64,000 bases of DNA, taken from assembly GCA_008802785.1 (NCBI GenBank), contig VUYT01000003.1, positions 248,001 through 312,000 of the forward strand. Reading direction: 5' to 3'. The position numbers and the translations under genes were made by a program. Positions 1 through 64,000 of this stretch are shown in pieces (within the stretch, counting starts at the first letter, position 1; every line of letters begins with the position of its first letter). A model generated the notes under the pieces. That model searched no databases. It worked only from the letters and a program-made list of their open reading frames with translations, and was not told where the DNA came from. This DNA comes from Symmetrospora coprosmae (Eukaryota > Basidiomycota > Cystobasidiomycetes > Symmetrosporaceae).

Positions 1-653
1 CCTCCTCATCGTCGACAGCATCCTCGCCCTCTTCCGCGTCGACTACAGCGGCCGAGGCGAGCTGTCGGAGCGCCAGCAGAAGCTCAACCAGATGCTGTCG
101 CGCCTCACGCGCATCAGCGAGGAGTTCAACGTGGCCGTCTTCATCACCAATCAAGTGCAGGCCGACCCGGGCGCGGCGGCCATGTTTGTGGGTCGCTGTC
201 CTCCGGGTGTGCGCGCGCATCGATAGAAGTGCTGATGCGCCCGTTCTGTGCTGTCCGTCCAGGCTGCTGCTGCCAAGGCTGTCGGAGGGCATGGTGAGTC
301 TGCATCCTTCTTCTCCCTTCCACTCACTCCCCGACTAACTCCTCGATCCTCCCCAACAGTCCTGGCACACGCATCCGCCACTCGCGTCTACCTCAGAAAA
401 GGCCGTGGGGAGGAGCGAGTTGCCAAGATCCACGACAGGTAGGGCTGTTCATCAATCGGCTGCGACTGTAGATACTCGAGCTGAGACCGTCTGGCATTGC
501 GCTTCCAGCCCGAACGTTCCCGAAGGGTGGGTGATTTCGATGCTACTAGCCCCGCCCGTTAGCGTTTGCTGAAACCACTTGCTTCTCTGCGCACAATCCC
601 ACTACAGCGAAGCGAGCTACAAGCTCACAGCCGGAGGTGTCGAAGATGCCTAG
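1..653 (+). CDS. dmc1: DMC1 meiotic recombinase, 3' part
   Basis: C-terminal part of a RecA/RAD51-family strand-exchange ATPase that acts in meiotic recombination. The window opens inside the gene, in the Walker B strand (LLIVDS). It continues through [12 protein letters not shown] and [10 protein letters not shown], loop 2, then [12 protein letters not shown] and [14 protein letters not shown]. The ERQQKL...[13 protein letters not shown] wording and the lack of the RAD51-type ARQMHLAKFL stretch favour DMC1 over RAD51. Exons joined in phase are 1-187, 263-293, 360-438, 509-526 and 608-653, ending ...TAGGVEDA-stop. The 5' part and the Walker A motif lie outside the window. The assignment is firm at family level and good at paralogue level. 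Confidence 0.92.
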
Positions 654-881
654 CCACTCGACCATGCTTTGCTGGCGCTGCTGCCAATAACAGACGGACG
701 ACTAGAGTGCGAGGAGGAGAAGCGAGACAGTGTAGCATATAGGCGCATGGAACGTTGAGAACTCAGCCAGCGCGGTCAAGCGAAGAAGCTGTTCACGGGT
801 GATAAGTTGTAGGCCTAAGTTGTAAGATAGCTGCATCTGACCTTAAGCCTAGTACACCGAAACTGCAAGCAGGGTCACAGC

Positions 882-2728
882 TCAACTCAGGTAGCACGAG
901 TTCGTCCCTTCGCTGTAGTGCCGCAGGTAATGCAGCAGCATGTCGCTCCAGAGCCAGTTGGCAGCGGCTGGCAGAATAGAGGGTGGATCTAGTCAGCTAA
1001 TGAATCATCTCGTCTGACGCGCAGAGAAACTCACAGCCTTCGCGATAATGGATGGCATCGTCTAGAGGTGCAGATGAGTCTGAGATATGATGGTCTTTGA
1101 TATACGGCACCATCAAAGGCGCACAACTCACACATGTCCTGCTCGCCGATGAGCTTTTCCGCCCCTGCACCACGAGGCGAGATCCATCTTCAGTCAAATA
1201 TGATCCATTCCAGCCAGCTACTATCCACGTGCCACACCCACACAAAAAGATGGGCACCTGCACGCTGCGCATAGCCGCAATCGCCGCTTCGCGTATATTG
1301 TAGACGATGGCGTTCGTGTTCTTGTTCTGGTACGTTTCCGGCCTGAACATCAGTCCCGCATGTGGGAACTCTGCGCGAAGGAAGCGGACCATGTCGCGCA
1401 GGCGCGTCTGGTAGTACGCGTACGCCTGCAGAGGCAGCAGGGGGACGAGCTTGTCCTTGGGCGCTTGGTGCTGCTTGGAAGCGGAGACGTCCTCTGTGGG
1501 CTGGAAGATGGCAGAGAGCGAGCGCTGATCCCACGTTCCCGAGGCTGCGATGCGGTCGGAGCGGATCAGATAAGCTTGACCAAGGCGTTCTGGCACGGGA
1601 TCGGCAGGTGCGCAATGCGAGCGCACTGACCGAGAATGATGTAGTGTGGGGCGCGCCCGCTGGCTCGGACCCGAGGCAGGTAGTCGCTCTTCATCTTCTC
1701 CTCGAATGTGTAGTCCTTGCCGTCGACGCGGTAGTGCTCCCTCACGCCGCCGTGGAACCAGATCTCGACGGTGAAATCGAGGTCCTGTCATCTCCGTCCG
1801 CATCAGCTGCGCGCATGGTACGCGACCGACAGAGCCGATGTGGAATGCGGGCCGCACCCGGAAGTGGCAGCTCGAGTACCCGTGCAGGTCAATCGTGAGC
1901 TCTGACTCGCCGAGCCCGAGCGTTTTGCACATGCTGGCCATTGCGTTCCGGTCCAGGCTGCACCCGGCAATGGCGACTTTCTTGCCTCGGACAAAGTCCA
2001 GGGCATCGACCCCCTCCAAGTCTGCGGACCTCTGCCGCGCCTCTTTCCGCGCGAGCATGGCGAGACTCAGAGAGGGCGGAGCGAGCGCCAGCGCCTGGTC
2101 CGGCACGTCGTCGACCGAAAAGCGCCCGCCGACGGTGCGGAAGTCGACAGAGTCATCTCGCTCGAGGTGCGACGCCGTACCAAAGGGGATCCATCGGGCC
2201 ATTGTGCGGTTTGTGGAGCGCCAGAGGACTGCGCAACCTTGCGTTAGTTCGTGCTGCGCTTGAGAGGACCGCTACAGTAGGGTAGGAGAGTATAAGGAGC
2301 CCAGCTCACATCCGGGCTGAACATATGGGTCCGGACATTGTGCTGTTGAGGAGACGAGCGGAGTGGAGGCGAGTGCTTGCCGGATGGCGGCGAGACCGTC
2401 GACATGCTGCATCTGTTGGCAGGAGTTGGTCAGCTGTCCTCATCATTGGCTTGCAGCAGTGACCGAGCCATCGCAGACGCACAAGGAGCATCATCGCAAG
2501 GACGGTCGAAACGGACGTGGCCAGGAACCAGGCTCTGCCAGAGTGGCGCTTCTGCTTCAAGTTGCAGACATTGGGGGCGCTGGGCGGTACAGCTGCCCCG
2601 GTCTCCGAAGAGTTGCTATCGAACGAGTCGTCTGGTGACTCTGACACCAAGCTCGGGGTGCTGTCGGTATAGGCAGGCAGAGGGAGATAGCCCTGGTGCT
2701 GCGATGGGGTGGTGCGAGATTGCTGCAT
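882..2728 (-). CDS. Type II membrane PC-esterase/GDSL-like protein
   Basis: Eight exons join in phase: 2483-2728, 2310-2412, 1831-2228, 1631-1784, 1244-1574, 1132-1187, 1035-1061 and 882-967. The product has a short Ser/Pro-rich cytosolic N-terminus, one transmembrane helix near residues 67-82 (WFLATSVSTVLAMMLL) and a lumenal domain. That domain contains GKKVAIAGCSLDRNAM, a histidine-rich middle (EIWFHGG), and a C-terminal DAIHYREG followed by NWLWSDMLLHYL. This order resembles the PMR5/Cas1p-type SGNH/PC-esterase families, which modify cell-wall or capsule glycans in the Golgi. The usual GDS is GCS here, while the D-x-x-H block is present. An in-frame ATG further upstream (2884) is possible. 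The 46-base intron 3 is short but restores the reading frame. The substrate is unknown. Confidence 0.72.
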
Positions 2729-3317
2729 CGGATCGGATAGTCTGCGCGAGTGACCAAGGAGGGAAGCTTGAACCGAGAGCGCGAGAGGAAGAGGGAGAGA
2801 GGGGAGAGAGAGAGAGTGCGCGCTGAGAGCCAGCGTAGATGTCGTTCCGGCTAGGGATGTCTGTCGTGGAGGAAGCTCCTGCACACCAGGGGAGGTTTGG
2901 ATGTTTGCGGCGGAGGGAAACGCGGCCCTCTGTTTGTTGCCCTTTGTCGAAACCCATTCGCGCGCGTGGACATTCTTTCCTCTGGCCTGGACGACGCTAG
3001 TATGCTATGTGAGTGTGTCATTCCATTCTTGACTTGGCTCGTGCCTGCCTGCCCTTGTCACGGCCCTGTGAGTCTGAGCTTGTTGCCTGCAGGACGAGCT
3101 GGGGAGAAGGGCGAGCTGCATTGCAGTAATGTCATAGTGTATTGCATTCACCGTAGTACACGTTCAACCTGTCTGCTATGCCATGCAATGGATGTGGGAG
3201 AAGGCGAAGAAGCTCCTCCTCCGAGTCCATCGCCGCCTTCACGTGCAGACAACTGTACTCGTACGGACGGACGCGACAGCATCCCTGCATCTTCGCAATT
3301 GAGCACATCTGTCAAAT
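2729..3317. other. Divergent intergenic region, no gene seen
   Basis: About 590 bases separate the esterase-like gene (minus) from the CAF-1 gene (plus). The ORFs here have no recognisable protein features. It most likely holds the two promoters and 5' leaders; I see no clear TATA box. Confidence 0.5.
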
Positions 3318-6300
3318 ATGAGATACGACACCATCTTCATCCGATGGCACGATACAATGTAGGAGTGGAGCTCCCTCTCCCTGCCGTGCGGCCAGCGAGC
3401 GACGCGCTGAGCCGAGCCGGGCGACGACGCAACCCACCCGCATACAGGCCCATGTACAGCGTAGACGCGCAGCCGTTCCAGGCAGACGCCTACAAGCGCA
3501 GGCTCAATCCATACCAGCGCACAGCTGACAATGTGCAGGACGGGGATGGACGCCTGTACCGCATCGCAACGAGCGGGGGCGACAAGGATGTCCGGGTGCG
3601 TCCGAGTCGCCTGCCTTCACACTTCGCGCGGCATAGCGACGGAGGAAAACGCGCTGACGCCGACGCTGACGGGACCATCGATTCACTCGACTCGGCTTGC
3701 AGATCTGGCTCGTCATCCCTGATCCACCGCTGGCCACCGGGGCCAGTGGAAGCGGCAGCGCGACCTCGGCCTCTGGCTCTGTGAACGGCGCGTCAACGTT
3801 GGTGTCGACGTCAAGCAAGGGCAAGGCACCCGCACCACGCTTTGGGAAAGCCAAAGTAGAGTTCCTCGCGACGCTGGATCAGCATACGCTCAACGTCAAC
3901 ACGGTCCGCTTCTCGCCCTCGGGTGCGTGCTTGCTTGCTGGCTTGCTTGGCTTTGGAATTGCTTGCCTCATTGTACAATGCGGCTCGTCCAGCTGACGCG
4001 TGTCTGCACGGATGCGACGCCAAACGACACAGGCAACCTGCTTGCAACTGCAGGAGACGGTGAGCTAGATATGTCCGATGTATTCCGAGTCGACAGTAGA
4101 GCCCGCCCTCGGAAAGCTGACGTAGCGCCACGCCCGACCGACGCCTCCGCCGACCCTCCTGACCTGCAGACGCCGGCACGTCTGGCATCTTTATCTGGCG
4201 CCTCTCGCCCCACGCGCCGACTGCGAGTTTTGGAAGTACCCGGAGCGAGGACCAGGAGTTTGCCAAGGAGAAGTGGACGAGCATCAAGCTCATCAAGTGA
4301 GTGGCGCGCAGTCCGAGGGCTGCGGCACGCTGTCGACGTAGTGCTCATCCTGCCACAAGGCTCTGACCAATCGCGTGTCTTCGCGTCCCGCACAGAGCAA
4401 AGGCCGACGAGATCTACGACCTGTGCTGGAGCCCGTGCGGCAATTACATCCTTGCAGGCGGGACCGACAACGCCGCTCGCATCTATCGGGTCGACGACGG
4501 TGCGGGCTCCTTCCCTTTGCGCCTTGCTTGCTTCCTCTGGAGCTGTTGGCGCGCTTCTCTCCGCTGACGTTGATGCGCTCCCTTCGGACCCGGCGTGTGC
4601 AGGCGTCTGCGTGGCCGAGCTCACAGACCACAAGAACTGGGTGCAGGGCGTGGCGTGGGATCCGCTTGGGAGATTCATTGCAACGCAGGGCAAGGACAGG
4701 TGCGGCCCTTTCATGGACGCCTGTTACCGCGCTGCGCTGCGCATGTCGCAAAACTGTGCTGATCCTTCCAGCCCGAATTTGCCGTCTTGCAGAATGATGC
4801 ACGTCTACTCCGTCGATACGACTTCGAACCCAGACGAGATCGCCGTCAAGCTCGTCAGCAAGCACTCGCGCATCACGCTCCCTTCCTCGTCTACAACCAG
4901 CGCATCCACCTCCTCGAGCTCCAAACAGTCCGCAGCCGGTGCGCCCCGCTCGCACCTCATGTACGGGGACGAAGAGTCGACCCCTTTCTTCCGCCGGCTG
5001 GCGTTCAGCACGGACGGGGCTCTGCTCGTCACGCCGGCGGGGATCATCGAGAACGGCGGTTCCTCTACCAGCGCGGCATCCACATCCGCATCCACTTCTG
5101 CAGGGGCCTCACTAGGCAGCACGAGCACGCCCTCTGCGCACATCAAGAAGTTCCGCGCGCTCGCTGGCGCCTCTTCCGGAGCAGAGAAGGACAAGGAGAA
5201 GGAGAAAGAGAGGAAGCCGGCGTCCTCGTCTCTGTCGGGAATGAAGCAGGACACGCTGTCCAAAGCCGGCGTATCGACGACGGCACCTACCGTCTTCCTG
5301 TTTGCGCGCGGGCAGTTTGAAGAAGGTGCGAGCGGGTCGGGGTCGGCGACGGGGACGGGATACGCGCGGGCGCAGACGCAGACACAGTCGCAGCAGCAAA
5401 ACCAGAATCCAGTGGCGCATCTGCCGGGACACAAGAGCAGCAGCATTGTCGTGCGCTTCAACCCGGTGCTGTGGGAGCCGAGGGGAGGCAAGCGCGATGC
5501 GGCAGTGGCGAGTCTGAATGGGAGAGAGCAGATTGGTACCGGCAAGGCAAAGGGCAAGGGCAAGGCGCGCGCGGACCCCGGGGACGCGGAAGGGCCGGTA
5601 ACAGGGCAGACACAAACGAGCACGAGCACGAGCACGAGCACGGGCATCGAGGTGGACACGGACTCGGATCTGCAGGGAGAAGTGGAGGCGGAGGGCGGGA
5701 CTCGAGGCGAGACCGGGACTCGAGGCGAGACGAGCCGGAGTGTCGAGCAGGTGGTGTCGAATTCGAATGACACGGGGCACGGCGAGCAGGACAAGCACGA
5801 GATGGACATCGACGGCCAGAATGGGCTCGATGCAGGCGAGACGGGCACAGTGGCAAGCGGCACCGGCACCGGTACCAATGGCAACGGCAACGGCGGACGG
5901 CACGCGGAGAGCAGCGGCAGCGGCAGCGGCATCTTCAAGCTCGAGAAGCGCAGCATCTACGCGCTCGCGACGCACGAGAGCATTCTCATCTACGACACGG
6001 AGCAGGCTGCGCCCATCTGCATGCTGGGTGGGCTGCACTTTGGGACCTACACGGATCTGGCGTGGTGCGTCCTGTGTCTCTCTTCCTCCCCTCTCTCTCT
6101 GTGGCGAGTAGGCAGGGCACCTGGGCTGACGCAGGCCCCACTTTCTGCTTTGCACTGTCCCCTCTGGGGCGCGGGCTTGTTGTTGTTTCTAGGACGGGCG
6201 ACGGCCGCTCGCTCATTGTCACTTCGTCGGACGGGTACGCCAGCGTCTTCAGCTTTGAAGAGGGCGAGCTTGGGACGCGCTGCCCGGACGAGGTGCAGCC

Positions 6301-6769
6301 TGGAGCAGCTGCAGCTGCAGCTGCTGCGGCTGGGACGCGCGGGCTTTCGGTGTTTGAGAGCAAGCTGCCTTCGTTCGGCACTGGTGGGAACGGGACAGAG
6401 CAGAGCGCGAGCGCTGTCGCTGGCGCTGTTCACCAGCTATCGCCGGACAAGGTGTCCCAGCAGCAGCGGCAGCCAACGACGGCGCAGCAGACGAACGGCC
6501 AGCCGGACATTGTCGTCATTGGAAGCAGCCCGGCGCATGCAGCGCCTCAGGCTGGGCCGAGTCGACCGGATGGCCCCGCCAAGAGGCCCTTTGCGGATGG
6601 TGGCGCCGACGAGGACGAAGAGGTCGTCTTTGTCGTCGAGAAAGACGCGGGAGTCACGGGCACATTGGCAGGGGCTAAGCAGGCGCAGGCGCAAGGGACA
6701 GACGGCAAGAAGGTCAAGAAGCGCGCCGCTCTGACGTTCGTTGGGGCGCTGGGCGCGGGACCTGCGTGA
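3318..6769 (+). CDS. cac2: Chromatin assembly factor 1 p60 subunit, WD40 (CAC2/CHAF1B)
   Basis: WD40-propeller subunit of CAF-1, which deposits H3-H4 behind replication forks. Nine exons join in phase to 870 codons plus stop: 3318-3358, 3448-3595, 3703-3922, 4033-4059, 4170-4296, 4396-4499, 4603-4699, 4793-6064 and 6193-6769. The start was chosen because MRYDTIFIRWHD, PMYSVDAQPF and GGDKDVRIW match the family N-terminus. Later blocks are HTLNVNTVRFSPSGNLLATAG, IYDLCWSPCGNYILAG, NWVQGVAWDPLGRFIAT, FFRRLAFSTDG and SIYALATHESILIYDTEQ. The large exon 8 contains a low-complexity insertion (Ser/Thr/Gly, Lys/Glu) of about 250 residues between blades, longer than in animal homologues. The C-terminus is acidic and Ala-rich. 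Confidence 0.93.
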
Positions 6770-7279
6770 GGGACCTGCGTGAGAGGTAGCCCGGGGAGGC
6801 GCGCTGCCTGTCTGAAGATCTGGGAAGAGGTAAAGTACGAGAAGGATGGCAAGACGCGACAATGAGGAGAGGGAAAGCGATGCGGCGGTCGCGGAGGATC
6901 GATGAGAACACGGGCCGCTGGGAGAGTTTCGCTCTTCCAGCGGGAGGACGTCCTCGGTGGCGGAGGGCTGCATGTGAGCGGCCCTGGAGCTGCAACAGCA
7001 AGAGAATGCGGGCAGGGAAGAGACGCACAGAGCAGTGTTTTTGAGTGGAGCCTGTGCATGGGGCGACGAATGTGCTGTAACCATACTGTACATCATCTTG
7101 GATGATGGTTGCCTTGCGATCGTCCTCCCCTCTCTCCTCGTTCGGCATGCTGCGTGCTGTGCCTCTGCCCCCGCCTCTGCCTCTGCCCTTCGCCGTGTAG
7201 GGATTTCGCCTGGTTGACGCTCCTCCTCCTCATTGACAGCATCATCCACACATCGACACATCGACATCGCATCACCACC
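6770..7279. other. Intergenic region between CAC2 and the SUR7-like gene
   Basis: About 510 bases of CAC2 3' flank and promoter of the next gene. A pyrimidine-rich stretch (about 7125-7200) lies upstream of the SUR7-like start. No ORF here has protein-like features. Confidence 0.5.
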
Positions 7280-9013
7280 ATGTGGAACACTGACCCCGAC
7301 ACGCACCGCTCAGTCCGGTCAGTCGTCTTCCTTCACCCCATCTGGGATGACGGCCACGCGCTGACGGCCTCCCCCCGTTCTCGCTTGTTTGGATGGATGG
7401 ATGGATGGATGGATGGATGGATGGATCCTCGCTCGCCCAGGTCTCCCGGTGCGTCTACACGGCCAGCTCAGCTCAGCACAGCTCGCAGACAACATACTGA
7501 CAATCAGTCCATGCTACAATGTAACGCGCAGCCTTCTTCGGACCCGTGACGCTCTCGGCTGCGCTGCTGTGAGTATCGCAACGGGTCCTGGTCCTGGTGC
7601 GCCCGGCCCGCCAAGGCCCTCCTCGTGCAATGGCTGCTAACGGGCAGGACGGCGGGCATCGGTCATGGACACTCGCCCAAGCGCTGACTTGTTCCCGGTC
7701 ACCCACCTTTGCAGCACTGTCTCGCTCTTCTCGACCCCAATCTGGTCACAGTTCGGATGGCTCGAAGCTAGGGCTGCAAATACGTGAGAGCGGCAGCGCC
7801 CTTCGCCCCCGCTTGCTCCGTCTGAGCTGCCCTGCTCATGCGAAAATGCCCTCTCTCCGCTTGCTGTGCGTGTTTGTGCACGCAGCACCCTCCTCGTCGG
7901 AGCCTACGGTGCCTGCATCAAGCTCAATGTGAGTCTGCCTCAACACGGCCGGGGGAAGGGATGTTCCCCCTGGCTCTTCTGCTTGGAAAGCACAGGCCGC
8001 CCGGACCGTCCGCTGATGTACTGCTGTCGAACCCGCTTTCTCTCCCTTATCGCACAGAACGACACTGGCGTCATTGGCCCGACCCGGTGGTGCTCGTCCA
8101 CTAACTTTGGATACCGCTTGAACATCAACCTGAATGACACAACAACCTTTCAGAACTGGGTGCGTCCGCAGCGACAAGCCTTACCGCCTCTGAGCGCCGG
8201 CTAATGCAAGCTCTATCGCTGGATGATTGGCAGCCCACCGGCAGCTCCGACGACAACGTCATCCTCGGCCTCATTCCCCAGCCCGACACGCTCGCCGTGC
8301 GCGAAATCATCACCTCTGGCAAGTCGACCCTGCAGATCTTCCACATCATTGCGGCCATCGCCGCGCTGCTGTGCGTCGCCTCGCTCATCGCCCCCGCCAA
8401 ATGGTTCAACAAGGGCAAGGGCACGCTGGCCAACTTCCAACGCTCCGGAATTCTCACCATCATCCTCGGCGGCATTGCCTTTGTCATGGCTTGGATCGCA
8501 TTCGCCGTCGTCCTCATTAATATTCTCGGCGGAAAGAGCGCCCTGAACGACATTCCGGGCATTTCGGCAAACTGGCCCGGCTCCGCTGCCCACTGGGTGC
8601 GTCCGGGCTGCGTGCCTAGTTGCCATTCTGGGATCTCTCCGCTGACTGTCCCCTGTTCCCCTCGCCGCTCACTCGGAACCCCTCTTTCGCGTGACCCCTT
8701 CAAATCTCAATATGCGCCCCCACAGTTCATCCTGCCGTCTGCCATCCTCTACATTCCGCCCTTCTGCACCGTCCTACTGCCCACGTACGTGCGCCCGGCA
8801 GATCAGGATGACGCAGACGCGCCCATGCCCTTGAACCAGGGTGCGTTCGCCAAGATGGACGACAACGACTCGCTCCCGGGCACCCCGAGCTACGCGGGAA
8901 GCATCAACAAGGCACCGCCCGGCATCTTCAACGGAAGCCCGGCGAGCAACTACCCAACAATGACGAACGCAGAGATGGAGCGCCGTGGCATCCAGAACAT
9001 GCGCACCAACTAA
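7280..9013 (+). CDS. SUR7/PalI-like four-helix plasma-membrane protein
   Basis: Eight exons join in phase to 315 codons plus stop: 7280-7317, 7441-7448, 7532-7568, 7715-7783, 7886-7928, 8058-8159, 8234-8596 and 8726-9013. The product has a short N-terminus, a first hydrophobic segment (FFGPVTLSAALLTVSLF) and an extracellular loop with GVIGPTRWCSS. Three further helices follow (IFHIIAAIAALLCVASLIA, ILTIILGGIAFVMAWIAF, ILPSAILYIPPFCTVLLP), then a polar cytosolic tail. This topology matches fungal SUR7/PalI (Rim9) proteins of eisosomes or ambient-pH sensing. Exon 2 is only 8 bases but is the simplest choice that keeps phase, so the N-terminal model is less certain than the rest. Confidence 0.75.
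7391..7426. repeat. (GGAT)n microsatellite
   Basis: Nine perfect GGAT units lie inside the first intron of the SUR7-like gene, 14 bases before its proposed 8-base exon. Confidence 0.95.
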
Positions 9014-9592
9014 AGAGAGGAAGCAGCAGGAGACGACTACCGGCTTTCTGCAACCCCTCCTGTCAGCTTCCGCCCGATCTCCATTTGACACACGGACTAT
9101 CTTGAAACATCGCACGACCCTTTTCAACCGCCTCGCTTGCCGCACAGCAACGGCAGCGCACGATCATTTTGCCCCACCACAGTACGACTAGAGACGCCCC
9201 ATCTGCCACTCCGCCTCGCCTCAGCTCCTATACCCCTGCTGGTCGTGCTCGGGCCACTAGGAGACGACGCTGCTCTCTCTCTCTTTCCCCGCAGCCGCAA
9301 TGAAGGCGGCTGCTGCCCCTTCCGTCGGAATGCCCGGCAAACATGCAGCTGCTCCTTCATCACGTTTAGCCCCGATCTCCGCCCTAGAATAGTCCGCACG
9401 TTCATTTCAGTCGGGCTCGTGCCGCACCTGCTGTCCATCAGTATGTAATCCTGTACAAAACCTCGTCAATGCTGACTATTTCAGAGATCGCTTGGCCATG
9501 TGAGACGATGGTCCAGGGTTCGGTGAGAGTGCATCGACTCGAAGAACCACGGCTGGCTACAATGACCTGATATCAATACCGAGCATCGCCAA
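9014..9592. other. Convergent intergenic region, no gene seen
   Basis: About 580 bases lie between the stop of the SUR7-like gene and the stop of array gene A. No coding feature is recognised; it probably holds two 3' ends. Confidence 0.5.
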
Positions 9593-11088
9593 TCACGTCC
9601 TGCGCGACAGAAAGCGGCGAGCCCAGTCGCCTTTCCCGAGTGCGCCGTCCTGATCAGTGGGGACAGCGAGTCGGGCATCCTCACCCTCCATTTGCTCTGT
9701 CTCTGTCAAGGCGTTTACGGACGCGAGTGACGACCGGCCACTGTTGAGACTGAATTGTCGGAGGGGAACAGTCCTCGCTGCGCGGGCGTGGTACCATTCT
9801 GTCGAGACTGCCGTGACCGCGCTCAAGGTCCTCGGTCCAGGTGCCCGTCCAGAGCGAGGCGGCGTGCTGCTGCTATACTGCTCCAGCTGATCTGGACTGA
9901 GCCGTATCGAGGGGTGCGCCATAGCAGCGGGAGTGGGCAGGACGACGTGCGAGTCGGCACTAGTTGCTTCGGCCGAGTAGGTAGACGAGGCTGAGATCGA
10001 AGAGGCGTCCGACAGTCGAGATCGCCCTGTACGCGCACCTTCACTTCCTGTCTTTGGCGTCACGGCGGACGCGTCGACGCCAACGAACGAGAAGCGGGAC
10101 TGGACCCACCCGGATTGCGTCTCTGAGGGTGGCCGCGCGGCCTTCTCGGTGACCGCACCGGCCTCTGCGTCTGGCTGTCGGTCCAGCTCCCGGTGCGGTT
10201 TGGCGTGCGACAAGAGCTGGCGCCGCGCATCGGAGTACCGCTTCCTCAGGCTTGCGTAAAGGAAGGCGAGGACGAGGACGACGATGAGGCTAATTGCGAG
10301 GAGGGACGCGAGCACCGACTCGACCACTTTGTCCTTGTGCGGCTGCCGTGCGTCCCGAAAGCTGGAGAATGTCAAGCCCAAGGATCAGCCGGTGGTCCTG
10401 GACGCAGTCAAGGAGCGAAGCTGGTAGGAACATGAACATACGCAGAGGCCGTGCCTGCTTGCACCTGCCCATCCGGTCCGGCCGAGGGCGAAGGCAGAGA
10501 AAGCGACCTGTAACTTGACGTGCCGGAACCCGGAATACCAGCCTTGACGGTGTTGATGGAGCACGAAGCGACCTCCGACACCGAAGAGGTTACGACATTT
10601 GACGGGGCTGCAGCGATCGCACTGGTGTCGGCGCCTTGGAGTAGCTGCAGGCACCATGTATCGCTTTCGTTGCCGCCGACTCGTCCATTCGACAAGACGC
10701 GCATGGGCGCTTCGGAGACGACACTCCTGCCGGTGGCGTCTGTCACGCGGAAGTCAAGGCTGGCATTGACGGGCGCGGCGAGGGCTGCAAGTGAGGATCA
10801 GGACAGTCAGCGCTCGTCCCTATGCCTTCTAGGCATGCGTTCCGCAGAACGGAGCGGGGACAATTCACCAGTCCAGCTCCACTCGGTCCGCGCAAGGCCG
10901 TCCACCAGCTCTCGCGTCGTGTTGCCCTCCCGGTCTGCATCTGCACCGCTTGAGGGCGTCCAGGCAGCGTCAAGTGCGTAAGGCGCGCAGCCGCCTTGAA
11001 TCTTGAGAACCACGGGGGCGCAGGCCAAGGCGGAGCTTTCCACTCGGAGCTGCAGCGCAGCGGCCGTCTGGGCGGTGCAGGCTGACAT
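9593..11088 (-). CDS. Array gene A: single-pass membrane protein with GGC-PY ectodomain and RTVPL tail
   Basis: Three exons (10869-11088, 10442-10784, 9593-10361) join in phase to 443 codons plus stop. The N-terminal ectodomain has CAPVVLKIQGGCAPYALDAAW, then after the first intron APVNASLDFRVTDATGR and DTWCLQLL. A Ser/Thr-rich stalk, one transmembrane helix (ASLLAISLIVVLVLAFLYA, about residue 200) and a cytosolic tail follow. The tail carries STEWYHARAARTVPLR. The C-x-x-x-GG-x-PY...sl-F-x-D-x-G...WC pattern resembles the Kre9/Ser-Thr-rich ectodomains common in basidiomycete membrane proteins. No cleavable signal peptide is visible from the chosen start. It belongs to a four-member tandem array with B, C and D; function unknown. 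Confidence 0.8.
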
Positions 11089-11435
11089 GGCGCTGACGGC
11101 TCGCCGGAAGGGAGATTCGAGGCCGGGCAGGAAGTCCAGCTTCCTGCGGTGCTCTCCGCTCTGATCCAGCAGAGGGAAAAGGGTGTGCGGGCCTGACAAG
11201 TGCAAGCAAGGGCCCTGCCCACGCGCCTTGCGGTCCGGTAGGAAGCGCAAAGGTGGGATGACGGATGAGTGGAGCGAAGAAGAGAGAGCGATGCCGGGAG
11301 GAAGGAGCACTTCCGCCCGCTGTCGTCTCCTTGACGATCGACCGTCAAGTGGCTATGGTGGCAAAGGCCGTCCTGGCCAGCTGCGCGCTGGATGGACGGA
11401 CAGTTCAAGTGCATATATTGGTATGACAGGGCGCG
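11089..11435. other. Spacer between array genes A and B
   Basis: About 350 bases holding the presumed promoter of A and the 3' end of B. Nothing else is recognised. Confidence 0.5.
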
Positions 11436-12894
11436 TTACCCTCTTCGAGGTCTTGCATCACGCAGGGGGACCGTCCTCGTCTGTGTTCGGCCGTAGTAGT
11501 CCGTCGACACGGCCTCGGAGATCTGCGTCGTCTGCGTGTGCGTAGTCCGGTTCGTGTCGGTCGAGAGGATCGACGACGGTGCAAAGGATGCGACAGAGTA
11601 GCGGTACGCATCCTGAGGTCCGCCCTCATCGGTGTCGCTACTGTGCTGCGACGAGACCCGCCGACTCGCTGATGCGGACGGCGAACTGAAAGTATCGTCC
11701 ACGTCTGCGAAGGGGTCGAGCTCTTCTTCGAGCTTGTCGAGATGGGCCGTGCGCGCGGGGCCTGCCTTGTTGGCCGAGTCTTGCAGGCCGGCAGGAAGTC
11801 GACCCGAAGCGAGAAGGGAAATGCTGCTCATCTGAGCTGGCACTCTCCCTAACCAAGCTCCTGCATGCTTCTCTGAACTCGCTCTCGTGAGCTGTGCTGC
11901 CTGCCGATCCTGGAGCGCCCCGTTCCCCTTGACCTCCGGTCCACCATCAACAGGTTCACTTTCGAGCAGCGCCGTGTACTGTCGGTGCAGGCGACGGTGC
12001 AGCAGTGTGATTGTCGCAATACCTGCGAGTGTCAGCACGAGGAGGACGGCCAGGACGACGACTGATATTCTGTATGTGAATCCGTTCCGAGCGTTAGTCT
12101 GACCAATCGGATGACTCCCCAGATGTGCGCAAGCAAGCGACTACGTACATCTCGCCTGCACCCAGCATGTCAGGCACAGTTGACGTCTCGGTAGCTATAG
12201 AGCCTGTCCCCGCGCGCGTGCTTGTGCTCGTGCTTGTAGAGGTAGATGACGGCACTGCCGGAGTCGTATAGTAGCCTGTGTCGGTAAGCAGGCACCATTC
12301 TGGATCTACGGCACCAGCAACAGGCGGCGGCAGGATGAGCGTCTGGAGGGACGTGTATGAGTCGTAGACGTTGCGCGAGGCGTCCTGGACCCGGAAAGAG
12401 AGAGTCGAGTTGGTTGGAGATGTAGCTAACCTCGACAAAGGTCGCGGGTTGCAGGGCACGGGAGTTGCGAGAGCACAGTACGAAATGGTTGTATCAGCAG
12501 ACTGCTGCATCGCGATCCGGTCATCGATGACCTGCCCCCGACCCTCACCGAACCATGCCCAGCTGTGATTGAGCTCAATCCCACTCGCAATTTCGACAAT
12601 CATGACGGTGTCTGACCCGTCGTTGGGGTCCCAGACCGCGGTCAGGATGTATGGACTACACCCGCCTTGCGGAATCAGAGCGAAGGTGTCGCAGGTGTGG
12701 GCAGTCTCTGGGATCTCTGAGAGGTCGAGCGAAAGCGGCTCGCCAGTGCAGCCGCTGCCGGTACTGGATGTCGCTGTCGCTGTCGCAGTGGCCCTCGAGG
12801 ACGACGAACGCGTCAAAGTCGTGAAGGAGGTAGAGGCATGGATCTCGCCGAGAAGGTTTCCATTGTAGCTGTAGCTGCTGGTGGTCGCCGCCAT
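11436..12894 (-). CDS. Array gene B: single-pass membrane protein with GGC-PY ectodomain and RTVPL tail
   Basis: Exons 12549-12894, 12149-12425 and 11436-12069 give 418 codons plus stop. The ectodomain contains CDTFALIPQGGCSPYILTAVW, AWF, then NSTLSFRVQDASRN and EWCLLTD. A Ser/Thr stalk, a transmembrane helix (ISVVVLAVLLVLTLAGIATI) and an acidic/Ser-rich tail follow, ending STDYYGRTQTRTVPLRDARP near the C-terminus. The first intron (12426-12548) is 123 bases, a multiple of three, and contains no in-frame stop. Its removal is inferred because the same junction (AWF / AP-N-S) is spliced in A, C and D, but a retained form would add 41 residues. No signal peptide is seen. Function unknown. Confidence 0.8.
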
Positions 12895-13318
12895 GTGTGG
12901 CTGTGCGCAACGAAGCTGCTTGTAAAAGTCACGGAGGAAGTGAGGGGGCAGGCGAACGATGGAATGAGACCTGGAGATTCAGGAGAATCAGTAGAGTACC
13001 GTAAGTAGGTTCAATTAGTGTGTATATGGAGAGACTCCGGTCGCATCATTGAAGAGATTCTCGACGGAACTTGAAGAAGACCGGCGGCACGTGGTGTTGC
13101 ACCGCCCGGGCTATTGCAGTATGGACGCGATCGGCCTCGCGAGCATTACTCCGGACGAGCGAGATGATGTTCCCTCATGCAGCTACTCTACAGACACCGA
13201 GGTACAAGCCCCCCGCTCCAGCTCTGCCTGACAGACCTAGACCGATGTATGTACTCCTGCAAGTCCGGGCCTCAACTGCGCCTCCCAACCTCATATCCCA
13301 CAAGCGAAGCAAGCCGTC
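12895..13318. other. Spacer between array genes B and C
   Basis: About 420 bases. Nothing recognised beyond the expected promoter of B and 3' end of C. Confidence 0.5.
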
Positions 13319-14916
13319 TCACCTATAGGTGGCATAGCTTCTGTCGCTTGCACTTCCGCTTGCACTTCCGCTCGGGCTCCCGCTCTCGCTTGCACTCCCA
13401 CTCCCGCTGCGACTGCTAGTATTTTTTCTCGTCCAGAACCTCGTCTTTGCGTTCAGGACAAGCGGGACTGTGCGCGTCTGCTTCGAGCTGTAGTACTCTG
13501 TGCTCATGGCCGCGCTCGTCTGCGTCGTCCCGCTCACACCGGTACCATCCGTGCCGTGCGAGGTGGCCTCCGAGATGCGTGAGTGCCGCGACGGGACGCT
13601 CGATGCGACGGAGCGACGGCGCGCCTCGTCGGCCTCAGTCTCGGTGTACTCGCCCGTGTCGAGCGTCTCGGAAAAGCTAGCGCCATCGCTGGCGTCATCG
13701 GCGTCCCACGTGTCGGAGAAGGGGTTTCGCAGAGGCCGGGAAGTGCTCGTGGGGTCGGAGCTGCGCAGGAGGGGCAGGAAAGAAGTTGGACTCTGGTCGG
13801 AGCGTGTTGCGGAGCTGGACTCGGCGGATGACTTGGATGCCGATGGGGACCAGGACGCGCCCACACGTGCGGTGCCAGGCGCTGGCGCCGAAGACGGCGT
13901 GATGGGGATCTGCAGCGATAGCGGGGGAAGAGAGCCCGCTGCCTCGCTCATGTCCATGTTGACTACCGTCTGAGCCGCGCGCAGCTCTCCCTCTCCCAGG
14001 TCGACATCGCGGCGGACCTGCTCGACCGCGCGGTCCTGCACCTTCTCGTGCTCCTCTAGTACGTGACCGCCATCGGTGCTCCACGACGCAGCGTACTTTT
14101 CCTCTCTCCGCTGGTTAGCACCCTCTTTGCGCTGCTCCAGGATGCGCGTGTAGCTCCTCCGCAGCCGCCAGTGCCGTGTACCGAGCACGGCGAGCGCGAG
14201 CGCCGCCAGCGCGAAGAGGGCGCCGAGCACGGCCTGTGCGACGATTGCGCGGTGGAGCGCAGCCTCGGTCGCCGGGTCTGCGGCAAAGACGAGCGGCAGC
14301 CCGACCTCCGTCACGGGTTCAGATGCGTTCAGCTGCGCAAGGCACCACGAGTCTGTGTCCGGACCCGCAGACTGGTACTCGGCCGTGTCGAGGTAGGCGG
14401 CGTCGTAGTTGGACACGACAAAAATCCCGTTCGGCGCGTCTAGCGTATTGCCGGTGCTGTCGGCGAGCTGGAAGGTGACGCTCGAGTTGACGGGGGCAGC
14501 GACTGTGTACGTGTCAATGTGCGTGAGGCCGTCAGCACGTCTGTTTCACTTGCCAATGTGGGATCGCTAGCAGATGTGAGACGAGACCACGCACGATTGA
14601 ACCAGGCTGTCGCGCCCGATCCGATATCCGAGGCGAGCCTGCGCTGACCGTACATGGTCGCGCCTGTCCCGTCGTCGTACGAGTACAGCGCTGTCAGGCT
14701 GTATGGCGGACACCCTTCGCGCGGCTGCACAGAGAGCATTGTGCATGCCGGCAGGGTGTCGTTGAATGTCGAGTTCCCAAAGGAGAGCGAGCCGTCCGTC
14801 CTGCAGACGCGCGAGCTTGAGGAGGATGTGGATGACGACGAGGCGGATGAGGATGGGGATGAGGACGAGGGTGGCCAGGAGGTCGTCGAGCGTGACAATG
14901 AGTGTATGTACGACAT
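13319..14916 (-). CDS. Array gene C: single-pass membrane protein with RTVPL tail
   Basis: Two exons (14595-14916, 13319-14502) join in phase to 501 codons plus stop. After a Ser-rich N-terminus the ectodomain has CTMLSVQPREGCPPYSLTAL, AWFN, then APVNSSVTFQLADSTGN and DSWCLAQL. The transmembrane helix (IVAQAVLGALFALAALALAV) is followed by a basic juxtamembrane RHWRLRRSY. The long tail has STEYYSSKQTRTVPLVLNAK and a final Ser/Gly repeat. The second intron present in A, B and D just before the helix is absent here, so it was probably lost. No cleavable signal peptide. Function unknown; a paralogue of A, B and D. Confidence 0.82.
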
Positions 14917-15379
14917 TGCTCGTCTATGGACTGTCGGGGTGGGGGGACAGGCCGCGGTGAGCTCGACTCGTGTCGCGCGGCAGGCCAGAAACGGCGCAGG
15001 CGCAGGCGCAGGCGCAGGGAGAGAAGGTGCTCGGTTGGAAGATGGATGCGAGGGTAGAGCTGTGCTGCAGTGCAGAGCAAACACCCTGGGATATGCGTGT
15101 GTCAAACGTCGGACAGCGCTTCGCGGGCAGGCAGATGGGCAAGAGGGAGAGCAGAGAGGAGGAGTTTCATGCACGGCACTGGCACGGGTGGACGCGCCAG
15201 TGGCAAATGGCCCACACACACACACACCACGCAGAGACAGAGACAGAGAGAGGGAAGTGAGATACATATATGGGATACACTCCCGGGGATCTGGGCCAGT
15301 ATTCTTGGAAAGATACACGGTGTACTGCGTCCTCGGTGAAGGGAAAAAAAGCGAACCCGTCGCATGCAAGGGAACTCTC
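14917..15379. other. Spacer between array genes C and D with CA/GA repeats
   Basis: About 460 bases with a (CA)n tract near 15212-15228 and GAGACAGAGA-type purine repeats just after it. No protein-like ORF. Confidence 0.55.
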
Positions 15380-17832
15380 CTAGCCACGTCGTCCTCCTCC
15401 AAGCAGGCGACGGCCCCATTGCGAAAATGTCGAATCACCCCCGGTGCTGCTGCCGCGCCCTTCGCTGTCCGCGTACCCGTCCGAATCGCGGCTGATGCTA
15501 CGCTCGGTCATGGTCTCGCTGCCATGCCTCGGCGCACCACCGCCCATGGGATCCCGGAAGCTCGTGTCGCTGAAGCTGCGCGCGTCGTCCGTCATCGTTT
15601 CTGCTTCACCGCCGTCATACCCAAATGGGTAGCTGCGCTGCTCCCGAGCCCAAGCGCGTCGGTCACTGCTGCTCGCGGTACTACTGCTGTTCCGCCGACC
15701 GTCCGAGGATCCAGTGCGCGTTGAGCTGCCTTCTTCGCCCGTGGATGCGCGCGTGATGGGCACAAGGACCGTCTCGATGCTGTCCGTGTCGGTAGCATAC
15801 GGGTCCACCGCAGGGTCTGCACGCGTGTCCTGGCGCATAACAGCGGGTCGAGCAGCTTCGTTTGTAGTTGGCACGCCCAGGGTTCCACCACTGGCGTGCG
15901 GCCTGCCCCACTTGCTGCGGAACGTGCTCGGCGCCGTTCCGTGCCCATGGCTGCAGCCGGTCCCACTTCCCTCGAGCGAGAAGCGCAGCGGGACCGTGCG
16001 CGTCTGGTGCTTGTGGTAGAACTCGGTCGACACGGCCGAATTGCCGGCAGAGGAGCGAGCGCCCCCGCTCGGCGCGTCAGAGACGAGGCTCGTCGCCGAC
16101 AGGCGCGCTCGATCCAGCTCGTCTCCTTGCACCCGTCGCCGGCGCTGATCTGCGCCGAGTAGCCCGCCAGCCCCGGCTGCCGATGCATGTGGGTTGGCAG
16201 CGTCGTCGTCGAAAGGATTGCGACTCTGCTGCCATTCGCCCGTCGGTGTGATGAGCGCGAATGCAAGATCGTGCTCGCTGCGAGAGTCCAAGAGGTGGTC
16301 CGTGTGCCCCCGTCCTGCTTCTGCACCGTCGCGCTGCCCTCGTCTTTGCCGCACAACTGGCCCGCCGCCGTGCCTCGGCTTTTCCGACATGCCCTTCTCT
16401 CCCGACACACCAGGGCTGCCGCTGCTGCTAGTGACTCCAGAGGCGGCGCTCTGGATGGCCAGCTGCTGCGACATGCGCTTGTAGCGCCGCTTCAGGCGCA
16501 GGAACAGGAAGAGGAGGACGAGCGTCGACAGGATCGAGACCGCGAGCAGGCTGGCGAGCGCGGCTTCAACCTCTTTGGCGTGGTGGGCGGCTGCAATGTC
16601 TTGCGAGCTGCAAAGGCGTGTGTGCCGTGACCACTCAGCAACCTGTGAAACACATTGCGGCAGACAGGCAAGCATAGGAGCACCCACACTATCTCGCTCA
16701 GATCGTTCGCATTGATCCCTTCAGTAGTCTCGCTGCCCTGTGTAGCATCGTCCGATGACGTCGACGACGGTTCTGTGGTCGGTGTGCCTTCCGGGCCTGC
16801 GGAGGCGCCGCTCCCGCTTGCGCCCGAGCAGGTGGTAATGTACTCTTTCACGCGAATGGACCCATCGTTGTCCGTGACTGTGAATGTGGCCGTCTTTGTC
16901 ACCCACATGCCGTTGTCCGCGTCGTAGCTGGCTGTTGGGTCGAGCGGGGCCGTGATTGTGCTCGTGGGCGGGCCATTCTCCGGGTCGCTGGCGTTGTAGG
17001 CCAGCTTGTGCTTGCTGCCGTCAATGCCCGTGGGAAGGACGGCGACCGTGCTGTTCCAGTGGCTTGTGCTGCTCGCCGGTGCCCTGCTCGCCGTGCTCGA
17101 CAAGCTTGTGCTGCTGTTCGCTGCGCTGTCGGGCGGGATTGACGACGAGATGGAGGGACCCGGAGGAGCGGAGTCCGAGTTGGCACCCGGCTCGTCGCGG
17201 CACCAGCTGTCCTTGATGGTGCCCATGCCATTTGAGCGGATGCGCAGTGGGCGCGCGGAGCGGATAGTGACGCCCGCTGCGTCCTGCAGCTCGAACACGA
17301 GGCTGCTGTTGGGTGGGGCGGCGACTGCTCTCGGAAGCGGAGTCAAGGATCGGCGGTCAGGGAAGGAGAGAGGGATGCCAGTAGCAGGAGAAGCAAGTCA
17401 GCCTGTGGATCTTGCACCTGACAATTCCAAGCTGGCGCTGCAGGTCTGGCTTCCCGTGTCCCCCTTCCTCTTCCCGTGCCGGCCATGCTGCCTCCGCCCG
17501 CTCTTTTCTGCAGGAGACCGCTCTGGCAGGCTTCGCAGCGAGAAGGGGGGGACCTGGACGACAGGCAACATCGGACTCGGAGTCATGCACGCACCGTTCC
17601 ACTCGAGCGAGCTATCCCACGTCCGCTCGCTGAGCTTGCTCCAGGTCGACGAGGTGCTCCCTTGGGGTGACGTCTGGGTGTACCACCACAGAGCGCTGAC
17701 GGTGTATGGCGCACACCCGCCTGCCCATTCGACGGTGAGGCGGTCGCAGCTGCAGGGGGACTGCTGCAGGTCGAGCGTGAACGTGAGCGCGTCGTAGATC
17801 ATCGCCGCCGTGGGTGATGGTGCCGACATCAT
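15380..17832 (-). CDS. Array gene D: largest single-pass membrane paralogue with RTVPL tail
   Basis: Exons 17595-17832, 16688-17327 and 15380-16607 give 701 codons plus stop. The ectodomain contains CSCDRLTVEWAGGCAPYTVS, LEWN, then APPNSSLVFELQDAAGV and DSWCRDEP. A long extra Ser/Thr/Pro region with a VTKTATFTVTDNDG stretch precedes the transmembrane helix (ASLLAVSILSTLVLLFLFL) and basic RLKRRYKR. The cytosolic tail contains STEFYHKHQTRTVPLRFSLE and more than 150 further polar residues. The two introns lie at the same places and phases as in A and B. The first is 267 bases, much longer than in the paralogues, so a missed small exon cannot be excluded. Function unknown. Confidence 0.78.
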
Positions 17833-18343
17833 CTCTCCCTTGCCCTTGCCCTGCAGCGTGGGCGGGCGGCTCTCAGATTTGTCGGCCAAACCAGCAGACG
17901 ACGGTGGAGGGTAACAGGCTGCAATGTGGTATGATGTGGTGACGTGCAATCGCGGCGCAGTCCGCTATCGATGGCTGGAGTTGCCAAAAGCAGGGGAGCA
18001 CCAAGAAGAAAAGGCCTCGGCGGCTCCCTCCTCCCCTCGCTCCGAGTCGGGGTCTCGACAGTGGTCGCCTACAGTACGAGCCGACTGGCTTTCTGGACGG
18101 GCCGATCGCTGCTATTGCTCACACGTATGCAGACTCATTCTCCCTATGATATCAACAACAGCTTCGAAATACCATGAGGCGGGTCTCCTGCGCGAGCTTG
18201 GACCGGATCGGGGGGCTGTCACCCCCGCTCACTCTGATCTGCATGAAAGCTCGACGCAGATAGATACTAGATGTCGTCTGTCATTATCGCAATCTGTTAT
18301 TGAGAGGGAGTGGAGTAGGGCATTGTCTCAAGTTAGTGAAACG
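17833..18343. other. Intergenic region, no gene seen
   Basis: About 510 bases between the start of D (minus) and the end of the centrin gene (minus). Nothing recognised. Confidence 0.5.
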
Positions 18344-19314
18344 CTATCGGATGATGCAGCCCTGATCAAGCTTGTCCCCCGCCCACGACTCGCACAACTC
18401 ACAAACTCGGCTTCGCTGATTTCTCCATCCTGATCGAGGTCAAACTCCTCTATCATGGCTTGTCTGCGTGCGCACACAGGGTGCAAGCGAGTGGGATCAG
18501 CTTCCGGCTGGCTGGGGAATTGACGTCCTCCTCGAGCAAGGGCGACGGCGACAACCACGACGACGGCAAACGCACAGCTCCTCCTCGTCGAGGTTCTCGC
18601 CGAGCTCCTTTGCGACGCGCTTCAGGTTGCGCAGCGAGATCCTGCCCGTCCCGTCGTCGTCAAACAGCCTGAAGGCGCGGCGGATCTCGTCGAGCGGGTC
18701 GCGCGCCAGTATCTTTTCCGTGACTGCGAGAGTGGCACGCCGGGCCTTTCGCCGTCAGCCTAGCCTTCCCTCTCACAGCCGAGGCTGGGGAAAAAGGCGA
18801 GCTCCGGTCCGCACTCACCGACCTTGCCAAAATCCTCGTACTGCATCTGCCCCGTCCCTTGCCGGTCGTTGTCGCGCAGGATCTTGAGCACCTCTGCTTT
18901 CTTGAGGTCAAAGCCCAGGGCGCGGAGGGCGACCTTGAGCTCGTGGAACCCTATCTGGCCGTCCTTGTCCGTATCCTGCCGCCGGACGAACATTCGAGGT
19001 TGGTCTCAGCTGGGTGGCTTCCAGATCACAGTGCATACAGACGCGTCGCGGCGCCCTTGCTGAGCCGCCCACTGGCGACCCGGCTCGGCTCGACGTGGCG
19101 CGAAACGACACGGGAGGCGATGGCAACGCACAAAGAGGTCGAAAGCTTCGCGGATCTCCTGCTTCTGCTCGTCAGTGATGTCTGGCCGCGCATTGCCGTT
19201 GCCGTTGCTGTTGCTGCCGCCCTGTATCGCTCCCCCGCCGCCAGACGACGCAGAGGCGCCGTGTGTACCCCGTCGCCCGACCTTTGCCTTGCCCGCTGCG
19301 GTGAACATGGACAT
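18344..19314 (-). CDS. cdc31: Centrin/CDC31-type EF-hand protein
   Basis: Exons 19132-19314, 18819-18975, 18576-18723, 18403-18463 and probably 18344-18361 give about 188 residues, a little longer than usual for centrin because of a Gly/Ser/Asn-rich N-terminus. After [13 protein letters not shown] come four EF hands. Loop 1, [12 protein letters not shown], and loop 4, [12 protein letters not shown], are canonical. Loop 2 ([12 protein letters not shown]) and loop 3 ([12 protein letters not shown]) are degenerate, as is common in centrins. [25 protein letters not shown] and [11 protein letters not shown] match the family. Centrins act at the spindle pole body and in nuclear export. The last six codons rest on a 41-base intron and are uncertain. 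Confidence 0.9.
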
Positions 19315-19740
19315 CTGCTGTTGTATGATAGCGTAGCTGAAGCACTCCAGTTCTCGACGCTGTGATGTGATTTGGCCAATGGATGGAGCTGCGTCAACCC
19401 TGCTCTCTCCTCTCTGCCCCGTCCCGACGTCTCCTCCCTTCGCTTTCCACCATTCTGAGCATAACGTAGACTGGACCAGCGGGGACATCGATGCTCGGTC
19501 GCTCGTTGAGATCGTCCACGCGGTCCTCACTGCGAGCAGCCTCGACATCGTCGCCATCACCGTCGAGCTCTGTGCTGCCTCCTCCTCCCGCTCGGTGCAC
19601 CTGCAGCAGCATCACCGACAACGGCAATGGCAATGGCAATGCTGCCCCCCACCATGCGGTGAGCCGAGCACGCACGCAGGAGAAGCAGAGCAGACTGGCT
19701 GTGTGCATACCTGCACCTGCATCTGACTGATGCCCGATAG
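19315..19740. other. Divergent promoter region of centrin and PPR genes
   Basis: About 425 bases between divergent starts. Open frames exist here, including an acidic one on the minus strand about 19400-19600, but none shows conserved features or joins the neighbours convincingly. Confidence 0.45.
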
Positions 19741-22700
19741 ATGCACCCCCAGCAGATCCCCGCTCGAGCAAGTCCTGCAGCCAGGCCACCCGCTCAAAAA
19801 GCCGACCTCAAGGGCAAGGGCAGGGCAGCAGTCCAGCAGGAAGAGGACGAGGTGAGGGAGGACGGAGCACATGCTTCTGCTTCTGCAGTGTACTGAAAGC
19901 CCACGCTCACGCTGGCTGTCCCCATGCCACTCACTCTCTCTCTCTCTCTCCAGGCCCACGCCGGCAAGAGCACCCGTGCCTCTCGCTTGTCCAGCCCGTG
20001 TCTAGCGAACCAGCAGGACGCCCTAGCAGCCACCGCTGCCGCACGAGCCCGATGGACGCCGGCAGTGCTGAGCGACCTGTCCGAGGAGGAGATTGTGCGC
20101 AAGCTGGAGCAGTGCCTCTCCAAGCCGGCGAGCGGGCAAATGATCCGCGACTCCTGGCGGTGCTTCACGGCCCTCAGCCTCGATAGGCGGAAACAGCTGC
20201 CTGTGGCTCTGCTGGAGCAACTCCTGGACCTGCAGCTCAGCCGCACAGCGAGCCCAAGCAACCTGCGCTGGTTCCAGGCCCGCCGCGGAGGGATCCTCGC
20301 GGAAGGACGCCTGATCTACGAGCAGGGCCCCCGGGTCGCTGCCGTGTTTCAGGCGCGCAGTGGGCGGGCCATGCAGGAAAGCATCGAATTGAGGGCTGTG
20401 CAGATCGTGCAGGAGTGGCTGCGAAGGGTCAACAGGTCTGCGACGATTACCCGCGACGCGCGGGAAGCTGCTCTACAGAGTATCCGCGATGTCGCGCAGG
20501 CGTGCCTCGACAGCGCGCGCCTTGCTTGCGAAGCAGGCGCAGACCCAGAGCATCAGCGCAAGGAGGAGATGGAAGCGCATCTCGAGCGACGGCTCGCTGC
20601 ATTGCGCGTTATGCGCGAGCTGGTCGCCACGGAGGGCGACCTCGCCTCCCGCATCGAACTCCAACACTTGCTGGACGACTTCCACCGCTTGCTGAGCCTG
20701 CTCGGCGCGCAACAAAGTCGCAGAGGCACACTTCCGCCGCTCAGCGAGGACATTGCAGCTTTCGGCGGCGACCTCATGCGCTCGTGCATCTTCCTGGACG
20801 ATACCGAAGCAGCCACGCAGGTTGTGGACCGCCTGCTACGGGCGGGCATCGTCCCACCGCGGGAAAGCATGGAGAGACTGCTGCTTGCTACCCCAGCGGA
20901 GGACGTTGTGCAGTTTGAACAGCGCATGCGAAATGTCGCGGGAGAGCCCAACGTGCCTGAGCGGATCCGCACGTGGGCATTGGAGCAACTTCCAGGAGCC
21001 GCGCCTGCGCTTAATGATATGGCCGCCGACAAGAAGCAGAGACTCCACAGCCTGGCGCTGCGTGCACTGGACCAGACCATGCTCGCTACAGACCAGTGGT
21101 ATCGCCAACATGGGAGCAGCTCGACTATAGCCATTGACACCGATAGATCCATAGACGGCCACGGCGACGGCGACGGTACAGCTGCAGCTGTAGATGAGCG
21201 CATCAAAATCGAGCGTGCAAACGCGCTCACCGCCTCAGGCATCTACCAGGGCCTGCTCGCGGGCGGCATCAGCCCGGACGACACGCTTTACGCCGCTATC
21301 GCGTCTGCCACGCGGCTCCTTTCCCACGAGTCTGTCGCCTTCCCACTGCTGCGCACGCTAGCAGTGCAGCACGCCTCCTCGCATCGCGACGAGCAGCGCG
21401 TTCATGCCGGACGTGCGCAGAAGGCACAAGTACAAGCACCCGCGCCCAGGTCCGCGCTCGCCCAAGCTACGCCGGAGCAGCTCTTCCGCCTCGCGCTCGA
21501 GACGGCAGATTATGCGCTCGCCAAGGCTCTGTACGGGCACCTGCGCAGCCGCGGCGGGTTCCGCTGGCAGCGAGAGCGAGATGAAGGGGCGTTTGTCAGG
21601 CTGTTCAAGGTGGCCGCGGCTGGTCGTGCGCTTGCGCTAGACGCCCCGCCGGCGAGCGACTGCGGGAGCGAGAGCGGAAGCGCAGCTAGGGCTGGCATTG
21701 ACCTTGCCCGAGACAGGCAGATAGCCAAAGGCGCCGCGCAGCTCTACCTTGACTGGATCGATGATATGCGCAGCGCGCGCTTCGGTGTTGACGACCTCCA
21801 CCAGCGTGGCAGTGGACGTGCGGAAGGCGTCCACGCCGACACCCCGGCAGCTGTCGTCGACGATATCCTGCATCTCATCCCGCGCATTGCCGATATCGCC
21901 ACCTTCCGCCGCATGCTTGACACCCTCCTCTCAGACGCGGGCGTCTCTCTAAAATCCTCGCAACTGACTCGCTTCTTCGAGCAGCTGCGTGTGCAAGCCG
22001 CCCATCTCGACATGACGCGGCGCCCTGCGTCTGCCCGCACGGGCAGAGGCGAGACCCGGGGCGACACGGCGGGAGCTCGTCCTCACCCGCTCCGCTCGAT
22101 CTGGAAGGTCGAATATGCGTATGGCGCCGTTACCGCCCTGGCAAAGCACACGGCGCCGCAAATGCAGCCTGCGGGCTCGCACGTGTGGACAGACAACCCG
22201 CACCGCCTCCCGCTGGCAGCGTACAACGCGTGCCTCCGCGCGCTGGCCGAGTACCCGCTCTCGGCGCGTGTCGAGCGCGCAGACATCATGTTCCGCGCCA
22301 TGGTAAAGCGCGGCGTGCGCCCCGACCTGGCGAGCTACAACCACCTCCTGCGGCTGTACAGCCGAACGCCGCAGCACGCCGGGCGGGCAGAGACGCTCTT
22401 TGCGCAGCTTGCCACAGATGCAGATGCTGCACACCGCCCGGACGCAGTCACGTACTCGCATATGATCCGCGCGGCGTGTCGCGCAGACGAGCTCAACAAG
22501 GCGGTGCAGTGGCTGCGCGAGGCGGGCGGGCGGGCGCTGGTTGTGCGCTCGAGCGCCATCCGGCGACTCCTCGGTGCACTCCGTGACTCGGGAAGGGCGT
22601 GCGCGGCGAGGGAAGCGTACGAGCTGTGGGCGGACGCCGTCAAGGCCGCTGGCCCGGCGACGCAGCAGGAGTGGGCGAAGGAGGTCCATGCGGTCGGGCG

Positions 22701-23856
22701 GCTGCTCGAGCCTGGGCTTGGCGCAGAGACCGTCTCGCAGACAGCCGCGCCGGCTACACAGGCGGACACGGCAATCGAGACCATCTCTGAGCAGGCATTG
22801 GAAAACGCACAAGGGATGCAGAATACCGAGGCTGAGGCGCTTGCCTTCTCTGCTTACGACAGCAACGAGACGGGCAAGACGCGGCTCCCGCTCTCGACAT
22901 TCGTCAGTCCAGCGTTCGGTAACGGCGCGGAGGATATTGGCAACGCAGCACTGTCGGCTGCGCCGGGGAGGACTGCCGAAGAGGGCCACGCTGCCAATGC
23001 CGCCGTCATGGCCGATAAGGCAACTGGAGGAGACGATCGTCGTAGCGGGCACGATGGCGAGCGGACCCATGCGAAGGAGGGGCATTGGCGCGGGCGCATT
23101 GTTCCGGAAAGACAGTCCTTCCTGACTGCCTTCTTTACGTCGAATGGTGATGCGGCTTCGCCGGAGAGCGCTTCTGCCCGGGTTGCCAGATGTGAACAAG
23201 GCCAGACGGCATCAGCTAGCTATGCGGGCCCCGAGCAGGATGACAGTCTCCAGCGGCGGGAAGTGGAGGCTGTCGCCCAGCAGTCTAGTCCAGCGCATCA
23301 TCGTCAGCTCGAGCACCGCCATCAGCATCAGCACCAGCATTCTCAGTCTCAACCGGCTACGGCCAATTCCTCCTCTGCACCAATCCCTACCCCGACTCAG
23401 GGACCTGCAGCGCCATCGGCATTCGCACCCTTCGCCTTCCCCTCATTCTCGCAAAACTTCTCCACTTCCAGCCGGACGTTGTCGCCCTGCTCCGTTCCGG
23501 ACATTCCAGCAACTGCGATTGACGTTGGCAGCAGCAGCAGCGGCAGCGCTACGCAGTCAAACTCAAGCTCCTCCTCCTCCTCGTCCTCTCACGCCGACCC
23601 AGCGATCCCGCCGTCGTCTCTCTTGAGCGCCCTGCCGAATGTATCGCTCTCGTCTCTCCCGTTCTACCTCGCAGATTTCACCTTTGCCCAGCTTTCGGGC
23701 CTCTACCAGCGCTATCAGCTCGAGATGGATGCGATACGGCGCGAGGAGCAAGAGCAGAGCATGCTCAAGGTACAAAGAGAGAGTGTGCAGATGCAGAGGG
23801 CCGATGCGGATCGATGGAGGGGCTGGAAGGAGGTCGGCGCCGTGCCATGGTATTGA
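19741..23856 (+). CDS. Pentatricopeptide-repeat protein, probably mitochondrial
   Basis: Two exons (19741-19851, 19954-23856) give 1337 residues. The acceptor follows a CT-dinucleotide tract. The N-terminus is rich in Ala, Arg and Lys with few acidic residues up to about 30, as expected for import into mitochondria. The middle is helical. Clear PPR-like units lie at about residues 785-890, with AYNACLRALAEYPLSARVER, ASYNHLLRLYSRTPQHAGRA and TYSHMIRAACRADELNKAVQ. The C-terminal third is low complexity (Ser, His-Gln). It ends with an amphipathic charged helix (YRYQLEMDAIRREEQEQSML in outline). PPR proteins bind organellar RNA; the target cannot be told. Confidence 0.8.
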
Positions 23857-24024
23857 GTGTGAGGCTGGCGTTGAGTCTGAGCTCGAAGCGGCGGAGGGCA
23901 CGTCGCGATCTCATCTATAGGAGCGTTGCAATCGCAAGATCGCTAGTGTAGCATAGCAGAGCAGGGCAGAGCAGAGTACACCACAGCATAGCGTAGCGTA
24001 GCATGCGTTTCATCAGCAGGCGGG

Positions 24025-24854
24025 CTAAGAGTTGCCAGTATCGTACTCGATCCCTTCGAGCCCGGCAATCTTTGGCTGCTTTGCGCCTTTGATCTCGCCC
24101 TCTGGATCGTCGCTGTCCTGCGGGATGCGCTGAATGTCGTCTACGCCTACTGCCTGCTGAAGGTTCTCTGCGCGCATCTCTTTGCGCTCTGCGAGGTCCT
24201 GCTGCGAGCGGAGGCCCTGCCATCGGCGTGCCACACGAGCGCGCGCGTGTCAGCGCTAGTAGGTAGGGATGGATGGACGACAAGCTGCAGGGAGAGAGAG
24301 GGGAGACGAGAAGGACGTACCTCTTTGCCGTTGTCGACGACGGTTTGCAGGGAAGCCTCGTTGTACATGAGCTGGTCTCGCAAGCCTGGGTTATCCTTGC
24401 GGAAGGCGAGGCCGAAAGTGCGGACGTCGTCTCTGAAGGCGGCAGATGTCTCGTTGCTGTGCTTTACGAGGAGGAGCTGTGTGAGCTGCGAGCCGAGGTC
24501 TAGCCATAGAGAATGACGTGCGCAGGGTAGACAGGGCAGCGGAGAAGGATGGAGGGAGGAAGAGGAAGCAAGGAGCGTCAGACCAAGAAGGAAAGGGGGA
24601 CGATGGCGGTGCAGCATCAGTATGGTGGGCACACACGTTCTGCCCGTGGAGCCTCGCCGCCTCCTGCTGCAAAGCTCTCGACGAGGAAGTGACGGGCTGT
24701 ATGCGAAAGAACGTGACCAGCTCGGCCGGGGTCAGTCTCAGGGATGGCACAGCAGCACATGAGGCGAAGCTGCTATGCGACACGCCATGCAGGTGCATGC
24801 GCTGAATCTGGACCGTGCTCACTCACACTTGTCGAGGATGGTCTGGTCTGCCAT
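24025..24854 (-). CDS. Small unknown protein, partly coiled coil
   Basis: I do not recognise this gene. The 3' exons are well supported: 24321-24499 (LGSQLTQLLLVKHSNETSAA, then FRDDVRTFGLAFRKDNPGLR) and 24025-24216 (GLRSQQDLAERKEMRAENLQ to a stop after EYDTGNS), joined in phase. A likely first exon is 24827-24854 (MADQTILD). The part between about 24640 and 24780 is ambiguous. One frame gives SSRALQQEAARLHGQN, whose heptad spacing would extend the coil, but splice phase does not settle it. The protein would be about 130-180 residues, soluble and charged, with an acidic C-terminus. Confidence 0.5.
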
Positions 24855-25006
24855 GTTTGATATGGGTGTGAGGCTAGCCAGCAGAGCAGCAGCGCGGTCT
24901 CCCCACCTGCCAGTGCCCTTGGCAGCGTGTCAGCTCTGCTCTCCGACGCACACATATCGCACGCTTCTGTGAGAGACGAGCAGCAGCAGCAGACGTTGCG
25001 CGCACC

Positions 25007-28000
25007 ATGGCACCAAGCTATGGAGGCGTCGTCTCACCCCCGCCGCTGCCCCCTCCTGCTGTAGCGGGAGCCTACGCTCCGTCGCCTGTCGGCTATGTGC
25101 AGCCGCAGGTCAGACCGGGGACACTCCCACCGGGCACTGGCATCAAGATTGGAGACTACGAGGTCACGATAGAGAAGTTCCTGTCAGAGGGTGTGTGGGG
25201 ATTCGCCTGCGAGCGTCGAGGCGTCCCGCCGAGGGAGAGGACCGGCTGGACCTTGACTGACTGACGCCAACTATGGCCCGAACGAACCCTCTTCCCAGGC
25301 GGATTCGCCCACGTCTACCTCGTGCGCTCCCATCAGCCTATACCCTCCCCGTCCGGCTCGAGCGAGACGTACCACGTCCTCAAGCGCGTCGCAGCAGCCG
25401 ACAAGACCGTCCTGCGCGAGATCCGATGGGAGGTCGATGTCATGGTGAGTCCCGGCCACTCGCCTCGACTGAGCGAGCTGCTGCCGCTCTTATTACATCC
25501 TATATACGCATCTGTGAAAGGCTCACGCGTGAATTGGTGCGGCAGAAACTCCTCCGCGGCCACCGCTACATTGTCAACCTCATCGAGGCCTCGGCCTCCA
25601 TCATCCCCGGCACGTCCGGGTACGAGGTCTTCATCCTCATGGAGTACTGCTCCGGCGGCGGCATCATCGACATGATGAACACGCGCCTGCAGAACCGCCT
25701 CACCGAGCAGGAGATCCTAAAGATATTCTCGGACGTTGTCGAAGGCGTGTGCTGGATGCACACGCGCAGCCCGCCCCTCATGCACCGCGACCTAAAGGTG
25801 GAAAACATCCTCCTCGCAGGCCCGGGCTTCTACAAGCTGTGCGACTTTGGAAGCACGGCCGTCCCGAAAGACGCGGCCGCCCAGACCATGCACGAGATCC
25901 AGGAGCTCGAGCTCGAGCTCAACAAGCACACGACGCTGCAGTACCGCGCACCAGAGATGTGCGACGTGTGGAGCCGGAAAGGCGTCGGCCTCCCTGCTGA
26001 CATCTGGGCGCTCGGCGTCCTCCTCTACAAGCTGTGCTTTTACACGACGCCCTTCGAGGAGCACGGCCCGCTCGCCATTCTGAACTGCCAGTACAAGATG
26101 CCCTCGTATCCAAATTATAGCGCAGACATCCGCAACATTATCTCTAGCATACTCGTAGAGTCTGCACAGCAGCGCCCGACGGCCTGGCAGGTCCACAAGG
26201 AGGTCTGCAGGCTGAGGGGTGTTGCGCCAAATCGTGACTATGCAAGTGTTCCGCCGAGGGGACACAGCCTCAAAGTCTCAAAGTGTAACAAGGCTGACTC
26301 GTTCGGATCGGGCATGTGCACAGCAAAAGTCGCCCTCGCAGACGCTGCTCTCGCCGGGCGCCGGCACCAGCAGCCAGCGCATCTCCGGGAGCGTGTCGCC
26401 CTCTCTTCCCAACCTCCCTCTATCGCGGCCTGGCTCGACAGGTCTGTCCTCCGTCATTCAGACGGGCAGCCCGTCTCAGCAGTCAACCGTGGCCTCCCGG
26501 GACGCCCCCGGCACCGGCATCTCGCCCATGCGGAGAGGGCGGCCTGCAAAAGGCCCTGCCGAGGGCCAGCCTGCACCGGGCAGTAGTGGCAGTCTGCCGC
26601 CATCCAGCCTGCCATCACCGTCAGCCTGGCAGATGGTCGAGACGCAACCGAGCGGCGAGTCCTCGCAGCTGCAGCAACAACGGCAACAAGAGCAGCAGCC
26701 TCCAGTTCCAGCTTCTAATTCGGCCAGTCCCGCCCTGCGAGGCTTCAGCGACTCATTCTCTGGCGCACCGGTGCCTGCGCCCGTCCCCGCTGCGACCGCC
26801 TCTGCTGGCGCCGAAGCAGCGGAGCCGATCAAGCCGAGCAAGACTGCTCTCGCGACCGCCGCTTTGTTCGAAGAGCTCTCGTCGCCCAGCGCGGCTGTGA
26901 AAGCTGGCCCACCAACGCTGGCGAGCTTGGCGGCTGCCCGGAACGGCACGCCTGCCGCAGGTCAGCAGCAACAGCAACGGGCTGGCCTAGGCCTGCAGTC
27001 TAGCCAAATCACGCCGAGCTTGCCGCCCAAGCCGACAGCCTGGAGTCCGGGTGGAGCGCTGAGTGATAACCAGAATCAAGGCTTCAGTCAGGGCTTGCGA
27101 AAAGTCTCACCGGGCAAGCCGCTCGGTCCACGCTCGCTCGTCGCGTCGCCTTCTAGTCTCAGCGGTGCAAACAGTCCGCAGCTACCTGTGCTGTCGCCGC
27201 AGCCGGACACGGGCAGGCCCGCACTTGCTAGTCGCCCGAGCCAGAGCGCACCGCCCCAGGCACAGCCACAGTCGCAGATGTCGAGCTGGAGCCAGAGGGA
27301 GCGGGACGTCCTAGCTCAGGTGCGGCAGCAGGAGACGGAAACGTTCGAAGAAGACGGCGAGGTGCCGCGGCCGCTGCATGTTGAGGATGCATCGCCGGCG
27401 GTGGACGGGGAGCAGCTGGACAAGTACCCAGCCTTGGACGACTGGGAGGAGAAAGCAGGCTTCTCGCCGCCGCTCCCGCCGGGTGCGCAGCGCGCATCGT
27501 CCTATCTCTCCGTGTACAGCGAACGCTCAATCGCTTCGTCGGCTTCAATGGACTCGTCTGTGGCGAGTCCGTCGCTTGCGGGCAAGAAGCAGTCTTTCGA
27601 CCTGCTCGGCGACGACCCGGACGGGATGGGAGCCGTGCCTTCTCTGTCCTACAATGGCGGAGACGCGAAGGGAGACACGGCACCTGCCGACGATCCCAGA
27701 AGGCATATCACATCGCCTCCGGCGCTCCTCACGCGAACACCGTCCAATATGAGCGCCGTGTCGTCGGCTGCATCGCCCGCCGAGCCGTCCGGATCGTCCT
27801 TCTCGTCTGCATCTCACCGCGCCCGATCCATGTCGGCCGCTTCGTCCTCCTCGTCAGTAAGCAAGCCGGAACCGCCAAAGGACAAGTTCCGCCCAGTCAA
27901 GAACCAGTCGACAGTCGCGCAGCGGCATAGCTCGTCGACCTCTTCTATTGGTATCTCGCAGAGTGGAGGTGTCGAGCCCGACTCGAGTGACGACGAGCAC

Positions 28001-28924
28001 GCTGGGCCGGAAGAGCCAGCAGGCCGCGCATATGCCCCAAGTTCCAGCCTGCCCAGCGGACGGACTACACCTACTCATGCGAATAGCAGTCTTCAGCACT
28101 TTGACGATAACGGCGACCGGTCAGGGCGGACGACGATACACAATGGCAGCGATGGCGTATCCCAGCCAGAGGCAGGGAGACCCGGTCCCAAGGCCGCTCC
28201 ACCCTTGCTGGCGCCCAAGCCGACGCGAGCGGGTGTCTCGGGTATCGTCTCCCGCTACGAGACAATGTCGACTGCTCCACCCGCACAACAGCCCCAGCAG
28301 CAAATGCCAAGTGCGGAAGCGAGTGCAACACAGCGGCGGAGACCCGTCAAGCCGCAGAAGCCGTCGTCTATCTCATTCCCGGCGCGCGGGGCGAGTGTAG
28401 GCGCCGACAGAGGTGGAGTCGGGGAAGATTTCGCAGCGCGGTTCCCAGCGCTGGACGACCCATCTGCTCCGGGCGCCGCAAGAGAGGACACACCGATCGG
28501 CGGGGCTGCTACACCAACCCCTGCTTCGTTGCAAGCGACTTCAGCCCCGGCACCGCCGATGCCAATATCGTCTACAACATCCAAGCGCGAACCATTCAAG
28601 CCGTCGCGCGAGAGCTCGTCCAACAGCTTATCCTCGCTCGCCGCTGGAGACGGCGCGCGGCCTCGCCCAAAGAGCATGCACTACCCAACGCCGCCTCCCG
28701 CTAATCCCAGCAGCAAGCTAGTCCGCGCGGAGCCACTGCCTAATCGTGCAGCCGACGCGAGCGACGGCGACGGCGATGGCGATGGGGAGGAGCAGCCGTT
28801 CCAGGGCGTCGCGAGCTTGCGCGACCGCTGGCAGAAGATGGGGCAGGGCGGCGGCGCTGGGGAGAGCCTGGGAAGGAGATCGAGTACGCTTGGATGCGGG
28901 CAGAACGTATCCCGCTGGAAATGA
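25007..28924 (+). CDS. ark1: Ark/Prk (NAK-family) serine/threonine protein kinase
   Basis: Actin- and endocytosis-regulating kinase of the Ark1/Prk1/AAK1 family. Exons 25007-25190, 25299-25444, 25546-26220 and about 26324-28924 give about 1201 residues. Visible motifs are the Gly loop LSEGGFAHVYLV, Lys in YHVLKRVAA, the catalytic loop MHRDLKVENIL, DFGS, and TLQYRAPEMCDVW, whose QYRAPEM wording is typical of NAK kinases. The kinase domain spans about residues 45-335. The rest is a Pro/Ser/Gln-rich tail ending in LRDRWQKMGQGGG, as in fungal Ark proteins. The last intron (26221-26323) has a weak GTTGCG donor, so the join between kinase and tail could shift slightly. Confidence 0.9.
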
Positions 28925-29816
28925 CGGGCTTGAAGCTGTGCAGGGGTTTTCGTCATCACCATGTAGCGCCTTGCTTGAATGCTATCGCTAAATTCCGCCA
29001 CGACGGGCTGGTGCGTAGAACTGACGCCCTTTCTTTCGCTTCATCAATAAGGTCAGCTCCAAGCCGTTCTTCCGAGAAGGCACCGGGGCGCTCCTCCCCT
29101 AACCTCAGTCTGGACCGTCTGGCGCTCTCGATTTTCTGGACTGCTTCTCATTGATGACCACCGTCTTTCAAGCTCAACTATTGCCGGGCCGCAATTCCAT
29201 ACCAGCTGCCCTCTTTTCCTACGCCATACGAGCATCTACTGGTAGCCAGCTCCTGCCAATCTAACCGTTTCGTCCTTCTTTGTCTAGATCTGCCCTTTGC
29301 CACCGGTCCGAGCACGAACCCTCGACGGCTTCATCGACATTCGGCACGTCGATCAACAGCATGAAATGCTCGTGAGTAACCTCCCTTGTACGCCAAGCAG
29401 CCAACTGTACGCGGGCAGTTGTTGTCAACCGCACGTCTTCGTGCGTGCCTCTCCAATGATGACCCGTTTAAGGGTTCGGCGTAAGGGGCAAGCGCAACAA
29501 AGCTGTATCGATGTGGTCAGTGCTCACACTCAACCGTTGCTCGCCATCGTACTGACTCACCTACTGTGTGGGCTAACTGAGTTGACTGCCACGTCGTATT
29601 CAACCAGATTGTCTCTGACGGCCTGAGCGAGGGTGCATCTAGCTGACGAGGCTGTTGAATCGGAGAACCCTCGAGACTCACCTCTCTCTCCTACCGCAAC
29701 TTCACGCTCACTACTCTTCTTTGACCGAACCACGCCTCGATACGCACTTCGCTTCTTTTGTCTGACCTGGTCGCCCCCTTCCCAAAGCCTCAGTGCCCCG
29801 ATCTCGTCATAGCTCA
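28925..29816. other. Intergenic region upstream of the secreted-protein array
   Basis: About 890 bases of kinase 3' flank and promoter of P1. I see no protein-like ORF, RNA gene or clear repeat. Confidence 0.5.
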
Positions 29817-30975
29817 ATGCTCCCTGTCATCCTGTCTCACCTCTTCCTCGCCGTCTCTTTCGGCCAGCTAGTCGTTGGCGCAGGACTTGCCAGTAGCTCG
29901 AGTAGGCGCATCGCACCGCTGCAGGCACGAACGAATGCAGAAGCCATCCAGCTCGGACAGCCCTTGCTCAAGCCTAGACTGGCTGCAAGTATGTCGGCGC
30001 GCTCGAGTAAAGAGACAGAGCGCTGGCTGACTGCAAGAACGCGCTCGTAGCACGCGTTGGATCGAGCCTGAGGCGGAGGCGCGCCAGTCCGGCGGTGAGT
30101 CGTTGCAAGGCGCCTCGAGTGATGTCGGACAGGGCTGACACGACATTTGCTGCCTCGACCAGTACGGAAGCGAGGTGGGCCGCATATAACGAGCGATCGA
30201 ACTCAGGCTACTGACTCGCCGGCTCGCAGACAATCGACTTTGAGGACCTCGTCCTCGGGGTAGGTGACGAAATCTTTATCGATTCCGAGTACCGCGATAA
30301 GCACTGGGACGACTCGATCGTTGTCGAGAAAAATGCGTACCCTCAGGTCCCAGCCGGGTCTGGTGCCAACTGGCTCTACGTCAATCCTGGTGGGCCTGTT
30401 AGTTCCCTGATCCTAGCCAACCGTGTGGCTGACACATCTGCCGTCGTTCCAGGACCGGTTTTTGGTAGCACCGACACGACCGGATGGAATGGGTGGAAAC
30501 CAGTCATCTCGACCCCAAATGGCTCGCCCTCTCTTCGCCTGCGCTCCTTGGTGTGTGGAAAGGCCAGCGACGTGGCCAAGGATGCTGTCCTGACCGTTAT
30601 CGGATCCGTCGGAGGGACGGTAGGTTCCACATCGCTCGCAGTCTACCGATCATGCCTGCCTGACCAAAGTTGATTGCTGCAGGAGATCTATGGTGTCGAC
30701 CTGGCCTGCCCGGAAGGCTCCTCTGGGCAGTATAATGCTCTCGGTAACCTCGCTGCTGTCGATACTATGTGGGTTGGTCCCGTCTCAAATGATGGGGGTC
30801 TGCAGCGCTGACTTGGCTCTCTTTGTACTTGTACGCAACAACAGCTCTTTCCGCAGTGGCAGTGGCTGTAGGTGACAGGCCTCTTCCAGCAGGCCATCGT
30901 TCACAGATTGACTGTTCCTTCCGCCGTGCAGTCACTGGCATGGTGGACGACGTGGTCTGCCACACGGTCGCGTGA
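29817..30975 (+). CDS. Array gene P1: secreted pre-pro-protein
   Basis: Eight exons (29817-29988, 30051-30094, 30163-30174, 30230-30389, 30453-30619, 30683-30768, 30845-30867, 30932-30975) give 235 residues. A signal peptide (VILSHLFLAVSFGQLVVG) is followed by a pro-region with RTNAEAIQLGQPLLKPRL, then the dibasic site LRRRR-ASPA. The mature domain starts IDFEDLVLG and has ANWLYVNPGPVFG, LRLRSLVCGKA, VDLACPEG and NLAAVDTM. It ends FTGMVDDVVCHTVA. The F-D/E-D-L...NPG...L-C-P...AVD-M...DD pattern suggests a beta-sandwich extracellular domain. I know no assigned function. Exon sizes are nearly identical to those of P3 and P4, which supports the model. Confidence 0.82.
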
Positions 30976-31568
30976 TTCGCAGCAGACAGGCGGTCCGGAT
31001 CAGACGTCTTTCCAGCATTTCGCTGCGCCTTCATACTTTCCTTGCTCTTCCTGGTGCATGTGTCGGGGCTGCGCTTTGTACTTGAGCATTGCTATGGCGC
31101 TTACTACCTGTCCGTTTGCCACTGGCATGCATGGTTCCGGGAGAGGCAGAGCCCCTCGTCCTGGATGTTGCGCTCCGACCAAACCCTTTCCATTTCAGCA
31201 ATGCCGGGATACGTTTGCTGTGCAGGTCACTGCGTGCAGCGATACCTCTGACGTGCCCTCGATGACATTTCATGCAGAACCGCGTTGCCCGTCCCCGTTG
31301 CCATCCTCGGTTCTCCGCTACTCCTCCACTCCGCTCCTCCGCTCCGCTCCGTCCCTTCCCTTCCGAGCTCCCCGCAGACTGGCTCCCCCTCGCTCTCCCC
31401 TTTGTTCCTTGCTGGAGACAACAGATGCGGGCAATCCTCCTGACCAGGTCACCTCCTCCCTTCCACCGCCTCGCAGATACTGCACTGCAAAGCAAGATCC
31501 GCACACATACGCACACCCACGCTTCGTCATGCTGACTCGGCCGGTGCGCTGTGTGGATCCGCTCCAAG
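30976..31568. other. Spacer between P1 and P2
   Basis: About 590 bases. It should contain the signal-peptide exon of P2, but no NAEAI...LLKPR motif or signal peptide joined to P2 is visible. A pyrimidine-rich stretch lies at about 31300-31420. Confidence 0.5.
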
Positions 31569-32603
31569 CTCGAGTCGATGGCAACCACAACAAGAAGCGT
31601 GCCAGTCCGATCGTGAGCTCACATTCAGTGCATGGGTTCCCAAGGGTCTGGCGAGGATACTATCGGCTGATGCCGTTATCGTTCCGGGATCACACAGCTC
31701 GTGGTGCAGGCGCGTGGACGTAACTGACAGACTTGTATCCCCTACCATGCTGAGTGAGCTACCTCCTTGCAAACGCAGGTCATCGACTTCGACGACGACC
31801 TCACTTACGATAACGCCCCTCTTCCCGACTACTACGCGGGATATTCGTGGTCGGACGGACTGGTTGTCCGGCCTGACGCGTACCCTGAGCTCGGCTCGTC
31901 GACCAGCTCAGAACCCAATGCACTCTACCTGAACCCTGGTCAGCTGACCTGATGCAGTTTACGCCGAGATCTTGATCGCAGCAACTGACTAGCGGCACCC
32001 TTACGTCTTCTGCACAGGCCCTGTCTACGGACCCGTCTACTCACCCGGAAATGCTGAACCCCTCGGGACCACCAGCCCCATTATTGGATCAGAGGATGGC
32101 TCCCCTGTACGACTGTCGTCTCTCCGTTGCATTCGCGCTCTTACCGGTGTTCCAGGCGATGCGACGGTGACTGTCAGAGGCGGACCTCAACAGGGTGCTG
32201 TGCGTTCGCGATCTTTTGATGCGCGGCTTAGCTATAGCCCCAGATCTCTGAGCGCGATTTCGGAGCTTCTATCGACTGACCATGCTTCCTCTCCGTGTTT
32301 CGCATCCCGAAGCCGGTGTATGCCATCGATCTCATGTGCCCCTCGGGCTCGACCCAGCTGAACCAGTTTGTGAACCTGCCTGCCGTCCAGTACATGTGAG
32401 TCGGCCCATCCTTTCCGCACGCGCTAGTCGACTAGCAGCTGACGAGACTCGGTACATCGGAACATGCAGTACCTTCACAAGCAGCAGCGGATGTGAGCTC
32501 GGCTTGGCGGCTTGTGCATCAGCTTGCGGATGAAGGACTGACCGATGGTTTTCTCGCAGTTGCTGGCATTATCGATGACCTTGCGTTCATCACTTTCAGC
32601 TGA
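31569..32603 (+). pseudogene. Array gene P2: 5'-incomplete paralogue of P1/P3/P4
   Basis: Several exons match the paralogues in size and sequence: 31569-31612 (RVDGNHNKKRASPI, 44 bases), 31779-31938 (VIDFDDDLTYDNAPLPDYYA to LYLNPG, 160 bases), an exon from 32018 (GPVYGPVYSPGNAEPLG), about 32313-32395 (VYAIDLMCPSGSTQLNQFVN), 32470-32492 (TFTSSSG, 23 bases) and 32560-32603 (FAGIIDDLAFITFS, 44 bases). No signal-peptide exon is found. The 12-base exon cannot be placed with a normal donor, and the exon 5 to 6 junction does not keep phase simply. It is probably a decaying copy; an unusual first exon remains possible. Confidence 0.55.
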
Positions 32604-33239
32604 TCGGGATCATAGACTGCGTGTCCTGACAGGCGGTCTTGAGACTCGGGACATAGATACTTCAGCGTCATTTTGCACTCCCTTACCTTTCGGATTTGTC
32701 AGGCTCGCATTCTGCGCGTGCTGGGTTGCGCTCTCACTGACTGCGATACTTGGAGAAGACGATACCAGATGACATGGTGCGAGAGGAGAAGGATGCAGCC
32801 TGGAGCAGAATAGCGCTGTACTGTGATGCGCTCCTGCGCCGTGACGACATGCGATCATAAGCCAGACCTGCCAATCAACTTCGCCGGCGACGGGATCGCC
32901 GGGACTCCATTACGATATGAGGGGCACCTACAATACCGCGAACTTCCCTCGGTGCGGACTGCTCCCCAGGCTTGCGCTGCAGGTGCAGCCCTGTCGGACC
33001 TGATGAACCTCAACGCCGATAAGGTGCACCTAACGCCGACGCCGCGCCTCTAGCGCCAGGTGGATATCCGAAGCGCCGCAGAAGTCGGATCTCAACCACT
33101 TGTGACGAGAGACAGCTGTGCCCATCGAGTATAAATCAGTCGGCCCTGCTTCTTTCTCCTTCTCTCCTTCTCTCACCCCCATCTCCCAGGCCCCTTCGCC
33201 CGCTTCATCCTACCAACCTAGAGCTCACCCGCCGACACC
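32604..33239. other. Intergenic region between P2 and the aldo/keto reductase
   Basis: About 640 bases with no recognisable gene. Its end holds the reductase promoter: a TATAAAT and then a long CT-rich stretch before the ATG. Confidence 0.5.
33130..33136 (+). promoter_or_regulatory. Putative TATA box of the aldo/keto reductase gene
   Basis: TATAAAT lies about 105 bases upstream of the ATG and is followed by a CT-rich tract, a common fungal core-promoter arrangement. Confidence 0.45.
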
Positions 33240-34467
33240 ATGGTCAAGACACTTCCCTTCGCCGACCGAACCGTCCCCTCGCCGGGCTTCGGCGCCATGG
33301 GTCTCAGCTTTGGCTATGGCACCAACCTCAGCCCGGAGGAGGCGGAACCCGTCCTGCTCAAGGCTATCGAGACGGGTTGCCTGTTCTGGGACACCGCCGT
33401 TGCGTACGCCGCAGGCATGAACGAGAAGCTGCTCGGCGACTTCATCCGCAAGCACAATGTGCGGGACAAGATCTTCCTCGCGTCGAAATGCGGCTGGGAC
33501 ATGAACTTTGAAACGGGCAAGCTCAACGGTGTCACCAACTCGGTTGCACACATCAAAGAGTACATTGATGGCACCATCGAGAGACTCGGCTTCACGCCTG
33601 ATCTGTACTACCTGCACCGCATTGATCCCAGTGGGTGTTACTCTCGCAATAAGCATGGCTGCATATACTCAGCTGATCAGCTGGCTCCGAACAGACACGC
33701 CATTGGAGGAGTCCATCCCTGCCCTTGACGACCTTCGAAAGGCAGGCAAGACCAAGTACATCGGACTCAGCGAGTGCTCCGCCAAGACCCTCCGCAAGGC
33801 CAACTCCAGTGAGCGCTTCCCCTTCAGCCCAGTCGTCGCCGGTTCCGCCAGTATTCTGAGGCAATGCGGCGCATGTCTTACTTCCAGTCGCAAAGATTGA
33901 TGCCGTCCAAGCCGAGTACTCTGCCTTCGAGACCGTGCATGAGACAGACGGTCTCATTGACGCAGCTCGCGAGCTGGGCGTGACCTACGTGGCATACAGT
34001 CCGCTTGGACACGGGTGGCTCGTCAGTTCCAAGGATTTCCCCTTCCAAAGTCCCGAGGATTTTCCCAAGGACGACTTCAGGCGGAGTTGTGAGTTTGCGC
34101 TGCCGCCGCTCTCGCCTACGGTATCAATATGTAGTCTGACACATGCTCTGACCTTCATTCCGCTTCTCCAGCCCCAAAGTTCCAGGGAGAGGCCTTCTAC
34201 AAGAACAGGGCCATTGCCAACGAGATCGAAAAGATAGCAGACCGGAAAGGCGTGTCGCTCAGCCAGATCGCCCTGGCATGGGTTGCTGCGCAGGGCTTCA
34301 TTGCCATCCCAGGGACGACAAAGCCGGAGAGACTCGAAGCCAACTTCTCTTCGCGAGAGATCGACCTCACCGAGGAGGAGAAGAAGGAGATGCGAGAGAT
34401 CATCGACCGAGCTAAGCCCGTTGGCGACCGATACACGGCGGCTCAGCAGGCCACGGTTGGGCACTAG
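33240..34467 (+). CDS. Aldo/keto reductase
   Basis: NADPH-dependent oxidoreductase with a TIM-barrel fold, probably cytosolic. Exons 33240-33630, 33695-33808, 33888-34088 and 34172-34467 join in phase to 333 residues, the usual family length. Motifs in order are [28 protein letters not shown] with the expected Asp and Tyr, Lys in [14 protein letters not shown] with the active-site His, [28 protein letters not shown] and [15 protein letters not shown] for cofactor binding. It resembles the yeast and plant auxin-induced/pyridoxal-reductase-like group. It sits inside the array of secreted proteins but shares nothing with them. The substrate is unknown. Confidence 0.92.
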
Positions 34468-35314
34468 ACGGTGCGGACCGTGTACTCCCATGCTATAGGC
34501 GGTAGCAGATTGGCTCGCCCGTGGTCTAGATCTGCACTAGTCCCAATCAATGAGCGAATCTCCTTGAGCCCCGTTGGAGCTTGGATTGAGCCAGGGCAAG
34601 CTTCTCCCTGCTACTCCGCATGTTGCTTCGCTCCTCTGCTTGCTTTGCTTTCTCGACACGAAGAGCGGTCCTGAGTCAACTGACGCCGAGGGTCCTCTCC
34701 CACGCACTCTCTCGCTCTGTACACGCCGCTGAAACGCGCCGACACAGAGCATACCCTGATGGAGGCGATGGAGAGTGCAGCGACACGCCATTCGGAAACG
34801 AGCAAGGAGCGTTCGTGGGCCATCTGACAGAGCGGACAGACCGCCTGCCGTGCATCGCCCGTTTCTGCGGCCCAACGGGCTGGACACAGTGACAGCTGAG
34901 GCCTGCATCGCAACGGTCACGACCCAAGAGCAGGGGCAAGGGGCATCGGCATGGAGCAGGGTCCTGCATTCTCCTCTGGCATTCCCGTTCACCGCTGACC
35001 CACTGGCGGGACGTCGGCGTCGGCTGCTCCGAGTCGGGGCGTCCGAGCTGTCAACTCACTGAGCATCCTGCGAGCGGTTTCTTCTTCCTCCTCTCTGCTG
35101 TCACGTAGCATACCTCCAGACCATCCGCCTTCCCTCATCACCACTGCCCATACGCTTTGACAGGCAACTCACGCTCTTTAGCACTTGCAGCTCCATCCGC
35201 AGATCCGTGACTACTCGAGTACCCCTGAACACCGCCAGCCAGTCGGGCGTCCCCAATCACCTGCCAATCGAGGCCCGCTCACACAGACCGTCTCCACCCG
35301 ATCTTCGTGTCACA
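34468..35314. other. Intergenic region between the reductase and P3
   Basis: About 850 bases, no recognisable gene. Probably the reductase 3' end plus the P3 promoter. Confidence 0.5.
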
Positions 35315-36535
35315 ATGACCATCTCTTCCCTCCTCTCCTTCGCGCTGCTTGCCCTCTCCGTTGCCAGTCTCGCTGGAGCTGTCGGTCCCGCGCACGTGCC
35401 CTTTCGCCACAGCCTCGCTCTCCGTGCTAACACAAATGCAGAGGCTATCAGGCAGGGCCTGCCTCTCCTGAAGCCTCGGATGGTTCCGAGTGCGCGCGAA
35501 GCCCACCGCATGCTCCCAACATGCGCAAGGCTGATCCTCGCGGCGTCCTCTTCTTGCAGCCCGAGTTGACCGTCACCACAACCGAAAGCGCGGCGGACCC
35601 AGCTCGGTGGTGAGTACATTGGATGGATTTTGAACACTCCGCATGTCTGAAATCAGCCCTGATGTTGGCTGCTGTCATATGTTCCAGTTCCGTACCGAGG
35701 TGAGGTCGCTCGATATGGTGCGCTTCCATCCGCCACACGCGCCTGACTCGCTCGTCCCCGCAGGCTGTCCGCTTCAGCGACATCGATGGCGACGAGAATG
35801 ACGATATTGTGCAGATCCCGTACGACTTTGCAGGGAAGAGCTGGAACGTTGCCATTGCGGCCAACACTGCAGCTTTTGGCTTCCCCGCTGGAGCAGGTAC
35901 CTTCTCGCTCTTCGTCAATCCGGGTGAGCGCGCACTCTTCCTCAGTCTCCGAAAGGTCGAGAGCGACAAGAGCCGACTGTCGACCCCGCACATCGTACAG
36001 GCCCCGTATACGGCGACTGGACCGAGTACACGCCCGCGATCTCGTCCCCGGACGGGTCAGCTACTCTCCGCGTCCGTTCGCTAGCGTGTGGTCAGGCGAA
36101 CGAAGGCGTGGAGGAGGGAGCCGTCCTGACCCTGACCGGGTCAGTCGAAGGGGTGGTAAGCATTTCGCATGTCATCATGCTACACACTCTTGGAGGGACA
36201 GGCTGACAAGCCGCCGTGCACTCTCCAGCAATACTATTCGATCGATCTCGACTGCCCTGCGGGCGACACCGTCCGCCTCAACAGCTTTGTCAACCTCCCC
36301 GCCGTCGACACTGTGTGAGTGTGAGGCCCATCTTACTTAGAGCGCTTCGTGCTATACTGATGCTACTCCACGTACTCCTCGCTTTACTGTACCTACAGGT
36401 CCTTCACAAGCAACAGTGGCTGTGAGTGCGGAATCTGATCGTCTAGGACTGCTCGACTCATGGGTTGACTCCCTTCTTCTACGCCATGCAGTCGCTGGCG
36501 TCGTCGACAACCTGAATTTCCTGGCTATCGACTGA
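35315..36535 (+). CDS. Array gene P3: secreted pre-pro-protein
   Basis: Exons 35315-35489, 35560-35609, 35688-35699, 35764-35923, 36001-36155, 36229-36314, 36399-36421 and 36492-36535 give 234 residues. The signal peptide is LLSFALLALSVASLAGAVG. The pro-region has ANTNAEAIRQGLPLLKPRM and the dibasic site HHNRKR-GGPSS. The mature domain has VRFSDIDG, FSLFVNPGPVYG, LRVRSLACGQA, IDLDCPAG, NLPAVDTV and SFTSNSG. It ends FAGVVDNLNFLAID. The 12-base third exon encodes FRTE. Same architecture as P1 and P4; probably extracellular or wall-associated. Function unknown. Confidence 0.84.
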
Positions 36536-37221
36536 TCTGCGGTACCATATACCCTCGCCCTCCCTTTTCCCCCGTCCTCGGATCCGTATGGCTTTCGCGT
36601 ATTCTCCGCTTCTCTGGTGCACAATTTGGGTTTGCGCTTGTCTATCCTACAACGGTTATAGAGATGGTCATTATCAGTAGACGCTCCGTCTCTCCTAGGT
36701 AAGAGACTTCGGTGCATAGCGTCGCGCGCATCAGCGCAATGCTTCTCTTCTGGTTCTGCCATGGCCGCGGTCAGGCAAAATGGCCCTCCGAAGCCATCGG
36801 CGAGACTCCGTCTGGGCCTGAGCCTGAGCCTGCGCCTGTACCTGAGCCTGGCCCAGGAGCCGACCCACTGCTCCGTGCGTTCTCCGTGGACATGTGAAAT
36901 GCCACGCGCTGTCTCCTGTTTGACATTCTCGGGCGCGTCGCGTGGCTCATTCTCCGGCCCACTTCGGACCCCTGGCTTTGGTCGCGCCCATTGACAGGGC
37001 TCTTCTTCCTCTTTCCTCTCTCCTCTCTCCTCTCTTCTCTCTTCTTCATCTCTCAACTCCTTAGGCTCCTCGGCTCCCCATCGATCGCCCTCTCCAGCCT
37101 CACGTAGTCCACGCTCATTCAGCATCCACGCTCGCTAGCATCCCTTCGCCCTCAGCCAGGCAGCCTATTCAGCCCATTCGCATCCTCTGTCACTCACCCT
37201 CCAGACCCGAAATCGACCACA
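36536..37221. other. Spacer between P3 and P4 with pyrimidine tract
   Basis: About 690 bases. A nearly pure CT tract at about 37000-37060 lies upstream of the P4 start and is likely part of its promoter. No gene seen. Confidence 0.5.
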
Positions 37222-38451
37222 ATGATCCCCTCCATCCTCTCTACCGTCGTTCTCGCCCTTGTGGCCACAAACCTTGCGGCCGCCGTTGGCGGGCCCTCCG
37301 TCGACCCTCTCGGGCACGGCACAGCCCTCAAGGCACGCACGAACGCCGAAGCCATCCAGAAGGGACAGCCTTTACTCAAGCCTCGGATGGTGCCTTGTTC
37401 GTTACCGTATCATCCGCAGTTAACCAGGTCCCATCTGCTATGACCTGCTGACTCAATTCCCATCACCGGCAGCCCGCGTCGACCACAACTACAACCGAAA
37501 GCGTGCCAGCCCAGTCGTGAGTCATTTGACGTCCATCAATCTAGCCTGCCGGGCTGCAAACTGACATGGCCTTCCCATCGCGCCGTACAGCTCCGATCCG
37601 AGGTAACTGGCGAACACCCGTATCTGTTCCGCTTCCTTGTGGCTGAGGCCTGTGCATCTACCATTCTCAGGTGGTGGATTTCGATGACATCACTACAGGC
37701 AGCGGCGGCTACGGCACCCTGCTCGGAGAGTATCAGGGAAAGCTCTGGACGGCCCTTGGTCCCGAACAACAGGCGGCCTCCAACGCAATCTACCAAGCTG
37801 CGGCCATCACTTTCTTCCCAGCAGCCTCCTCGCCGAACTGGCTGTTCACCAATCCCGGTGAGTGTTCCGCAGCTCGGAAGGGGTTCCTCGGGAACGAGAT
37901 TGACAGTCCGCTGTGGCTCGGCAGGACCGGCCTACTTTACTGGGTACGGGTCCCGCAAGCCCATCGTCTCATCCCTTGACGGTCGCGCCACACTTCGCTT
38001 GCGCTCTTTGACATGCGGCAAAGCTGATCCCGTGCAAGACGATGCAACGATGAGCGTTGTCGGCTCAATTGCAGGAGAGGTGGGTTGGGCTGGTACGGTG
38101 ATTGTCCCGACGCAGACTAGCTGCTTGAATGATGCCGACATTGCTCTCCACACCTCGCAGCCTACTTTCGCTGTCGAGCTGGACTGCCCAAAGGGAGCTG
38201 CCGCCAAGGTCAACGCGCTTGGGAACCTTCCGGCCGTAGACAGGATGTAGGCTGTGTCCCGTTTCTGTCGACGCGCACATGGCTGACATGCCTCCCCGGC
38301 TTTACGCGACAGCACCTTCATCTCCAACAACGGATGTAGGTTGCGCTTTCGGACCTTATCGCCATTGTCGATGGACGAAGCTGACTTGACTGCCCCCTCA
38401 CATGCAGTTGCTGGCATGCTTGACGATCTCGTCTTCCTGACGCTCAGCTAG
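37222..38451 (+). CDS. Array gene P4: secreted pre-pro-protein
   Basis: Exons 37222-37396, 37473-37516, 37591-37602, 37671-37857, 37925-38079, 38161-38246, 38313-38335 and 38408-38451 give 241 residues. The signal peptide is followed by RTNAEAIQKGQPLLKPRM and the dibasic site NYNRKR-ASPV. The mature domain starts VVDFDDITTGSG and has NWLFTNPGPAYF, LRLRSLTCGKA, VELDCPKG and LPAVDRM. It ends FISNNG and FAGMLDDLVFLTLS. The 12-base exon encodes LRSE. Exon 4 is 27 bases longer than in P1 and P3; the others have the same or nearly the same size. Function unknown. Confidence 0.84.
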
Positions 38452-38732
38452 ACATGGAGGTCCTCTTCACTTCGATTGCGGTCTCTGGGGTCAATCTGGT
38501 GGTTTTGGTGATAGATGAGAATGATCTTTGGGCTACATTAGGCTTATCTGCAAGCAAGAGTGGGACCTCTGCCTTATCCATTACGCTTTTGGACGTAACT
38601 CGTTCTATACGTCTGCACCCGACTTCTCTTGCACAATATCTCCGCCTCGTACGACTCTCAGCCTTACATAGATTGCTGCGTCGGAAGGGGGTTGCCGATG
38701 AATCGAGCGCCCTCACCGGCCGTCCAGGGGCT

Positions 38733-39652
38733 CTACCACCACAGCCTGTGCGTGGCGCAGACGTATCCTCCAGGGTTGTTGTTGAGATACTCTTGGTGAT
38801 ACGTCTCTCCGTCCCACCACTTGCCAGCCTCCGTGATCTCCGTGACGATCTTGCCGCCCTGGATGACGAGCGGGTGCTTCTCCTTGACTTCCTCGAGAAT
38901 CTTGAGCGCGGTCGCCTTCTGCTCTGGAGAGTGGTAGAATATGGCACTCCGGTACTGTGTGCCGCTGTCGGCGCCTTGGCCTGAATCCAGCACGCAGTAC
39001 GCATGAGTCAGCCTAAAGTTCGCGGAACGAGTATGACGGCACACTTGGGGAGCGCACCATTCAGCTGGGTTGGGTCGTGTGTCCGGAAGAAGAACTCGAT
39101 GAGCTCGGCGTACGAGACCTTTGCCGGGTCAAACTGGATGCGGCAGGCTTCGGCGTGCGCGGTCGTCCCGCTGCAGACCTGGCGGTAGGATGGGGAGTCG
39201 ACCTTGCCGCCCTGCAGAGAGCACGCGAGGTCGGCGTCAGCGTGGCATACTCGCGGCGCGGGGGAGTACGAGGAGGATAGAAGGTCAACGCACAGTGTAG
39301 CCGACTTCGGTCTTCTCGAGACGGCCCTTGAAGTACTTGTCGTACTCGTGCTGGGTGCCTGCAGTGCGGTGGCGAAGGAGCAGCGGGGAGATTGAGGATG
39401 GCAGGGGAAAAGCGTCAGGACGGGGAAAGCGATGCTGAGAACCATGTACGTGTCGTGATAGCCAGCCGGTAGTAGCCCACCCCAGAAGCAGCCGTTGGCG
39501 ACCGTGGCAGTCTCGAGTCCCGACCCGGAGGCCGATGACGACGCCGACATTGCCTGGATCGCAGTGTGCGTCGTCGGTCCTTGATAGGTGTGCTTCATGG
39601 TTGTGGACAGGAAGGGAAGGCCAAATAGAGTGTGCTGGATCCTGTTGAGCAT
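38733..39652 (-). CDS. msrA: Peptide methionine sulfoxide reductase MsrA
   Basis: Repairs oxidised methionine (S-sulfoxide) in proteins. Exons 39481-39652, 39294-39358, 39058-39211 and 38733-38980 give 212 residues. The catalytic Cys is in [15 protein letters not shown], followed by [49 protein letters not shown] and [13 protein letters not shown], all family blocks. I used the first ATG, which gives [20 protein letters not shown], a plausible mitochondrial presequence. ATGs at 39598 and 39550 would give a cytosolic form. It is convergent with P4. Confidence 0.95.
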
Positions 39653-41409
39653 GCAGGTGGTCTTGAAGTGACTTGGAGGAGGGGAGGAAGCTCGAGATGC
39701 TGGCCTTCCTGCACGTGGGCCACGGTGGCAAAATCTCCGTCATCACTCAGGCTGGTCGCTCGTGCTCTTGTCCTCTTGCCACATCGACTCCCGTACTCGA
39801 AAACGGAGCGCGCAGAGCTGTGACGCGAGGTTGAGACCGTGTGCGCAAGCCATCCACGTCTACCATGCGCCGTTCGTCGAGACCCTTGCAAGCGCCTTGT
39901 AAGAGCCCGGTCAGCCGTCGTGTGGCCGGGACCATGTACAGCAGATGCCTATCTCCCTCGCACGGACGCCGTTTCGCGCACCGACAATCCCGCAATCTTC
40001 TGCGTGCCTCCCCTGGATCTCCACCACGCCATGACCCCCGAAAGCGGCACACGACTCGGAGCAATACGTCCTTCGGCTACGCACAGCCCTCGTCCCGCAC
40101 CGACCGGACACACTGCCTGACAACTCCACGACGCTCAAGATAGCCTCTTCGGAGCAGCTGAAAGGCTATGCGCTCGAGAGATGTAGACTGACTGATACGG
40201 GGGAAGTCTAGTCAGCTACCTTGAGAAGCAGTCCTGATGTGCGACTGAGAGTTTAGCTGCACGGCCTAAGGCTCATCCACTTCTGCTTCTGCACATCTCG
40301 CTTCTGACGAGACAAGCATCAACGTCCCTGACGGGACCGGAGTCACCGATATCCTATTCCACTAACGGCGTAAGAGCCCACAACAGAATCCGCCTGGCAA
40401 TCTCGCGCATCCATTGGGGTACGGCTCGACTGTACTTGTATGAGTGCTCTGCAGCCTCACATGACGGCTCAGGAATCGCAACTCTCCAAGCAGGTGCACT
40501 CGCAGCTGTCAGGCAGTACCTGCAGGTCCGCGAGCCTTATCGCGGAGTTTCAGCCCAGCCCAGGCCGCCTGTGCGAAGACATTCAACGCAGAGCAACGGT
40601 CTCGAGCTACCGCACGCTCCTCGGTTCTATCTCATCCGGTACGCTGCTCAGCCCTCTCACTTTGCGTGTCGGAAAGACTGCGCAAACCATAGAGTGTCAG
40701 GGCCTCCGCTTCACCCAGCGCTGAAAGGCCAGACCATCCTCCGAAGCTCCAACGATGAGATACAGCTCCAGCGCCAGATGAGAATTCACTACCTGCTCCA
40801 GTAGCCTGTGCTCGGCTGGGAGCTTTGCATAGACGCTTCGACATGCTAGGGCATGGCTCGCACAAAACGCGAATGATGCTGTCAGATCTCAGTCAGTATG
40901 CACAGGTTTCCGGGCAGCACACAGAATGCGAGTAGCTGCCATCTCATGATGCATTCACTGGCTCTGCTGTCGAGAGAGCCGATGTGCACCCATTTTCGGA
41001 GATGTTGCCCCCGGGCAATTCGCTCGCGTGGTGTGGTGAGAGGCTTTCTGCTCGGTCATGCCAAAGAGCCGCCAGCGACAGATTGCTCGCTCTCGCACCG
41101 TCTGCTTCACACCAGTTCAGTCATACCTCGTATACCGCGCATATCGCTGTGCCCGCATCTGCGCGTGCATCCTCAAACTAGTCAACAGAGGGAGAGCTCT
41201 CACTCTCTGCACCGGCGACGCGCGTGAAGCCAGCGCCCGAGGGAGATCCTGCAGGGCGTTTCCGTACAGTGAAACAGCACAAAGTGGGAAAGCGAGCAGC
41301 GTGAACAGGTTACAGACCAGGGCTGCACATCCAGATCAGCAGCAGCCGGGTTTGCCGTGCTGCACCTCCGCCGGCCTTTGAGGCCTGTCGTCATCCACCG
41401 ACAACCGTC
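39653..41409. other. 1.75-kb region without a recognised gene
   Basis: The longest gene-poor stretch of the window. Open frames are short and show no signal peptide, conserved motif or splice-linked continuation. No tRNA or rRNA is recognised. The 3' part is presumably the long promoter of the histidine kinase; a non-coding RNA or small gene cannot be excluded. Confidence 0.5.
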
Positions 41410-44400
41410 ATGCTCGGGGATAGCCTGCTCGACTTCCTGCAGGTCTGCGCGAGCCCTGCGATCCTCTTCGACATCCACGGCCGCACGCTCTTCGTCAATG
41501 CTGCCGCTGGCCTGCTCGACGAAGGGAGCGAGGACGACTCGACCGTGAATCAGGTCCAGTCGGCGCTTCTTCCTGCGGCCGCAGGGACTGGAGCGCTTCC
41601 CAGCAGCCTCTACACGTCCCGGCTGCGGCATTCAAAGAAGGACTATACGTACACGCGCTACTATCAGCAGCAGCAACAGCAGTCCAGCCAGCAGCAGCAG
41701 CAGCAGCAGCCGGCAGCGGCCACCGAGCAAGGGGATGCGCAGCACTCGCGCTCGACAAGCAGCAATGGCGCGAAAAGGCCGTCTTTTCCGACGCCTACCG
41801 CAGTTGCAATGTCCCCTTCGTCGTCTGCTACGCTCTCTTCGTCTACACCGGCAGGGGGAACAGCGGCTCCTCAGTCGTCTGTGCCGGACCACTCGGGCTT
41901 GGGCTCGGGGCCCGGCTCGCGGTCGCCCCGGCCAGGAAGCTCGAGCGGGCGACCAGGAAGCTCGAACGGGCGACCAGGAAGCTCGAATGGGCGACCAGGA
42001 AGCTCTGCCGGAAGGGCAGACGGAGGAGACTATGCCACGCCTACAGGCATCGAGGAGCAGCAGCGCATCTTCTGGAAGATCACCCTGTGCCCGTGCAAGC
42101 GCATACTCGCCCTCGCGCAGGACACGGCGCAGGATCCCATACCAGCGCTCGATAGCAGGACAGTCGACGAGCTGCGGACCCGCAAGCCAGTCATCAGGCT
42201 GTCCTGGCGAGAGCAGACTCGGTTCACCTGCTTGCGAAATGCAGAGGGAGAAATGGCAGAGCGCATCCGCAACTTTGACTGGGCCAGCCATCCCCTCGGC
42301 AGAATCGACCACTGGCCGCAAGCTCGTGTAGAGATGGTCGCAATGATCTTATCGTCACCCGTGCCAATGACGGCCTACCTCGAGAAGGAGTCCTATGTTC
42401 TCTACAATGACGCGGTGAGCTTTGCATGCCTCCAGCAGACGAACTTGCCGACTCGCCTCTGATTTCTGGCTGTGTTTGATACAGTACATCCAAGTACTCG
42501 GATCCGGCAAGCACCCAGGCTCGCTCGGACTGACGGCGTTCCAGGTCTGGGGCGAGATCTGGGAGTACATTGAGGGCCCTCTGCAGGACTGTCTCCGGGG
42601 CAAGCCCACCTTCTGCGAGGGTCAGCTTCTCTTCTGGGATCGCCTCAGGGATGGTCCGAACCGTATGGAGGAAGTGTGCGTACCGCCGGTCACGCTTAAC
42701 ATTCGAGGTGTCTCCGGATTGACGATGGATGTTCCTGACGCGGACTGGATGATAGCTACGCAACCTGGTACTACGTGCCATACTGGTCGCAAGATCGCGT
42801 CATTGGCAATCTGCACATGCTCTTCGAGCAGCAGAATCAGACGAATCCCATCAGTATGCGCCGCACAAACGCCATCTCGGAACTGAGTGCACAGCTCAGC
42901 AGCTCAAGGAGCACCATCGATCTGTGCCGCAATGCGCTCGAGGTGCTTACAAAGATGGAAGTCGACATGCCGTATCTGTTGGCATACACGCGCGTCGCAT
43001 ACGAGCCACCCGAGATGCTCACTCCGAACGGCGAGACATCAAACGGTGTGGGCGCTTCGCCCGACCCGTACATTGCCATCTCGTCCGCGGGCTCCATCTC
43101 GAGCAAGGACATTGAGTCGCAGCACAACATCCATGTCTTTGCGCTGCAGGAGACGGTTGGGTGCGCATACGACAGCGGCATTGCGCCAAGCCGCATTCTC
43201 GTCGACACGGACGATGATGGCTTGGTCTCGCCGGGCACCGAAGTGCCCGAGACCGCAGACATGGTTCTAGACGCGCGAACGCCTTTGGCGGGCCCAGCGT
43301 GGCGCGAGGCCATGGTGCAGATGGTCCGGACTGGCGAGGTTGTCGAGGTGGAGGATGTGCACAAGTGGCTCGACGGCGTGCCGCACCGAGGACTCCCCGG
43401 CATGGTCCCATACAGGGCCGTCCTCATACCGCTCAAGGTTGGCAATGAAATCGAGGCCTGCGTGGTATGCTTGCTCAACCCTGCTCTGCCCTGGGCGAGC
43501 GATTTCAAGACATTCATCAATGTGAGTAGCCATTGTAGCAGCTTCACTTCTCCGTTGGACTCTACTGACCCACCGTGGACGCAGATCATCGGCAGGCAGC
43601 TCAACATGAGCTTGGCCATGGTGAAGACATTCGAGAGTGAAGTCTCCCGCGGCGAAGAGCTTGCCGCACTCGACCGCGCCAAGACGTCTTTCTTCACCTC
43701 CATCTCGCACGAGCTCCGCACTCCCCTCACTCTGATCCTTGGGCCCGTGAAGGATCTTACGACCGACAGCACGCTCTCACGAGCGCAAGCGTCTTCGGTA
43801 TCGCTTGTGTACCGCAATGCGCGCCGCCTCCTTCGCCTCGTTAACTCCATCCTCGATTTTGCCCGCGCGGAAGCGGGAAAGCTCAGCTCGCAGTTCAGCC
43901 CGCTTCCGCTTGGAATCGTCACCGTTGAGCTGGCCAGCAGCTTCCGGTCTGCGGTCGAGTCTGCAGGCATGGAGTTCTCCGTCATCAACAACGTTCCCGA
44001 TGACACGCACGTCTGGGTGGATATTGACAAGTGGGAGAAGATCATCTTCAACTTGCTTTCGTGGGTGTCGACTCTGCCCGCGCCCGCAATCAGACACACT
44101 AGCTAATTTCGATCGCTTGGCCAACCAGAAACGCATTCAAGTTCACGACGAAAGGCCGCATCGCCGTCTCCTGCTTTGTCGACCAGGTCTACTTCTACTG
44201 CGAAGTCCGCGACACGGGACTCGGGTGAGTTTCGTCGTGAGACAGACAGACATAGGATGTGCTCGGTCTGAGAATCTGGCGTGCTTGACTCCTTGCGTTC
44301 CACAGCATCCCCGCCGACCAGCTCTCCTCCGTTTTTGAGCGCTTTGTGCGAGTGGAGAACTCGGAAGCCCGGTCGATCGAAGGATCGGGTATCGGATTGA

Positions 44401-47400
44401 GCTTGACGCTCGAGCTTGTCAAGATGCACGGAGGCAAGATGGGCGTCGACAGCACATATGGCTCTGGCTCGACCTTCAAGATTCGCATCCCGCTCGGGAA
44501 CAGCCATTTGCCCCACCAGTACCTCGTCAACCCGAACGAGACCTCCAAGCTATCGAACCGCCTAGACGAATATGGTCTGAACAAGTCGGACGACGTCAGC
44601 GCTTTTGGGTCCTCGGTCGGAACGGTCCCCGCAGCCGAGCGACATACGGCGAAGACCGAGTCGGCCACGGGAACAGACGACTCCCCGGAAAGCATGGCGG
44701 CCAAGAGCGACCTCTGGCCGCCTCTTTTGTTTGTTGGCGAGAGACAGCGCGCCAGGATCCTACTGGCGGACGACAACGCAGACCTGCGCCTCTTCATCAA
44801 GGGTATCCTTGGCAAATATGCCGATGTGCAGGAAGCACAGGATGGAAGGGTCGCTTGGGATCTACTGCAGAAGAAGCCATTCGACCTCGTGCTTTCCGAC
44901 ATCATGGTGCGCGTCTCCGGGCTGTTGCGCCCCTCTTAACAACACGGACCGAAGGCTGATGTCTTGCTCGCCTTATAGATGCCGCACATGAATGGATTCC
45001 AGCTGCTTGCGGCTATTCGCGGCAGCGAGAAGCATAAGAGCATGCCCGTGATCCTGCTCTCCGCCCGTGCTGGCGAAGACGCTGGTGTCGAGTCCCTGAG
45101 CTCCGGCGCAGACGATCACCTCAACAAGCCCTTCTCGAGCAAGGAGCTCATCCTCCGCGTGCACAGCCACCTGCAGCTCGCTGCAATCCGTAGCGAGCTC
45201 GAAGTCAGAGTCATGGAGCGCACGGCCGCCCTCGAAGAGAGCAAAGAGACCTTCCAGCGGTTGTCCGAGCTCCTCCAGGTCGGTGTGCACCGAAGCGACC
45301 GGTCAGGAACGATTATTTGGGCAAACAGGAAGTGGTTCAGCGTGCTTGGCCTTGAACAAGGCAATTGGGATGGTGGGCAATACGTGCGCAGAGACCGAGG
45401 GCACCTACCAAATCGCTAACGAGTCTCTTCCGTCTCCTCCGGCGACAGGTTGGGCGGCAAGAATACACCCGGAAGACGTGGAAAAGGCTAGCCGGTTCTA
45501 CCAGAGGGCAGTCGAGACCGGCGAAGCGTACGAAGAGCCTGTCGAGATGCGCCTCCTGGGTCAAGACGATGCCATCATCGACATAACGTACGAGCTGCAA
45601 GCCGAGCGCAATCCAGCCGGCGAGTGTACCGGCTTTGTCGGTGTATTCTCGGATGTCAGCTCATTGCGACGCTTGGAGCACGACCGCATGGCAGCAGAGC
45701 AGGCGCGGCGAGAGGAAGCAGAACAGAACAGACAGCTGCAGGAACATTTCATCGACATTACCTGCCACGAGCTGCGGAATCCGCTGTCGAGTATTCTGAA
45801 CTCGGCAGAGATGCTCGGCGAGTCGCTCCAGCGCATGAGCAAGCTCGTGGATGAGAACCCACAGCTCAAGGAAGTCATGGCGCCTCTTGCGAACGACATG
45901 CAAGATGACATGGAGGCAGTTGAGACGATTCTCATCTCATCAAGGCATCAGAAGCGGATAGCCGATGGTGAGTGCTTGATGGTCGCCTAGTGCAGGAAAA
46001 TCTGGTCTGACGGTCCTTACGCTTCGGGCGCCCAGACGTGCTGCATATATCCAAGATCAGCGGCAATCTCGTACAGCTCGTCCATGCAGATTGGCAACCT
46101 GAAGTAGCCATCCAGAACACGCTGCGGATCTATACTCTGGAGGTGCAGGCAAAGCACATCGACTTGAGCTATGAGCGCGATGCGTCTTTCGATCACCTCG
46201 GAGAGACTGTCATTGGTGACGAAGGGCGTTTCGTCCAGTGTGCGATGGTGGGTGGGCATGCTGCTGCGGTCTGATGGCATGCCTGAGCGCTGATGTCGTC
46301 CTCTGCTAGAACCTTCTCGGGAATGCTATCAAGTTTGTCGAAGCCGCTGCGACACGCAAGATAAGGGTTCGGATTGGAGCCACGCCCATGCTGCCAGAAA
46401 GCACTATACAGACGTTGTTCGACAACGATAATTTAGCATTAGATGACCTCACTCCGCTCTGCACGCCATACCATAGAGCATGGTCACCGGAGGATGCCCA
46501 GGCGAACGATGCCCTCCTCCACTTCAGCATTATGGACACTGGACCGGGTATGAGCCTTGACGAGCAAGGACGCATCTTCAAGCGATACGCGCAGGCGTCG
46601 CCAAAGACGTACAAGTCTTTCGGAGGTGTCGGCCTAGGCCTGTGGATCTCGCGCCGACTCATTGAGCTTCACGGCGGTACGGTCAGCTTGCAGAGTATCG
46701 AAGGCGTCGGCACCATCTTCCGGCTGTACATCAAGGTCCAGCGAAAGCAGAACATCCCGGTGCAGCCGCCTCTCTTGTCACCACCGTCTGGCGAGCGGAC
46801 ACCACTGGCCGAGGCGCCTATGGCAGGGGACACCGTCAGCGCTCCTCTGCCTGTCGCGGTCGAGGAGTCCCGATGGCCTGTGAAGATCGAAGGCCGGAAG
46901 CCAATTGTATTGGCTGTCGAAGGTGAGTTCAAGCGCACGGGCGGTTTTCTGCCACACAAGCTGAAGCATGGAGACGACCTCAGACAACGAGCTCAATCTG
47001 AAGATTCTCATCAAGCTTCTGACCGTCATGAAGTGCGAAGTCCACTCTGCAATCGATGGTACTACCGCCTTGGAGAAGATCGACGAATTACTCGAGCAGG
47101 GCAAGTATCCGGACATCATCCATTGTGACCTGGAGATGATGCCAATGGACGGACGTAAGTATACTTGTTCATGCGTCCTTGGCTCCCTCGTCGTCGACCG
47201 AGGAGCTTTCTCCCTACCGCCGCTAACGGCCATCTCTCGCTCCATCAGTCACCTGCACTCGCAATATTCGCGAACGCGAACGCGAAGGTCGCTACCCGCC
47301 TGGCGTACCCATCGTCGCCGTCTCTGCCAATGCGAGGCAGATGTAGTGCGTGGTTCCGTCCGGCCATGCTCTACCAGGCCCAGATGACTGACGAGGCTTC

Positions 47401-47512
47401 TACTCTTCGTAGCGAGGATACTTCCTACAGTGCTGGGATGAATTCGTTCTTAAGAAAACCATTCAATAAGAAGCAGCTGGAAGAAGTGACCCGGCAGTTT
47501 ATCAGTTACTGA
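41410..47512 (+). CDS. Double hybrid histidine kinase (HK-REC-PAS-HK-REC)
   Basis: Thirteen exons (41410-42414, 42485-42675, 42756-43521, 43585-44060, 44129-44224, 44306-44906, 44979-45372, 45449-45967, 46036-46247, 46310-46922, 46984-47154, 47249-47342, 47413-47512) close in phase to 1745 residues. A PAS-like N-terminus, a poly-Gln and Gly/Ser-rich linker and a second PAS come first. Kinase 1 has SISHELRTPL, NLLSNAFKF, DTGLGIP and GSGIGLSLT. Receiver 1 has ILLADDNADL, LSDIMMPHMNG and DDHLNKPF. A PAS (WAARIHPEDVEKA) is followed by kinase 2 with DITCHELRNPL, NLLGNAIKF, DTGPGM and GVGLGLWIS. Receiver 2 has EDNELNL, HCDLEMMPMDG and FLRKPF. No membrane helix. The layout matches the double-kinase type known from Cryptococcus Tco2. 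The ligand is unknown. Confidence 0.93.
41932..42006 (+). repeat. 21-base in-frame minisatellite in the kinase gene
   Basis: About 3.5 copies of a 21-base unit (GGAAGCTCGA..GGGCGACCA) encode repeated GRPGSSN. They lie in the linker between the first and second PAS-like regions, downstream of CAG-rich poly-Gln tracts at about 41665-41715. Confidence 0.9.
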
Positions 47513-47616
47513 CTTCTGTCTTCGCACCCTAGACGTTTTTTGGCGCCCGAGCATCACGTGTAGCACAGTACAGACGCTCTCCTGTTGTCTGACACACTAG
47601 CAAGGAGGTACAGAGC

Positions 47617-47903
47617 CTGTACGACTCCGTAAGGCGATAGAACAACCCCGCCAACCTTGCTTCTTGCCACTTGTCTTCTGCTGATGAGGTCGACCCGACT
47701 TTGGCTCGTCCGGACGCGTGCCCCCGAGAACAGTTCAAGGTCTACGCAGGTCAGTCACATTCGATCTCAAGCCCGTCTCGCAATCATCAGACTGCGCTCT
47801 CAACTATTCCCTTTGCTGACATTGCTTTCTTCGACACCGACTATCAGGCCTGCCTACTACCGGCTCTGCCGCCCCTGCCGAGAAGCCTGTCGCGGGCGCC
47901 ATA
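47617..47903 (+). pseudogene. Inverted fragment of the phosphate-carrier 3' end
   Basis: Almost base for base this repeats 51741-52028 in opposite orientation. It contains the end of carrier exon 8 (LYDS), the following intron, the 16-base exon 9 (FKVYA), the next intron and most of exon 10 (GLPTTGSAAPAEKPVAGA). It stops before the carrier's last codons and is followed by unrelated sequence. Introns are included, so it arose by DNA duplication, not via mRNA. It has no start, promoter or complete domain and is not expected to encode a carrier. Confidence 0.88.
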
Positions 47904-48330
47904 TGCAGCGCTACTACTCGAGAGGGCGCCTACACAGTGCCATCGTGTCACACCCAGGTGAGTTCGCACCCTTTCATAGTCTTCCTACGCCGGGTCCGCG
48001 CTCCCGCCTCCATTGCGGCTCGTGTCGCCTGTCCCGGCTGCCCTCGCCGCCTCGCCGCCCAAGCTCAGCTAAGCTAATGAACACCGCCCAAGCTCAGCGG
48101 AGGTTGCGCACACCGTGCTCCTATGCCTAGTATCCTCGACAGCTGACGGCATGGTGTTGATGGCTGGGATATTGTCGTCTTGACCGAATTTCGAGGGTCC
48201 TTGGGTAGAGCTGATCTGGCTTCACTGCCTCCTCCAGCTTGTCCCCAGCGGCGTCAAGCCCTAGTGGGGAGGACACCGCCTGACTTCCTACCATGTGGTC
48301 GGGAGGATATGCCGTCCATTCGTTCTCTCT
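47904..48330. other. Intergenic region after the carrier fragment
   Basis: About 430 bases between the duplicated fragment and the stop of the RCC1-repeat gene. Short repeated phrases (CGCCCAAGCTCAG twice near 48060-48100) occur. No gene seen. Confidence 0.5.
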
Positions 48331-50272
48331 TCACTCCAAGAACTCCTTCGTCAAAATCCAGCTCGTCTGCGCCCCAAGTCCCACTGATGTGATGCTGCAG
48401 CGTCTAGTGACCGGGAGACCGATGCGGGTAGGCTGCGTCGTGTTCAATGCAGGAAACAAGCCAAGGCGGCCAGCTGACGTGTTGAGGCCCCAAGCGAAGA
48501 TTTCGTCGTGTTCTGCCCGAAGTGCAGCCCAATCAGTGGCGTTCCAATTGGCAAAATGGCTGGACCACCTTACCGTTGGCTGCCATTGCGTAGCCCGGAC
48601 CAGCATGGATGCTCCTGATACCCTCAAGGTCGGCTATACGAGTTGGCTTCTCGAGGAGTAGTTTGCCGTCCCCTTGACCGACGGCGCCGAATCCAGCAGA
48701 GTAGACTGAACCGCGATCTAGGACAAGGCAAGGGCGTCAGCAGCTGCTTCTCTTGCGACTGGACTAGTCGAGAAGGAACGGGATGTGAAATGGTGGGAAA
48801 TCAGACAGACGGCATCCTCCGAAGAGGAGGATGGAGATTAGATTGTGTCACCGGACATGAAGTCGTCGGCGGAGCTGCCAAGGTCCATGATGAACCTTGG
48901 CACATCGCTCATATGGCCCCGGCTGTTTTCATCGCGTATGTGAAGCGGAATGACGGCTTTCGGAGCGAATCTGGCTTACCGTCAAGCAAGAGGGAGAATG
49001 ATCCGCCAGTCTTGAAGCTCGCCACTTTCGCGCCTTCCAGAGCCGAGGCGTCGATAGGCGTAGGCTGGAGTATCCTGTCAATCTTGTGACCTTGGAAGGC
49101 CTGAGCGTACTCCTGGTCACGATAGGATGAGCTTGTATCACAGATCGACGAATTGTAGCGCAACCCACCGAGTTGCCAAAGGTCCAGAGATTGCCTTCGC
49201 TGCTGAGGATGGCAGATGTGTCCGCTCCTGCTTCCACTGCTGCAACGCCTTCCTCCGCCAGTTGTGATGGCAGGCTCAGTCGGGAAAATGCGTGCTGATC
49301 AAGGTCATCTCCGCGACCAAGCTGTCCGTCTGTACCAATGCCGGAAGCCCACACCTTGCCATCTTCTGACAATGCGATGGCGTGCTCGTATCCGGCGCGG
49401 ATCTCTTGTACTGAGTTCCCTTCCGGCAAAGCTATTTGAACCATGCGCGAAATTAGAGCCTGTGTCGGACGTTCGCCATCTGTTTTTGCTGGCGGCAGAC
49501 CGAGTTGCCCTGTACACAGCTGTTTCAGCGCCATGCACAACCCCTTTTGCCGACTGCTGGCTCTCTCACCTCGAATATGGTTTCCGCAGACGTAGAGCGT
49601 AGACTTGTCTGTGGTTATCATGCAGAAGAGTCAAGGGTCGGTCAAAAGTTCCGGCTCGCCGAAGCGTGAAGTCGGACTGACCTTCATGCTGCATCTGGAT
49701 ATATGTGGACGTGATGCCACATCGAATAGAGCGCACAAAGTCCCCCGAGAAGCCCTCGACCAAGCCTCTTGTCGGTTCCTGCGACGTGTTTCGCGTCAAG
49801 GTCCGTTGCGGCTTCCCCTGATTCGGGCGAGAGTCCGCACCTGCGAGTTGTACCCAATGCCGAGCTGTCCGCTCTCATTGCGCCCGATAGCGAAGATCGA
49901 CTCGACGCCTTCGTATCGATACGCTATAAGGGCATGCCCGTGTCCGGTTGCGACATGCGTAATCTCGAGATGCTCGGGACCGGATCCTGTCTTGACGCCG
50001 ATGGATCCGAGCCATTCTGCAAAATCGACCTCTACGAAAGTTGGCGATGTAGCTTTGCGCACGCTCGGAGGAAGGAACGGATTCACGCCCGCCACGAAAA
50101 GGCGTTGCCGCGTTGCTCGAGAGTCGTGGATGGTAACGCTGCGGCGGACGGTCAAAGAAGTCGAAAGACCGCGAGAGCGCCTTCCCGCCTTGACAGGATC
50201 GACACGAGTCTCTGCGCGCGACGAGCGCATTACTAGTGGTGATACGAGGCGCATGGCCAGTCTGCGCGACAT
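48331..50272 (-). CDS. RCC1-repeat protein, RCC1L-like, probably mitochondrial
   Basis: Exons 49841-50272, 49682-49778, 49570-49608, 49169-49509, 48980-49112, 48574-48717 and 48331-48512 join in phase to 455 residues. The chosen start gives a basic, acid-poor leader (MSRRLAMRLVSPLVMRSSRA), a good mitochondrial presequence. RCC1-type repeats follow: IFAIGRNESGQLGIG, LYVCGNHIRGQLGLP, VWASGIGTDGQLGRG, LWTFGNSEYAQA, VYSAGFGAVGQGDG and FAWGLNTSAGRLG, with intervening HALIA, HAIALS and TSAILS strands. This is a seven-bladed beta-propeller like RCC1L/Fmp25-type mitochondrial proteins rather than nuclear RCC1. An in-frame ATG at 50374 is also possible. Confidence 0.85.
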
Positions 50273-50516
50273 ACCTCTGTCAGATTGATCCGAAGTATAA
50301 GGGCAAAGGCACTTCTGTGATAGGGACCCGGCCAGGCAAAAGCGGTTCACCTGACGACCGCACGGTATCGACATTAGGCGCAAGGCGGAGACGGCGGAGA
50401 AGACGGAGCGGCAACGTGCCGTCCCTGTCAGTGGATGTCATTCCGCCCTTCTTCTCTTGACCGTCAGTCTCTTTCCCTCTCCTCCTTGCAATCTACATAC
50501 ACTCAGATCAAACAGC

Positions 50517-51008
50517 ATGCAGACGCAGCAGCAGACCGTCGACAGGCCATACGTCGATCCTTCGCAAAACATCGTGGGCGCCATCCTCATCAAGATGGAC
50601 TCCCTAGCGGAAAGCGATCCGGAGGAGGCTTTCGTCCTCAGCGGCGGGTTGATGGGCACAGAACTAGGATTCGACTACATCTGGAAGACGACGGCCCCGC
50701 TCTGTCGAGCTTTATGCTTCGAGGTCCGCTCGCGTGCCTTCGCGGCGCTAAAGGACTGGGCCAAGGCGAAAGAGGCGGCCCGTGCGGGCCTCGCCATCGT
50801 GGACGAAGCCACGGAGCAGGGCATTCCGAGCGAGGACAGTTGTGCATGGGAACACATTGAGGAGACTATGCGGGATGTGATTAAGGAAGCCAACGCTGCG
50901 ATCACGGCAGACGCTGAAGGTGAACCCGACCTGACAGTCTCGTCGACGTTTGGACGCCAGACTTCGCAACTAGTACGATCAGAAGCTGACCGGCGCGACG
51001 CATCATAA
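50517..51008 (+). CDS. Unknown 163-residue protein with helical repeat-like core
   Basis: A single open frame starting at an ATG preceded by CT-rich sequence, divergent from the RCC1-repeat gene. It has no signal peptide or membrane helix. Residues about 66-102 (CRALCFEVRSRAFAALKDWA, then KAKEAARAGLAIVDEA) have the alanine spacing of a TPR-like helix pair. The C-terminus is polar. I cannot assign it to a family. The frame closes without introns, which is unusual in this window, so a spliced 3' extension is possible. Confidence 0.55.
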   Translation: MQTQQQTVDRPYVDPSQNIVGAILIKMDSLAESDPEEAFVLSGGLMGTELGFDYIWKTTAPLCRALCFEVRSRAFAALKDWAKAKEAARAGLAIVDEATEQGIPSEDSCAWEHIEETMRDVIKEANAAITADAEGEPDLTVSSTFGRQTSQLVRSEADRRDAS

Positions 51009-51722
51009 CAGACGCGAACGCCTCTCCTTCTGCACTGGATGTTGAGCGTCAGACTGCTGCCGAGCCTGCCCTTCTGAACCCTTTTCAGCATGGAATGCCC
51101 GCCGGTGAGCCGTGAACACAAACACGCCAGTTTCACTACCACATAAGCCAAAGCAACGCTGACACCCGTGTTGATCCCCTCCATGACACAGCCGGTCGAT
51201 GATCAGGTTTGGAGGGACGCTGAGCATGGAGGAGAGCGGGAGGCGACTCCGTAGGGAACGTCAATGTCAAAGGACATCTTCATGTTCGCGCAGAGGATTA
51301 GTGCGGCTCCAATGTGATGAAGTCGACGAGAAATCTCGTCTGAACGGCTAGTTGTACGCACTTCAGGAGTCAACATTACGGTAGATTCACGCCCGCGCTG
51401 AGGAGTACTGCCGCATCTCGCGGAAGTGCCCAAACCATCACTTGGCCTCGCGCTTGCTGAATGTAGAGACCTGCCTCCACCTTGCTCCTACTCGGGTCGA
51501 AGGCAAAAGCGTTTCCCGCCGGTCGGGGCAAGGCAAACATTCGCAGCAAAGAGGACGGGGAAGATGGTTGTGAACGGACATCTAATCGTTGCTTCCATCG
51601 CTCTACTGAGCACAGATCTATCGAGCGACACGCGTTTCGAGGGGGTAAGGAGGGGGACCCGGCCGCGGCCGGAATGCAGCGGGGTCTTATTAAGAAGCGA
51701 GCTTCGCGTCCGGAGCATCCGC
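51009..51722. other. Intergenic region, no confident gene
   Basis: About 710 bases. Minus-strand frames at 51003-51227 and 51203-51433 are open but show no recognisable features. Confidence 0.45.
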
Positions 51723-53655
51723 TTAGTGGAGCTTGGAGGCGATGGCGCCTGCGACAGGCTTCTCGGCAGGGGCGGCAGAGCCGGTAGTGGGCAGGCCTGA
51801 TAGTCGGTGTCGAAGAAAGCAATGTCAGCCAAAACAATAGTACAGAGCGCAATCTGATGACTGCGAGACGGGCTTGAGATCGAATGTGACTGACCTGCGT
51901 AGACCTTGAACTGTTCTCGGGGGCACGCGTCCGGACGAGCCAAAGTCGGAACGACCTCATCAGTACAAGACAAGAGGCAAGAAGCAAGGTTGGCGGGGTT
52001 GTTCTATCGACTTACGGAGTCGTACAGACCCCATTGCAGCGCCGTAAGTGTGCCAATCATGACTGTGTAGCGTTGTGGTGGGTTCCAGAGGGTCAGCAGG
52101 GGTCCGATCACTTTTGCCACCGAGGCCCTTATGTAGGATACGCACAGATACGTGTACCGAGACCAGCCCAGAGACCGCCGAAGCCGATCTCTGAGTAAAT
52201 AGAGCCAACCGTGGGGGCCACACCTCCCTTCTGTGGGGCGTTGAGCTCTGCGAGGAGTGAAGCAGTCGAGCACATAAGCTCAGCGTCCGGACACTTACAG
52301 GAGCTGCTGAAACAAGGCTTACTAGAGACCATCGTGTCCGCCGGGTGGCTCACTACCGCGCAGAAGATTCCAGCAATGTAACCAGCAACAGCGGAGACAC
52401 CGAGCTGCTGAACCTTGTTGTACTGGTCCTTGGGCTTGCTGAGGCGCTTGTAGATCTGGGGACGGCAAGGATCGTGTTGGCGGATAACAAACACGAACTA
52501 CATGTTGGAGAAGAGCGTACCTGCTGGACGGTTGCCTCGAATCTGTCGCAGAGCCAATCAATTAGCTTGCTTCCTCCGTGTGGCTTTGCGGAGTCCTGGC
52601 TACTCACGACCAGAACTTCATCATGGTGTAAGGGATCTGACGGGACCAGAGCGAAGGGAGCGACTTGAAGAGACCGCCAGTGCCGTTCTGAGCAACGAAC
52701 TTGGGGAGACCGTCCGAGATGCCTCGGGCGAAGGGAGGGATGGTCGTCTGGATTCGGACCTTGACGGCCTCCATGGGGACGAGGGCGACGTCGGCGATGA
52801 GCTCGGCGGAAGCGGATCCAGCCAGGAAGATGAGCGACTGGTACTTCTTAGCGTTCTCGGGGCCGGCAATGTCGGCGTACTTCTTCTTGAAGTACTCGTA
52901 GAACCCGTACTTGCAGGCTCCCTGCATCGAGTATCCGACAGCGGTGGGCGCCCATCCGGTGCTGCAAACGTTTATAGCCCATCAGAATACAGTCCTACAA
53001 TCTTATCTCACGCGCGCTTGCACTCACTAGAGACCTCGGACACCGTCGGCGGCGTAAATCTTCTTCCAGCCATCGACGTTGCCGGCGTAGAGCGACTTGT
53101 CTACCTGCCTTCGGCACTTGACAAGGTCGAGCGGGGTGACGAGGGTGTGGGTGGCACCGCAAGCAACGACACCACCGACGGCGCAAGTGGCGCTGTAGGA
53201 ACAGCATCCAGTCAACGGCTCCTCCCGACGCCGGGCAGCATCAAAGGTCGACTCGCAACGCACTAGTACTTGCCCGAGTAGAGCTCAATCTTCTTGCCGC
53301 CAGCAGACTCGGGGACCTTGTTGGCAATGGCGTTCTCTGCCTTGTTGAACTGCTGCTTTGCCTTGCCCTCGAGCTCTGTGGTTTTTTGAAAGGGCGCGAG
53401 AGCGAGCACGGGTCAAAGCGGGAAGTCGCAGGATGAACACAGGGTCAAAGATGGCGGATCAGCATGGCGGCATCGAGCAGCATCATTGGTGTGCATTGTC
53501 GACTAACCCTGAGCCTTCGCCTTGGCGTCGTCGAGGACACCGGCGGCGTTGAAGCTGGGAGCAGCCTGGGGCAAGCTCGTAGGGAGCAGGCCAGACCCGA
53601 CCGAGAGGGTGGGCAGGTTGAAGCTGGCCATGGCCGACGTAGGGAGGGTGAACAT
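51723..53655 (-). CDS. mir1: Mitochondrial phosphate carrier
   Basis: SLC25-family carrier that imports phosphate across the inner mitochondrial membrane. Ten exons close in phase to 388 residues: 53508-53655, 53264-53375, 53028-53192, 52608-52961, 52521-52542, 52323-52455, 52152-52247, 52016-52062, 51895-51910 and 51723-51796. The three carrier signatures are TPLDLVKCRRQVD, VPMEAVKVRIQTT and HPADTMVSKLNAP. YATCAVGGVVACGATHTLV, GWAPTAVGYSMQGACKYGFY, SRQIPYTMMKFWSFEA and GTLTALQWGLYDSFKVYAGL are specific to phosphate carriers. An Ala-rich N-terminal extension precedes the first repeat. ATG 53655 is used; 53631 is an alternative. Exons 5 (22 bases) and 9 (16 bases) are very short. Confidence 0.95.
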
Positions 53656-54689
53656 TTCGGATATCTTCTTTCCTCGGTGGATGTCCTTGGATATGAGAAA
53701 CTTGTTCGCGGATAAGGGAAGGCGTTGAGGGCAGTTCGCGGATAGCGAGGGCGGCAGGGCGGGATGCTGGAAATTCACAAGGGCGGCACTGATTCGCCGG
53801 GCAAAGTCGGGCAGGGCCGGGCGAGACCTTCTGCTTCTGCTCAATCAAACAGGTGAGCGAGCGCATATCTAGAGGTTGACAAGCCGCAGAACTAAGTCAC
53901 TGACAATGTCCGGACATCCTTACGCTCCTCCTTCCCTCTCCCATCTCCCGCCTTCAGCATCTCTGTCAAATTCCTCCTCGGTCGCGCGAATCCCATACAT
54001 GTATAGGAAACCGTCACAAATAACGCCCTGGAGAGCCGTTTGCATGCTGAAAGCGAAGCCGAACCACGTCAAAAACGGTCTGGCGCGACCCTGTCTCGTC
54101 CGTAACAGGCGGGACAGGGTCTGCTGCGTGCCATCTTAGCGCCCTCACAGTCTCGAGCGTCGGCGGCGTCCTTCTGGACGCTCTCGAGTCGCGATTGCTC
54201 GAGATGGGCCGGTAGTCACCGACATCCCTCTACTGTCCGCTTTCTCGCTATTGTTCTGTGTTCAGCTAGTCGAGCGAGCGGGACACACATGTCAGCCAAG
54301 GCCATCTTGACGACTTCCATCGGGAAAACCACGAACCTACTGAAGTGAACAAATAACTCGGCCATGACATGTGAATGTGAGACTTACCGCTTGTGATGGC
54401 TTCTAGCCCTTCCGAACAATCCTCCTCAGTCGTCAAACCCACCAGTGGCCGGAGGAGAGGGTACGATGGGCAGCAGGGACGCGCACTAGGCAAGGCTTGA
54501 CAGCTTCTTGGCTCTTGCCCAATCAGTCAACGCATGCTTACGGCGTGAACTACAAGCCATTCGCCCTTCCCACTACCAATTGAAGGAGGACCACCATCAA
54601 ATGAATTGATCGCATGAATGAGGGTATCTAAGCGGACAAAAAGCTTTCGAAGACTCCACATGCCTGTCCAGCAGGCAGCTTGAACGTAT
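53656..54689. other. 1-kb region between carrier and S1, no gene seen
   Basis: It contains the carrier promoter. Minus-strand frames at 54266-54493 and 54527-54724 have no family resemblance to S1-S3 or anything else I recognise. Confidence 0.45.
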
Positions 54690-55186
54690 TTAAGCTGTCT
54701 TGCATTCGTAGGATGTGGCTGCATTCGAGCCAGAGCACACCAATCCCAGCTCGCACTCTTGCATCAGCGTCCAACGCGGCTTGCTGTCAGCCTCGCTGAC
54801 CTTGCACCTTGCACTGATAGACCCAGTCCCCTCCCCCCTGGTGCTTCTTGCAGCCATACTTCGTCTCTGTTGAGCGGACACGCGCAATGAGCAATACGAG
54901 TGATGCGACGAGACAAGGGGAAAAGCAACTCCCCTAAGACGGGATCGCATTCTGGGCCCACCGCTGGCGCAGTGTCTGTGTTGCCATCTGCGGTCTGGAT
55001 GATGACGTCAAGGCCCCACAGATCGGTCCCAGTCTGGCTGTAAGGCATGGGCATGCGGCGAGGGTCCGCGACCTGCCTGGCGACCCTGGACCTGCGAGAG
55101 TCGGCGGGCTTTCCAAGGGCAACGTTCCCGCCCAGCAGGAGCGTAGAAAAGACAAAGGCGAGCATGATATGGGAGCTGGTAGACAT
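54690..55186 (-). pseudogene. Array gene S1: small secreted cysteine-rich protein, frame disrupted
   Basis: The first exon from ATG 55186 encodes a signal peptide (MLAFVFSTLLLGGNVALG) and a pro-region with RRSRVARQVADP and LWGLDVI. A second exon starting about 54890 reads TKYGCKKHQGGGDWVYQCK. The rest of the family domain (SKPRWTLMQECELGLVCSG, then SYECKTA-stop) is in another frame. The switch coincides with a perfect 7-base tandem duplication (CTTGCAC twice, 54801-54814). This is either a recent inactivation or an assembly error. The first intron is also unclear. It aligns with S2 and S3 as C-K-x2-G...Y-x-C...W-x-x-x-x-E-C...C...YEC. Confidence 0.6.
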
Positions 55187-55449
55187 TGTTATCGGGTGAG
55201 CGGAGGTGGTATAGATGGCTGTTTGGCTGGCTGCGTATGCTGATGATAGAGAGGCAAGCAGGTCAGGGCAACTGGGTCCGTCCTTTACAGTAACGCGGTC
55301 CCGCTTCTGCTCTGTAGCCACGCGGTGCCTGAAAGGGTCGTGTTGCATCCAGATTCCCAGGCCTCGATGGCTGTCTGCCGGCGCGAAAGGGATGGTCTAG
55401 ACAGGCCAGCCTAGGCTCTCTGGCGGTCACAGGGCGTCAGCTGGTGCTG

Positions 55450-56197
55450 TCATCGAGATGCTTTTAGAGAGGTCGCAGCTGCTGAGCATTCGCCCGACCT
55501 CCGTTCTGTCGGATCGGTACGAGGTACAGCACATCTGCGGTCAGAGCACATACGAGGCATGCTAGCGGTGGACTGTATCAGGAATGGCTTCCAGCAGGGA
55601 ACATCGTGCACCCGAGCAAAGTACGGCGACGTGGACGAGACGCTCGGACCGAGGCTCGTGAGGATGGCTAGCAACCTTGACGATAGGCTACAAGAGCGCA
55701 GACGCTGACTAGCCCCTGCTTCGTAGCTCCTCGCCTTCGTCTCGCCGTCGGGCGCGACACACGAGTGATTCTCCTTACACTCCTCCTTGAACTCCCATTT
55801 GGTGCCTGCCTTGAATACCCCATCCGGTCCGGGCGGGCAATAGTAGACAAGGTCTTTGATCCCATTGCTTTGCTTAAGACATCCGTATTCCGTAACTGGC
55901 CACAGGTATATCGAGTCAGTCGAGGGGTCTTCCGCAATGTGTCCAACGTGCAGGCAATGGAACGTCACCCATGTCCACGGAACAGTAGAAGCCCTCCTTG
56001 GGTCCGGGATCAGTGGTAGACGGCTTGACCACTCCGGCCAGATCTACGAGGTCGGTATCCGTGCCTCCAGCGGCAAGGACTCCCGACCATTTGCCATAGT
56101 TCGTCTGCCTGGCTACCATTTTGATCCGGGCATCGCCATGCTTTGCGAACGCCGATGCTCCGCTCGACAGAAGGGCACATAGCAAAATGAGCCGCAT
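55450..56197 (-). CDS. Array gene S2: small secreted cysteine-rich protein with extended C-terminus
   Basis: Two exons (55969-56197, 55450-55895) give 224 residues. The signal peptide is MRLILLCALLSSGASAFA, and a pro-region with KMVARQTNYGKW follows. The family domain is EYGCLKQSNGIKDLVYYC, KWEFKEECKENHSC, then SYE. In S1 and S3 the domain stops two to three residues after YEC-K. Here the Cys is missing and the frame runs on for about 95 residues of low protein-likeness. Either the 3' end has mutated, or a splice site after SYE is not recognised. Function unknown; extracellular location expected. Confidence 0.6.
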
Positions 56198-56857
56198 GGA
56201 GCATAGGTGAGGCGGATGCTGGATGCATGGATATGTATATGTGCCTTTGGAATGGGGTTGCGTACTCTGACGCTGCTTTGTTAAATACGGGAGCGGGTGG
56301 AAGCGGAAGTAAAAAGGGCAGGGACATTGCTCGCGAGACTTTATGCCGGCACGATAGCTGGCCTCTATGTTTCAATTGCCTTTAGATGGTCTTCAGCCGG
56401 AGCCTATGCATCCCCGTAGCGGCCTTCGCCCGGGTACCTGGCCATCCCAGATCCATTGTAACCTGCACCGGCTCCAATACTGCTGCTTCAAATATTTGCA
56501 GGGCGTGTTCCAGTCAATCGGATCTGGTGCCATGTCCTTTGATGGTTATGGGCAGGAGCGCTTCCGAGCTGATGCGACGGCTTGTCATGACTGGTGTGTT
56601 CCCGCCTCAGAAATGCTGAAAGGCATATGGCGGAGAGAGAAAGACCGGTGATTGACTTGGCCAGTGCATGTTCAGCGGCAAAGCCCAAAGATCAACGACA
56701 TGCTAAGGCATGAGGAAGTAGCTTGACCGGATAGGATGGGCTCGGGATGGCGTTGTGATCAAACCAACCGAATGCTCTGGGAGACTTTGCGCGGAATACA
56801 AGAAGGCTCAGGAACATTGATTGGCATTCATGTCGCGGAGAGCGCACCGCATCGTCG
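56198..56857. other. Spacer between S2 and S3
   Basis: About 660 bases: presumed S2 promoter and S3 3' end. Nothing else recognised. Confidence 0.5.
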
Positions 56858-57399
56858 TCAAACCTTCTTGCATTCGTAGTGTTCAGCTTTGTCGTCTGTT
56901 CCATGGCACGACGTGTTCTCGCCGCATTCCTTCTCAAGCTGCCATCTGTCATCGTCCGTTCCAGTCTCGCATCTATAGATCAGATCTATCACACCGTCGC
57001 CTTGCTTGAGGCATCCGAATTGTTTGGCTATAGAACAGACACGCAAGAAGAGCCTCTACCGTGTCAGTAAGACCATCAAGGTTTCAAGCTGACGGGGCCT
57101 GACTTGACAGCCTCACCATGCTCCGGGAGGCAGATCTTGCCGGTCTTTGGCTTGTCGGCCAAGTTGACCGGCACAACCACGTCAGTGAGCCCCCAGAGCT
57201 TGACGTCGCCATTCTCGGCTGGCGGCTTAGGTGTGCCGGTCGGCTCGATAGAAGGAACCGTCGTCGAGACAGTCGTAGTCGTCTCTGGCGTCCTGCGCGG
57301 GACGAGCTGCCTAGCAGCCATGGTGACGCGGGGGTCGACGGGTCCAGCCAGGGCAAAAGTGGCAGCAGAGAGGAGAGCCAAGAGGGCGAGGCGCAGCAT
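56858..57399 (-). CDS. Array gene S3: small secreted cysteine-rich protein
   Basis: Two exons (57117-57399, 56858-57027) give 150 residues. The signal peptide is LRLALLALLSAATFALAG. The pro-region has MAARQLVPRRTPE, and a Thr/Pro-rich linker and KLWGLTDVVVPV follow. The C-terminal domain is FGCLKQGDGVIDLIYRC, WQLEKECGENTSC and EHYECKKV-stop, with five cysteines plus one in the first exon (KICLPEHA). It is the intact member of the S1-S3 array. Size, secretion and cysteine content fit a small secreted effector- or wall-type protein; no function is known to me. Confidence 0.8.
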
Positions 57400-57921
57400 G
57401 GTATCGAGCAGAACTGGAGGAGTTTTTTCAGGAAGATGTACGAGTTCCTAGAAGGGGGCGTGAAGAGGTAAATGACTTGTAGGTTGTGCGAAAGAAAGAG
57501 GCGTCAGCAGTGGAGGCTATCAGATGTCCAGGTTGGGAGGCTCATTGCGGGCTGCAATCAGATGCGGTGCTTCGGATCATTGCCAGATTCATCAGGCAGC
57601 GGCAGTTAGGCTTCAGTCAAAGGTGCAGAGGGCGTGTCGCGTTATCAGCCACAGGTCTCAGGAGGAAATCCGCAATCGAAAGGCTTCAAGCCGATGCTGT
57701 GCCGAACACTGATGAGCAATAGGCGCGAAGAGACGCCGTAAAGAAGAATGAAGGATGAGTTGGAGGGATTGCGCACCGTCAGTACAAAGACGTGCCCCGA
57801 TGGAGGGCGAGCAACTCACCTGGACGTCTTGCATATGCGTGAGTGGGTCAGGCTGGACATGCTCAATATTGACTACTGCACAACAACAAGCATAGCTGGT
57901 CACGCGTCGCCATTATATCTG
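57400..57921. other. Intergenic region, no gene seen
   Basis: About 520 bases between the S3 start (minus) and the 3' end of the next minus-strand gene. Only short open frames. Confidence 0.5.
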
Positions 57922-60528
57922 TCAATCTACTCCAAGGCTGAGCTCCGGACTGTCGAGCGTAAAGCCGCCAACGCCCGAGACGTTCGCGTTTTCCCGCTCG
58001 CGGCTCTCCTCCGCCTCTTCCTCATCGACACTCGAGGCGACCGAGCTGCTGGCGATAGTCGTGTCGTTCTCGTCCAGGCGGTCGCCCTCGCTGTCTCCGT
58101 CGATTTCGGTGTCACGATCAAGATCCGCCAGCGCAGTGACGCCAGCGACACCGCTGTCTCGCTCTTCCCTAGCGCGCCGCCGCCGCTCCTCCTCAACGTC
58201 GAAGGCATTGAGCACCTTCCCTCCCCTGCCCGGCTGTGCCTCCACGCTCTCTGGCGCGGCCTCCAGTGCCGTCTTGGCGCGGCGATTGAGGCCTTCAAGC
58301 AGCCTCACAACGTCTGCGAATTGCCCGTCGAGGCGGAGGATCTCGTCCCAATCCATCTCACGCTCCTCGCCCCACTCTGCGCCATTGTCCGGATCGGGAG
58401 AGGTAGCGAAGCCGTACTCGTCTGTTGCAGGCGAGAGCAGCGGCAGGCTCGAGCTGTGCAGCGGTGCCAATGAGGCACGTTCCCGCAGCTGTCGGCGCAG
58501 GGAGCGTATCTCGGCGCTTTGCTTCACCTTCGCTTTTTCCAGGCTGGAGTTGATGGCAAGAAGGGATGTGTTGGTGATCTCCAGATCTAGGATCTGGCAT
58601 TGTGCACAAGGATGAACAGGAAGTGGCGTCTCAGCTGCCTGCGGCCAGAGTCTGGTCTAGTTATGGAGACCGCGTACCTTTCGCTTGGTCTTTGCGTCTC
58701 TGTACTCCTTCTCCTTGAGCAGGTCATCTTCTGTCGGTACTCGCGGGCTTTCCAGCGTTGCCAAAGAAGCTGTCCCATGTGACGCAGGTCTCGCAGCATA
58801 CTGCAGCGGCGACTGCAGCACCTCATCTCCTTCTGTGACACTTCCGGACACATCCATGGGTGTCGATGTTTCACCACTGCCGGCATGCCGCTCGCGGCCC
58901 TTCCCCTTCGCTTGACTCCCGCCGCCGCTGACGCCGCTCAGCGAGGAAATACTGCTGTTGACGGAATGGGAGCGCGACCTCCGCCGCGCACGCTGGAAAT
59001 GGCTTGATGCAACAGCAACCGGCGACAGGCCGCTGACTGGCGATTTGGGCGTGTGGCGGACGGTCTTTGCCGAGTCGGAAAAGATCTCGGGCGATAGTGT
59101 CGAATAGCTCGCAGAGCTCGACGAGGACTGCGAGGAGGTAGATGGCCGCTTGACATTGACGCTGCTGGTGACGGTAGAAGTGGGTTGTCTGGGTACGCTA
59201 GCATGCGAGGCGGACAGCTTGCTGAACGAGGGCGAAGACGGTAGTAGTGTATTTGGCAGCGAACGGGGTGGTAGCGATGCAAACGCAGGTCGACGCGGGG
59301 AGGCAGGCGAGGAGTCTGACGCGCCTTGCGTCTCTCGTTGCGGCGAGGCAATAGGTGTGGGTGTTGTAGCGGACGCAACTGCGCTTGGAGCTAGTGACCG
59401 TGCCAAAGATAAGGCGGGCCGAACAGGACTGGCCGGGCGGCGAAGAGGGCATCCCGGCCGCTGACGCACAGGGGACGCAGGTCTAGCAGATGAAGGTCCC
59501 GGCGCTGAGGGCCCTGCTGGACCCGCCCCATGTGACGAGGTGGTACTGCGCGCAAACACGGCTGACGAGGACGTCTTCAACCGTCCCGGCCCAGCTGAAC
59601 TGCCCAGACCCAAGCTGGTGCTGGAACTGGAAGAGGCGATGCTGACGGGCGGCAGTAGACCGTTCGCTGCAGCTGGCCGCGAGGTGAGCGAGTACGAGTG
59701 TTTTGTCGGGTCCGCGACCGTCACGCGACTCTTGACGCGTGGGCGGATAGGCGGCGGCATGGGCCCGCTCTGATCAGCAGCAGGCGCTGACTTGCCGTCA
59801 CCGAGAATATCCGTGTTCAAGCGAGCGCCAGAGCTAGGTATCGTAGTGGCGCGACTTGTCGGAAACGGCCGCCGTGGCGAGCCCGGTCGCGCTGGGGCGT
59901 GAGCCGACCCTGGCGGAGTGGACTGATGCGAGCGCGCCAAAGAGGCAGTTGGACTATCGTGCGGCTCCGTCGAGGCTGCTCGCACGCGCCGGTCGAACGC
60001 CTTGGTGGACACTGATGCAGGCAGCGGGTGTGCCAGAGGCGAGACTGTGGCGCCCGGCGTTGCGAACGGGGACGAAGCTGCGATGCAGGAAGCTGTTGGG
60101 GTGCTCGATGGCCCAGCAGGAGACGCAGAAGAAGGCGAATTGGAGTAGCCCAGCACTCTTGCACGCCCGCCTGCCGCCGCTATGCCCGTTGCGGTCGTTG
60201 ACGTCCTTGCGGGAGGGCCGCCGACCGTTGGCGAGCTCCTGGCTCCCGTCACAGCAGCGCCAGCAGCTACGACTCGTCCACCATATGCAGACTGAGGTAC
60301 AATAGTGCTGCTGCTCCCACCAATACCAATTCCTGCATCCTGCCGCGAGAGAGGCGACTCGACCCCGACGCGGCTCTGCGTGTTGTTGACGACGACCCTC
60401 GCCCTCGGCCCACTGCCCAAGCCTACGGACGGGCTGCTCGTCTTGGCCCCACTGCGCGTGGGCGTGACGGTGGCCTCATCCCCTCCTTTCAGATCTATAC
60501 GCCCATAGACGCGCCGCTTCTCGCTCAT
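57922..60528 (-). CDS. Ser/Pro-rich protein with C-terminal coiled coil, function unknown
   Basis: Two exons (58678-60528, 57922-58593) join in phase to 840 residues. The start is the first in-frame ATG giving MSEKRRVYGRIDLKGG. About 560 residues are low complexity (Ser, Pro, Ala, Arg, with SPxR-like repeats) and probably disordered and phosphorylated. A charged helix follows, TEDDLLKEKEYRDAKTKRK, continuing across the intron into ILDLEITNTSLLAINSSLEK and AEIRSLRRQLRERA. This block is the most conserved-looking part and is a likely coiled coil. The tail is acidic. The layout is typical of fungal cytoskeletal or polarity regulators, but I cannot assign it. Confidence 0.72.
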
Positions 60529-60860
60529 TGTCGCATCTTTCCTTTGCGTCGACGTCGTGGTGAGACGGCAAGGGCGAAAGAGCCACTGGGGCTCACGTGC
60601 GCAAGGGCCGACAGACGTCAGAGATGGGCAATGACTGCAGCCACAGCTGATATAGATGCGCCTAGTTGCGGTTAGAGAGAGATACACGAAAGCTTTGAGT
60701 ATGTGTCTGAGTGAGTAACCATGTGTGTTGGAGTAAGAGAACGAGATAAGGTCGAATTCCGAAGAACTGCTGGATATGCGAGATCGACGAACAGCGCAGC
60801 CACGTAGGCCAGCGAGTGTGTGCTCTTCGCCGAGAAGGCTCACGCGCTGTCAGCTTTCAC
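60529..60860. other. Promoter/terminator spacer
   Basis: About 330 bases upstream of the Ser/Pro-rich gene and downstream of the carboxypeptidase gene. No gene seen. Confidence 0.5.
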
Positions 60861-63033
60861 CTAGAATCGCTCGTTCTTGATGAATCGATTGAACATATCG
60901 AGAGCCACGACGGGCTGGTCGGTCGGGACCTGGAAGACGGCGACAGCAACAGCAACAAGAAGCATTCAGTTAGCGAGTGCGCCGTCAATTAGTAGTCACT
61001 AAAGTCGGGCACCATGTGGCCCGCGTCATAGATCTCGATGAAGGTGAAGTTGCCAGCGCCCTCCCCGGCAGAAATGACACGCCCGGCATCCTTGCCTTTG
61101 ACCTGGTAGATGCGCTCCTTGGTATTCTTGATCTCCTTGGCGTACTTGTTGTCGAGAGCCTTGAACCAGCGCTCGTTGCCGACTGCGAGGACCGGGATAA
61201 TCGGAGGATGGACAGGCGATGTCAGCATCATCTTCTCCCGATGCGATAAGCATTAGATCAAAAAGCGACGTGCGTGCGTTACACATTGCGTCCATGTTGC
61301 CTGCGTAGACTAGCACTCGGATGCCGTCCTCGATGAGCGGGGGGAGGAAGGCGGCCGAGTTGTGCTGAGAATCCCCCGTCTGAACAGCACCAAGATCAGC
61401 AACTGCGAGACAGCCAAAAACACACTCAGACACACCATGAGGAAGTTCTGGTTGATCTTCATGTCACAAGATGCGAATTTAAGCTCCTTGGGCGCTCCCA
61501 GCTCCTCCTTGACTTCGGGCCTGTTGAGCCAGCTCTCGATCCAGCCGAGCTCCTTGTAGCAGAGCGGCCCATCTGCGTCCTCGTCGCGGTTGCACGTCTT
61601 GCGGACGTCGTACAGGTTGCGCCCGGTGGCCTGCATGGGGCTGTACATGCCCCAGCAGTAGAGCGCGGCAGGGACACAGGTGAAGCGCGACGGGTTGTCG
61701 TAGCAGTATGTCTCGAGGCGCTGGCATGTCGAGACCTTGTTCCTCATCCTGTAATACACACATTTTAGTGTCAGTGCGCGCAAGATTGGAAAAACAAAAG
61801 AGAGGGACCTACGTGGTGCACTGGCTCTCGTCGACAAAGGCGTGCTCGCTCGGCGCGCACGCGTAGTCCGGGACGCTGGCAAACTGGTAGTACGGGTCCG
61901 TGAGGCCGTTGCCAATGAGCAGGTTGCGCAGGTTGATGTCCTTGTGCTCCTCGACGGGCGACACGGCGCTGTGCTTGCGTCCCTTCTGCTTCTCGTGGAT
62001 GTACGAGGCGAACTGCGGAATGTACGTGCCCGCGTACGACTCGCCGGCAATGTTGAAGTCCTGGCCCTGGTTGTACTCCGGATACTGCTTCATCCAGAGG
62101 TTCAGGAAGGCATAGACGTCCGCGGCGGCTTCCGGGGTGGTGAAGACGCCCTTGCCGTTGGTGTATGATAGTCCGACGTTGCGGGGCGAGTCGAGGAAGA
62201 TGACGTTGCTGTGCGAGTTCCACGAGTACGGGTTGAAGACGGTCGACGTCCCGTTGTCGGCGATGAGGCACGGGCCGAGCTCAAAGAGCAGGCCGGTGGC
62301 TTATGCGATGCGTAGCGGTGAGGTCGCAGGCGGAGGAAGGGGGAAGGAAGGATTGGCACGCAGGTCAGATATGGTAGAACAGAGTCACCTAGTGCCTCCG
62401 GCAATGAGAAGCGTCAAGTGTTGCCAAGCGAGAAGGACGCACTCGACGAGCAACCGGGTCCGCCGTTCAGCCAGAGGGTTACGGGGTCCTTCTTCGGGTT
62501 GTCTCTCGACTCGAAGAACCAGAAGAACAGGTGAGCATCGTCGGGAGTGTCGACGTATCCCGAGTGCTGCTTGACTCCCGGGTCACAGAGCGTGTGCTTC
62601 TTCTCGTCGTCGTGCTTGTTCAGCCGGAGGCGGTACTCTGGGAAGGCAGCGTGCGTGACGTGGGTGACTGCGGGGAGTACCGCATCACAGGCGATACTCG
62701 TTCGTCAGCCTTCCTGTCTCCCCCACGGCGCATGCCCGCGCGGACAGGAGATGCGAGCCCGAGATGCGAGTCCAACCCACATCGGGGGTCGTTGATGTGG
62801 TCCCGGACCCACGAGGCGCCCTTCTCGACGACGTTCCCGGACGAAGGGGAGGATGCACCAGCGGTATACTCCTCAAACAGATGGTTGACGTAGTCTCTGG
62901 TGTGGGAGACTGCTGCGCGGCCTTCTTTCCCGAGCATGACGATCTGGGCGTTGCCCGGGGCCGCGTGAACGGTCGCCGGCTGGCTCGAGAGGAGGGCGGC
63001 CACGGCGGAGATGGCGGCGATGGATGCCTTCAT
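60861..63033 (-). CDS. prc1: Vacuolar carboxypeptidase Y (serine carboxypeptidase)
   Basis: Exons 62781-63033, 62443-62667, 61813-62299, 61436-61748, 61283-61379, 61013-61182 and 60861-60929 close in phase to 537 residues, about the length of yeast CPY. A signal peptide ([19 protein letters not shown]) and short pro-region are followed by [46 protein letters not shown] and the catalytic Ser in [25 protein letters not shown] and [10 protein letters not shown] follow, then the catalytic Asp in LVYAGNMDA and His in [12 protein letters not shown]. It acts in the vacuole in protein and peptide breakdown. The exon junction near NMDA is slightly uncertain: about four residues fewer than usual there. 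Confidence 0.94.
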
Positions 63034-63182
63034 GGTGGCTCAACTGGACTGTACGGTAGTGCGCTGTATGGTGTGGATGCGATGTCCTCTCTGTGTCACA
63101 GTCCAGAGCGAAGGGCGGCCATCCTGCACGAGGTGGGTGCCCCTTGCCACTTGTGACGGACGGAGCTTCTTCCTCGCGACCA

Positions 63183-63210
63183 CGCATCGCATCGCATCGC
63201 ATCGCATCGC
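63183..63210. repeat. (CGCAT)n microsatellite
   Basis: About five perfect CGCAT units lie in the divergent promoter between carboxypeptidase Y and the last gene. Confidence 0.9.
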
Positions 63211-63284
63211 CCACCATTCTCTCGCAGGCAGCGAAGGCGTTCAGAGCTTATCCAGGGCGACCCAGCAGCACATTGCATATCAGA

Positions 63285-64000
63285 ATGGCGTCCTCATCCT
63301 CCTACACGACCCCAGAGTGGAAGTCAAAGGTGGGGCATCCACCTACCGGCGAGACCAGCCTCAGCCGCAGCCTGCCATCGTGCACAGCCCAGGCCAAGCA
63401 GAAGCATACCCGAGCTCGGAGCTGATCTTAGACCCTCTTCCATGCACTCCACCCTACTTCCTGCCCGCTGGTTCACGCTGTCTCGTCCTCCCGATCCGCT
63501 CACTGCTCGCACCCGCTCGCTCCGACGTCACCGTCACCGTCACCGCGACCACGGCGACAGCTCAACACGGCCATCTCGGAGAACATGAAGAAGGACAAGG
63601 ACTCGATCTCGTACCCCTTGAGCACCATCGGGCCCGACGGAGGGCCAAAGACGCGCTTCGTTCTTCACCGCGGCTTTGTCAAGTGAGTCGGCGCCGTCTA
63701 TAGACGCCACCGGCTGTGGACGAGCAGCTGACCGTGAGCCATGCCAACTGCACAGTGAGCGCCGCAAGGAGGAAGACCCTTCGAGCAACCCGCTCGGCGA
63801 CGAGAGCGAAGGAAAAGTGGGCGAGGTGCTTCTGTCCACGACCGACATCCGGTGCGCCAGCTCGTCCCCGCTGCCCTCTCAGCTCAGCTAACGCGACGCG
63901 TTCTGCTTAACAGCGCTCCGAAGAGCCAGCAGCTGTCCAAGAATGGCAAAGTCGAGATTGCATGGTGGTTCGCGCCTTCGGGCGACCAGTTCCGAATCAC
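63285..64000 (+). CDS. Pyridoxamine-oxidase-like (Alr4036-type) flavin-binding protein, 5' part
   Basis: Exons 63285-63329, 63561-63682, 63756-63851 and 63914 to beyond the window end join in phase. The visible protein reads TTPEWKSKLNTAISENMKKD, YPLSTIGPDGGPKTRFVLHR, VGEVLLSTTDIRAPKSQQL and VEIAWWFAPSGDQFRI. The ST-x-x-PDG-x-P...R-x-V-x-HRG, TTD-x-R-x-PK and E-x-WWF-P...QFRI pattern is that of the split-barrel FMN-binding family related to pyridoxamine phosphate oxidase. The C-terminal half is outside the window. The catalysed reaction is not established for most fungal members. The first intron (231 bases) is long for this region. Confidence 0.82.

Follow-up and report, generated by a model that had tools for sequence, protein, structure and literature searches.

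The window, a 64,000-nt stretch of the Symmetrospora coprosmae genome (GCA_008802785.1, contig VUYT01000003.1, positions 248,001-312,000, forward strand; all coordinates below are those of the window), holds a tandem array of four related membrane-protein genes on its minus strand, and this array is real. We propose that its products, A-D, are a candidate family of Wsc1-like surface sensors, probably of the cell wall, that have no evident signal peptide and would be recycled by Sla1 at paralogue-specific rates, a reading to which we give an even chance.

Four related genes form a head-to-tail array on the minus strand

We rebuilt the four genes with GT-AG introns as gene models. They are transcribed in the order D, C, B, A, and the outer limits of the array fall exactly at 9593 and 17832.

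9593..11088, minus strand: gene A, 443 aa; exons 11088-10869, 10784-10442 and 10361-9593 (gene model and spliced orthologue P0001)
11436..12894, minus strand: gene B, 418 aa; exons 12894-12549, 12425-12149 and 12069-11436 (gene model and spliced orthologue P0005)
13319..14916, minus strand: gene C, 501 aa; exons 14916-14595 and 14502-13319 (gene model and spliced orthologue P0007)
15380..17832, minus strand: gene D, 711 aa; exons 17832-17595, 17324-16690 and 16642-15380 (gene model; no orthologue found)

The first intron has the same position and phase in all four models (phase 1, within the ectodomain, before P-x-N-[AS]-[ST]), and P0001, P0005 and P0007 align with A, B and C without gaps over 5/5 modelled junctions, with 10-20 of 21 residues identical. 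The four separate head-to-tail genes described in an earlier sequence-only reading are therefore borne out by the gene models and, for the introns of A, B and C, by spliced orthologues. Gene D, for which protein database searches returned no orthologue, is a prediction, its 47-nt intron 2 being the weakest junction.

In leave-one-out comparisons the ectodomain profile gave the held-out member 51.7-65.4 bits and the tail profile gave it 21.7-30.5 bits, and the top shuffle score was 9.3 bits in either profile set (each test used 999 shuffles, of which 928-999 were scored). Together with the models, these profiles confirm the common ectodomain pattern, single helix and tail motif that the same reading had noticed. 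Its remark that the genes have diverged strongly elsewhere also holds, the heads of B, C and D being 31-34% identical to the head of A.

Searching the window by profile in all six frames recovered the four array genes alone, with the next match at E 0.07. Genome protein searches using pieces of the four genes, which covered some but not every exon, returned array members only at E<=0.003; these searches missed some pairs within the array, one recovering neither A nor D, so distant paralogues may have escaped. Weaker genome matches at E 0.08-1.6 comprised L016, L021, L022, L025 and L026, the first three of which were compared with the family profiles and gave a best E of 0.083. Protein database searches, one of which scored only 7991 candidates, returned 7 proteins, each judged to be an orthologue or a near-identical copy of one of A, B and C; because the fungal content of the database was uncontrolled, the absence of homologues elsewhere is weak evidence. 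Pfam gave no domain above its cut-off in any of the four proteins, the four-protein profile matched no PDB sequence at E<=10, and among the papers listed by the literature searches none dealt with this protein family; those listed for two tail-motif strings contained neither string. A-D are thus candidate surface sensors of a family to which the Pfam, PDB-sequence and literature searches gave no name.

The shared ectodomain is predicted to be an Ig/FN3-like sandwich

The four proteins have in common an ectodomain pattern of the form C-GGC-x-PY...sequon...WC, whose core crosses intron 1 in each gene.

10651..11022, minus strand: gene A ectodomain core, C23 to WC118 (profile comparison; orthologue modelled)
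12292..12693, minus strand: gene B ectodomain core, C68 to WC160 (profile comparison; orthologue modelled)
14342..14745, minus strand: gene C ectodomain core, C58 to WC161 (profile comparison)
17200..17748, minus strand: gene D ectodomain core, C29 to WC121 (profile comparison)

All four carry an N-glycosylation sequon at the equivalent site, a feature missing from the earlier account. The outer parts hold four to six Cys each, as opposed to 0, 0, 0 and 1 in the tails, and their Ser+Thr content is 21-32%. AlphaFold2 predicted an Ig/FN3-like beta-sandwich head for the orthologues of A and B, which suggests that the common ectodomain may adopt this fold. The immunoglobulin-like fold named beforehand as a check on the ectodomain is thereby predicted at moderate to low confidence and for two members only. 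Fold comparison covered the families listed by Foldseek or VIA.

A resemblance of the ectodomain to Kre9, also suggested from the sequence, was not borne out. Kre9_KNH (PF10342) was unlisted for 4/4 proteins in a Pfam scan at E<=10, in which HMMER filters drop most matches above ~0.1, and in this A-D differ from Kre9/Knh1-type wall proteins. The one weak Kre9-like match in the genome lies on a different contig, in a gene of its own, and comparison of the ectodomain profile with it gave a probability of 0.1%. On these two results we rejected a Kre9 origin of the ectodomain.

A single helix without an evident signal peptide

Each of the four proteins has one strong hydrophobic stretch.

10247..10318, minus strand: gene A transmembrane helix, residues 203-226 (hydrophobicity; helix also in the orthologue's model)
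12000..12069, minus strand: gene B transmembrane helix, residues 208-231, with residue 208 split by intron 2 (hydrophobicity; helix also in the orthologue's model)
14177..14248, minus strand: gene C transmembrane helix, residues 193-216 (hydrophobicity)
16499..16564, minus strand: gene D transmembrane helix, residues 318-339 (hydrophobicity)

The C-terminal flank of the helix is more positive than the N-terminal flank in 4/4 proteins, a charge bias that favours an N-out/C-in orientation. Judged by hydrophobicity alone, none of the four models has an evident signal peptide, a point on which the sequence-only reading was silent. The helix may act as a reverse signal anchor in place of a cleaved signal peptide.

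It is unlikely, in our estimate, that the models are instead incomplete and lack an upstream exon encoding a signal peptide, in which case A-D would be ordinary type I receptors. A hydrophobic ATG peptide, which may yet be a leader, does lie 254 nt upstream of gene C, weaker ones lie upstream of gene B, and the P0001 frame of A continues upstream into a stretch of mild hydrophobicity (best 12-residue mean 1.15). However, the DNA preceding C is pyrimidine-rich, and by eye the near-identical copy P0003 has insertions there. Ahead of the modelled ATG of A, unspliced window DNA aligns collinearly with P0001 but does so in two separate frames; this part is therefore hardly coding in the window. Of the ATG peptides upstream of A, the best has a score of 0.01.

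The tails carry putative endocytic signals of graded strength

Three of the four tails contain a putative Sla1-type endocytic signal.

13712..13726, minus strand: gene C tail NPFSD, putative Sla1-type endocytic signal (sequence; kept in P0007)
16205..16219, minus strand: gene D tail NPFDD, putative Sla1-type endocytic signal (sequence)
11703..11717, minus strand: gene B tail DPFAD, putative weaker signal variant (sequence; kept in P0005)

Strict NPFxD is found in 2/4 proteins (C and D) and the wide pattern in 3/4 (with B), while the tail of A, like that of its orthologue, has neither NPFxD nor DPFxD. Strict NPFX(1,2)D arose in 0.04% (C) and 0.1% (D) of shuffled tails, and the wider pattern in 0.2% of shuffles of the B tail. 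The tails thus read as a probable graded series of endocytic signals, from NPFxD (C, D) through the weaker DPFxD (B) to none (A). These tail signals had gone unnoticed in the earlier account.

According to passages in the cited papers (as a set, PMC4503453, PMC6685044, PMC9765558, PMC2666651, PMC9148135, PMC7915640 and PMC7889276), NPFX(1,2)D is the signal that the SHD1 region of Sla1 recognises, DPFxD is similar but less effective, and endocytosis of Wsc1 depends on NPFXD, with Sla1 binding Wsc1 via SHD1. We found one SHD1 match in the genome, above the cut-off. The ORF containing it has further matches to PH_SLA1, SH3 and SAM, and its alignment to yeast Sla1 2hbp has an E of 8.9e-14. As judged from these matches, the genome encodes a Sla1 with SHD1, a candidate reader of NPFxD.

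In our proposal A-D would form a single family of single-pass proteins at the cell surface, comparable in function to yeast Wsc-type wall sensors but with a different head, having outside the cell a small, disulfide-bonded, N-glycosylated Ig/FN3-like domain on a Ser/Thr-rich stalk, and inside it a long disordered tail. Sla1 would read NPFxD in C and D, or the weaker DPFxD in B, and the protein would be internalised; reading of graded signals would mean that the rates of recycling and polarisation differ between the paralogues, being highest for C and D and lower for B, with A handled without Sla1. The surface recognition or wall-sensing receptor put forward in the sequence-only reading is favoured as to the surface sensor, by the NPFxD and DPFxD tails and the genomic Sla1 with SHD1; ligand, wall contact and signalling output are what we infer, as are disulfides, glycosylation, plasma-membrane location, endocytosis and the tail partner.

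The cited passages note that trans-Golgi proteins also carry NPFxD, which, with the lack of a found signal peptide in A-D, would suit endomembrane proteins that the motif cycles, as it does Drs2, among the plasma membrane, the endosome and the trans-Golgi, the Ig-like domain handling lumenal cargo or lipid. We hold this to be improbable: the Ser/Thr-rich outer part and the sequons fit a wall-exposed protein, and A-D show no Pfam domain over its cut-off.

A near-invariant tail module points to a common output

The motif ST[ED][YFW]Y-x4-[TA]RTVPL is present, almost unvarying, in 4/4 proteins.

9761..9805, minus strand: gene A tail motif STEWYHARAARTVPL (gene model and tail comparison)
11463..11507, minus strand: gene B tail motif STDYYGRTQTRTVPL (gene model and tail comparison)
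13460..13504, minus strand: gene C tail motif STEYYSSKQTRTVPL (gene model and tail comparison)
15986..16030, minus strand: gene D tail motif STEFYHKHQTRTVPL (gene model and tail comparison)

Identity to the orthologue over the motif region is 18/19 (A), 17/19 (B) and 18/19 (C), and over the tail ahead of it 60/123, 92/146 and 176/205, respectively. Readings of the motif as a 14-3-3 or YxxPhi site were dropped as a poor fit.

This module is the most constant part across the paralogues, which points to a common intracellular output and argues against a reading of A-D as recognition or adhesion proteins, whose diverged heads would bind cells, hosts or mating partners while the tail anchors and recycles them without wall-stress signalling. 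The Pfam domain scan likewise lists no adhesin domain for the four proteins. The divergence of the paralogue heads in a tandem array is nonetheless as in recognition families, and each head is kept between orthologues (92/117 for A, 141/158 for B and 99/102 for C, counted from residue 59); we consider this reading rather unlikely. In the favoured sensor reading, the module would dock one cytosolic partner common to A-D, and its output plausibly runs to Rho1 and the cell-wall-integrity pathway. The tail of Wsc-type sensors binds Rom2 and activates Rho1.

Comparison with known wall sensors

As the cited passages describe S. cerevisiae Wsc1-3, A-D resemble them in having a small outer head, a Ser/Thr-rich part, one helix and, in C and D, an NPFxD tail. 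They differ in the predicted Ig/FN3-like head in place of a listed WSC domain, the lack of an evident signal peptide, the extra near-invariant tail module, and the tandem arrangement with graded endocytic signals. Cryptococcus Wml1 and Wml2 are described there as basidiomycete single-pass, Ser/Thr-rich candidate sensors, whose double mutant shows reduced Mpk1 phosphorylation; A-D are likewise basidiomycete single-pass, Ser/Thr-rich candidate sensors, the comparison being one of description, not sequence. The filter that yielded Wml1 and Wml2 required a signal peptide, as described, so the A-D family would be missed by it.

The same sources state that, among fungi, conservation is lower for the upstream wall-stress sensors than for the core of the pathway, that most wall-integrity components except the sensors are conserved in C. 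neoformans, and that identifying endocytic cargo is an urged priority in filamentous fungi. If our proposal is correct, A-D are testable sensor candidates in which endocytic signals of different strength can be compared within one family, and which signal-peptide filters would miss. More tentatively, and with some doubt, they may represent an undescribed class of fungal wall sensor, Ig-headed, without a signal peptide and present as a tandem set, in which a graded endocytic code gives a shared output module different surface lifetimes; such a class would go some way towards making up for the poor conservation of Wsc-type sensors in this lineage.

Mid2/Mtl1 sensors are single-pass with a Ser/Thr-rich outer part, as are A-D. 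The Mid2 domain (PF04478) was unlisted for 4/4 proteins at E<=10, and the only Mid2 match in the genome, below the cut-off, is a small ORF unlike Mid2. The WSC domain (PF01822) was also unlisted for 4/4 proteins in the Pfam scan at E<=10. The genome's only WSC-domain matches, four in number, lie close together on one strand beside DUF1996 pieces, in one apparent gene.

The array and its gene models

Gene models with GT-AG introns could be built for all four genes, which bears out the proposal of the sequence-only reading that they form a tandem array on one strand:

9593-17832, minus strand: genes D, C, B and A, in transcription order

The modelled proteins comprise 711 (D), 501 (C), 418 (B) and 443 (A) residues, with ~350-460 nt from each stop to the next start. 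The first intron lies at an identical place and phase in all four models, and a second precedes the helix in A, B and D and is absent from C. The source genome spans 20.05 Mb in 77 contigs, and the window has a GC content of ~55-65% in 2-kb steps.

Retrieved orthologues of A (P0001), B (P0005) and C (P0007) are 68%, 76% and 90% identical over aligned residues. They are already spliced at each modelled junction (2/2, 2/2 and 1/1 introns, respectively), with no gaps within ten residues of any junction in the three alignments. The source contigs may represent cDNA or intron-free genes; in either case, collinearity across the junctions supports the exon joins of A, B and C. No orthologue of D was found, and the exon joins of its model are predicted. 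P0001 and P0005 are each listed with two contigs, the longest of 3247 bases; since B, the window gap and A require 3014 bases, one contig could hold both orthologues. Judging from these lengths, we would guess that a single spliced contig of 3247 bases may carry both orthologues, and that a shared B-A message across the gap (window 11089-11435) is possible. Such a message would resemble the polycistronic transcripts reported for mushroom-forming fungi (PMC4503453).

A common ectodomain, a single helix and a common tail motif

Homology was assessed by scoring a profile built from three members on the held-out fourth, with 999 shuffles per test. In held-out members the ectodomain scored 51.7-65.4 bits and the tail 21.7-30.5 bits, far above the best shuffle (9.3 bits), confirming that both elements are common to the four proteins as originally suggested. 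Scanning all six frames of the window with the family profiles revealed no fifth member (next best E 0.07). Whole-genome searches with pieces of the four genes as queries, which divergent members could escape, likewise gave no paralogue beyond the array at E<=0.003.

The ectodomain core spans ~95-105 residues with the pattern C...GC-x-PY...W...P-x-N-[AS]-[ST]...F...D...WC, and all four proteins carry a sequon at one common position (NAS, NST, NSS and NSS). The outer parts are 21-32% Ser plus Thr and contain 5, 4, 4 and 6 Cys in A-D. For one of the four proteins, a Pfam scan lists the Ig domain Big_9 at E 2.4. D has a second outer stretch (~residues 170-245), and this had no Pfam match at E<=0.01.

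Each protein contains a single strongly hydrophobic stretch, in agreement with the one helix first proposed, and its C-terminal flank is more positive than its N-terminal flank in all four. By hydrophobicity alone, no signal peptide is evident in the four models. Upstream of the modelled start of A, the P0001 frame aligns with unspliced window DNA across two different frames, and this part includes a mildly hydrophobic stretch only; upstream of C lies a hydrophobic ATG peptide that is a possible, if improbable, leader.

The tail motif ST[ED][YFW]Y-x4-[TA]RTVPL is present in 4/4 proteins. Comparison by region across the A, B and C orthologue pairs indicates conservation of both the head and the tail motif, against drift of the pre-motif stretch in A and B.

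Identity of orthologue pairs by region
Region: A; B; C
Ectodomain: 92/117; 141/158; 99/102 (C from residue 59 only)
Pre-motif tail: 60/123; 92/146; 176/205
Motif region: 18/19; 17/19; 18/19

In an AlphaFold2 model, P0001 residues 475-489 (tail motif; window counterpart 9761-9805) form two short strands at low confidence.

Graded putative endocytic signals in the tails

The tails are long and carry Sla1-type endocytic signals in C (NPFSD), D (NPFDD) and B (DPFAD), sited 63-74 residues ahead of the tail motif. DPFxD is described in a review as resembling NPFX(1,2)D and working less well. A third, weaker likeness among the tails is a basic Ser-rich patch between signal and motif, readily recognised in B and C, where it reads R[RY]SVAS. 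When each tail was shuffled 50,000 times, the strict pattern NPFX(1,2)D arose at rates of 0.00036 (C) and 0.00098 (D), and the wider pattern at 0.002 in B. NPFSD and DPFAD are kept in the orthologues, and the signal is absent from A and its orthologue alike. The genome yields one match above cut-off to SHD1, the Sla1 domain that reads NPFxD; the 957-aa frame containing it has further matches to PH_SLA1, SH3 and SAM and is close to yeast Sla1 2hbp. This graded series is the main addition to the sequence-only reading, and we infer that it sets the uptake rates of the paralogues.

Comparison with known sensors

Wsc1 is described as combining a single helix with a head rich in Cys, a region rich in Ser/Thr and a tail; its constant endocytosis is driven by an NPFXD motif in that tail (PMC6685044 and PMC7915640, both in excerpt). 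The A-D family matches this architecture; however, the Pfam scan lists no WSC domain for A-D, and Wsc-type membership therefore fails. The genome's four WSC matches fall within 1.2 kb on one strand, beside two DUF1996 pieces, and no membrane helix follows them in the frames read by eye; thus, a Wsc1-type sensor was not found in the genome, although one may possibly have been overlooked through a missed exon or divergence. Wml1 and Wml2, the candidates from C. neoformans, were obtained with a filter demanding a signal peptide (PMC9765558, in excerpt), and such a filter would pass over the A-D family.

Other features of the window

8138-9010, plus strand: weak match to SUR7/PalI that falls short of the curated cut-off (E 0.00022), adjoining the array's downstream end
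19897-23853, plus strand: open frame of 1319 aa with PPR repeats
29766-38247, plus strand: second tandem set of mutually similar small ORFs
41305-47128, plus strand: ORFs that we take to resemble a hybrid histidine kinase, from HELRTPL/HELRNPL and a receiver-like stretch
47557-48127 and 51379-52195: inverted repeat pair

Examples from the small-ORF set (30215-30670, 35928-36203 and 37444-38247) are 41-51% identical over 48-68 residues, and the opposite-strand ORFs of the inverted repeat pair are 87-91% identical over 46-73 residues.
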